A stretch of DNA of 64,000 nucleotides. Origin: Haliotis asinina. Its lineage: Eukaryota; Mollusca; Gastropoda; Lepetellida; Haliotidae. Position 1 is the first letter of the stretch. Each line of letters begins with the position of its first letter. The position numbers and the translations under genes are program-made. The notes below the pieces were generated by a model. That model had not been told where the DNA came from. It saw only the letters and a program-made list of their open reading frames with translations, and did not search any database. Below are positions 1 to 64,000 of this stretch, in pieces. The stretch is taken from positions 51,810,753 to 51,874,752 of the forward strand of contig NC_090281.1 in the NCBI RefSeq assembly GCF_037392515.1, given 5' to 3'.

Positions 1-3000
1 ACAGAAGGAAAAGAAGCAGGTCGTGCAGTGCCCTAAATTCAAATGGTCCTCCTCTTCTCGAATCACAGGGTTGTTGCATCTGGGGCACCACTCCACATCA
101 CTCATACTCTCCAAAGTTTTCTGAAAATACCACAGTCAGAATCAACTCCTGGGCAATACACTCCTCTTCTTAGGAATGATACAGATAATAATTTCCCATG
201 TGCATGTGTGAAACAATTAAAGCAAGGCTAGGTACTTTTTAAAGCGGTTTTGCTTGATGAAAATGTATGATTCCTTGCTCCACTGATCTACCACTTAAGT
301 GTACGAACATTTCCAAATGATTGTTCAAGTTGTGCAGAGCTTAAGAAATACTTTACATTCCTTTATATAAATCAGTGAGCTACATCATCAGTTTTACAGA
401 CAGCTACAACATAGAAGCAACAGTACTTGTATACCATCACAATTATGATAAGCATGGGTACAGCTTGTAAACGACAAACCTGTAGAAGCAGTCTCTCCCA
501 TCTATCAAACTCATCAGCAGGTAGGACACTCTGTATGATGTGGGGAGGAACAAAAGCATCACAGTCTGTGTCAGGACACCTGGAAATAAAGCACTGTGAC
601 AGTCATTGGCAATTATCAGAAAGAGTTTAAAATATTGAGCTCCAGTATGACAAAGTCGAGGTAGCAGCATAAGAAGCTCCTAAATTAGAATTACTGCCCT
701 AATGTTAGCATATAAACATGACAGAGTTCAGGATGGGATTATTTCTATAAAGCTTGCTGTACCTATATCAATATATGGCTACAAGTTATCACCCAGGACA
801 ATATAGCCACCAATGGTGACAACCACAAGTGGTTTGGGATCCATCTTATTTTTAAAAAAACCCAGTGAATTGGGTTTTTGCAGCTTTGAATGGCATTCCA
901 ATATTATGGCAGGGGACACCAGTGATGGGTTTCTGTGACATTCTGTGCTGATGTGGAATTAAACTTGGGTTTTCAGCATGATGAGCAAATAGTCTCTAAT
1001 CACCTGACTTGGGCTACAAACACACACACCCCACCCTCAACCCCCACCTCACAGTGGGAAGAGGAAACACTTGTTGACATCATGTATGCTCCAACCTGAG
1101 ATTTTCTACAGTTCCCAAGGTGACATGATGTTCACAGTATGCTGTCATGCAGTCTCTGCAGTAATGATGCTCACAATCCTTCATTCGGTAAAACTGATTC
1201 CCTGGCAATTCTTCATAACAAACATGGCACTCGTGGTTGGAACGGTAAAATTCTATGTCTGTTTGAACTTGATTGAATCTGAAAATATACAATTACTTTT
1301 CATATTTTTAAAAATGATACCTATATTACTTGAAATAAATATCAGACCCATACTTCATTGAAAATAAGTATCATTTCATACTTGCACAAATCACTCCATA
1401 GGAAAATGTTGAGCAGGATCACAAGTTTCCCCACAGATTCTCATTCAGGTACATTCATAATCTAGAACCTTGATGCTGTAATATGAACTGTAACAAATTC
1501 AGACACTGTCACAGTATGCACTCAATAACAACATGGACACTGCCTGCACTAGGGCTGTATAATCAGGAAGTGCTGTTATACTCACTGTAACAATGCGGAC
1601 ACTATATATTATAAACACTGTAACAATATGGGCACTGTATGTTATACTCACTGCAACAATGTGGATACTGTGTGTTAATATTGTCATACTCCTAGTAACA
1701 ATATGGACACTGTATGTTATACTCACTGCAACAATGTGGACACTGTTTGTTTTCTCCCTGTAACAATGTGGACACTGTAAGTTACACTCACTGTGACAAT
1801 GTGGACACTGAATGTTATACTCACTGTAACAATGTGGACAATGTATGTGATACTGTAACAATGTGGACACTGTATGCCTTGTAGTCATTGTAAAAGAGTG
1901 GACACTGTATATTACACTCACTGTAACAATGTTGACACACTGTATACTCATTGTGGCAATGTGGACACTGTAAAATACACTCACTGTAACATTGTAGACA
2001 CTGAATGTTATACTCACTATAACAATGTGGACAATGTATGTGATACTGTAACAATGTGAACACTGTATGTTACACTCACTGTAACCATGTTAACACAGTA
2101 TGCTATACTCACTGTGACAATGTGGACACTGCATATTAAACTCACTGTAACACTGTGGACACTATGTTATACTCACTGTAACAATGTGGACACTGTATGC
2201 TATACTCATTGTAACATGGTGGACATTATATGTTGTACTCACTGTAACGATGTGGACACTGTATGCTATACTCATTGTAACATGGTGGACATTATATGTT
2301 ATACTCACTGTAACGATGTGGACACTGTATGCTATACTCATTGTAACATGGTGGACATTATATGTTATACTCACTGTAACGATGTGGACACTGTATGCTA
2401 CACTCATTGTAACATGGTGGACATTATATGTTGTACTCACTGTAACGATGTGGACACTGTATGCTATACTCATTGTAACATGGTGGACATTATATGTTGT
2501 ACTCACTGTAACGATGTGGACACTGTATGCTATACTCATTGTAACATGATGGACATTATATGTTATACTCACTGTAACAATGTGGACACTGTATGCTATA
2601 CTCATTGTAACATGGTGGACATTATATGTTATACTCACTGTAACGATGTGGACACTGTATGCTTATAATACTCATTGTAACATGGTGGACATTATATGTT
2701 GTACTCACTGTAACGATGTGGACACTGTATGCTATACTCATTGTAACATGGTGGACATTATATGTTGTACTCACTGTAACGATGTGGACACTGTATGCTA
2801 TACTCATTGTAACATGGTGGACATTATATGTTATACTCACTGTAACAGTGTGGACACTGTATGCTATACTCATTGTAACATGGTGGACATTATATGTTAT
2901 ACTCACTGTAACGATGTGGACACTGTATGCTATACTCATTGTAACATGGTGGACATTATATGTTGTACTCACTGTAACGATGTGGACACTGTATGCTATA

Positions 3001-5102
3001 CTCACTGTAACAATATGGACACTGTATGCTATACTCACTGTAACAATATGGACACAGTATGCTATACTCACTGTAACATTGTTGACACTGCCTGCCCCAG
3101 GTCTGTACAATCAGGCAGTGCTCTGTGGTCTGCTTGGTCCTCCTCCTCCCCGACGGGCATCAGCAGGACATTGTCCTGGATACCAAGGTGGCTGTAAGTG
3201 GTAATTACCAATTACTTCAGTTCCATATTTTTTAAATATGAGAGCAATTCTTTCATTTATAAGTGTATCACGATATGGCCATTTTAGAAGGAGGAGGCAT
3301 TTACAGCAGTTTACAGCTTTCAAGCTATATCATCATGACTGAAAATGATCCAGTCAGTTGAGCATCTCTAAGACATGGCACATAAGCCTTTACAATTAGT
3401 CACTTGTCAGATCAGTTAATAAAGTAACACCTGTAGAACAGTTATGAATATACAGCTCTCATTAATTAATTCTTTGCAATAGTTCTTGGGTTGGTAAATA
3501 ATTCAGTCAGTATGAGCAAACAATGATGGCCTTTGCAATGAGTACACACTATACCAACCAGGTCATATATTGCAGCCAGTCACACCTATTCTGCAACAAA
3601 ATCCCACCAGGGGATAAAATAGTACCTGAAGATGTTATTTTCCAGCCAGTCAACCCAGGTGAAGATGACAGGGAGATTCTCAGACTCCTGCCACAACACA
3701 TCCAGCTGACCACACAAAGCAGCAAGCTGATTGGCTGTCAACCATGCGCATGACAGAGTGAACAATGGGGAACTCTGGGAAGGGTAAGTTGCAGGAAGAA
3801 CCATTTGCAGAGTAAGGGGAGATAAGTACTTCACGTTGAAAGATCCAATCCATCTCTGACCTGCAGTCAGAATGATTTCATGAAACTGAATAATCAAATA
3901 ACATCAACATTTATTCAATACCTATCTCAAGCATCTGGCCACCTGCCATTCATCATTACAATACCATTGGTTTAATACTGTATCATTCAATAGGCTTGCT
4001 CATTTTTTCACTCTGATGAAAATGTGCTTTGTTTGGTCTTTGTTCCTTCAAAGGCTGTTTTCACACAGCACAGCTTCTACTGTGAATTTCATAATACAAC
4101 ATACCTATCTTTATTCACTGATTCTACACAAGTCAACAATTTAAACTTCAGATCATTGATTCAATATCTCCAGTGAAATATCCAGGATGCCAAGGGCAGT
4201 GCTCGGTTGTGAATATTTTTTAGGGTGAATGCTGTATTCCACAGTGCAAATATAACTCAGCTAAAACTTTTTTCCAATTTTTTCACCAATAAGATTGATT
4301 AAACTTGCTTACCAGAGTCTGAGCGCATTAAGTTAACACATTTGCCAACTTCAGGAAGGGGAGCTGGTCCAGCACTGGCTGTTTCCTTGAGCTTGACAGG
4401 CATAAGGATATCTACCTTGATGTTCTGCTCATCTGTAGTGATGGGAACTGAAACCTGAAACATTCAGCACAGTAGACAGAACCAAACAATGCTGACTCCC
4501 ACTTGATGGAAGTAGATAATTATGTCATGGTGGATTGTAGAATTGGGATCCCTTACTACATAATAAAAAAAAGAAAACTTCAAACAATTCTGTGCAGAGG
4601 ATGGCACAGATAGTCCCATAACTGTTACCTATATTAACATATGAGTGAGTGGGTTTAGTTTTAGGCGGCACTCGGCAATGTTTCAGCTACATTTCAGTGG
4701 TCTGTAAATAATCGAGTCTGGACCTGACAATCCAATTATCAACACCATGAGCATCAATCTGCGTTTTTGGGAAATGATGACATGTGTCAACCAAGTCAGC
4801 AAATGTCACCACCTGATCCCATAAGTCACCTCTTACGACAAGGATAGTCGCCTTTTGTGGCAAGCATGGGTTGCTGTGGACCCATTCTATCCTGAAACTT
4901 TGCAGATCTCTTTACAAATGAGTATATATCCCATCATAAACACAATTAGCCAATATATGTGCAAAAAGGTATTGTTCATGCTCGGTATATGGATATTCCT
5001 TACATGTAATGTGTAGAAACCTTCCTTTTCTTCAGATGGTGAACTTAAAACTTTCAGTCTTTCAAATTCCCCTCCTTCATAGATAGACTGTAGAGCAAGC
5101 AC
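1..5102 (-). CDS. RNF14: RNF14-like RWD-RBR E3 ubiquitin ligase, paralog 1 (3' part off the window)
   Basis: This gene encodes an RBR-type E3 that takes ubiquitin from an E2 onto a RING2 cysteine. Coding exons read on the minus strand are 5102-5004, 4454-4313, 3860-3626 (together the RWD domain, with LALQSIYEG and [10 protein letters not shown]), 3191-3072 (acidic linker), 1278-1096 (RING1, HECHVC...[10 protein letters not shown]), 579-480 (CPDTDCD...DRWERLLLQ) and 120-1 ([11 protein letters not shown]). All junctions are GT-AG and in phase, and the exon order matches paralog 2 and vertebrate RNF14. RING2, with the catalytic cysteine, lies beyond the left edge. The first exon is not resolved. 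An ATG at 5355 opens MTTED, which resembles the human MSSED start, but its only in-phase donor (GTCCTC) is weak. The intron after the linker exon holds a large minisatellite. Family assignment is firm; the start is unsure. Confidence 0.88.
1534..1573 (-). repeat. Diverged copy of the linker-exon 3' end
   Basis: About 40 bp match the last part of the linker exon at 3072-3121 with roughly five differences, including the GACACTGCCTGC and TCAGG.AGTGCT blocks. It lies at the far end of the minisatellite from the real exon. The splice donor is destroyed here (ATTGAGT in place of CAGTGAGT). The array is therefore bracketed by two copies of the same exon end, one live and one dead. Confidence 0.75.
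1574..3071 (-). repeat. 33-bp minisatellite made of exon-end plus 5' splice-site units
   Basis: About 45 tandem units of 33 bp. From about 2160 onward they form a 66-bp two-unit higher-order repeat. On the sense (minus) strand each unit carries GTGTCCA..TTGTTACA followed by GTGAGTATA. This is the last 17 bp of the linker exon plus the start of its intron, and the array begins directly at the real donor (3072/3071). Because 33 is divisible by three, long spurious open frames cross the array on both strands; they are not genes. In the 66-bp part one unit keeps ACA|GTGAGT and the other reads ACAATGAGT, which lacks the GT. Confidence 0.93.
4641..4876 (+). repeat. Dispersed 240-bp SINE-like repeat (family B)
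   Basis: The copy runs from a TGAGTGAG tail through TTTAGTTTTAGGCGGCACTC, TAATCGAGTCTGGACC and CAACCAAGTCAGC to GGCAAGCATGGGTTGCTG. Near-identical blocks recur at 25131, 46103, 54704 (opposite strand) and 59850. It lies in the intron between the first two RWD exons of paralog 1. It has no reading frame. I recognise the style from abalone genomes, from memory only. Confidence 0.8.
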
Positions 5103-5355
5103 CTGTATATGTACAAAACAAAATAAGCATTATTACATTTATTATGTGCAAACATGCCTTAAGTTGTTCTGTCAGGAATGAAGGACAATTAAACCCAAGA
5201 TTAAAGGACCTGGTGGTTTCATCGCATGTGTGCGTATGTAATATCGATGTTTGAAAATATATATTTGCGAATATTAGTGTGGATGAGAGGCGAGTGAAGA
5301 TGCAAGTGCTCCTTTTGTTGCGGATACCGTGGTAGAGGACATCCTCTGTAGTCAT

Positions 5356-8300
5356 TGTAAGAATCTAAACGATCGATTGCGAAACGATACAATGTTACAC
5401 TCCAATTACACGTGCACTTACATCTAGGTGTTTCGTATCCACAGAATTGACATATTAATCCTATATAAGACTAGCACATAAATACCACATCATGAATTCA
5501 CATTCCACCTTTGTTCTGCCAATGTTTCCAGGAAGGAATTCACAGATTTTGTCGTCCTTCATATTTGCTCACGTTTCCATGTGTGGAACATTTGTCAATA
5601 TTTTCAACACACCTTAACCACCTTTCACAGTAGGAATTCTGCTAACATTATGAAAAGTAAAACATTCTTCAGCTCCAAACTAAACTCTTATTTTACCACA
5701 TCACACTGAGCGATTAAAGTGAATGTGTTGGTTTTATATTTCTTTGAACGTATTATCATGAGCAAATTAATGTACATGTTGTCTTAAGCATATGCTCTTA
5801 CTTGACACTGATTGTGTTGTATGTTTGGATTATCATGTGCAAATTAATTTACATGTTGTCCTTAGCCTGCGCGTTTACTGGACATCGATTGTGTTCACCC
5901 AGTGTCAAAGGTACCGTATACTGTTATCTTCACCTTGCGTATATTCTTATAAAAGACATATATCACTTTAAATAGATCATGTTCATGATTTTGTCCATAT
6001 GTATACAATGAATTAATTGAAATCTCTCCGTCTGTATGTATATAAGGAATTAATTGAAATCTTTATGTCTGTATATATATTTTAAATTAATTAAAATCTC
6101 TATCTGTCTGAACTGAATTCCTGCACTTGTGGCCAATCCCAGAGAGGGCCCATTTCATTATTTTCTGGTGTGTCCTCGATTTAATCACTTGAGACTAACC
6201 AAATACTTATATGCCAAAGGATTTGACATCAAAACTATTCTGTACAGTGATTGCTGATTTAATGACACTGAAGGTAGTAATCTAACAACATCAGTGTTCA
6301 AATGAACAACTAAAATTTTTCTTAAAACAACTCAGGATGATAACATTTATAACCTAAGACGATAAAAAATGATAAAACTTGAACTCAACAAACTAAATGT
6401 GAATGACTCTTACTTTTCAAACTATTAAAATATGAGAATTTCCTATATGTTAAATGACTTCTGCTAAACTAGTGGCCTGAACGAATATTTCAGGCTATGC
6501 AGATTTGAATTTTATCTGCTAAACTCCACAGAGTGTATAAAAAATCTAATCACTAACAGCAAAAACTAACTAACTCTGAGCCACACAAGCTAGCCCAACC
6601 AATCCCGCCAACCCACGTGGTCCGCTCACCCCAGCCTAGCAAGCAGCACGTGAATCATGCTTTTCCCATGATGATGTGTGTTGATGTGGTGTTTCTTGTC
6701 TATGAACACTTACTGTGTTGCGTTTTCAAGTCAATTTTGCATGTCAAGGAACAAAAAACGTTATCTTCAGAACAATCAGTGTATAATTATATTCAAGAAA
6801 CAAATCGATTCTCTAAATACGAAAAATAACACCGATATTTAACAACCTTAATAAAGACTGTACCATTATTATCAGTCTAAGTCTAACTTCACTTGGTAGC
6901 CATCATCATCAGTCTGGATGTGTTTCGTTTTCCTTAATTAATGTGTGACGTCTGAGTGTGACTGTATATTCAATATTATGTGGGGAGAGGCATTAATATT
7001 GACATTTTGCCTGTTTGTAATCTTTATTCATTAAAGATAATTACCATAACTATCAATACTGTTACCCAGGGGCCAGTTCGGGTGTGGGGCCGGTTTGGGT
7101 GAAATTGTAAGATTTATGAAGGTATTTATCTTAGTTCATAAGTATTCTTGACACTTAATGTTTTACATTTTCTAATACACAGACTACCACTGACTGAAAC
7201 TAATTGCCTTGGTATTGTCACGTGATCACTAGAGCAAAATGTTCTTGGTGCCGTTTCATATAAAATTCATAATATATTTTGTGTGGAGATAGTTCTGAGC
7301 CACTGTGCACAGGGCACGGGTTGACAAACGTGCATGAGTTACCCCCCTTTACAGTTTGTTTATATCTGTCATTGCCATTAGAAGTTTCCGTTCTGACATT
7401 TGACAGTTGACATAAAATCCGGGTATAGACAAACCTCATCATTTTGCTCCTCCAAGTTGCTGCTAAAACGTTCGTCTTTGAAGGTGGGCGTGGCGCCACC
7501 CTCGGCCATTGCTTTCAACACGGAAACAGCTGCCAGTGCCACTGATCGCTTCGTCAAGTTCGTGGACCTGGATCAGTTTCGTAAACAATGTGTCAATAAG
7601 ATGGACGTTCTGTTGTTCAAGTTGATGTTAAGTTGCAATCAATAATCATTTGACAGCTGTAGACAATCTTCATATTTAACCAGCTTCCACTTAATGGATA
7701 AAACTGTAAACACGGTCACCGTTAACACGTAAACTGTGTCTTGCACAACGATTTGCAAGTTGCCTTGGGCCCAGTTGGGGTTCGAGAGGTAGGTACGTTG
7801 TCCTGACACTCGTGAAAGTGTGTTGTGATGGGTGTATATAAAACTGTGCCCGTGTATATTTGCAACCGGGTATAAACGAAATGTATCCAAACAAATCATA
7901 TAGTAATGAACTCTTCTAGTAAGTACAGTGGGAATATCCGGGATAAACAATATTGGGTTGACTTTCTATTTATAGATTAAGGAATTTCCACAGTCTGACA
8001 CTAGGGTTAGATTATCTGTGCGTACATAAAAATACAGCACAAATGTTAAATAAAACCAAAACCTCCCCTGTGTTGAGAGTAGAAACTACTGCTAACAAGC
8101 TTCAGTAGGAGAGAAATAAGTGATGTCATTTTATTGTGACGCCGTGATAACCGATGACGTCAAAATGACTTGGTAATCATAGTCATTTATTTTCATTGTT
8201 AGCTCTTATCTCTTGGATGATAATTTTAAGATGCTTCGCCAAAAGATCAAATTACGGCACTGACAGTATTTGATCGCCAATTTTGCATTACGTCATTCTG

Positions 8301-8692
8301 TATAACCTTTGGTAGCTGACACGTCACTGGAAGAGGTCGTCAGTTGGCACCGAACGAGGACGTTATAAAAGTTGGGGGGCAAAAGGTATACTTTATTACA
8401 CTATGCATGATGGACCAAAGTGTATTTCTTTTCTACGATGCCAAATGTAATACACACAGTATTTAATCTTGGCAGAAAATAAACATATACATATATAATG
8501 ACACTAGTAAATGCACTGGTTTTGATACCAGATATGTATCATACATGTTTGTGGGAGGCTCATTTTTTTTTTATCGGACTCGTATTTCATGTCAGAGTGC
8601 GCTCGGGATTGTCGAATAAAACTTTACGAACTGTTGACAGTGTGTTCTGCTTCACTTTAGATAATAATCTAGCATATGGTCTCTGGGGGGTA
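5356..8692. other. Intergenic stretch between the two RNF14-like paralogs
   Basis: No exon or protein family was recognised. The DNA is AT-rich. Around 5990-6110 a phrase near GTATGTATATAAGGAATTAATTG is repeated about three times. Open frames here are short and have no family resemblance. The promoter of paralog 1 must lie near 5.1-5.5 kb, but no clear core element was found. Confidence 0.5.
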
Positions 8693-8746
8693 GAATAGGC
8701 CTTCAGCAACCCATGCTTGCCATAAAAGGCGACTCAGCTTGTCGAG
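8693..8746 (-). repeat. Truncated family B repeat
   Basis: The head of the family B repeat (GGCCTTCAGCAACCCATGC through GGCGACTCAGCTTGTCG) is present and stops where a Tc1 fragment begins. Either the transposon fragment replaced the rest or a deletion joined the two. Confidence 0.65.
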
Positions 8747-8749
8747 TGC

Positions 8750-9110
8750 CCAAACCATTCGAAATCGCCTGCGCTCTGCTCGTCTTCATGAACGGCGACC
8801 ATATCGTGGACCAATTCTCTCCCGTTTCCATCGAGGGCCAACGTCGTCTTCTGAGGTGGACCCAGCGAGATTGGAATAGGGTTGTGTTTAGTGAAGTAAG
8901 GTTGACATTAACCTTTCATGATGAAAGGGGTAGAGTTTGGAGAAGACGAGGAGAACGCAATGCCCACTGTTGCGTACGCGGTAGCGTTATGGTTTGGGGT
9001 GCTATCAACGGTCATGCTCTATCCCGACTCGTTGTCATCCAGGGAAACCTTAATGCGGCAGCATACAGGGATCAGGTGCCCGTTCCAGAGCATACCCGAC
9101 ATTGACATGA
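8750..9110 (+). mobile_element. Decayed Tc1-like transposase fragment
   Basis: A partial Tc1/mariner DDE domain reads WNRVVFSEVRLTL, RVWRRRGERNAHCC, SVMVWGAI and VVIQGNLNAAAYRD in that order. This corresponds to the middle of a 340-aa Tc1 transposase. The first catalytic aspartate motif (FSDES in live copies) is FSEVR here. The frame ends soon after the NLNA motif, and neither the helix-turn-helix region nor the third catalytic residue is present. It is a dead fragment. Confidence 0.8.
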
Positions 9111-9520
9111 TTTCATCATGTTGTGACTCACAGTTTTTGATCATGGACATTGTAGACGCATTTCCGATAGAACCGATTGCATGACAAACATGATCTGTAT
9201 GCTAAAGCATCTTTAATGACAAGAGAATTGAATACAATCGTTATTTCAAACCCATTTTTTAAAAAAATGTTCAAATCATTGACTTTGAAACGAGTGTAAA
9301 GTTTTTATTTTTTTCGAGTTTATTACTTAAATGACTATACAAAGAGTGAAGAAACTATGACGGGATTTCAATAATACAACGCTGGATCATAATTAAATGT
9401 TTTATTTCCTCATATTTTGGGGTTTTTTTAAATTGAACTTTGCGTTATAATGTCCTCCTGACACGCGGTAACGTTATATAACTGCACAAACCGTCGTTAT
9501 ACCCAGCTCACTGACGCACT

Positions 9521-12500
9521 CTAGGAGTGTTGGGGACAGCTGGCTTTAGAGAAATGGGCAGTAACCACTCCCACAATCCTCATTCCGCATACATAGCAGA
9601 AGTTAATGCTGCAACAACGACATCGAATGTGGTTGTTGCGGTCAACTTTGACGTTCTTGTAACGACAATTCGGGCATGAAATTGTTTCCCTGACCTTTGC
9701 ACCAACCATACTCTCTACGTACTCCATGTTCTGGAACAAAAAGATAGTTGATAAATTGACATGCCGTATTTCCCATAATCGTCGAATACACGTGTACAAA
9801 GCTGCGTTTAACAGAGAAAATGATATCTAAATTACTCTAATTCTGTGCTAAGGACTAACATCTCTTCTGACAGTCACATTATCTATGGCTGCCGATATGC
9901 AATACCGTATTTGAAATATTAAGCGCCGGACCAGATCCACAAAGAATTCGTAAGTTATGACATTCGTTAGCCTGTGGTAAACGTTACGAATGCTTTGTGG
10001 AGAGGGACCCAGGGCTCAGTTTCACGAAGCTCTTGTATGCCTAAGATCTCGTAACTTTTCTCGCAGCATTCGTACCTCCTGTATTAGAGTATATGAGGTA
10101 CCTATTATCTATGTTTCACCTACATAGAGATAACCAGTTCCTGTGCCTCATCGCTAGTCAAGTAGATTCCGACGTTTACTTAAAATTGGGGCCCTTCCAT
10201 AATTCTAAACTTAATGTAAAGTAAGTGACCCTCCTTCATGTCATGTACAAAATGAATGACAGCTCACCTACTACATATGTACAGAACTGATGGCACCCTG
10301 CCTCCCCAGAACAAAATGGAACACATTAGCTACAAGTCTAAAGTGATCATAAGTTACCTTAACTTCTCATACCTAAAAACGTCTTCTTTGCAAGATAAAC
10401 GTGCGTTCACGTATAATACCTGAGGGGTGATGTTTCCCACGAGGGGAGTTAACTCCGTCATGTCCATGAGACTACAGCGCGAGTTGCCCACAGTGTAGTG
10501 CCGATAGCCGTGGATCACCAAGCCGCAGAGCCAGCAGAAGCTGATGCCACATCTACACTTCATTTTGTTGCATCTGCAACAAAGAGGGCGCGGGTTCAGA
10601 TATTTACACACCACATATCGGTGAGGAGTAACGATGAAATAACAATAACGTTATGCTATAAACCTTTTACACGTACAGGGTGGCCTACTGGTTTGAGGCG
10701 TCGCAATTCCATGTGCAGAGTTGTGTCCCTTAAGCAGAACACGAATCTTGTGAGTGAGGGCGCGAATATGGGTTTGGCGCACTGATTATGATTTCCAGTT
10801 TGTCAGTGTTAAACGTCTAACACCTGCATCACTTTTTCCAATAACAATATGCGGAAATGCCGTAAGGTAACTGGAATATTGTTCAAAGCGTTTCTATCAT
10901 ATAGAACTGAGTATGGTTTTATACATTCTCTTCCCACAGAAATTACACCTGTCATATCATCCTACATAACAGGAGTAATCTCTGTGGGAAGAGAATGGGT
11001 TTTATACTGATTTAGCAACATTCCATCAGTAGATGCGGTATGCCGAAAATGGACTTCACACATTCGATCTGTCCATGTGGGGAATCAAGCCCGGATGTTT
11101 GGTGTCACAAGCAAACGACTAACCGCCCCTTTGTTATTGACCAAAACTCATCATGAGACCATGCTGCTGGTCTGATTGATCCAAAGATTTAGGAAGGAAT
11201 ACAATTAAGCATCATTTATAATCTGCATTAATAAAGAAATTATTACAATCTGAGTGTGCTGACATTTTGAAAGTTAAAACAAAACTATTATACCATTTCG
11301 TTAATCCACGTGGTATATTTTTAAGATTTGAAATTGAGAAAATCAAGGACCTATCTGTGACGAAAGTTCGCTATATTTCCGGGATCCCAATTTAAACCGT
11401 TTTTCAACCAGTAAGGTTGCAGCCAACATTTTCATTCACTTTACAAGTCTGGACGGCTGGACTAGTGACTTAGGATTTACACCGCCTTTCCGATCTCTGA
11501 GTGGGGATCAGCAAACTACATAAACAGATGTATATGTATTATTTCTTGAATAAAATACCCTTTCCAAAACTCCCATGCACATCTCAAAAGCGTACTGACA
11601 CTTCCAATTTCGAGAAATATGAATGAGAGTTCAAAATCAAAAAGAATACTTCTCGGGATTTTAAATTTTGACTTAGCTCACTCACCCCCCTGCCTTTTCT
11701 ATCTTTGCGCTGCATTTCGGACAAAGCCTGGTCTTTCGATGAAGCCTCGTCTTGCTTCTGATTTCTTCCTCAAGCTTCCGTCGCTTCTCTTCAAATTGGC
11801 GCCTTTCACTTGCAGACGACAATAGTCCCTTCCGGTTCAGATTCTGTAGTTTCTCTTCCATCGTAATGCATACTTCTCCCTGCAACATTACACCTTGGTT
11901 GTGTTGGTATTATTTCCGCGCGAAATACTTCACTCCGCAGGTCACGTGCAATTACTATATTATATCTGGTAAACTTAAGATCTAAAATAAGGGGTTTTAT
12001 GAAAACGCCATAACCTGCCATAACACCCTTACAATGTTTTACATGTAGGTCAGGGTGCATGTTTCGGGATACCAGCATTATTTCAAACCCCACAAAAAGT
12101 AAGCACCTGTATATTACATGACGAGAAAGCCACCCGCAATATGGATTGTAATCCACATGGATGCTCAAGAACAATATTCAAATCCACGTCGCACGTCTAC
12201 GAAACCTGAGAAAGTACGAGAGATGCGGATGTTTCTGGATTTGTGCCACCACATACATACTCCATGAGGATCGCAAGTACCATTACAGAAAATCGATTCT
12301 GTTCTACTCCACACTAAGGCCGAATGTTCAATGTTGCAAACACATAAAGTCAATATATAATATGTAATACGGGAAGCATAAAATAAAAACGAATCTTCAT
12401 AACTACAGACAAAAAGTTTCATGGACTCGCCAGTACTACAATGATATACTTATGAACACTATGTAACATGGCAACCACTGATATTGACTTGGAACATTAA

Positions 12501-15500
12501 ATGCTCGAACCATACAAGTTACTAACATACATGTTAATAACAGGATGCTGAATAATGCAACTAGGTAATGACTGAATGCTGAATAGTGCAATCAGGTAAT
12601 AACTGCACTGCAATTTGCAACCAGATAATGCTCAATGCTGCAACCGGGTGAATACTGCAACTAGGTAATGACTGAATGCTGAATACTGCAACTGGGTAAT
12701 GACTGAATGCTGAATACTGCAACTGGGTAATTACTGAATGCTGAATACTGCAACTGGGTAATGACTGAATGCTGAATACTGCAACTGGGTAATGACTGAA
12801 TGCTCAATACTGCAACCGGGTACTGACTGAATACTGCAACTAGGTAATGACTGAATGCTCAATACTGCAACCATGCAATGGATGTGAATGACTGTTACTG
12901 CTCAATACTGCGACAACGTTATCAATGGGAATGTTAAATACTGAACCACCGAGGAGCCACTGAGGATGTTATATGATGCGATCATGAAATTGCAAGGAAT
13001 GCTATTTTCTGACATCATGAAATGACTGGCAGTGCCACCCTGCACACTCCTATCTAACCCTAACTACTATCTATCTAAATATATAATCAGGCAGTGGAAA
13101 TGCGGACGGCAAGACGATACAGGAGAACTGGGTCAGGTATAATCTGCCACAGAGACCCTGGAACAAATTTATCCAGTAGATTTAGATTAATGCCGGCCGT
13201 TTTGGTCGGAAATGTCATGGGCTCAACTTAATTACATTTTATTACGATAATTTAATAGTTAATTTTTCTGTAATATGTCCACTTCATTGACAGGAGTTTA
13301 GGTGAAGTTTAATATTGGGGGATGCGATATACAGGTTATCACAATTCTAATTCTATATTCCCAATGTCTCAAATGAAAAAATAGCAACCAAACACAATTC
13401 TTGAGAGGATATTTTGCATTCATATATCACTGCACACAGAGTGCGTATTCCAGAATTTTGGTATCAGCGAAATCAGTAAATGTAGAATTACATGCCTTTC
13501 TGATGCAAAACTTGATCGTTCAGTTACATGTAGTTAAAAACACCCCGTCACACAGAAGGGGCACTTGATCTCTTACAATGGAATGAATATTGCTTGCCTA
13601 GCGTTGAATTAGCGGCGGTGGGAGAGTCCTGTGGTTCACATGGCTACAGTGTGTGAAGTCCATTTATGGTGCCCTCAGTCGTGATATAGCTGGAATATTG
13701 CTAAAGGCGGAGTAAAGCTAATCTTACTAATGCTAAAGTATGTGCTAACCTGCTACCACGCTTGCAGGACCACAGGATTAAAAATTATAAATGTGAAAAA
13801 AATATATATGAAACGTTGAGATGTCCCCTGACTCTAACTGCTTTACAGTACAATACATGTTTCAAAGTATTAATGTTTTTTGGTTTAAGAGGAAACAAAC
13901 TCCCATTTAAGTGTATTAAATGTATGAAATGATGTTGCATATTTCTGTGTTTCCTCTCACTCTATATTCGTTTTTTAATTAAGATTTTTACAAAAAGTGA
14001 ATTATTCTAGCTGTTGCCATAGTAAAACTATTTCTTCATAATAAACTAAATTATGTAAAAGTTTTATTGTTCTAATTGTTCTCACTTTCAAAAAATCGAG
14101 ATTGTGACGTGGAGGGAAATACTTTCCTCCATTTCATACAGATGTCTGAACTGATATTTTAGTCGTCTAAGTGAGTCAGCTCGATATTTAATGTTGCTTA
14201 AGGCGTGTTGTTCATTTAAGTCACATCAATAACCTTTCATTGGGTAAGTGGCAGTCATACCACAATGCCACAGGTGTTGCAAACTGTATTGATTCTGGGC
14301 GTCAGTCTTGTCTCAGCATCAACACAAACACTATCCTAACCCGGTGTCAGTGAAGCAATATTCAATGTGGAGATCAGTAAATGTAGTGCAAACATGGCAT
14401 ATTTTGGACTACTATTTGCAGCTCTTGTGTTCTTAGAGTGGGCACATCATGATCATGGCAGTACACTGGCCAGTCTAACTTCCAGGTGGAAATCTGACTT
14501 GGATATTTCCAGATGTATAGCAAACTGTTTAGCCAAAGGAACGGACTTGTTCTTTAACGTGTCATTCACCGATGTTAATGGGGATATACGACATTATCAC
14601 AAGATACCTGTGACATATCAACTTCCGATTCCCTGGAACAGTGCTGCTTTGAGAGGCATAAACACTGGTGTTTTCGGGAGGATCAGTGGTAGTGAAAAGG
14701 AAACAAAAAATGGTTTCATAAAACAATCAAGTCAGAACATAAACAACGTGAAAAAAGCACCAAAACACAGAACGAACAAGGTTTTGGTGAAGCAATCGCC
14801 ACCGACCAAACACAAGGCAAAGAAAGCACCAAGAAAGAAGAAAAGCGAAGGTTTCAGGAAGACATCAATTAAAAACAAGGCAAAGAACACACGAAGAAAA
14901 AATAAAAGCAAGGGTTTCAGGAAGCAACCTGTTAAAAACAAGGAGAAGAACACACACAGAAAGAGTAAAAGCAAAGGCTTGGTGAAGCAACCAAAACAGA
15001 CCAAAAACAAGGCGAAGAACACTGGAAGAAGAAGTAAAAGCAAGGGTTTCAGGAAGTCATCTCATAGACACAAGGCCAAAAACAAACGAAGAAAGAGTAA
15101 AAGCAAGGGTTTCAGAAAGACACCTGTTAACAACAAGACGAAGAACTCGCCGAGAAAGAGTAAAAGCAAGGGTTTCAGGAAGTCATCTCATAAACACAAG
15201 GCCAAGAACAAACGAAGAAAGAGTAAAAGCAAGAGTTTCAGAAAGACACCTGTTAAAAACAAGGCCAGGAACTCGCCGAGAAAGAGTAAAAGCAGGAGTT
15301 TCAGAAAGACTTCTCATAAACACAAACCCAAGAACAAACGAAGAAAGAGTAAAAGCAAGGGCTTCAGGAAGACACCTGTTAAACACAAAGCAAAGAACAC
15401 ACAGAGAAAGAGTACAAGCAAGGGTTTCAGAAAGACTTCTCATAAACACAAACCCAAGAACAAACGAAGAAAGAGTAAAAGCAAGGGTTTCAGAAAGCCA

Positions 15501-18500
15501 CCTGTTAAAAACAAGGCGAAGAACACACACAGAAAGAGTACAAGCAAGGGCTTGGGGAAGCAATCAACACAGACCAAAAACAAGGCGAAGAACACTGGAA
15601 GAAAAAGTAAAAGCAAGGATTTCAGGAAGAAACCTGCTAAAAACAAGGCCAAGAACTCGCCGAGAAAGAGTAAAAGCAAGAGTTTCAGAAAGACACCTCA
15701 TAAACACAAAGCCAAGAACAAACGAAGAAAGAGTAAAGGCAAGGGTTTCAGGAAGCCACCTCATAAACACAAGGCCAAGAACAAGCAAAGAAAGAGTAAA
15801 AACAAGGGTTTCAGAAAGACACCTGTTAGAAACAAGGAGAAGAACACACACAGAAAGAGTAAAAGCAAGGGCTTGGCGAAGCAATCAACACAGACCAAAA
15901 CCAAGGCGAAGAACACTGGAAGAAAACGTAAAAGCAAGGGTTTCAGGAAGACACTTCATAAAAACAAGGCGAAGAACAAACGAAGAAAGAGTAAAAGCAA
16001 GGGTTTCATAAAGACACCTGTTAAAAACAAGGCGAAGAACAAACGACGAAAGAGTAAAAGCAAGGGTTTCAGAAAGACACCCGTTAAAAACAAGGCCAAG
16101 AACTCACAGAGAAAGAGTAAAAGCAAGGGTTTCAGAAAGACACCTCATAAAAGCAAGACCAAGAACAAACGAAGAAAGATTAAAAGCAAGGATTTCAGGA
16201 AGACACCTGTCAAAAACAGTAAGGGGAAGCAGTCCACACCAACCAAAAACAAGGCAAAGAAAGCACGAAGAAAAAATGAAAACATGATGTTCCGGAAGAC
16301 ACCTGTTAAATACAAGGCGAAGAACACACCAAGTAAAAGCAAGGGTTTCGGGAAGCAATCAACACTAACCAAAAACAAGGTAAAGAACACACATAGAAAA
16401 AGTAAAAGGCAAGGATTTTGGGAAGCAATTAACACTGACAAAAATCAAGACGAAGAACACACTAAGAAAGAGTAAAAGTAAGGGCTTGGGGAAGAAATAC
16501 ACCACACCTAATACAAGAATTTGGCCCAGCAAAAAGCCATATTTTATGTAACTCTTAAATAGAGAAGATTTATCAAGACAGGGTTCAGTATGGTTTCCAC
16601 ATCAATGTTGTATGCTTCTCCAGAGGCAGCTATTTTGTTTAACGCTTTCTTCCGTATGCCTTTGTTTTACACTTACGTTTCATACATGACTATAGGAATT
16701 GTTTACATGAATTGTTTACATGAATGGTTGTACAAATATGAACTGAATAAATGTGAATGTACTTGTTTGTCCCATTTGTTTGTTCTGTGCTGCATAAATC
16801 GACTCTGGGCAATCTAGTGATTGATACCAGAAGCAACGTCCCACACTGGCAGTGTACAAGGTGGGGTAGTCTAGTGGCTAAAGTATTCTGGATTTCATTC
16901 CCCACAATGTGCAAAACCTATGACGGTGTCCATCCTTTTTGTCGTATTCTATGACATGAGTGAGCTGCTAGGGCCAATTCTAGCTCTGGACTTTTCTTCA
17001 CTTCTGGTGTTTACCAATGTGTGATAAGATCTAACAATTTAAATCACGTAATAAATTTTAAAGCCATATTCCTATTTCTTTGGTTAATCGCACGTATCCA
17101 TGGAAACACTTCCTCTTATAATGCAACAGCCAACATAGGTCGCAATGTGACATTGACTAATGAAACAACTACATGCAGCCCTAATGGAGCATCCACACAT
17201 TGTCACGCTGACATTATACTACATCCTCACGGCCACACTCTGTCACCTGGTGCTACACAGCCACACCCACTCAACTGATGCCACACAGACACACCCGCTC
17301 ACTTGATGTCTCACCTACACAGTCACACCAATTCACCTGATGCCACACTTACGCAGCCTCACCCACTCACCTCATACCACAGAGCCACACCCACTCACCT
17401 GTTGCCAAGGGTCCCTGCACAGCCACACCCACTCACCCGATGCCATACAACCACACCCACTCACCTGATTCCACACAGCCACACACACACTCACCTGATG
17501 CCAAGGGTCCCCGCACAGCCACATCCACTCACCTGATGCCAAGGGTCCCCGCACAGCCACACCCACTCACCTGATGCCAAGGGTCCCCGCACAGCCACAT
17601 CCACTCACCTGATGCAAAGGGTCCCCGCACAGCCACATCCACTCACCTGATGCCAAGGGTCCCCGCACAGCCACATCCACTCACCTGATGCCAAGGGTCC
17701 CCGCACAGCCACACCCACTCACCTGATGCCAAGGGTCCCCGCACAGCCACACCCACTCACCTGATGCCAAGGGTCCCCGCACAGCCACATCCACTCACCT
17801 GATGCCAAGGGTCCCCGCACAGCCACATCCACTCACCTGATGCAAAGGGTCCCCGCACAGCCACATCCACTCACCTGATGCCAAGGGTCCCCGCACAGCC
17901 ACATCCACTCACCTGATGCCAAGGGTCCCCGCACAGCCACATCCACTCACCTGATGCCAAGGGTCCCCGCACAGCCACATCCACTCACCTGATGCCAAGG
18001 GTCCCTGTACCGCCACATCCACTCACCTGATGCCAAGGGTCCCTGTACCGCCACATCCACTCACCTGATGCCAAGGGTCCCCGCACAGCCACATCCACTC
18101 ACCTGATGCCAAGGGTCCCCGCACAGCCACATCCACTCACCTGATGCCAAGGGTCCCTGTACCGCCACATCCACTTACCTGATGCCAAGGGTCCCTGTAC
18201 CGCCACATCCACTCACCTGATGCCAAGGGTCCCCGCACAGCCACATCCACTCACCTGATGCCAAGGGTCCCCGCACAGCCACATCCACTCACCTGATGCC
18301 AAGGGTCCCCGCACAGCCACATCCACTCACCTGATGCCAAGGGTCCCCGCACAGCCACATCCACTCACCTGATGCCAAGGGTCCCTGTACCGCCACACAC
18401 ACACACTCACCTGATTACACACCCACTCACCTGATGCCAAGGGTCCCTGCACAAGGTACAGAAGGAAAAGAAGCAAGTCGTGCAGTGCCCTAGATTCAAA

Positions 18501-21500
18501 TGGTCCTCCTCTTCTCGAATCACAGGGTTGTTGCATCTGGGGCACCACTCCACATCACTCATACTCTCTAAAGCTTTCTGACAGAAAATAAAGAAACGAA
18601 CTTCAGACAGTTGCATGTACATTTCATCAAATCACCTATAAAACACACCAGTATAACACAACATTAGCTTTGTCATTCACTAATCTTCAAGTTAGGCCCA
18701 CCATGGGTACTTCATGGTATAGTGGGGCAACATAACTATTCAGCTTTGTCGTTATTTCATTTGAGACGGTGAGGTAGCCTAGCGGTTAAAGTGATGGCTC
18801 GTTGAAGACCCGGTTCGATTCCCCACTTGGTTACAATGTGTGAAGTCTATTTCCGGTGTCCCCTGCTGTACTACTGGAATATTGCTAAAAGCGATGCGAA
18901 GTCATACACACTCACCCAATATTTAATTTTGTTTGTTTTTTCTGTTAGCATGTGAGGAGACAAAGCCAGTAATTGTTGCGTATTTGAAGATTATACGTGC
19001 GCCTCCCGACATATGCGAATTGCATACAGGGTTGCTGGTACCTGAACCATTCGATCGTCATTTTATAGCTTATATCCGATAACGCCGATGCATTGTCAAA
19101 TTTTAAGGTTCAAACTTTGAATTAATATATTCTCGTAATATATACTACGCCCGCCTGGACAAATACCTTCGACGTAATATGTAAGCAGTTTCCTCATTCA
19201 TCGAACGATGTGAATATCCACCATGCTCACCTGTAGAAGCAGTCGTTCCCACCTGTCGAATTCCTCGGCAGGTAACACGCTCTGAACAACGTCTGGGGGA
19301 ACACTGACGTCGCAGTCGGTGGCAGGACATCTGCAAGAAATACAATAAGATCATTTCAATATTCTTTGAGTGAGTGAGTGAGTGAGTGAGTAAGTGAGTG
19401 TGTGGGCGAGTGAGTGAGTGAGTGAATATAGTGCTGCGCCGTGATTAGCAGTATTCCAGCACTAGCACGGCAGGAGAGCAGGCATGGGCAAACCACACTG
19501 CACCCTTGTGGGGAATAATACCCGGGCCTTCGGCACGAACGAACGTTTTAACCATTTGACTTTTCCACAGCCCTATTCCGAGTAGACAGTCCCCGAGTAC
19601 CCAGGGTGTCCTGTAAGCCGACTATAAGAACTGTAACAAGTCCTCATCATGTCTGACCTAATGTGACGTTGAGCATAATTTGAACCCAGGTCTTCGACGA
19701 AAGCTTTAACCCCTTGGATACCCAAACCCAACCCCAACACCCCAACCCCCATGTGAAAGAGAGAGAGGTCAGATCAAGGTTGACTGTGTGTAAGCGTATC
19801 GAGACTGTGAGGCGTTTCTAAAGAATCATGGGACATATCGTAATATTGCAGGCTGTGGTGTTCGCGAGCTCGCTTGCTCGTGCGTTTCCTCTAACTGACC
19901 TGAGCTCCTCGACAGTGCCTAAAGACACGTGATGGTGACAATAGGCCTCCATGCATTCTCGACAAATGTGGTGTAAACAGTCTGTGAGTCTGTAAAACTG
20001 TCTCCCAGGAAACTCCTCAAAACACACGAGGCATTCGTGGTTACTTCGGACGAATTCGGCGTTGTCCAAAGTTCGGTTGTACCTATAATGCAATACTTAT
20101 AAACTCGGAATGTTTCAAACAACATGAATCATTACTTTGTCTTGAAATCATACTGGGCATTTCATTTTCCACAAAGGTAAATGTCTGATACCGATACAAG
20201 AGTCGAGACGTAGGGATCTGTGACCCCTGCAGCTTATACAGTCATATGGCCAAATCCGTTGTCAGAATACATACATTTCTTGTTACTAAGGAAATGTAGA
20301 CTTGTGCAAAATATTTCTAGACTTGAATTCTAGACAACAAGGGTGAGTTTCAAACAGCCAATCCCTTGCAAGCGATATAGAGCGATTTGCCTTACAGCAG
20401 AGCGCTTAAGTCCAGCCGGCTGCAATCGCACCAGATGTTAGCTGAGGCATTCTCTTTCCACAGAGGTTACTTGTATGACCAGTAACCTCTGTGAGAAGAG
20501 AATGTGGCTGAGGTCGGTTCGTTCTCAAAGCAAAGTGGCGGCCGAGGGAAATCAGAATTCGACGCCTTAACTAGAAACACTGGACTGGATCAGATGGGAA
20601 AGGGCCAATGGCAGCTTAGAGCCCAACATCTTCCATTTTTATACATCTTCAAAGTAGTCGTCAACAGTCATAAATTCATCGGCTAGTTATCTCATCTTCT
20701 ATATCATTCTTTGTTGTGGCAAGCTGACGCGTAGCAAACCATTCATTTTTTCGTGCAAGCCCAACAGGTTGCAAAAGTTTATATTTATATATAGTATTTA
20801 GGGTTTGCACAATTGTTCTAGGAGCAATCACGGGCTTTTTTTTACAATGGTAACTACGTCCCTGTCAAGACGAGCGCGCCATTCTAGAAGCGCGGGAAAA
20901 CCGCACCACGAGATGTTCAAGTCCGAGTTAAGCATGGGTTTAGTAATGATTAGTAATAGCAAAAGACAAGTGAAAATAGACATCAGTAATACTCCTTATA
21001 TATTGACGATGTAGATAGAGACAAATTTATCTTCCGTCGAATATGATGCAAAAAAAAAGAAAGAAAGAAAAAAAAACGACAGTGGTTTGCTGTACATCAA
21101 AAAGTAATACAAGATAATAGTCAGCATCACACAGTTTCCACTTCCTTCAAGTGTCGCACAATATGGCGAATCGAACATTTATGTGCAGTCCCCATCGATG
21201 GAATGGCGAGCTGTATTTTAATGAGTGAGTGATTTCAGATTTGTAGTCACATCCACAATATCTCAGCCATATTGTGACTTTAAAAAGATATGGATTCATA
21301 ATAATGTCCAAGAGCGGTCGTCGTGGTCGCTCTCGGGTGGTAGTTTAGGATGGTGGACAAGAGACAGGGAGGACATGAGTCGGTGTTAGAGATGAAGACA
21401 GCAGCAGCCATATTTTATTACTGTTTGGTCGAAGGATGGTCAAAATGGTAAATACAGTGGTAAACATGTGACAGAACGCACATCAGGACTGAATGGCCAA

Positions 21501-24500
21501 TGATCCCGATGTGGAGACCCGCTCTGTCACTTACACACATTCAGAAGTCCGACGGCGATTCTTCATCGTCGACGTAGTCGTAGGTGGGGCGACGGCCTTG
21601 GCCGACACCCCGACTAGACGCACAATCCGTCCACTTCTGTCGATGATCTAGTCTCCATGGTTGGTCTCGCTGGTTGGTCTCGCTGGATGGTCCCGCCGGT
21701 TGGTCTGTCGACTGACCATATCGGTCAGGTTTTTATACACAGGGCCATTACGCCACATTGTGCAAGGTCACTGGCCCATGCACATGTACATACGTAAGAT
21801 TCGCCGACGTAGGGAGGTGTTAACTGAAATGTATTGATAGCGTTTGAGAATTAAGGGTCCTGCCCGGAGGGGGGTTTATGATAAGAGGGGATACACCGAA
21901 TGTTTGCCGAATACATTACATAGACAAAGGGGATAGAATTTCGGTGCACTTTGGACTTATATTGAAACAAATAGATTGTTTGAATAAATGAAGTTTTAAG
22001 GAAACTTATTGAAATGATTTAGTCTATGACAACACCCCTGAACGTCGTGGAGCTTTTGTCCTCAAAAGCGCTTTTTAAGAATAGTGACAATATTGGATAT
22101 AAAAGTATACAGTGAATTGGATGAAACGTTGACGCGTTGACAATATCTAGTACAGGCATCGATCATAAGTCACATAATCGTAATGGCATATACGGGAACG
22201 TCAAAGGTAATACATGAATCGAATTGTCAACAATGGTCAGGCGAAACAAAACAATAACAATATCGGACGTGTACACACAAAATACAGGTGAGCGGCTATC
22301 CAGCTCGTACAACAACACAGGTGAGCGGCTATCCAGCTCGTACAAATAAAACATTGGTCGTTTCCACCGAGCGGCAAACTCTTGCTCGCGGTCGCCCATA
22401 CAGTCGGAATACCTGACTGATAAGTACACGTATGACTTACAGGAACAAAAACAGAATGTGGGTAATGCGTCGTCGTTTGCATTTGAATGTAATATTTTCA
22501 TGACAACAGTAAGATCTTTGAAATTGGGAGTCTTATATTGGTGAGCCTAGACTCGACAAGGCTAGCAGATGTAGATGTGATCTGCACTAAAAGTAGAATT
22601 GGCATGAGAAAAAAAATAAACCTAACCAACTTCAAAAGTCTAAACCGAAAGTTGATGAAAAATTAATTCAAGTGAAATTGGCTCAAAGATATTTTAGCGA
22701 ATTGTATATTGTGTGCCAGTTACCATAGAAAGTATTATGCACATGGATACTAAATTTTCGCCGGTATCATAACTAAGCACAAACACGTTGGCAAAACGAA
22801 GAAGTAGGATGTAGACTGGATAAACAGTCTCCATCAAATAAGCTTGGAGAGACATAGCTTATTATACTTCTACGACTGCTTTTACCACATAAAAAGATTT
22901 AGACGTTTTCACGAAGAGTAATTACAGTATTGCATAGCTCGTTATAAGCTATTGTCCATAGTAATAGTTATAGAGGAACAAATTGCTAGAAAAATCCTTG
23001 AAACCGGGAGTCTGATTTGAGTGGGACGACTCGGAACCCGCAGATAGCGTTGATCTGCATTAAATGTGTATATGCAAGGATATGTAGTAAAGTAAGAGCC
23101 TAACCGACTTCAAAAACTTAATCTAATAAAGATGTACGCCTCATAACATCACATACAGATAGCAATAAGTACTCAGTAGATGAAAAATATGACACATATA
23201 AATACATATGAAACAATGGCTGGAGAAGATTGACATACCTGACATGTACAAGAATGTCCGAGGGAAACATATACAGTCACTATAAAACTCTGAGATAGTT
23301 CGAACAAACGTTCACATGTATTGTCACACACATATTATGGAGTACTTGCTGCAGATACTTGAAACTCGCTGACTTGATCTTGACGGATGACGTTGATATT
23401 TGTTGTACTCACACATGGGCTTGCTGCGTCTTGCTGCTTTCGATGATTTAGAGAAGGTTGCTGGTTATGGGCTGCACTCTCGTTGATGAAAGGTCGGCTG
23501 ACTGTCTGATGTCTTCGTTCTTCCGCCAAGATAGCGCCCGACGTTGACGCTGCTCTTGTCAACCACCATCTCTAAACTACCGGTTGCTTTGCTGCGAGTT
23601 AGGGTAGGGGAATCGTGCGTGAGTCTCAGCAAACTCACGCTACCCGGATATTTCTCCACCATCTGTCCAAGAGCGATCGTCGTGGTCGCTCTCGGGTGGT
23701 GGTTTAGGATGGTGGACAAGAGACAGGGAGGACATGAGTCGGTGTTAGAGATGAAGACAGCAGCAGCCATATTTTATTACTGTTTGGTCGAAGGATGGTC
23801 AAAATGGTAAATACAGTGGTAAACATGTGACAGAACGCACATCAGGACTGAATGGCCAATGATCCCGATGTGGAGACCCGCTCTGTCACTTACACACATT
23901 CAGAAGTCCGACGGCGATTCTTCATCGTCGACGTAGTCGTAGGTGGGGCGACGGCCTTGGCCGACACCCCGACTAGACGCACAATCCGTCCACTTCTGTC
24001 GATGATCTAGTCTCCATGGTTGGTCTCGCTGGTTGGTCTCGCTGGATGGTCCCGCCGGTTGGTCTGTCGACTGACCATATCGGTCAGGTTTTTATACACA
24101 GGGCCATTACGCCACATTGTGCAAGGTCACTGGCCCATGCACATGTACATACGTAAGATTCGCCGACGTAGGGAGGTGTTAACTGACATGTATTGATAGC
24201 GTTTGAGAATTAAGGGTCCTGCCCGGAGGGGGGTTTATGATAAGAGGGGATACACCGAATGTTTGCCGAATACATTACATAGACAAAGGGGATAGAATTT
24301 CGGTGCACTTTGGACTTATATTGAAACAAATAGATTGTTTGAATAAATGAAGTTTTAAGGAAACTTATTGAAATGATTTAGTCTATGACAATAATAGAAA
24401 CCTGTCGACGAAGGACAGTAAATAATAGATTATGCGGAATTAAAACTAGAATGTAAATGTAAAATTTACGAAAAGCAATTGGTCAAAACAACATAAAAAT

Positions 24501-26705
24501 CGGGCTAGAGAAACCAGCTACTGAAGGTAGGACCCTTGCTGGATTTACACCATCCCCTCGACCACAGCTGATTTCCGAGAATAAAGCTATAGATTTAAAA
24601 TAAACAAACCCCCAAAACACAGCAACATATTCTAGGATAACATAAGTTGTACGTTTTAAATTTACTTTGAATGTATTTTGACTTACGGACCCAGGAGTGC
24701 ATTTTAATGAACATCTGTGCTCAAATATATGGAATAAAAGAAGAAACTTCACATTTACGAACAGAAATGCTACTGTAGCTCACCTTGGTGAGAACTCACA
24801 GAATCGCGTGTAGGTGAAAGATAAAAGAGTAAGTTTAATTTGGAAAATTGCGCTGAAAACATAACAATATTTTTTCTCACTGTATCATTGTGTTCATGGC
24901 CTGATGAAACTGTGTGTTGATGTCAATGCCACCTTCATCATTGTCGACCTCACCTAAAGGTACATCTAAATTACTGCCAAGTTCCAGAAATCTGTAACAG
25001 AGGTAAACAACACTGTGAGTATTATAAATATTAAACGCAAAGATATTTGCATCGCCATCAAATATATCCAAACGAGGTGGCGTGTGTGACAAACATGTGT
25101 CTGTGCCTTTATACTAGTTACTAGTGAAAGAGTGAGTGATTGAGTTTAGTTTTGCGCCGCATTCAGCAATATTCCCGCTTTATGGCGGCCGTCTGTAAAT
25201 AATCGAGTCTGGACCATACAATCCAGTGATCCACAACATAAGCATCGATCAGCGCATGTGGGAACCTATGACACGGGTCAACCAAGTCAGCAAGCCTGAC
25301 CATGCAGCCGATCCTGTTAGTCGCCTCTTAAGTCAAGCTCTTTAGCTGAAATCTTAAGGAATTTATATCTCAAAGTCTTATATTAGGCAAGCTTACCTGA
25401 AGATGTTATTTTCCAGCCAGTCAACCCAGGTGAAGATGATAGGGAGATTCTCAGACTCTCGCCACAACACATCCAGCTGACTACACAAAGCTGCAAGCCG
25501 ATTGGCTGTCAGCCACACGCATGACAGAGTGAACACTGGGGAACTCTGGGAAGGGTATGTAGCAGGGAGTACCAATCGCAAACTTAGGGGAGGTAAGAAC
25601 TTGACGTTGAAGGACGCAGTCCAGGCACCATTTCCTGTAAGGAAAATAAAAAGGTGATTACAACTGTGCAATTTCACCACTCCTAGGATCAAGGATCCCA
25701 TGAGTTTGATCCTGATTTTCTTAACGTGTAAGGGATTGCGAAATAGATGATGGTTCGTTATACATACCGGTCGTCTCGAGTTGAACATCCTTTCCAACAC
25801 ATGGGGGAATTACTTCCCCTGCTGCTGCATTTTGCCTCAAGCCATCGTCTGTGGCGACAAAGTTTACTGTCACCACCTGTCCGTCTGTTGGCACAGGAAC
25901 AGAGATCTAAAGAAATAGACATATGGTTAAACAAGGCTAAAATTCTAGATCGAGCCAGAGTCGTGAAGATCAAGTTGAAATTAGAATGATAAACAGGTGC
26001 CATTTCGATATTTGGTTAGTTCACCACTGTCCACTTCGTTGATGTTAATTGCAATATGCTGATACAAATGTGGGCTGGCTTTATAAAATGATATACACTC
26101 GTGGGGATTTCGGGTTCAACATGATCCCCTTTACGCCAAGTTCCATGCAGCCGGGTACCATGACACGCAAGGATCTGTGATACATCTAACTCTAAATATT
26201 AACTTACTAGCAAGCAAGGATAAGCCGAGCATCGACCTGACAACTGGCCCGTACTAATTAGCAGATATGAGTGGTGCCCACGGGCGCTTGCTATTGTAAG
26301 CGCGAATGAACCCCATGTTGTCTGCGATCACCGACCTTATGAGCAAGGCGTGTGTATCTACGCATGGAATCAGTTTCATTTCACAAACAAATGGGTTTGC
26401 CCATTGCCGTGCACCGCCTTCTGCTCGTAAACGCATTCGGGGTTCCAACTTATCCTTGTTTGCCAGTAATCAACCTTTCAAAGCAGTTCTAAATATTTAA
26501 GTTTAAAATACTACAAGGATAAAAAGGCAAGTAAGATAAAACTTACGTGAAGAACGAAGAATTCCCCATCTCCGGCTGTGGGCGAATTGAGGACCTCTAT
26601 CCTCTTTACATCAGACCCATCGTATATGGACTGCAGCGCAATGACCTGGCAATCAGTAGGATATCTTTGAGTGTAATGTACAACTTGCTTGTCCACTGAT
26701 GACAT
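9521..26705 (-). CDS. RNF14: RNF14-like RWD-RBR E3 ubiquitin ligase, paralog 2 (complete)
   Basis: Ten coding exons read on the minus strand: 26705-26547, 25906-25768, 25634-25397 (RWD), 24991-24881 (linker), 20082-19900 (RING1), 19330-19231, 18577-18431 ([11 protein letters not shown]...CRDPWHQ), 11879-11686 (coiled-coil-like basic/acidic stretch, then LCPKCSAKIEKAGG), 10573-10420 (CNKMKCRCGISFCWLCG) and 9730-9521. Phases agree throughout and the total is 544 aa. The catalytic RING2 cysteine is the one in GGCNKMKC, encoded at 10570-10572. After RING2 comes a further zinc-type module (CPNC...NNHIRCRCC...FCYVCG) that ends the protein. The ATG at 26705 is in frame (MSSVDKQ). An alternative is a separate upstream first exon, because an acceptor-like CAG precedes 26645. 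The 6.6-kb intron after the IBR exon holds a donor array and an antisense nested gene. TTTATT at 9304 (AATAAA on the minus strand) could be the poly(A) signal. Confidence 0.88.
9929..10010. mobile_element. Short palindromic MITE-like element
   Basis: The arms CCACAAAGAATTCGTAA and the reverse complement of TTACGAATGCTTTGTGG face each other across about 40 bp. It lies in the last intron of paralog 2. Similar palindromic sequences built on a CACAAAG/TTAGC theme occur at 36868 and in part at 55243. Confidence 0.55.
10924..10997. mobile_element. MULE-type hairpin MITE, copy 1 (74 bp)
   Basis: A near-complete hairpin with termini CATTCTCTTCCCACAG and its complement CTGTGGGAAGAGAATG. It is flanked by a perfect 9-bp target duplication, GGTTTTATA (10915-10923 and 10998-11006). 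A 9-bp duplication with long terminal inverted repeats is typical of Mutator-like elements. It lies in an intron of paralog 2. Confidence 0.85.
12540..12880. repeat. 31-bp minisatellite
   Basis: About ten imperfect units around ACTGCAACTGGGTAATGACT followed by GAATGCTGAAT. The central five are almost identical and the flanking units are diverged. It lies in the large intron of paralog 2. No splice-site motif stands out in the unit, unlike the other two arrays. Confidence 0.85.
13600..13728 (+). repeat. Degraded tRNA-derived SINE (family A)
   Basis: The body block CAGTGTGTGAAGTCCATTT and the tail block ATAGCTGGAATATTGCTAAA are recognisable. The tRNA-like head is worn. Confidence 0.6.
14265..14339 (+). 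CDS. Upstream 24-aa open frame with a signal-peptide-like sequence
   Basis: A short frame reads MPQVLQTVLILGVSLVSAST and four further residues, then a stop, 27 bp before the ATG of the lysine-rich gene. Its hydrophobic core and small-residue end look like a secretion signal. It could be an upstream open frame in the 5' leader, a relic first exon, or chance. No splice arrangement joins it clearly to the next frame. Confidence 0.25.
   Translation: MPQVLQTVLILGVSLVSASTQTLS
14367..16475 (+). CDS. Intronless lysine-rich tandem-repeat protein with signal peptide, nested antisense in an RNF14 intron
   Basis: I do not recognise a family. One 702-aa frame: a hydrophobic signal-like segment (MAYFGLLFAALVFLEW, from the second Met at 14394), then about 85 residues of ordinary sequence with one Cys pair (SRCIANC) and an N-glycosylation site (NVS). 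About 25 imperfect repeats of roughly 21 residues follow, around RKSKSKGFRKTPVKNKAKN. The repeats are almost free of acidic residues, so the protein would be extremely basic. GLGKQSTQTKNK-type variants recur about every fifth to ninth unit. A one-base insertion near 16408 shifts the frame. The repeat pattern continues in the other frame for about 40 more residues, while the actual end is WEAINTDKNQDEEHTKKE. AATAAA at 16746 fits a 3' end. It lies wholly inside the 18431-11879 intron of the opposite-strand RNF14 paralog. A secreted matrix, mucus or structural role is only a guess. Confidence 0.75.
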   Translation: MEISKCSANMAYFGLLFAALVFLEWAHHDHGSTLASLTSRWKSDLDISRCIANCLAKGTDLFFNVSFTDVNGDIRHYHKIPVTYQLPIPWNSAALRGINTGVFGRISGSEKETKNGFIKQSSQNINNVKKAPKHRTNKVLVKQSPPTKHKAKKAPRKKKSEGFRKTSIKNKAKNTRRKNKSKGFRKQPVKNKEKNTHRKSKSKGLVKQPKQTKNKAKNTGRRSKSKGFRKSSHRHKAKNKRRKSKSKGFRKTPVNNKTKNSPRKSKSKGFRKSSHKHKAKNKRRKSKSKSFRKTPVKNKARNSPRKSKSRSFRKTSHKHKPKNKRRKSKSKGFRKTPVKHKAKNTQRKSTSKGFRKTSHKHKPKNKRRKSKSKGFRKPPVKNKAKNTHRKSTSKGLGKQSTQTKNKAKNTGRKSKSKDFRKKPAKNKAKNSPRKSKSKSFRKTPHKHKAKNKRRKSKGKGFRKPPHKHKAKNKQRKSKNKGFRKTPVRNKEKNTHRKSKSKGLAKQSTQTKTKAKNTGRKRKSKGFRKTLHKNKAKNKRRKSKSKGFIKTPVKNKAKNKRRKSKSKGFRKTPVKNKAKNSQRKSKSKGFRKTPHKSKTKNKRRKIKSKDFRKTPVKNSKGKQSTPTKNKAKKARRKNENMMFRKTPVKYKAKNTPSKSKGFGKQSTLTKNKVKNTHRKSKRQGFWEAINTDKNQDEEHTKKE
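16746..16751 (+). promoter_or_regulatory. Candidate poly(A) signal of the lysine-rich gene
   Basis: AATAAA lies 270 bp after the stop codon of the nested gene. It is the first clear plus-strand signal downstream, and GT-rich sequence (TGTACTTGTTTGT) follows. Confidence 0.5.
17021..17278 (+). CDS. Possible signal-peptide exon with N-glycosylation sites
   Basis: The frame opens with a strong hydrophobic stretch (FKAIFLFLWLIARIHG). It continues NTSSYNATANIGRNVTLTNE, with four N-X-S/T sites, before running into the minisatellite. The pattern resembles the start of a secreted or immunoglobulin-like protein, but no downstream exon was found and the C-terminal part is repeat sequence. It may be chance. 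It lies inside the paralog 2 intron. Confidence 0.2.
   Translation: MIRSNNLNHVINFKAIFLFLWLIARIHGNTSSYNATANIGRNVTLTNETTTCSPNGASTHCHADIILHPHGHTLSPGATQPHPLN
17220..18430 (-). repeat. 38-bp minisatellite made of IBR-exon end plus 5' splice-site units
   Basis: About 27 regular units of 38 bp (17395-18430) with a few diverged ones to the left. On the sense (minus) strand each unit reads GGGACCCTTGGCATCAG and then GTGAGTGGATGTGG. The first part is the last 17 bp of the IBR exon (codons for R-D-P-W-H-Q), and the next bases are its intron start. The array begins exactly at the true donor (18431/18430). Almost every unit keeps an intact CAG|GTGAGT. A variant reads GGTACAGGGACCC, adding an acceptor-like TACAG before the exon-like part. 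Reading from the exon into the array meets a stop after seven codons. Confidence 0.93.
18766..18930 (+). repeat. tRNA-derived SINE (family A)
   Basis: The head GAGGTAGCCTAGCGGTTAAA (A-box-like) and GGTTCGATTCC (pol III B box) are followed by ACAATGTGTGAAGTC and the tail block CTGGAATATTGCTAAAAGCG. It lies in the paralog 2 intron between two RBR exons. Confidence 0.8.
19366..19560 (-). repeat. tRNA-derived SINE (family A), opposite orientation
   Basis: A GAGTGAGTGAG tail of about 60 bp is followed by the reversed body (GTGCTGCGCCGTGATTAGCA, CTTGTGGGGAATAATACCCG). The tail begins about 35 bp upstream of the acceptor of the 19330 exon on the sense strand. Confidence 0.7.
20448..20504. mobile_element. 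MULE-type hairpin MITE, copy 2 (57 bp)
   Basis: Termini CATTCTCTTTCCACAG and its near complement enclose a nine-base loop. The flanks are 9-bp duplications with one mismatch (TAGCTGAGG at 20439, TGGCTGAGG at 20505). It is almost pure terminal repeat, in the intron 5' of RING1 of paralog 2. Confidence 0.82.
21305..22031 (-). repeat. LTR (3' LTR in element orientation)
   Basis: 727 bp, nearly identical to 23664-24390. The minus-strand TATA-like motif is near 21735 and AATAAA near 21415. Confidence 0.88.
23664..24390 (-). repeat. LTR (5' LTR in element orientation)
   Basis: 727 bp, nearly identical to 21305-22031. It is followed on the plus strand by the second ATAA target duplication. Confidence 0.88.
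25131..25338 (+). repeat. Family B repeat
   Basis: It shows GTGAGTGATTGAGTTTAG, TTTTGCGCCGCATTCAGC, AATAATCGAGTCTGGACC and GTCAACCAAGTCAGC in order and ends in TAGTCGCCTCTTA. It lies between the linker and RWD3 exons of paralog 2. Confidence 0.8.
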
Positions 26706-26754
26706 GTGAAGATGAAATAGTCACATGACTGCGGCCAGGTAACAACAAGACTGG

Positions 26755-26860
26755 ATGTCCAGTGTAAAAGACTTCCGCTCGTCACGCCAAACACCAGGGC
26801 TCGATTCCCAAATGTGTAAATTGTGTGAAACCCATATTAGTATTTCGGTGTCTCCAGCTT
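26755..26860 (+). repeat. Partial tRNA-derived SINE (family A)
   Basis: GGGCTCGATTCCC (B-box-like) and TGTGTGAAACCCATATTAGT match the SINE head and body. It lies just upstream of the proposed start of paralog 2. Confidence 0.55.
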
Positions 26861-28103
26861 TCATTTCTCGGATCTCGTATACAATTACATGTGATTTTTT
26901 CTCTCTCTTTTTTTTAATTTTTTTTTGTTTCCTTCCTTTTCGTCTTTTTGCTTTTGCTTTTTGCATTTTCCCCTTCCCCTTCTTTCTGTACCGACAGATT
27001 TAGTGATACACAGTCGCTTAGCTCAGATATGGAGTATTTAAAGGAGTCAAATGGGATTAAATCATTTGATGGATAGTTTCCACTGTCGCTCAGTGTATAT
27101 GTTCATATAATGCTGACATCAAAAATGAAAATTTATGTCCCTGTTTACCATTACAACATTTCAAGAAACTATAGGATCGACATCAGTTTTTCATACCTCG
27201 TCACTCTGTTCCTGAAAGTTCTCATGTGAAAGATTGCCATGATGATTTTTTTCAGGTACACCCCCTTCTGCCATAAACCGGAACACAAAGAAATTGTACA
27301 GATATATTCTTCACAGTTGTATTGAACGTCTGTATCACCAGTATACGTCCATCTTGGTGATATTCTGTCCAACTGTAAAACGTTCACGTTCCAAGATAAA
27401 AGTGAGGCAAATGTTGCACAACGTTTTGACATTCTGTCACATAACCTAACATGTGCTTTGTGTTGACAACAACATGACGAACCAATCAATTTAAGCGAGA
27501 CGAGACACGTGATGGGTGTTGAGCTTTGTGCAGTGCTGGAACCCTTTCTTGCATGGAGCTCAAGTCATTGAGGGATTATCGTACACTAGTTTACTTGCCC
27601 TAGAGCGCTTGCGCTCCTCTTTGCGAAACCGTTAGCAGACCAAGGGCAGAGGACCGTGTTCACATGCAGGAGCGATCCCTCCTTTCACACCAGTTGGTGT
27701 TGTGTGTTGTAACATGCGCGGATCCAGGAATAAAACATAAGCGGTATATAACTTCAATTCCAATATAATTCCAACTTAATAACCCCCTACTGGGATTAAG
27801 GATTGCCCACGTCCTTGTTTTCATGTTGACTTAACACTGGTAAATATTTTCTCACAAGGACATGAAAATACAAATTTGTATCTAAATACGACATGGCCTA
27901 TATTTAGTTTTGTTCGAGACAGTACATAAACACTGACATACAAAAGTAGTGTCCGAAATAAAGCTGTGGAAAAGGACAATTGACCCGTCATAAATAAATA
28001 TTATAACCAGTGATAGTGTACTGAAATAACCAGTGATGTGTAATTAAGTCAAGTACTGAGTTAATTCAAGTCTTTCGGCGAATGCGGGTCACAGATTAAC
28101 TCC

Positions 28104-28258
28104 TAATGACACAAACATATCTCAATCAGGTGTCATGTCAAGTAAAGGAATGACACAAACATGTCTCACAACTTGGTACCGTGTCAAGAAAAGGAATGAC
28201 ACTAACATGTCTCACAACCAGGTAGCGTGTCAAGCAAAAGAATGACACAAACATGTCA
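28104..28258. repeat. 46-bp tandem repeat, about 3.5 copies
   Basis: Units read AATGACACAAACATGTCTCA, then CAAC..GGTA.CGTGTCAAG, with several substitutions between units. No function is evident. Confidence 0.8.
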
Positions 28259-29639
28259 AATAGTTCAAGTTACGATCTATCAAGTTATTTGCGAGTAATT
28301 TATTTCACCTTCCTCAGGCTGAAGCACGATCTGTGTTTCTGAATATGACCATTGCGCTATGCTGACTTTGCTCATTAATGTCTGTGTGTTGAAAAATAAG
28401 CCTTTTCAAAATTAAAAACAGAGTTTGAGTTACCGGCTTCCTCGCGCGATTTTACAAATATTTATTCTTCAACACATAGACATTGATAAGTAATTCGGTG
28501 AACTCAATGTATTTGCACCAATAATGTATATCAGTGTGCTAAATAATTTTATCTGTATACACGTACGCGATAGTGTGTGTTTGTGCGTGTGTGTGCGCGT
28601 GGAGTTCAGTTTTACCCGTTTTCACGAGAATTTCATTGGTCATTCAATAGTTTCAAGACATGAGGAGGGATATGTGTTCGTGCACCCTTTCTACTCTCCC
28701 GCTGGATCCTCCTGTTCACGTTGTATTCAGCTGTTGAGTTTACTGTTAACAATGCCCAGTAATCTCTTATCAAAGCACAGGCCCGTCTGACTCTAATGTG
28801 TGCAGGGTATTATATGTAGTAACTCGGGGGTCAAAGATCGTCCGTCAGGCCTATCGAACTAAACCGATCGCTTCAAACAGAATTAACGACCTAGTGACAG
28901 GCGCGAATTGACAAACCGGTTTGGCTGCAACAGCTTTCAGCCATTTCTTATATAACAATGACTACGCATTCTGAAACCGATACCACTACACCGAAACCGG
29001 TTTCAAAAGAAATGGACGTTCGGATACCGGTTTGAGTCGAAGCTGGTTGCGAGGGAAGCGATCCGAAATGTTGAGGACTTGATCAAGTCATTTCGCCATT
29101 AGGGGTACACTTTAGGTTTAGTATATAGACACTTGACGGGATGTTGCTAGTGTCTGATTTACGGCTGTAACTGGGGGACTGTAAAGCCTTCGACTGGAGA
29201 CAACCCCGCCGCCGGCTGAAACACCACAGCGTTTCAACACCTGCACAGGTGAGATATGTATTTTCATTCAAGCGAAATCCTGTCTGCCGTACATTTGATT
29301 CATTCGTTTCTGTAAGGCTGTATGTACATGTCTACATGTTTTGCGACCTCTTGCCACTCTGTTTCAATACAATGTATGTGGTCGTGAGTGCTGCGTTGAT
29401 CAATAATGTCGCGATCCGTTCATACGGATCCGACACCATTATGACCATGTTGGAGGAATACGCATGCTTACCGATTGTTTACCGTATTTACCACAAGAAA
29501 ACTACCAAAATGTCTTAAAGATTAAGGGAGGTAGAGAAAATGCACGCTGTGTGTTTACGTAAGATAGTTTACGTAACTGCAGTGTTGAACGACCCATGCT
29601 TCACGTTAAAGACAACTGTAACGGTATCGGGTGGTCCGG

Positions 29640-29795
29640 TGAAGCAGAACGATGGGGTAGTGTAGTAAAGCGTTCGTTCGTCACACTGAAAACCCGGGTT
29701 CGATTCCCCACATGGATAGTGTGTATGTGAAGCCCATTTCTGGTGTGTTGGTGGAATACTGCTAAACGAGGCGTAAAACTAAACTCGCCCTCTCA
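29640..29795 (+). repeat. tRNA-derived SINE (family A)
   Basis: GATGGGGTAGTGTAGTAAAG and CGGGTTCGATTCC form the tRNA-like head. TGTGAAGCCCATTTCTGGTG and GGAATACTGCTAAACGAGGC form the body and tail. Confidence 0.8.
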
Positions 29796-32519
29796 GGAGA
29801 TATGCATAGTTACCAGCTGTGTTGTTGATGGGGTATTGATAAAAGCGGCGAAAAAATCACACTCCTTCACGATCTGCATAAATTTAAACATACACATGTC
29901 ATCATTATACACCCGATCCGAATATATCGGTATCAGTTCGTTTCACGTAAAGTTACTTGTAATTCACATTGACAATGCGACGTAGATCTGTAAAATATGT
30001 TGACGAATGTTCGCTGTGACACAGTTGGCATTATTTGTTACACGATATGGATTTTCTACAAGGAAAAAACTGCTTCACAGTATACTCGAGACTTAAAGTT
30101 ACATAGTACTGTTGTTACTAGTTTCTGACGTTAAGGGCAGATCAATCAAGGTCGAGTAGGGTCACCATGATAAACAACTTACCATTCGATTAGGTCAGTA
30201 AAACGGATTATATTTATGCATTTAAAATCTTGGCTTATATTATTTCTTACCTGCACAGTGATAGTGATGTCGGTTGGTCACTTGATCATCGAAATGATTA
30301 ACGGTTGACCATTCTCTAAGGCTTGGAACTGAGATAAGTCTATAAAGGAACCGGTAGGATGAGTGCCATATGCACTTTTAGAAATTATGACGAAAGTTAT
30401 CACGTGTATGTATGCATAAGTAAGGACTTTGTTGAATTCAACAACGGTTTGGTTTTAGGAGTATTTTAAATGTTTTTTGTAACAAAATTCACAATGAATG
30501 CACGTTTACACATACCTTTCGTAAAACTGAACGAGTAGGTGATGACACCAAATAGCCCTTTCAAAAAATTATTTTAGAAGTTTTGTAAACGTTTTGTTTC
30601 CATCTATTGGGGCAAATTTAACTGATCCTACCTTACGATCAGATGAAAACAGAGACCATTTGACGTAAATGGAAACATCACGAACATATAGTAACAATTT
30701 ACTTTGAGTCATGGTCTTGTTTAATTTGAAATCTGTCATTGTAACTGATTTAAAGGATATTTGTATTTGACCATTTGAGGATCAAACAACGCAAGCGTAC
30801 AATACTAGGGAAGGAAAGCAGGCACGTTAATGAATAATTAATAAAATAATTAATAAAATATAATAACAACAGAGGTTGACCCGAACATTTCAAAGTTTTC
30901 AGAAATTGAAATTTGCCACATTTTTGTTGACCCGAAAAGGGCCCTTACCCTACTACCTGTGTTCTGCATGTTTACCTTGTGACATTTCTACATGTCGTAA
31001 TAACGTAAGCAATTTTTTCGGCTCTCTCTCTTCAACAGCTGTTCGAATAAAGTTGAACATGCTACCTTTTCAAACCTACCTACAGTCTAAAGATTGTATC
31101 AGCTCCATGGCGCGTGTGACGCGACAGAGGTAATTTGCTGACTGGGCTGCACTTCACAGCCACCAAAGGACTCCTGGGTGACTAGCAAAGCCATAAATAA
31201 AACAAACAAGACGAGTATTTCCCCTTTGACCAAACATTAGGTGTGACTGATGACTAGTGATATTTATTGGTGCAAGTACCCAACGTATCCGAGTGAGCGA
31301 ACACGGTCGTGCTTATCGTGTGTGTCATGGGGATTTTGAGGCACCGCATGTTGCCAGTCATACTGTGTCATGCAATTTATCCCCCTGGTGCGGAGTGGTG
31401 TCTATGCTGTCAGTGTCATATACACAGGCCTACCTTCCCGAAATTTGCAAGTAGATAAGTTCTTTTAAAGAGAGTATAGAGTATTTCCAAATTTGTCAGT
31501 TTGTCTCCATTATAACTTGTATTACGGTTTCCCTTCTGTTACCCTTCCCTAGCCTTAGTGTTGAAATTACGCAGAAAGTAGCGTAAATACCGACTCACCC
31601 ACTCACATTTTCCCTTGTTTGTACAGACGAGCAAGTGACTTGACTTTGCAAGTGTTTGTGACGTGTGCCATCGCCGGATATGGTTGCTACGTGATAGTGA
31701 TTCATAAACACTTCCTCGTTATATAACCAGGAAGGTATTGATAAACACCTCCTCGTAATAGAGCCGGGAAGGGACAATGGGTATTGCTTGTGAATGTGGA
31801 AATGCTTTGTATGTAATATTTACATATATAATCTTGGAAATTGTAAGAAATGTATATGGGGTTACAAATCGTTTTTCTAAGCATTCATATCACTGTCACA
31901 CCCTGAGTTGTCTCCCCTAATAGTAGGTCCGATGGTATGGCAGATCGATGCTCAGCCATGGGGGCATGCAGGCTGTTCGTGTTGGTGGCGATGCCAGAAA
32001 TAAATCGATACCTACACCAATATTGATCCGATGCAGACAACTCAGCTAAGATCGATGCTTGTCCAGTGATACGAAGTCGTTCGTGTCCGTTCGTGAATAT
32101 TCGTGTGATTCCGGGAAATCGTGGAAACAAGGTTCCTCCTCACTAGTTTCATTCACTCCTTACTCATTCCTTTGTAACTTGGTCATCAGTAAACACCGAT
32201 TAGAGAAGTAAAACGGAGATTTGAGGCCTTAAATAGATGCAGTAAAGGATGTCATTACTTGGACTGGTGACCCTCTGTTCTGGAATCGTAGGTCCACTGA
32301 AACAAACCAATCTTTGCGTTAACAATATCCTAACGTTTAGTTTATCCTTTCCTTTTCACCAAGTGGATCTTTGTGAGAAAGTACACTACTGGCCGGGAAA
32401 ACCTAGTTCCTTTTGTTTAAAATTGTGCTTTGTATCATCATGTTGTGTCCAGAATTATTTTAGCCCCAAACTCACTCTCTAATTTCCTGCTCGACTCAGA
32501 TGTCCTGGCTCTAGACAAG

Positions 32520-34737
32520 ATGGCGGGCCTGGAGCTGCACGAGGCTGCGGCAGTGAGTGACTATGACATGCTGGAGGAGTACCTGCGCAGCGGCAAGTTT
32601 GACGTCAACTTGAAGGACGAGGATTGGCACAACATGACTGCCATGCATTGGGCAAGTAGTAAAGGTGCAGCAATCAGTTTAATACAAGAAAACATTTTAT
32701 CATACAAATCTGTGTACCACAGGAGATATCGCTTGTGTGACATCTGACGATATCTCCTAGGAGATATCGCTTTGACAGTAGATTGTGCACAATGCCCTGA
32801 CAATGCTATGACGTCATGAACTTGATGACGTCACAATGCTATGACATCATTGCACTGCAAATCTAATGCAAGTGCTGTGTTCAGAGATGTATATTTTTCA
32901 TCGAAAACTAATGAAGAATGATTTTGGATGATAAATAGAATCTCTCCCTCGTGTCTACTGGTATCAATTATATCAACACTCGTTGATAAAGGTAAAATAC
33001 CCTCGACAAGCCTTGAATATATGTTACTTTATCAACTCGTGTCGATCTATTTGAGATCAGTAGACACTTGGGTCAGATTCTCTATTTACCATATCACATG
33101 TCAATTGTTATCAAGTATTGAGAAATTAGTGTAATAGTTACCAAACATATCCTTTTACTGATACAAACTATTCATTAATTTCTTAAATCGGTTCATTGTT
33201 AGAAAATCATCGAATCCTTTTTTACCAATGGTGTACATGAATTTGTTATATGAATGTATCTGTTATCCTTGATCATAACAGGATTGGTTTTAAATGCAAC
33301 TTGCACATTGTCTTCGAAAGTATTTGAATTTCCGACTGCAAAAATCACTCACAAAGGTAGTTTTGATGACTTGAATCATACAGGCAGGGACTCAAAACTA
33401 ACCCGAGTACAGAGTCCCTTTAAAGGATGTATCAAACTGCAACATATGTCATATTTGGGATTTCACTTTCTTAGTAAAGTACAAATTCTAGTACTTTTGG
33501 GGGTTGAGTCCCATCCGGGATTCGAACCCGCCTCTCCAGAGTCTTGAAATTTTCTTACAGGAGACTTCGTCCGAAACACAACAACGATGCCGTATTAAGC
33601 ATTTCTACATCGACGAAAGGAACCACAGTTACTTGTTTGTTTCCGTTTAAAACACCTAGTGGCAAACAAGAATAAGTTGGACTGGCGCAGAAAACGCGTT
33701 TACGAGAAGTAGGCGGTGCACGGCAAAGCTCATTCTCTTCCCACAGTGGTTACTTGTCACATCTTCCTACGTAACCTCTGTTCTAATACGACCCTTTCGT
33801 GGTGCGAGTATTCAAGGCTTGTGATTGGAGGCAATCAGATTTAGTAGTGCAAACAGCGACCTTGTTTCAAAAGTGATCGTTCGCAAGATCTCGGTAATTT
33901 CCGGATGTATCGTGAAAACTAGAACCTCTTCCCGAGTGCGATGTTTCTTCTACACAGAACTCAGCCATGTCATATTTGTTTCTCCACATTGCTTGCATTG
34001 GTCAAGTTGAATCTAAGTTGATGTAACACGTGTTCTGATTGGACAGAAAAAGGGAGATAAATCTGCTATTTTTTGCCGCTAGGTGATTTTATGAGAACTG
34101 CGAAATATGGCCGTATTAGAACAGAGGTTCGTAGGAAGATATGACAAGTAACCTCTGTGGGAAGAGAATGGGCAAAACTATTTGGCTTAAGAAAGCTAGA
34201 GCAGATGTAGGCTTGTGCGCGTGCAGTGCATGACGATGAAATTGCTTCCTCGCGTTGCTAATAAGACTGCCACGTGGTCGGTGTAACAAGTCGGCAATAC
34301 TTCGTTCACAGTGGCAAGCGCCAGGATGGCACTCATGCATTCTAAAACGGGTCAATTGTCAGGACGGCGCTCAACTTATCCTTGTTTGCTAGTACGCATG
34401 ATGGTATTTGATCTTTATGTGTTTACACGAAGCGTCCTTCAAATCTCTTCAGCGATTTCTTACTGCGTTGTCTAGGGTTCGGTGAAGGGATCCGCCTCCT
34501 GCTGGAGCATGGTGCTAAGGGTTCTTCGCGCACAGATACAGGCTGGACTCCCGCTCACTGTGCAGCAGAGACTGGCAAACTAACGTCGCTGCGAGCGCTA
34601 CACAACGCAAACGTTCCAATTGACAGAAAAGACAAGTATGGAGACACCCCTCTGCGGATAGCCACAATATACAACCACAAAGACTGCATGAAATACTTGA
34701 AACAGTAGGTGTTTCACCTTTTAGATCGTGGCACATC

Positions 34738-34829
<92 letters not shown>

Positions 34830-35306
34830 GAGAGAGAGAGATATACACACAGATATTTATACAAACACACTCATGGAAATAATTTAAGGAATGCATGATA
34901 GTACAAGTGTTCCTTCATATATTTCCAGATTTTCACTCACAATGCAATACATTCCTTGTGAAGAAACCTGTAAAAGAATAAAGGACCACATGTACTTGTT
35001 CCCTTTTTTATTTCCATGAGTATATTTCCCCACAAATGCTGATTATTGAATAGCGAACACTGATTTAAGACAGTTGATCCTGATTCCTCGATAAAGTTAT
35101 TTAAAATCATTTCGTAACACACCGTTACACTTATTGTATTTCAAATTGATCTAAATGTCTGATATATCATGTACAGGCTTACTTAATTGGTTCTGTTATA
35201 CAGAGCTGAAGTGGAGCAGAAGGAGAGGAGAGCAAGGTTGGGCATTGACGAAAATTCCGATGACGACTACGACGACGATGATGAGCGATGTCGCAGTGAC
35301 AAGTGA
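32520..35306 (+). CDS. ANKRD66: Ankyrin repeat protein, ANKRD66-like
   Basis: Three coding exons: 32520-32664, 34476-34704 and 35204-35306, giving 158 aa with matching phases. Exon 1 starts MAGLELHEAAAVSDYDMLEE, and the first ankyrin helix pair reads NMTAMHWASSKG. Exon 2 continues GIRLLLEHGA, TGWTPAHCAAETG and YGDTPLRIATIYNHKDCMKY. Exon 3 gives an acidic tail (SDDDYDDDDE) and a stop. Order and wording match human ANKRD66 (LHQAVAAGDYN, GWTPAHFAAEAGH, FGDTPKRIAQIYG), which has a longer basic C-terminus. Ankyrin repeats bind partner proteins; no enzyme activity is expected. An acceptor-like CAG at 32499 suggests a 5' non-coding exon upstream. The two introns contain a MULE-type MITE and a long CA repeat. 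Confidence 0.85.
33731..34170. mobile_element. MULE-type MITE, copy 3 (440 bp)
   Basis: Terminal inverted repeats of about 60 bp (CATTCTCTTCCCACAG through CCTCTGTTCTAATACG) enclose about 320 bp without a transposase. The 9-bp flanks GGCAAAGCT (33722) and GGCAAAACT (34171) differ at one base. It is the longest of three copies and probably the nearest to the parent. It lies in the first coding intron of the ankyrin gene. Confidence 0.88.
34739..34840. repeat. CA/TA/GA microsatellite
   Basis: About 38 CA units, then short TA and GA runs, starting 35 bp after the exon 2 donor of the ankyrin gene. Confidence 0.95.
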
Positions 35307-38300
35307 AGACGTTGATAGCGTCACTACTTATGAGTCTATGTACAAGTTACGTGAAGTGGGTTTATGCTGCTTACACACCAGCGGATCCGGAAATGGGTGC
35401 GAGACTGAGAGACTGTCTTGTTTCATGCACTGTACACGTTAACTGGCCAATTAGTTGTTTGTAAAATTTTGATCTTCCTGTTATACCTTGATTTACATGT
35501 TAATTCCATGGGACATCGGTTACTATTATATGTACGTTGGTTTGCCCTCAAATGGTCTATTTAAAGGGGCACTTCGCTCTTCAATCAGGCAGTCCTTTGT
35601 CCTCCCGTTCCATGTATATGAAACTAGTTGTCGTGATCGTTGAGCATATATCCTTTTTATACGAATACCTTCTGTCTCTGCCTTCTCCTTGAAGGCCATC
35701 GACAAAGAAGTGACTGGGATACGTTAAAAATGTATTTTATCTTTTAAATATTCAGTTGCGTCTTTTCAGTTGTAATTGACAGTTCGTGTCAGCTATATTT
35801 AGCTTTCAATCTAAATATTACCTGCTAGTCACTGGTTTATGAATGTCTGCGTGTTTGTACATGAGCCCATATTAATGTAACTTTAGCATCACGTATATAT
35901 GCTGGTGGCAAACACTTGTATCACTGCCTGTCCTCACTGTTCTTGTCATCAAAACAACGTGTTTACACATTGATTGGTACTAATTCATAGGTAAGATTTA
36001 CCATTGCCTGAACACGTGTTCCAGAAACATTCCATTCCAGGACATAGAAGAGACGGTACTTGTAGCGTTTGTGTATGTAGCATGAGAGAATATCAAGATG
36101 ACCATTTCTCCAGAAAAATGTAGTGTTTGAGTAAGTAGCGTGAGAGAATATCAAAATAACCATTTCTCCAGAACACCTGACTCTTGAACTCTTGAAACGA
36201 CGTCGACGTCTCGGGTATTCTTCAATCAACGCAAATACCAAATCTCAATCGCTGACCACATATTGAGCGTGCGTGCGCGTTCGCGTATGTGTTTGTAACT
36301 GTGTGCCTGTGACCTGTAAGTGCATTTATCCTAAGACGACCTCCCTATTCCCTGCAGCAACCCCCAGATGTGGACGTTTTTGCCTTTATCATATACTGCT
36401 GTAGTAGATATTGCTGTGAAAATATTCCCCCGGCATTTCGGAATTATACATGTACCTTTATGATGCTGAAAACATGTTTAACCAGTCTATGTGAAGAAAC
36501 ATGACTCATAGAGTGTACTGTAAAAAATAAACTATACATACATCTTATGTATTCTTTTTTTCTCAAACTTGTATGGCTCACTCTGTGAGTGCGGGGTGGT
36601 TTCCCTGACTTAAACGCGATAGGCCTGGAATCTGTACTTAACGGAGAAAATGTAGTCACGTGACATGTGTTCAGGTATTACGCCGATCATTCATGTTCCA
36701 TATCCCAAATGTATTCTTTTCGACAAGTTTCGTTGAATTGGCGGCACTCATCGGAGACTTTGGTCTTATCCTGGGACTAAGTGGTTGTCTGCTTGTCAAA
36801 GCAATGGTTTGCCAAGCCGATCAACCTTTTTTGGATTGCTTCTGTTAACGTGTTAACTCGATTCCTGCAGGGCCCGCTTGCACAAACCGATCTTAGCGCT
36901 ACAATGATTGTAAGTCCCATTCTCCAACACAGGTTTAAGATAGTCGTGGAGCTAAGATTGCTTTGTGCAAATGGACCCTGGTTTGTGGAATGTTGGACTA
37001 TATTGTTGCGCAACCTAAATGTGATAAAACTGGATCACGGTGAAAATCGGCGTTCAGACTGAACCGAAATGCCAGCGTTTAACTGAAGGCAAAGAAATAT
37101 ATGCGTGATTTTATTTGTTCGTAAGAATATTTCACGGACTATGAACATAAAACATTTCATTATAATTAATATATGCTTACCGCTAACCCGCTGACCAACT
37201 TTATTAAAGGGAACCTTCTTTCAGGTTACTGTTGTATAGCATAAACTCACACGTCACGCTGACAATCACACACAATAAGTCACCTTATTTGAGTGTCACT
37301 GTTTGATACCTAAGCATATATTCAATATCTGGTGTATTTAATTGTCTCTATGTTAATTTTAATAATAACATTCACAGGACCCACTTTCTATCCTGATATC
37401 ATTAGTGTACTTTCGATTCTATAACTGAAGCGGTTGGAGACCAATAAATGAGTCGACATGAGTTTGTGAGCAAGGTCAATGGCACTGGAATCATCTCGAG
37501 TCCACGGTAAGTGACACAGTTATAAAACACGTCATTTGTACTTTTGTTTTATAATACCTGTCCATAAACTTTACCACACTGATTCATAAGCAGTATGCGA
37601 AATAGCCATTGGCCCGCTAGCACGTGGCTAGTAAATGTCCAGTCGGGCCAGTAAATCTCCAAGTCACTTGCCTGACTGGCTAGTGCATTTTCATGAGGTA
37701 ATTTATTTGACTTATTACTCTCTCCCACTTGTTAAGGTATAATGCACTTTCAAATCATGTAAGATTGTGGCCTGACAGATGACCACATTTTAACCTTAGT
37801 TTCTACGTTCAAATAATGGGCTTGTGAATTATTTTGTGGACTAGTAACTTTCAGGCACAGCTAGCTAGACTAGCAAGCATAATCTGGAAAATATTTCGCT
37901 CTACTTTACTCTGTGATACTCTCTGACCACCCTCAGTTACACCTGTATAAATAAACGCTACAAAACCATTTCCATTTTGATAACAAAATTCTGCTTAAAT
38001 GAGACTCGACTGTACAACTGAGTGTGTTTTTATATGTAATTATCAAATAGTGACCAGGTTTATCTTGACATACCTGGTGCTCCTGTAATAAAACATGCAT
38101 GGGTAGGTCGATTGTTGACCTGGTTGAGAACCAACAGTATAGGAAAATATGGTAAACGTCAAGTACGGAATGGCAGCAGACATTCTTTCTGTCATCGATT
38201 TCCACATTACATCCACAAAACAGTTTGAAAGCTTTACTGAGGCCTTGGATGTTGTAATCATGATAAAAACAACCACTGTTTACTGAGCGCTTTCATGAAA

Positions 38301-38364
38301 CGACATCTAGCATGTTGTTGACATATTTTAGCTGTTTTTTGAGTATGTGCAGTCATGTGCCTTT
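35307..38364. other. Gene-poor stretch downstream of the ankyrin gene
   Basis: It presumably begins with the ankyrin 3' UTR. No other coding exon was recognised. A roughly 50-bp phrase (GTAGCATGAGAGAATATCAA and beyond) is duplicated at 36077 and 36136. A palindromic element lies at 36868. Confidence 0.45.
36868..36981. mobile_element. Palindromic MITE-like element
   Basis: The left arm TTGCACAAACCGATCTTAGC faces a right arm whose complement reads TTTGCACAAAGCAATCTTAGC (counted as two motifs, TTTGCACAAAG and CAATCTTAGC). The arms are about 45 bp with a short centre. No transposase is present. Confidence 0.65.
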
Positions 38365-38476
38365 TAATCAGGTTGTAGTGTTACACCGATATTAATCAGG
38401 TTGTAGTGTAACACCGATATTAATCAGGTTGTAGTGTGACACCGATATTAATCAGGTTGTGGTGTGACACCGATAA
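38365..38476. repeat. 27-bp tandem repeat, four copies
   Basis: Four near-identical units contain AATCAGGTTGTAGTG and ACACCGATATT. Confidence 0.88.
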
Positions 38477-38532
38477 TTAGTCCTGCAAAGCAAACATATA
38501 AAAATCACTTTCAGCGGGATACAAGCACACCA

Positions 38533-38945
38533 ACGATCCCGTTGTTGGACAGAGGCACTACACACTACAAGCTAGTCAGCACTGTTAACAGTAAGAGTGA
38601 CGATCCCGTTGTTGGACAGAGGCACTACACACTACAATACAAGATAGTCAGCACTGTTTACAATGAGAGTTACTGTTTCCTTTCTGCATAGAGGCACTAA
38701 ACATTAACAGTAAGAGTGCCGATCCCGTTACTGGATAGAGGCACTACACATTATAGGCTTGTCAAAACTGCAAACAGTGAGAAACAAACGAACTTGAATA
38801 CAGGCACTACACAATACAGGCTAGTCAGCACCGCTAACATGCACGATCCGTTATTAAACAGTGGCACTAAACACAACAGGCAAGTCAACATTGATAGCAG
38901 CGAGAGTTACTATCCGTTATTGGATAGAGAGGTTATGAGGAAAGT
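38533..38945. repeat. Diverged tandem repeat of about 70-90 bp
   Basis: The phrases GATCCCGTTGTTGGACAGAG, GGCACTACACACTACA and GTCAGCACTGTTAACA recur five to six times with growing divergence. A frame of about 88 codons crosses it, with the repeat imposing a LDRGTTHY motif. I judge it non-coding. Confidence 0.7.
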
Positions 38946-39248
38946 TGAATGTCATCTGCTAGTGACTAACAGAGCTGATTGATCAGACGCAAGATTTGAC
39001 ACTATGTGTTTCAGTTTCGGTACTTCAGCATGCGGTCTATTCCGTCATATGTTCTCTCTTTTTTGTAAAAAAAAGAAGCAACATTATTTATGGGAAACAT
39101 GTGCTTTAATAAGACTTGATTATTTACAGATCGCCATTATACAGCTCTATCCCTTTCTATATATATGTGTGTGTGGTATATTTGTTATGTACATAGGGCA
39201 TTGCTGGCATATAACAGTTGCATTGCTGATCTGTGGTTATGATATATA

Positions 39249-40860
39249 CATATGGAAATTAATTAAGCAACACCAAATTCAAAGACACATAAAAACTTAA
39301 CAAAGTATAACGAAGTAATTTTGATGATTGATTATTCAATTTTGATGTATTGACATACAGCATGAGCTTTTCATGGGTTGATATGACGCGCGTGAAGCTT
39401 GCACAGCGCACGTGCATTGCTTTAACCTCAACTTTCGAAAAATGCACTTTTTCCCTGGGGTGTTTACAAGCGCAGGTTGTCGATTGCATTCGGTTTTTCA
39501 TTCATTTCAATGTCATGGCACGTAGGAAATTATCAGAGGCCACTCGTTGGCAAATAATCGGCATGAGGAATGCTGGTATGTCTCTAAGACAAATCGGGAC
39601 TCAAATCGGACGACATCATTCCATAATTTCAAAACTTTTGAAAAAATACCGGGCCACTAATGAAGTTAAAGACCTGCCTAGACCAGGAAGACCCAGGAAG
39701 ACCACAGTCCGCGAGGACAGAGCTTTACTGAGACTTGTACGGCGCAGGTCCTTCGACTCGAGCTCTCGGTTGAGACAGGAGTGGCTTCCAGGGAGACCCA
39801 TCTCGAACAGGACTGTTCGGAATCGTCTGAAAGCTGCAGGATACCGGGCAAGGAGGCCAATCAAGCGACCCAGACTGTCTCCAGCCCATAAGGCAGCCCG
39901 ACTGGCCTGGTGTAATGACCGTTTGCACTGGAACATTGCCTCTTGGAGGAAGGTCCATTTCTCAGATGAGAGCCGGTTCTTGCTGCACATGGTGGACGGT
40001 CGTACTCGGGTCTGGAGGCAGAGGAACACAGCAATGGCTCCACGGAACATCCAGGAGACTGTGGCCTTTGGGGGAGGTTCCGTTATGGTATGGGGGTGCA
40101 TTTCCATGAACTGCAAGTTGGATATCATTACCATCCGTGGCAACCTTAACGGTGTTCGTTACCAACAGGAGGTTCTTGACAGGGCTGTGGTACCTCATTT
40201 TGAGAACCATCCTCTGGCAACGAGACCCATATTTATGGACGACAATGCTAGACCTCACAGGGCGCATGCTGTAAATGATTTTTTGCGGCAAAATGCAATT
40301 GACAGAATTCCATGGCCTGCCATGAGCCCTGACCTCAACCCCATTGAACATTTGTGGGACTTTATTGGCCGTCGTGTGAGGCAGAGAGACCCACCAGTCC
40401 ATAATCTCAACGAATTGACGGCTGCCCTGCATGAGGAGTGGAACAGGATCCCCCAGAATCAGATCCGGAGACTCATCCAAGGAATGAGGAGGCGTCTGGA
40501 ATCGGTGGTGCGTGCGCAGGGAGGACACACTAGATATTGATGAAAGTCGGTGTGCAGACTCTCAGATGACTGTTCTTTCTTTCCATGTGACATTTGTGTT
40601 AATACACCTGACAACAACGTCTGTGGATGAATAGTAAATTGTGTCCATTTTTTCATGAATTTAAGACAGTTTTAAGAATTTGGATTTCGTTGCAATAAAG
40701 CAAAGTCTTGATACTTTTTCCCTTTAAGTTGTTTGTCAGAGATCGTCTGTTGAATAAAAAAGTGTCAAACTATATCAACCCGGCATATTTTGATTGTCAG
40801 AACACTTCAAAGTTGCTCCAATAGAAAAAATTGGGGTGTTGCTTGATTAATTTCCAGGTG
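39249..40860 (+). mobile_element. Apparently intact Tc1-like DNA transposon
   Basis: A 1,612-bp element between TA dinucleotides. The terminal inverted repeats share TGGAAATTAAT.AAGCAACACC (left from 39249, right ending 40860) with few mismatches. The single open transposase has all expected parts. The size is typical for Tc1 elements. Intact coding sequence suggests recent activity or recent arrival. Confidence 0.92.
39515..40540 (+). CDS. Tc1 family DD34E transposase
   Basis: 341 aa from the ATG at 39515 (MARRKLSEATRWQIIGMRNA). This start was preferred over an in-frame ATG 55 codons upstream because it gives the usual family length. The N-terminal half carries paired helix-turn-helix DNA-binding regions and a GRPRK hook (PRPGRPRKTT). 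The catalytic triad is D in HFSDESRF, D in FMDDNARPH and E in NPIEHLWD, with exactly 34 residues between the last two, the Tc1 signature. The protein binds the element ends and cuts and pastes at TA. No stop or frameshift interrupts it. Confidence 0.95.
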   Translation: MARRKLSEATRWQIIGMRNAGMSLRQIGTQIGRHHSIISKLLKKYRATNEVKDLPRPGRPRKTTVREDRALLRLVRRRSFDSSSRLRQEWLPGRPISNRTVRNRLKAAGYRARRPIKRPRLSPAHKAARLAWCNDRLHWNIASWRKVHFSDESRFLLHMVDGRTRVWRQRNTAMAPRNIQETVAFGGGSVMVWGCISMNCKLDIITIRGNLNGVRYQQEVLDRAVVPHFENHPLATRPIFMDDNARPHRAHAVNDFLRQNAIDRIPWPAMSPDLNPIEHLWDFIGRRVRQRDPPVHNLNELTAALHEEWNRIPQNQIRRLIQGMRRRLESVVRAQGGHTRY

Positions 40861-41463
40861 TATATATGCGGTACAGCTGTGGTATAACAATTGCAAAGCT
40901 GGGGCATTGCTGTGATACACAAGTTGCATATCTGGCAATATAGCTGCGAGACAGATGTGATAAAGATGTACATGGTATAGGTGTAGTGGTGCTGGTGCAA
41001 TATTTACTACAGCGTCGGTTTATTTACACGTGAATCTTTCCGATGAGGACATGATTCAAGAAGCATGGACATAACAAATGTTAATGAATAAACCATTAAA
41101 ATTAAAATGTTCAACTGGAAAAGAACTGATGTCTTCCACGGCTCGTTCTATGACTCAAGTCCAAACAATCAGATATTTGTCGTCGTAAATAAATAATATC
41201 GCTAATGCAATGCAATACTCAAGAGTACCGGACACCGGCACGTGCCCTTAGGTGTTTAAACACATGACCCACATAATAGCAGGTCATTTAATTTCTTAAT
41301 GCTTTGTACTTTGGACTTGAGTTTAATGATACACTTCCTCCATGGAAACGCTCAAGTGGACAATCAACGGGACAGTCCCTGCTTCGCGGATAGAGATGAA
41401 GCCGCCTTTAAACAGAGTATATGCTTCGTGAACACGTGAAGACTACAGATACTATCTTGTAGT

Positions 41464-44400
41464 CTACTGATGCTGTGCTAGTCGTGAAAGGGCTTGTACC
41501 AGAATTATAAGTCCAAGAATATTTTGATTAGTGTCTACACAGACGGCTGAAGACGAGTACTTCCCGAGAACATTGTCGTCGGCGTAGTTTACGAACGGCG
41601 TAGTTGGTATGGTGGTTGTGAAGGCTGCGATAGGCCGCACTGTGCTCGCTATGCATTTCGGCGTGTCCATCTCCTTCAGATCGACCATGACGTCAGATTC
41701 CACGCCGACCCAGAACACCTCCTTCTCCATTACAAAGGTGGCGCTGTCATAAAGGGAGATAATCCAATTATTAATCGCTTAAACCTTACCTGAGTGAGTG
41801 AGTGAGTGATTGAGTTTGCTTTAACGCAGCGTTGAACAGTATTTCAGTTATATCACACAGAGTATCGGTTTGGGTAGAACGTGTTAATCGATTCAACTAT
41901 TTCAGCCCTTTACTATAGCAGACGAAATGGCAAAGATAGTATGACTGTGAAGGGTAACTAATGTACCGGAAAAAGACATTTCTCGCTTTTAAAATAATCG
42001 TAGGAAAACAAACAACGCTGGTTCAGAAGACATTCGCCAAAACGCAACATGGTCCCAATAACAGCAAGCAGTCCGAAAACCTCCTACGAATCATGCATTT
42101 TCAAAACATGAGAAACGTAATATGAGACATTGGTCCCGATGCACGCGCATGACTGAGGCATAAATAGCGATGTTGCACACAAAAAGCATGCAGAAACAAA
42201 AAATATATAAAAAATTATAAAAAAACACACTACGAATATGCCAAGAGTTGCGCAAGCGCAACGAGGCGATCGGTTTGGCCAATATCGGGGCTTCACAGCG
42301 TCAGCTGGCATGAACTTTAACAGCAGCCAGCCCACCAACAGCAATCTGAGAAACCGCTTCCAGCAAGAGGCAAGACTCAAGACCGCCCAAGACCATGTGT
42401 CACAACACCAGCCGCAGACTGTTGCATCTGGCAGATCATCTTCGGTACAGATTTGCGACGACGACATCAACGACAGCAATAGGGTACGCAATCAGCAGAC
42501 GAACAGTCTGTCGCCACCTTGGTATGGTTGGTATACGAGCCGACCGCTATTACCGTGAAATAGCCTTGACCCGTCCACACCATCAACGCAGACTGCAATG
42601 GGTACCAAACTGTACCTCGACAGCAGCGGCGTGACTTGGAGATGGTGCTTTTTGCAGATGAATGTCGGTTCAGGAACAATGGCAGAATGAAAGTTTTTCG
42701 ACGTAGAGGAGAGGGACTGGTATAAAACTGCATTCAAGAAGTTCAACCTGGGAGCGTCATGATATGGGACGTCATTTGTGGCCAACCGAGGAAATCTGAA
42801 TGCTTGGCGACACAGGGGTGAAGTGTTGAGACCGTCTCTAATGCCCTTTATCCGACACCAGTCAAGAGCAGCACAACACAGAAAGGCCTCACACCCACAG
42901 CCAGAATTGTTCGACAATACCTGCACAACGTTAACGTCGATGATAACCATCTTTTCACGATAGTTAAATTAGCATGACAGAGAATGGCAATTAGTATGAC
43001 AGCGAGAGATAAATAGTTAATCGTGAATAAATCATTTAATAGTGACAGTGTCCAATGACTATTTTGCATGATAGTGGCCAATAGGTAATACATGTGTGAA
43101 TATTAACTGTTAAATATGGTAGTTTCTCACGACTAGTGAATATTAGCGTGAAGAGAGTGGGACATATTGAGACATATTAAGGTTTTCTTCGCTCCACATT
43201 ATTTCACCTCAAGAAGGTAAACAGAACTGAATCAGTATACATATCACCGGGGGATGTGGGGTAGCCTGGTGGTTTGAGCGTTCGATCGTCACACCGAAGA
43301 CCTGGGTTCGATTCCCTACTGGGTACAATGTGTGAAGCCCATTTCTGGTGTCCCCTGCAGCTAAAAGCGACATAACACATGCACACTCACTCACTCCTCA
43401 CTCACCGAATGACCACGTGACCAGCTGGAGTGACAGGCGGTGTCCAGTAGATGTCCTTCCGTGTCTTCTTGGACGGCATCTTGTGTGTCACCGCCGACTG
43501 TAATGGCGTCAATGCGACATTGTATCACCTGGCTTGCCTCACATGACACATTCCTAACCAACTAAACCACTAACACTACACCAGACAGTAGCGATAGGAC
43601 AGCAGTTGGGAAATAGTCGATGTCAAGTTTTAACTGCTATGTCAGATGTATAACAACAAAATACATCTTCTTTATAAAGCGTTAAGGAACACCCACTAAC
43701 TCACTCACTCACTCACTCATGTTCTTTATAAACGTCGTTGTTTACCTGTAGGAAGCAGCCTGTCTGGACATCAAAGTAAGTCACAACTAACAAATTGTCA
43801 TTTGTTCATGTTCAGTGAATGTGCAGTTGTATGACTGGATTCTTCTCTTTCGTTTGACTTTCTTGTGTGGTTAAATACAAGCTGTGTTGGTTAAAACAAG
43901 TTAGTTTGTCCCAATTTATCTCCTCGTCTCCTATCACAAACTAGGGTCCGTGGAGGCAGCAAAGGTACTGTATGTCGCCATGGTCCGTAGTATGGTATCT
44001 ACCTTTAGTTGTTAGAGCTCTAGATATACTCATTATATTGTATTATCCCTGATTGTCAAATAACTGTGAAGCTAAATGGCAAATTTGATATTTGAATTTG
44101 CGATATTCTAGTCACGATATGGCTGCATATATATCGACGATGGGTCACTCCCATCACAATCCACAGGGTCTTGGTCATCATCTTTCACTGAATACAGGAC
44201 GTGAATGCGAGAGAATACCGATGGGTCGCCGTCTTATATGCTTCTGTAACAGAGATGACTCACGTGTATTTTGCCGAAGCAGTGTTGTGCTTCCAGTTCA
44301 TTGTCGTTGATAGTAAAGGAGCCGATAACCTCAGTGACGTTGACACGACACCCCACACGACGAGCCTGCACGAAGACACCTCGGAAATACCCCACTGTTG

Positions 44401-45527
44401 CGATCAGACTGACTGTGCAGGATAGTGCAAACATGTATGTAGGTTAATATGATCAGTATGGAAGCGTACATAGATATTGTATGTATAGGTTAAAATGGCC
44501 AGTATGGAAGCGTACAAGTGACAAAGTCTCAAAAACGATAGAACGCTTACATCGTAAATCTACGTAGATTATATTCATATATGCGTAGATGAGAACATTG
44601 AAGTTACTTATAGTTTATAGCACATTAACAAATTAAATAAATATTCTTTATTTAACGTTCAGACAGTACCTCAAAAAGACATATCAATGTCAAGGTAAGA
44701 GGTCAAACAAATCGGTCACAATATCTAACGGCAGGGGTTGCAGAAAGTAGAAAATATGTTACCCAAATCAATGATCAAATACTACCTTGTCGCAGCAAGT
44801 CGAAAATAACAACCGATAGGGAAAGTCTTTGTTTTGTTCCATAAAGTCGAGGGAGATTTCATAGACAGACCAACACCAGTGTCATATTCGTGCACTTAGG
44901 TGCCGGGTGGATAATTGATTGAATATATAATGCCATGGAATAGAGTAGTCTTCATAAATAGAGTGAAGGGGTAAGACAATGCTTCAGACATGATAATCAT
45001 TCTGTTTAGACTGAGGCAGTAATGCGACTCCATGGGTAGATCAACACCGATGTCCTATTCGTGTACACGTGTTCCGGGTGGATGTATGGATACATAATGC
45101 CACTGAATAATCACAGTTGGTTAAAGAGAAATTTTCTTAAATATATCGAAATTTGAGTACTTAGCCCTCAAGGTTCCAGTAACTCACTGATACCCATTGT
45201 GTTAGTTGAGTTATTAATGAAACGTGCAGTACTGAAAATATTACTTTTTATGGTTGTATTGGGGTCGTATTTCTTCTTGGGAACTGTAATCTTGTAAGGG
45301 GTGGGGGTGACCTGAGCCTCAGTGCCGTGTCCAGATGGAAACATGTCCCCACAGGACATGATTGGGGCTCCCCCCGGGTAGCAGGACGCTGGGGGACAGG
45401 CGAGGAATATCCACAGGAAGACGCCGGACACCACAGTACTGACCAGGCCACGAGACCAACTCTGAAGAAGTAAACAAACAAAAATGCGTGCGGGAACTGG
45501 AATGTTGAAACAAGACCTGGAGCACAA
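41464..45527 (-). CDS. Reeler-domain secreted or GPI-anchored protein
   Basis: Four exons on the minus strand: 45527-45245, 44412-44264, 43497-43406 and 41743-41464, giving 267 aa with matching phases. A hydrophobic leader (VVSGVFLWIFLACPPASC) precedes YPGGAPIMSCGDMFPSGHG. Then come GYFRGVFVQARR, IGSFTI, HCFGK, SAVTH, YWTPPVTPAGHVVIRATFV and FWVGVES. This is the Reeler (reelin N-terminal) order: cysteines, an FxGF-like QAR core, the AVTH motif and a WTPP...FRATFV...FWVG end. Such domains occur in reelin, ferric-chelate-reductase-like proteins and insect defence proteins. No DOMON or cytochrome part follows. The C-terminus, LGLIILVQALSRLAQHQ after SSS, may be a GPI signal. The ATG at 45527 is provisional, since an acceptor-like TTCTTCAG lies inside the first exon. 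The exon 3 donor abuts a SINE tail. Confidence 0.8.
42238..42860 (+). mobile_element. Decayed Tc1-like element
   Basis: Pieces of a Tc1 transposase occur in order in shifting frames: SNLRNRFQQ (helix-turn-helix), RHLGMVGIRADRYYR (linker), LFADECRFRNNG (first catalytic D), VFRRRGEGL and RGNLNAWRHRGEVLRPSLMP. The second D and the E are not seen. Several frameshifts and stops are present. It lies in the last intron of the Reeler gene. Confidence 0.8.
43251..43405 (+). repeat. tRNA-derived SINE (family A) abutting a splice donor
   Basis: GGGGTAGCCTGGTGGTTTGA and GGGTTCGATTCC (B box) head the element. GTGTGAAGCCCATTTCTGG and AGCTAAAAGCGACATAACAC follow, and it ends in CACTCACTCACTCC next to exon 43406 of the Reeler gene. 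On the sense strand the tail reads GTGAGTGAGGAGTGAGTGAG and contains the donor GTGAGT. Confidence 0.85.
44783..44859 (+). repeat. Inverted repeat arm, partner at 47539-47616
   Basis: About 77 bp, starting TACCTTGTCGCAGCAAGTCG and ending AAGTCGAGGGAGATTT, match the reverse complement of 47539-47616 almost perfectly. The partner lies 2.7 kb away beyond the first exon of the Reeler gene. It could be two copies of a dispersed repeat or the arms of a larger element. Confidence 0.8.
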
Positions 45528-46102
45528 TGGTTAAGTCGGGAAAGTTGATGGACTGAAAAAAAAGTTGGAAATTATGACAAACATTGATTCTTTTTATAGG
45601 TATTTGGATATCGTGACCTTTGTGTAATCAACCGATAAGGGAAGTGCTGGGGAGGTCAGCCTTGCTCAGCTGTGTCGTCCACATTCGCTAACAGACTGGC
45701 GCGCGTCTCTGTTACGTCTAGAGATGACAATACACATATCAGGATTGGACAGGGAAGTAATTTGACGTTGTCTACAGAAAAAAATAAGAATAATTTCTTG
45801 GACTGTGTAGAATACATTGACTGAAAATGGAATGTTGTTATATAAAGAAAACTAGAGCGCACTGACAAACGAATTAGTTGCGTAAGTAACTATGATACTA
45901 TCATCTTTTTGTCCTATTATTATACAGGAAACATTGACAGTGCACGGTATATGTATATGCAACTGCAGCATCTTCTCAATATTCACCGAAATATATGTAG
46001 GTATGCATGTATGGATGTGAAAAGGTTGCACATGTCTATGTGCCCCTTGGCGATGAATGCATGGTCTTGAATTCTTATATTTACACTTGTGTATAGACAC
46101 GG

Positions 46103-46310
46103 GTGAGAGAGTTTAGTTATACGCCGGACTGATAAATATTCCAGTTATAAGGTAGTAGTTTGCAAACAATCGAATCTGGACCGGATAATCCAGTGATCAA
46201 CAGCAGGAGCATCGGTCTACGCAAATGGGATACGATAACGTGTCAGCCAAGTTCGCGAGTCTGACCACCGGATCCAACTAGTCGACTCTTACGTTAAGCA
46301 TGGGATACTG
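46103..46310 (+). repeat. Family B repeat
   Basis: It runs from GGTGAGAGAGTTTAGTTATA through CGAATCTGGACCGGATAATC to ACTAGTCGACTCTTACG and AAGCATGGG. Confidence 0.75.
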
Positions 46311-46764
46311 AAGCTCATTTCTAACCCGTATGTAGAAGAAGATGTAGAAGAGCAGAAGAACATGTGAACGGTTGACAACGGACATCCAAGTGTCATCGAC
46401 TATAAATTCCCTTGTTTGTTTACAATCCCCCCCCCCCTCCCCCCAAAAAAAAAAATTAAATAAATAAAAAAAATATATATAAAAATGCACTTTGATTGAA
46501 GAGTCACACGAGCGTCAGTTCAAGATCAATATAGAAGCAAACCGAACATGTCAAAATAAATGAATAAATATTTGACGTTTGTTTTATCACTGCATCTTAA
46601 GTAATCAAGGGCTTGCTGGATGTGTTTGCCTTTATCACCTTGTCGAAATATGCAAGGGAGTGATTGTAGGACGGCGTATGATTGTAGGACGGCGTAGGAA
46701 CGTAGCAGTCAACTAGCGACTTTATTGCAAAAGTGGCTTCTGTATTGTGATAGCATCACAAAAC

Positions 46765-46915
46765 TGAATGGGTGAATATGGTTTTGCGCCGCATTTAGCA
46801 ATGTTTGAGCAATATCACGACGGGGTACAACAGGCATGGGCGCCCTTGAGCGGAATCGAACCTAAGTATTGAGCTTAAAGTGACTTTAACTATTAGGCTA
46901 CTTGTCTCCCGGCAT
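46765..46915 (-). repeat. tRNA-derived SINE (family A), opposite orientation
   Basis: TTTTGCGCCGCATTTAGCAA, GGCATGGGCGCC and CGGAATCGAACCTAAG (reversed B box) match the family. Confidence 0.65.
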
Positions 46916-47538
46916 AACAAGAGGGTTTTAGCTATGTCAGAATTATTGCAATAGTACAAATGGCCCCGATACGTATCCATATTACGTAATACACAAAGGA
47001 CGAAACAAGCGTGTACTGAGGATATCCCAACAGAAAACAGCCTTGTCCAAGTGAGCACGTTTCGTCATTTGTTTGCCACGTACCTTTTCAGCTAAAATGT
47101 CGTAACACCACTACGCGCAGTAAAAATATTGTGTCTCTTTTTCTTAACAATACCCCTTTGTTAACTTTGAACTCTGTTACAGTTGTTTTATTGGCAAAAA
47201 CGCATTTCTGAGCACTGACCCAAAAATTCTGCGGCGAAGTGCCAAAGGTGATGGCATGTGGCTTAATGGCAACGGCCATTTTGGCAAAGGTGAATAGTTT
47301 CGTGAACAGGTTTGGCACAAACTGAAACTGATTAATTTCCAGCGTATATTCATAAAACGAATGGACATATTTCCAAACAGTGGATTTACTTCAATCCAAG
47401 GATAACTACATTATTTGTATCCCTAATCACGTGACAGTTACTCCACTTAAAAATCACACGTGACTAATCCCGCTGTAAATCCCCTCAAAGCGGAAAGTGT
47501 ACAGAGAAATGATCGTTGTACCCTAAGTCTAACACGTC

Positions 47539-47616
47539 AAATCTCCCTCGACTTTATGGAACAAAACAAAGACTTTCCTTATCGGTTGTTATTTTCGACT
47601 TGCTGCGACAAGGTAC
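47539..47616 (-). repeat. Inverted repeat arm, partner at 44783-44859
   Basis: See the partner arm. One visible difference lies in the CGATAGG/CTTATCG block. Confidence 0.8.
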
Positions 47617-47730
47617 CTTCATCTCAAAGGTTAAAAGAAAGTAGAAGATGCTCACTTGCATGTGAGAACTTGCACAGGACCATTCATATTACAGTACTTT
47701 CTGTACGATTGTTCCATTATTCAAAGTTAT

Positions 47731-47817
47731 CTAAGTAAACTTAGCCCCAGTGATATTCGTTACACTGGGACCCACTGTAGGAGTGTAACGAATAACACTG
47801 TTGCTAAATTTACTTAG
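47731..47817. mobile_element. 87-bp palindromic element
   Basis: The arms CTAAGTAAACTTAGCC...AGTGATATTCGTTACACT and their complement (AGTGTAACGAATAACACT...GCTAAATTTACTTAG) close to a hairpin with a loop of about 14 bp. No target duplication is evident. Confidence 0.7.
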
Positions 47818-49484
47818 ACTGGAAGATAATGACAGCGATTTGATACAAGTTCTTGTGACTAAATCTTTAATTCTAATAATATTCATATGCATGTAATCCA
47901 CTTCAAAATGAAAAATTCATGAATGGCTGACGTTAGATGTTTGTATGGTTATAAGAGTAGTAGATATGTAATGGACTCTGATTAAAAATCGTGTAAAATA
48001 ATACAGTAAATGTTATCGTATTTGCAGGCATCTCTTTATTCAGTTTTAGGAGCACCATACTCATATTTTGAACGTATACTATCGAATACTTGGGTTGAAT
48101 ATGTAGCTAGAGGCTCCCCAAAGAGTGCTTTAATGTGATATCTTCCTGGAATATATTCTAGAAACAAATCGTGGTGACATGTCTAGTTATTCTACGTAAC
48201 AAATAGGTCTAGGAACATAATAGGTGTGATATTATCCTTGACTTCTAACCCAATCACCTATTAACAAGAAGACACGGGCTGTCTTGGTCAGTCTCCCCAA
48301 GTTTCAGGTCTACTGAAAACCCCGCTGGTCCTCAAGGTACTGTTCTCTATGCAGCATATTTGACAAAAAAATGTCCAGATGTTCATTAGAGTACATTCAG
48401 GTGATCATAATACCTATTTCCTGCTGCATCACATCGCATTAGAGTGTTTCCACTGTTAAAAATGAATCACCCACTGATGTGTAAAGCTAAATGCATGTTG
48501 TTATGATATATTGCATTTTTTGCGTTGTCAGATTGATACGATCATGTGTATTTTTGTGTTTTAGTATTTTATCGCGAAAAATATTCGTCAAGCATTTCAA
48601 AGACGCAGTGCCTGCAAACGGAAATGGCTACCAGCGCATGAAGGCGCTACTTGTGCACTTTCCTAATGCAGAGGTAAATATTGGAAGAGAGATATAAAAA
48701 CGTATTTAAATACCTAAAACATATAGCCCAGTGTCAGTTTTTATATCTTGAACCTTACTGGTTAAATACAAAACAAATGTAAATATGCTTTTTAAAAAAC
48801 AATCCCATTGTGCACATTAACAGACAGTTGTGCCTTACCTTCAGACACCGTTTGACACTTTACATGAACTCGGGTTTTTAACAGACAGTCCTTAGATGCG
48901 CTGCGGGAGTTCTCAAGACGAAATGGCGCACAGGTTGGAAATTAATGCACCAAGTGAATGCCAGGCGCCAAAATAACACCCTGTATTTGTATTCTCAAAC
49001 TCATTTGACTACGTTAACAGAATGGTGGCAGCGGCTTACCCATACAGAACTGCACTAATCGGAAACGATGGAATACCTTACTGTTCAATAGAGTGACGAG
49101 GTGGAGTGGGTTATGTATGGTGGTTGGGTAGAGGATGTCACACTTAAGAATATTCTACCTTGAGGGACGTGCATGTACGCACGTGATCATGTTGCTGCTT
49201 TTAACGTGATAGCCCATATAGTTAGTGAATGAGTGAGTTAAAATTTATATACTAGCACACGAAGGACTTGCTGCAGTTCTATCATGGATAAATCACTCTG
49301 AGCGGACACGTCTGTGTTTTATTCCCTCAAGGAACGGTAATAACAAGCACCACCTTCTGTCGTTATTCGCTAGGAAGGGACCACCGTCATTACACCGATG
49401 GTATATGGGTTACACCGGTATCCCACAGGTCCCACAACAACACCTCTTAATGGTTTGTTTGTTTGTGTGTGTGTGTGCGCGCGC

Positions 49485-49580
49485 GCCTAGATTTTCGACG
49501 CTCTACGATAGTCGTAACTTATTGTTAATGTATAGCACTTGCGACTATCTTAACGCTAACAGAGCTTCAGAAATCTAGGC
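49485..49580. mobile_element. 96-bp palindromic element
   Basis: GCCTAGATTTTCGACGCTCT and GATAGTCG pair with CGACTATC and AGAGCTTCAGAAATCTAGGC. A GT/GC dinucleotide run precedes it. Confidence 0.65.
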
Positions 49581-51170
49581 CCAGGTTACCACACCACCTC
49601 TTTTGCAATAGAAGGCAAGACTAAGCACAGGCGACTTTCTGGAAGAACATTCGATATACCCACATTTCAGAAGATTTCAGCGGTTACAAAATGTGTATGA
49701 CACATATAGGTATTTCAAAATAATACATGGATGTTCGGAATAAATGTAATTAATGAAAGGATGTTACTTAGCTTTTTCTAAGCAATACGTGAACGTATGT
49801 AAATTATGTTGTATCTGAAATAGAAATAGGAGATGAATGTGGAGAATTAAATAATACATTAACAATGAAATTTAATTTCCTGACCACTCCCATACCTAAC
49901 ACTGATCTGGATGTTAATAATATTTGAAAAACTTATCATATTACATGTTTTTTTTCGATGGCAGAATATCTCACAAGGCAGTGTCAAGATTTATTTTATT
50001 TTGCACATACAGGACTTAACAGTTCGTTTTTGTAAAATCTTTAATCAAGAGTGCATGTACCATGGAGGTGCCCCCATACCACTGAGGTGGTTTACAAGCA
50101 CATCAAAAGTGATAATTGAGCTGCTTACCATTTCAGTCGTTGAAGAGAGGCCTAGTACAATCCAGTGTTATAAGACTTTATGATAGTCCCGTGTGACTTA
50201 GTCCATTGTTCCTGCGAGAGTAGACGTCACTGACGCCGAGTTCAGATTGCACACGACACGGCGAGCTGATTGGCCCTTTAACTTAACAATTCCATCAAAT
50301 ATTTGAGATGACAGTTAGCACCGACACGTGTTCGTGTTGACAGTGAACGGTACACTCCCAAATACGTTACCAGGCGCTGTCATTTTAACAGCATTCGATG
50401 AACACTGATTCCACCTTTATTACTTGCCCGAGTTCCGTGTCAAGACTCTCATGAAACACCTCCCTTCACATTGATATCACAAGATTCAGAACAGCCCGCG
50501 AAGTTTCTGCCTGGGTGATCATTTGAAGCATGTTTAGGTTTCGGAATATTGTTTGTGTCTACAATGGTTAACCGGGCCAAGGGATGGTTGTTTGGTTGTC
50601 GTGGGGACAAAGACATTTCTGACCTCAAGAAAAACAAAGGCCATTTTTTTTTTGGTTTACTGGTGAGAATCCACCAACTCGAGACACGAACGTTGCAAAC
50701 GTAGAATGGCGGCGACAGCAGAAATGAAATACACACAGTCTTTACACCTAAGTCAACTTGCCTGCTCTTGAAGACACACTCGGGGCAAAGACTGTCCAGG
50801 AAAACAGTTCACTACGTTAAAGAATCTAAATGCGGAATTATGACACAGCTGCTAAAGATCGGCTTATCACAATCTCCGACCAAACTCGGCCTATGTTAGA
50901 GGATTGCGAAATCTACCGAAATCCTTATCAAATTTATTTTGTCGGATATCTTCAGAGTTTCAATGTTTGCCATCTCCTTAGAGGTTAAACGTCATATTTC
51001 TCGACTGTGTGTTTTGAGATTTAATTGTCATTTGTTCACATGCATCAATACAATTGTTTTCTTTTTTTATCCCGGACATTAGCCGACGGACAATTTGTAC
51101 TCTGTGTGCCGAAACGTTTCATGGCGGTACCTGTCTAACAAAGGGGTGGCGGGTGTCGATAGTGAACCAT

Positions 51171-51173
51171 ATA

Positions 51174-51209
<36 letters not shown>

Positions 51210-51255
51210 TGTATGTATGTATGTATGTATGTATGTATGTATGTATGTATGTATG

Positions 51256-51297
<42 letters not shown>
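51171..51297. repeat. ATGT and AT microsatellite
   Basis: About 20 ATGT units lie between two AT runs. The long YVCM/YIHT frames across it are artefacts. Confidence 0.97.
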
Positions 51298-51302
<5 letters not shown>

Positions 51303-51304
<2 letters not shown>

Positions 51305-51412
51305 GTATAAAATATATGTATAAAATGTAATATAAATGTAATTTTGCGAGCATAATAAAATGTATAAAATATATGTATAAAATGTAATATAAATGTAATT
51401 TTGCGAGCATAC
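51303..51412. repeat. Two direct copies of a 56-bp unit
   Basis: The phrase AAAATATATGTATAAAATGT, followed by AATATAAATGTAATTTTGCG, occurs twice in tandem, immediately after the microsatellite. Confidence 0.9.
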
Positions 51413-53639
51413 CACTAGCTAATGCATATGAGAAAAAGAATTATATATCCATACGGATAAAACATTTCCAAAGGAATGGAATAAATTGTCACATTTCCCT
51501 TAATTTCTCTTCAGCATCTGTTTGGTTTCTTCATTTGCACGATGTCAGTCTGGTAAATCCAATATCCCCTACTGTTTTTATTGGTATATAAACGTGATAT
51601 TGTGATTTATATATGTACACTCAGCTGAGGTTATAGTTGATTTTTCCAATGAGTATGGAAAGTGTTTTGTTAATTTTCCCAAATATCACGTGTATTTAAA
51701 CTGGATGCGTTTGTGTTGTTGTTTTGGGTTTTTCAGATGCAGATATGTTTGATTAGGAGGTTCTAAAAGCTACTGTAACATGCTGTTGCTATAGTCTATA
51801 TTAGATGAGGAAGTGAGTGAATGTTGGTTGAGACCGCAGTCAACAATAGTCAGTGTTTATTATTATGTCAATACACAGCTCTGGACCATGTACACCAGTC
51901 ACTGAACCTATGAGCAACGAACCCGGCCAGCCAGGTCAAGGAGCAAGACCACCGGATCACCAATTCAGATGGGTTTGTGCCAGCATAAACAAATGGGGAA
52001 ATAGTTGCACCTGTAATGCTATAGCACTTAATATAAAACACCCATGCTTGATTATATCTAGTCTCAGATATTCGGCGAAGATGGCAAAATAGAGGCGAAA
52101 CTCGCTGCGAAAAACGACTGCGACACCAAGTGTTCGCGGAAACAGTAATGGTAAAATATGTTAAAGGATACACTGCTTTGGATTAACAGAGTTAAACAAA
52201 ATAAATATCTAAACCTGTCGCCGTTTAACATAAATGCTAGTAATATTTAAATAAACATTTAAACAATTAGCTTAAAAGTAAATTCCTCTCAGACGTATGT
52301 TTTATAAATCAAATGTCTTGACTGTACATTCTGATACACACATCCGCTGCATATGCATTAGTACACACCAGGCCGTAGTGAACTTATCTTAGTAAGGGGT
52401 ACACGACCCACGTTAAAGAGCCTTATATTAATACTTGCGCCCATCTGTCCCCTGGGTTACCTACGGCCCTGTACACACGGGTGATAGGGCGGGCCGTCGA
52501 GTTCACTGCATGTCATCGTATACCATACAGTTGCCTAGATCGATGTTCATACTGTTCATTGCTGGATTGTCTGGTCCAGACTCAATTATGTACAGAGTGC
52601 CATCAAATAGGTGGAATATTGCGGGGTGTGGAGTTAAATAAACAAATAAGCAAACCAACACTGGCGTACCCTATATTCAAATGGACTCGTGAAGATCCTA
52701 GTTAGAATTGGTCTTGATCTACCAATGCTTGTCGTTAAAACGGGCAACAAGGATCGTGCTGTCAGACTCGGTGATGCGGGTGATGCATTTCACGGAGTAG
52801 ACTGATGTTTGTGACGTCTATAGGATCAAAACTCGAGGGCCGGGATTCTGTTGATAGCAAACACACAAAAGCAGTTCGACTGACATTTTACAAAAAATAC
52901 TTGCAAACTGCTCCTTTTTCCTGCAAGGTATGTCCAGTTAAGCAGAGACACACGGTAGCCTGTACTAAGCCATGAACTGTAGTATATGTGTAGTATAAAT
53001 AACATGCAGGACTGAGCCTCCGAGGTCATCCATAACGATACGCAGGCATACACATGGCCCGTTAAACACCACAGGCATATTGCCAGAATGAGAGTATGGA
53101 GGTCTGACGGATGCTGCTTCTCTTGTTCTTTGTTGTCGGTTTCCATTATGAGAGAAATTTACCAGTCACACCCTGAAGTATGTAATAAGCATATATAACA
53201 CATCGCCGTTGTGTAGACAGAGCTTCCTGCATGAAGTCCTGTCGGTATTCAAAGTAGCATACATTTGGAAAGGGATACGAGATGCTTCCTGTGTGTTTTA
53301 CAAGATAACGTGGAGTTACGATCAAGAATACTGAAGTGAAACTCCGTCAATATCGGACCCTTTCAGAAACGAAACTTCATGTTATATATATATGACACAC
53401 AATGAAAACGCAAAACCCATTTCATACTAGGAGAAAAATGACAAACCATATCATTTGCAAACATGTTTTAATACAGTCATGTTAAGAATTTCATTGTCTT
53501 TCCTTTGCATGTTAAGACGATGATGTGTTGCACGCTGTCAAGTTTAACACACAGGCCCTCTTATCAAATTCAGTAGCGAGTGTGACCCCCTTAAGATCGC
53601 AAGCAAGCACTGAGTTGTCGTGGCATGGACTGGCACAAA

Positions 53640-54560
53640 CGTCGAACAGATGCTTAAGGAATGTTCTGCCACTCCTGCTGTAGAGCAAGGGCCAATTCTG
53701 CGACGTTGTTAGGTTGACGTTGACGTTGACGTTGACGTTGACGTTGACTTTGATGGACACGGCGTCGAAGTTCATCCCACAAATGTTCAATGGGGTTTAA
53801 ATCTGGTGAAACAGCTGGCCAGGGAAGAACTGGTATCTGCTCTTGCTGGAGTAAGTCTCTGGTAAGACGTGCATTGTGGAGACGGGCATTATCATGCTGG
53901 AATGTGAAGGGCAGTTGCTGATGTCCATAGTTGTTCAGAAGCGGTTGAAGAACAGGCCTCAAAATCTGGTCGACATAACGCTGTGCTGTCAACAAAGCGA
54001 TTTCTCTCAATAACGCGTCCATCTTGATAACGTTCGTGTTGCCGTCTGTATACATGTTGACGTCCGTCGGCAACGGATAGACAGAACCTTGACTCATCAG
54101 AGTAGACACAATGGTTGAAGAATCTGGGTGGCATAAGGCGATGTTGTTGAGCAAACATGGCAGCCCGATGACGTGGTCATGCTGTTTCCACGGTATGGCC
54201 TACGACATCTCATACCCACAGTTCACAGACGTGTCATCACCGTCATAGCGCTGACTCGCCGTCCGTTACGTCCTACTGTGGTGAGAATTGTGTTTGCTGC
54301 TGTCTGAAAGCGGTTCCGTTGATGTGCTCGTCGGATGTGCTCGGTCTTGACGTGGTGTCGTAACCGGAAGTCGGCCCGGTCGTGGACGGTCACGAACACT
54401 TCCTGTTTGCTGATGACGTTGCTGGAGTCTGTGTACAGTTGATGGATGCACTCCAAAGAGGCGGGCAACGTCGCTCCGGGATGTTTCGGCCAACAGCATC
54501 CCAGTGGCTTGATTCCTCTGTGGTTCGTTGAGCCGTGGCATTTTGTGACTGGTAGTGAAA
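53640..54560 (-). mobile_element. Decayed Tc1-like element, different subfamily
   Basis: On the minus strand: MPRLNEPQRNQATGMLLAET, SDVARLFGVHPSTVHRLQQR (helix-turn-helix), RDRPRPGRLPVTT, YSDESRFCLSVADGRQHVYR, then DNARLHNARL and NPIEHLWDELRRR. The D-34-E spacing is kept. At least two frame changes separate the pieces. A CAACGT hexamer run (53714-53752) inserts a QRQRQRQRQRQ tract after the last catalytic motif. Clear terminal repeats were not found; the right end may be cut by the neighbouring family B repeat. Confidence 0.85.
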
Positions 54561-54703
54561 CAATCGAATCATGATGCCTTTTATGCGTCCAAAATCCCAC
54601 TTTGCTCGTGCATGTCACGGTAACCATGCACCCATAAGATCCAAAAAAAAACTGCCAGAGTTTTGTCGAATTATCCCTTTGCCATGAACATTAAATGGGT
54701 TCG

Positions 54704-54911
54704 AACCCATGCTTGCCATAAAAGGCGACTATGCTTGTCGTAAGAGGCAACTAACGGGATCGGGTGGTCAGGCTTCCTGACTTGGTTGGGACATTTCATC
54801 GATGCTCACGTTGTTGATCACTGGATTGCCTGGTCCAGACTCGACAGACCGCCGCCATATAGCTAGAACATTTCTGAGTTCGGCGTAAAACTAAACTCAC
54901 TCACTCACTCA
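54704..54911 (-). repeat. Family B repeat, opposite orientation
   Basis: It runs from ACCCATGCTTGCCATAAAAG through GACTAACGGGATCGGGTGG-like text and CTGGTCCAGACTCGAC to GGCGTAAAACTAAACTCACT and a CTCA tail. Confidence 0.85.
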
Positions 54912-55979
54912 TATAAAATGAAAACGATATTGGTTTTTGCGTATGAACTTTGTCAGGTTTCAGTAAAAGCGGAAAATTTTATAGGTTCAGTTGTTGCAGC
55001 ATTCGTTTTTCAACGCCGTTACATCCGCAGTTCGAAATGGATTGTTTTCTTCTCCATCATAACCTGTAGCATTCAATCCACTTTTAATATCATCTGTATT
55101 TATACTCAAACACGTGCATGCACGTCGATGCTGAAGAGAAGCTCTAAAAATGATGTTGACTTTTAGTGATGCAACGAGACTGTAAGTTTATGTCCAGGAT
55201 CCACTTGAACAGCCATAGCGCTACGAAAATAGTAAGCCGATGCTAAACTGTGGGAGTTACAATCACCTTTGCGCTAATCTTTGTGCAGGTGGGCCCAGGC
55301 ACGTCTGCGTAAATGGGAGATTTCGATTTAACACTGGTTTAACTCGAGATTCGAACCCGCGATTTCATCTTTTGGCAGTACCAAGGGACTAAACGCTGCA
55401 CACAATCGTGCGCCTCAGACGACCGTACCATACATTCATCTCACTACGTAAATGAGGTGTATAACCAGGGCAACAGTACTGCAATGCTGAAGGTACTGCC
55501 ACTTGCCATTTCCTTTGTTTTTAGGCAGTTCGACCATAATTATTTTCAAAACTTTTAATTGCAGTACAAGTGACTTCACTTTAGTTTTGTTAAAATTCTC
55601 ACCTTACGTTCATAGAACAAACGCCAGGGATGTTGTGGTAAATAAACAAACCCTGATAAAATTCAGCTGTTTCTTTGAATTTCTACGGAGGAATTAATCA
55701 TGACAAATAATCATTTCCCATCGTACAATTACATTTTTACCTGTCTCCTCCACAGCAAAACGTGCCGCAATGTTTCATGAACCTACGCGCGCATTTTCCT
55801 AGTAATGTGTTTATGTCGTATACTATTATTGCGCAAGTGTCCAGGATATAAAAGATATAAATAATTTCATTTCTTTGAAAGGATTTTCACACTGAAGCAT
55901 GTCATAACCACCACGATTTAATAAAATATATTTCCTGTTGAGGCTATGACAACTTTCTGTAATTATGCATATGCCAAGG
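54912..55979. other. Gene-poor stretch
   Basis: No exon was recognised. A half-palindrome near 55243-55318 (AATCTTTGTGCAGGTGGGCC) matches one arm of the 36868 element. AGATTCGAACCCGCGATTTC at 55350 is a reversed B-box-like tRNA or SINE relic. Confidence 0.45.
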
Positions 55980-56940
55980 CTAACGTCTGCACAATAATTG
56001 GGCCATTGGGATGATCCGTAGGGGAATGTCTCAACGACAAGTGGCTGTACATTTCCACTGCCACCGGAACACCATTTCTGCACTGGTGAGACGCTATCAG
56101 AACGTTATTGATCAGCCACGTTCTGGACGTCCACGTGTAACAACGCCAAGACAGATGGATAAGCGTGACCCATCTTCGCCACAGGTTTCAGACTGCAATG
56201 ACACCCCGACCAGCATAGGACTTCGCCGTATTCACCATAACACAGTTCGAAAATGTTTACGGGATTAGACCACGACGTCCCGCCATACGACCTATACTGA
56301 CACAACGTCATCGACAAGCTCGCCGGATGTGGTGCCCATGTTTTGGTGTGAAAAAATGTAGTTTCTACAGATGAGTCCAGGTTTAATATTTCCCATAGTG
56401 GCGGGCGTCAACGTGCCTATTAGACCCGTGGGAGAACGTTATGCACAGGCCTGTGTCTTTAAGAGGAATCGCTTTGGTGGTGGTTCCATGATGATTTGGG
56501 ATAGAATAACAGCACGCCAAAGATATCCCAAGGTGATTCTTCGGGCCAACTTAACTGGTGTGGGATACAGGGATCAGATTCTTCGACCTGTGGCATTTCC
56601 TTTTCTGCAACGTCATGGCCCAGTGTTAACATTTCAACAGGACAATGCCCGCCCTCATACGATAAGTGTTGCTATAGATTTCTTGCAACACCATAACGCT
56701 GACTTACTGCATTGGCCTGCAAATTCACCAGATCTCTCCCCGAAAGAGCATGTTTGGGACGAGATGGATCGATGTCTACGCCGTCTTGAAATAAGATAAA
56801 GTCATTGACCTTGCAACAGAACTTGAGAGAATCTGGCATGACATCCCACGAGCCTTTGATAGGCTCTATGCGTCATCGATGCACTGCTTTTCTCAATGCC
56901 GATGGTGGACATATCCGTCATTGAGCTTGTGACATTGTCA
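55980..56940 (+). mobile_element. Decayed Tc1-like element
   Basis: GMSQRQVAVHFHCHRNTISA (helix-turn-helix), DQPRSGRPRVTT, NRFGGGSMMIWDRI, ANLTGVGYRDQILRPVAFPF and QQDNARPHTISV...SPKEHVWDE appear in order, ending near FDRLYASSMHCFSQC. The second D and the E are 34 residues apart. The first catalytic D region is damaged and two or more frame changes exist. Confidence 0.85.
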
Positions 56941-57399
56941 TTTGACCCCTATCCCGCTTGTGGACCCGTGACGTCATTGTGATTGCATTTTCAGTTTCTG
57001 CCGACTTGTGGTCTCATGTTCCCTCCATTAAGGTTTGTATGTACCTTTGACATTGTTATTGTACCTATCAACTGGGATAATATACTAAGTCAAAATAGAA
57101 ACTTCACAAAAAATGTAATTTTCAAAAATAATGAATAATTTGTCTCTGATGATACATCTATGTATCCGAAATGGGATCCCTATCTTTCGACTAAACGTTA
57201 GCTAAACCCTCTCAAGCCCATCCATTCGTCTTGCAAATAACGTTGCTGTCAAATCAGGTTTTGCACATGCAGTCGATCACGTGATCTTCGCATCCAAGTT
57301 TTCTTCATTTGCACGTGTTTGGTTTGGCCTGAAGAATTGAAAATGGGATGCTGCCGTCGTACTGTTTATGACTTGCGAGGTCGTCTACAACAAACCGGC

Positions 57400-58107
57400 A
57401 TCACTTCTGATCTCCCAAGGTCGATGCTGGGCTGAGATGTTTAGAGGTCAACTGTCCTCACAGACCATTCTAAATTGTTTGTAGGCTGCCAATCTCCATT
57501 CTCCAGGGTACAGAGAGACTAGAATCAGGTCGTCTTTAGCGATGAATCCAGGTTTACACTCAGATTCGCGGACGGCAGGCATAGAGTCTGGAGACAACGT
57601 CGTGAATGGTATGCCCAATGTTGTGTACAGGAAGTCGACAGATTTGGGGGCGCAATTTGCATGGTGTTGGGTGCTTTCTGTGGGAACAACCGCTCTTGAC
57701 TTCTGGTCATCCGTTGAAACCTCACAGCTGCTGCTTACTGCGACCAGGTGCTCACCCCTAAACTTGTTCCTTTCACGGCGGCTCATGGCCCAGGTCTACA
57801 GTTCCGGCATGATAATGCTCGGCCGCATACCGCGATGTTGATACAAAATTTCCTTCAAAAGGCTGGAATCAACATCATGGACTGGTCATCGAGGTCCCTT
57901 GACCTTAATCCAATAGAGCACGTTTGGGATGCACTTGGGAGATGGCTTCATGGTCTTAGGAACCAACCTCAGAATTTGCAGGAACTTGGCACTGATTTGC
58001 AAGAGCAATGGCGCAGAATCCCCAACCATGTGTTCACAAGCATCGGGCAGTCGATGAGTAGATGGTGTTTGGCAGTGGTGAATGCACGGGGCAGCCATAC
58101 ACAATAG
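57400..58107 (+). mobile_element. Decayed Tc1-like element, another subfamily
   Basis: In shifting frames: FSDESRFTL-type text near 57535, then RHDNARPHTAMLIQNFLQKA and LDLNPIEHVWDALGRWLHGL, ending RCLAVVNARGSHTQ-like text at 58107. D-34-E spacing is kept. The DNA-binding half (57180-57400) is hardly readable. It sits 460 bp after another Tc1 relic of different sequence, so it is not a tandem duplicate. Confidence 0.82.
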
Positions 58108-58109
58108 TG

Positions 58110-59133
58110 AACTGAGAAATTTTGAACTTTTATTCTTGTGACTTGACATTCTGTATACCCATATTTTGTAACGGCGGTGTAGCCTAATGGCACTGATTGT
58201 GGCACTGTCAGTGTATCGAGTACATATCACATATCTCAGCAATGAAATACAGCAATGAACAATCCAACAATCATACCATCTCTTGTTCTTTTATAGTGCC
58301 CTGAAGAAAGAATTTGAAGTTTCTTTTTGGACTCTGTATATCTTGACAATGCACAGTTTCTTTATGTGGCTAGTATATAAAGATTTAAGCTTAGTGAACT
58401 GCGTGGTTTGGGAATAATATGTTGAAGGAAATTTGCAACTGAATGTAAGACATACAAAGACATTATTCTGTTTTGGACAACAGTCCCATAAAGCGTAACT
58501 AATAACTTCTTATAGGTACAACTCAACTGTGTAACAGAATGTTGATCCAAAAGAGGACAAAAAAAAGATGAAATGTAAGGCGACATTTTTATTTTGACAG
58601 CATTCTCGTACATATTGGTCATATAAAAATTTACACAATCTCTCTCTCACACACACAAACCCACACACACATGCTCACACACACACACGCAAACACAGCA
58701 CTTATATAAACTGTTATTAACATTCATAAATTATGTAAAACATCAAAACACCAATATCATTATGCACCATACAACATTTCTGTGAAACATTCTCACACAA
58801 TATCACCCTGCAATATACATAAATTATTTAAAGCAATATTTTAAACCAACATGTCACAGTCACATGTAATGATAATCATACATTAATTTAAATACATTAA
58901 AGATTAAAATCCCATTGACTAGACGAATTTATAATACGCTTTTGGATTCAGAAGTACCTGGTATATAGACTGATGACCAGACTGTCATCCAAAACAACAA
59001 TATACCACTGAAAATTTCAAAAATCATGAAAAGGTACCATTGACATTTGTCCCTAGCATAATCGCTATAACATACATTTCATTTTCTGATGGTAGAGTTT
59101 CATGTAATCAACTTCACACATTTACACAGTCGT
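58110..59133 (-). other. Probable 3' UTR of SQLE and flank
   Basis: No open frame of interest was seen. A CA-rich run lies at 58645-58695 and a SINE head relic (GGCGGTGTAGCCTAATGGCA) at 58173. TTTATT at 58588 reads AATAAA on the minus strand and could end the squalene monooxygenase transcript. Confidence 0.45.

Positions 59134-64000
<4,867 letters not shown>

Follow-up and report, generated by a model that had tools for sequence, protein, structure and literature searches.

An array of exon-end copies at a 5' splice site: a probable 'mirage' minisatellite in an RNF14-type gene of Haliotis asinina

In the gastropod Haliotis asinina, one of two tandem RNF14-type genes carries, directly downstream of exon 8, a minisatellite whose unit spans the 5' splice site, joining the terminal 22-23 exonic nt to about 15 nt of the intron. 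The array is quite probably a donor-spanning minisatellite of the 'mirage' kind, which would have arisen by local tandem duplication, with later gene conversion between the paralogs, and whose surplus splice sites would be decoy donors. The window analysed is the whole stretch C2:51810753-51874752 (64,000 nucleotides; C2 is contig NC_090281.1) of a 1.14-Gb genome and contains the following features.

9521..27274, minus strand: RNF14 paralog 2, whole coding region, 11 exons, 550 aa, RWD and IBR (gene model and Pfam)
24881..24991, minus strand: exon 5 of paralog 2, donor ACA/GTGAGAAAAA, homologous to the arrayed donor of paralog 1, without an array (TRF, gene model)
18431..18577, minus strand: exon 8 (IBR exon) of paralog 2, which supplies the exonic half of the unit with its final 22-23 nt (Pfam IBR, gene model)
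18425..18430, minus strand: true 5' splice site CAG/GTGAGT (U1 pairing -12.4 kcal/mol)
18369..18430, minus strand: the first two units, both irregular (20 and 42 bp), with an in-frame TGA (site intervals, frame)
17495..18368, minus strand: homogeneous core, 23 of the 24 38-bp intervals (TRF, site intervals)
17225..17494, minus strand: degenerate outer units, like the 28-34-bp units of paralog 1 (TRF, site intervals)
11880..18430, minus strand: intron 8 of paralog 2, holding an antisense nested open frame (gene model)
11686..11879, minus strand: exon 9 of paralog 2, which must join the first donor (WHQ-GEVC) for the full frame (gene model)
1574..3087, minus strand: companion array at the exon 5 donor of paralog 1, 33-bp unit, ACA/GTGAGTAT (TRF, unit comparison)

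The model of paralog 2, on the minus strand between 27274 and 9521, has 11 exons and closes a 550-aa frame, in which RWD, IBR and IBR_1 exceed the Pfam cut-offs; RING models are matched by the RING1 exon, all of them below cut-off. An RWD domain followed by RING1-IBR-RING2 is the domain order that defines RNF14, and by this order the predicted product is classed as an RNF14-type RBR E3 ligase. Its closest named relative is a protein of the sea slug Elysia (41%). The IBR domain is encoded by exon 8 (Pfam E 6e-11), which the model bounds by the acceptor ATTTTCTGTCAG and the donor GTGAGTGGGT. As the frame of paralog 2 is intact, the array cannot be taken as the mark of a dead gene. Intron 8 houses two further elements. 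On the plus strand, antisense to the gene, a 711-aa open frame (14340-16475) consists of lysine-rich 21-aa repeats with a 63-bp unit, for which a Pfam search returned no match; at 12545-12947 there is another array, of 31 bp, most units of which contain GTTGCAG, like the true exon 9 acceptor. Elsewhere in the window lie Tc1/mariner-like transposase frames (39332-40540 and 53654-54199; HTH_Tnp_Tc3_2, DDE_3) and, on the minus strand, squalene epoxidase exons (60506-61936).

The array extends on the minus strand from 18430 to about 17225 and comprises 31 GTRAGT sites, the true donor included. The intervals between them measure 38 bp in 24 of 30 cases, the remainder being 20, 42, 30, 28, 28 and 18 bp. 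TRF recovers a 38-bp unit in 24.3 copies (17474-18397, 96% matches) and, at the outer end, a degenerate 28-bp period reaching 17228; the period measured at the first donor is 62, owing to the first two units of 20 and 42 bp. The degenerate outer units are probably the older ones. A 31-nt probe made of the exon tail and the donor finds 26 matches with up to 4 mismatches on the minus strand, counting the true copy, and none on the plus strand of the window, while Markov-1 random sequences (20, each of 64 kb) gave no match better than 20/31. A minisatellite with this unit, lying across the true splice site of an RNF14-type gene, had been proposed in a sequence-only reading of the window, and the TRF result, the GTRAGT sites, the gene model and a unit alignment that includes the exon boundary all bear that proposal out; the exonic part of the unit, put there at 11 nt, is in fact 22-23 nt long.

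The claim that most units keep a near-consensus donor holds as well: CAG/GTRAGT is found at 28 of the 31 sites, again with the true donor counted, and these pair with U1 at -12.3 to -12.4 kcal/mol. The true exon 8 donor is the strongest U1 match among the ten donors of paralog 2, the others ranging from -4.6 to -11.1. Some units had also been described as gaining TACAG, so as to form tiny exon-like cassettes with both splice signals. Units with an acceptor-like TACAG do exist, five in number, but by substitution (GGTACAGGG for TGTGCGGGG) rather than addition, and the acceptor is weak at best. The one unit measured has 7 pyrimidines in the 17 nt ahead of CAG, compared with 7 to 15 at the ten true acceptors, one of which (exon 9) is no better.

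A unit that spans an exon end and an intron start, and keeps its splice signals, is what characterizes the lancelet 'mirages'. These have been described in Adh3, the globins BflGb6 and BflGb9 and troponin C, and similar repeats in PGBD5 (PMC3087553, PMC3902484); the first report is Canestro et al. 2002, as cited in PMC3087553. As here, the mirages are minisatellite-like and repeat an exon-intron boundary in tandem; many of their units contain splice signals, and the interior is homogenized (PMC3087553, PMC3902484). The lancelet arrays also differ in length between haplotypes (PMC3087553, PMC3902484), which may have a counterpart here in the C2 and C7 copies discussed below. The lancelet cases include 3' boundaries, whereas the present search was limited to donors, and BflGb6 haplotypes hold 6 and 3 units, as against tens of units in the snail arrays. 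The mollusc host and the sharing of an array by paralogs also set the present case apart.

Donor choice was read from the reading frame and from protein predictions of relatives, which are perhaps not cDNA-based. By frame computation, the full protein is obtained when exon 8 is spliced at 18430 to exon 9, and WHQ-G stands at the corresponding junction in the related proteins P0001, P0002 and Elysia P0003. Among the 41 GTRRGT sites between 18430 and 17270 the first donor alone keeps the full frame; the other 40 would stop early, 38 of them at codon 373 within the array and 2 shortly past the junction. The in-frame TGA is the eighth codon after CAG, in keeping with the early frame closure and the non-productive downstream donors that had been predicted. 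The function of the array is probably none or mild.

A human VNTR cautions against assuming neutrality. That of ABCA7 intron 18 has a 25-bp unit in about 12 to 427 copies (PMC5954066), and the first GT of the array is the true donor of exon 18, a resemblance to the snail case. The ABCA7 unit starts at GT, an exonic part being unstated in the portions of the source available, while the snail unit holds 22-23 exonic nt; array length is reported to affect splicing in ABCA7 (PMC5954066). Since the human array can alter splicing with its length (PMC5954066), the neutrality of the exon 8 array is not assured. An alternative, on balance unlikely, would make the array a splicing rheostat, in which the U1 sites of the array would vie with the true donor, and the proportion of mRNA with a stop, and through it the amount of this RNF14 protein, would depend on how long the array is. 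The strength and number of the CAG/GTRAGT sites (28/31, -12.3 to -12.4 kcal/mol) and the early stop at all other 40 GTRRGT sites suit this idea, as do the length effect and the retention of one unit seen with the ABCA7 donor VNTR (PMC5954066); lancelet mirages, by contrast, are reported without disturbance of normal splicing (PMC3087553, PMC3902484), and length is not kept between the two copies of the snail array, with 24 versus 18 full intervals.

That second copy lies on C7, where 50000001-50083714 matches the C2 region in inverted order, with gaps between blocks. Under a filter of over 900 bp and 93%, the blocks share 95.3-99.9% identity, apart from one over the exon 5 array at 93.3%. The C2/C7 pair reflects either a recent duplication on a large scale or a haplotype put in the wrong place. 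No second full copy was found for C7:51.0 Mb among the 40 of 1005 candidates scored, and the assembly therefore seems not to be diploid there. The full 38-bp intervals of the exon 8 array number 24 on C2 and 18 on C7, as alleles or duplicates, while its outer units are nearly unchanged between the copies; the exon 5 array counts 45.9 and 42.9 copies, respectively. Also within the window, the stretch 21305-24391 resembles an LTR element, with direct repeats of 728 bp, alike at 725 positions, on either side of 1.6 kb; it is missing entirely from the C7 copy. Minisatellite-like repeats are hard to assemble, and an inverted C7 copy with 93-99.9% identity in blocks, perhaps a misplaced haplotype, would suit an assembly artefact in the array or in its length. 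Such an artefact is very improbable, given that the array is present in both copies, where its outer units hardly differ but its cores are of unequal length, and that its units vary among themselves by substitutions.

The neighbouring paralog provides a further comparison. Paralog 1 runs on the minus strand of C2 from 7509 past the start of the window, and its own exon 8 donor, just outside, carries an array that spans most of the roughly 890-bp intron 8. The contrast drawn between the paralogs in the sequence-only reading, in which the array of paralog 2 came 'from a different exon', does not stand. Intron 8 of paralog 1 begins with a shorter unit form of about 28-34 bp, and GGGACCCTT, by which the 38-bp form reaches further into the exon, was not seen in its units. 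Exon 8 is identical between the paralogs at 143 of 147 positions (97.3%), whereas exon 4 reaches 87.2% and the remaining nine exons 53.5-73.0%; in the 150 nt of intron upstream of exon 8, 79 of 140 aligned positions agree. The exon 8 peptides of the two paralogs agree in this genome at all but one of their 49 residues; between P0001 and P0002 there are five differences, all among the first ten residues. Given 143/147 identity in exon 8 against 54-73% in nine other exons, gene conversion is likely, and it is probably how exon 8 and the array edge came to be common to both paralogs. An array would not be needed for conversion, since identity is raised in exon 4 without one in this genome.

The companion array noticed at the exon 5 donor of paralog 1 is confirmed by TRF as a 33-bp repeat: exon 5 (3191-3072) ends at 3072 and the array runs to 1574, with 45.9 copies. 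At the homologous donor of paralog 2 (24881) TRF finds no array. The tandem paralogs hence act as internal controls, the same exon 5 donor being seen with and without an array. The idea that array birth requires a strong donor sits ill with the exon 5 donor of paralog 1, which is weak (-5.9 kcal/mol).

The exon 8 unit is specific to its locus. Searched genome-wide with up to one mismatch, by a method that skips very common words so that absence elsewhere is not absolute, the unit core gave 55 matches, all of which fall at RNF14 loci, whether on C2 or on C7; the reversed core gave none. Two of the 55 fall in an inverted array about 0.7 kb past paralog 1 and in its C7 copy. This array (C2:51807387-51807703; L010:6635-6951) lies on the plus strand, about 0.6-0.7 kb 3' of the last exon of paralog 1 and inverted to it, and repeats a 44-bp unit of the exon 8 family (GGTGTGGCATCATGTGAGTGGG...); no adjoining exon was seen there. 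Although this second array and the GTGA-like simple repeats of the window might suggest a dispersed satellite or mobile repeat inserted at the donor and merely resembling the exon end, that origin is very improbable and is largely refuted by the confinement of the 55 matches to, or just beyond, the RNF14 loci; the 22-23 nt of coding exon in the unit also speak against it.

With a donor-spanning minisatellite as the preferred account, a sequence of steps may be proposed. DNA around the exon 8 5' splice site would have been tandemly duplicated, probably because replication slipped, or repair acted, between short stretches of similar sequence. The earlier form, of 28-34 bp, would have included about 9 nt of exon and a later 38-bp form, present in paralog 2 and not in paralog 1, 22-23 nt; the interior of the latter would then have expanded and become homogenized. 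Exon 8 and the array edge may subsequently have been swapped between the tandem paralogs by gene conversion. Splicing presumably continues normally, with the exon-proximal donor serving the mature mRNA and the other sites as decoys whose use would place a stop codon in the message. The inverted array past paralog 1 is unaccounted for by duplication plus conversion.

Arrays of donor-like words are widespread in this genome, an observation made here for the first time and extending to genes other than RNF14; the sequence-only reading had included neither this, nor the sharing of exon 8 and its array by both paralogs, nor the locus specificity of the unit core. Defined as three CAGGTGAGT spaced 12-42 bp, such arrays gave 570 matches genome-wide, against 45 for the reversed word. 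The matches listed, from C1 to C3:17.6 Mb (about 20% of the genome), resolve by eye into 19 distinct arrays, two of them RNF14, from which about 100 arrays are extrapolated for the whole genome. The reversed word forms 17 arrays genome-wide, 9 of them in that same span; a shuffled control word gives 112 matches in at least 15 arrays, and its reverse 25 matches. As a single word CAGGTGAGT occurs 12,862 times and its reverse 6,369 times, a factor of 2.0, so that the extrapolated array ratio of about 6 (about 100 versus 17) becomes about 3-fold per site, whereas the 19 versus 9 arrays of the listed span show no excess per site once divided by 2.0. For CAGGTAAGT there were 227 matches against 41; most of the places listed belong to one array at C2:71.63 Mb, with at least 10 distinct arrays up to C5:0.55 Mb.

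At least 27 distinct arrays lie outside RNF14, and the 5' side of 25 was inspected, all but C3:17600885 and C2:86285188. In 14 of the 25, an open frame, mostly behind an acceptor-like site, reaches a donor situated at the array or immediately ahead of it; these exon-end calls were made by eye, without a control for chance open frames. The other 11 show no exon end in the inspected flank, and some of them begin further upstream. Pfam was run on 15 peptides, of which 14 came from the loci with an exon end and one from an exon close to a further array. Two exceeded cut-off (cysteinyl-tRNA synthetase, E 2.3e-18; alpha-L-fucosidase, E 1.6e-8) and four matched below it (biotin carboxylase, queuine tRNA-ribosyltransferase, DUF4487, reprolysin); one had a chance-like match to a bacterial family and eight had none. 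Over 16 loci, namely these 14 plus the two donor arrays of the window, the exon-side homology to the next unit ranges from 3 to 43 nt, with a clear period at the donor missing in two, biotin carboxylase and C5:551411. At the cysteinyl-tRNA synthetase exon (C2:96826540) the 45-bp unit of the donor array is open in frame over the units inspected, so that use of a donor further down would lengthen the protein by 15 residues for each unit and bring no stop.

The human CBS 31-bp VNTR causes alternative splicing. Named c.1444_1467+7(16_21), with 16-21 units, it has by that name 24 exonic and 7 intronic nt per unit and thus spans a donor as in the snail (PMC2630376); a table places it at 'exon 13-intron 13' (PMC1395315). 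CBS is one human locus, whereas the snail genome has several such arrays. The cases of sea bream myostatin-2 and earthworm metallothionein are not the same phenomenon as far as the available text goes, and neither is an abalone TSSK1-like intron repeat, with a 27-bp unit lacking GTRAGT; a source on human segmental duplications likewise describes something different, mentioning exon-intron boundary tandem repeats as a source of new introns. In the literature searched, mostly in forms short of full text, no donor-spanning arrays in molluscs and no genome-wide count were found.

Within that literature, boundary-spanning minisatellites have so far been lancelet cases or single human loci. A mollusc genome with several of them, next to exons of genes such as those for a ubiquitin ligase, a fucosidase and a tRNA synthetase, makes the birthplace of minisatellites a testable matter. 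That donors are favoured birthplaces is possible rather than shown, because no per-site excess is seen in the listed span (19 versus 9, divided by 2.0); passive capture of a common word in a minisatellite-rich genome fits as well. Were donors favoured, hundreds of genes might carry tandem copies of their exon ends, with standing splice-site choice and intron-boundary change across the genome, an outlook that is tentative and somewhat doubtful. The same arrays also make it testable how the spliceosome picks one donor among tens of equals.
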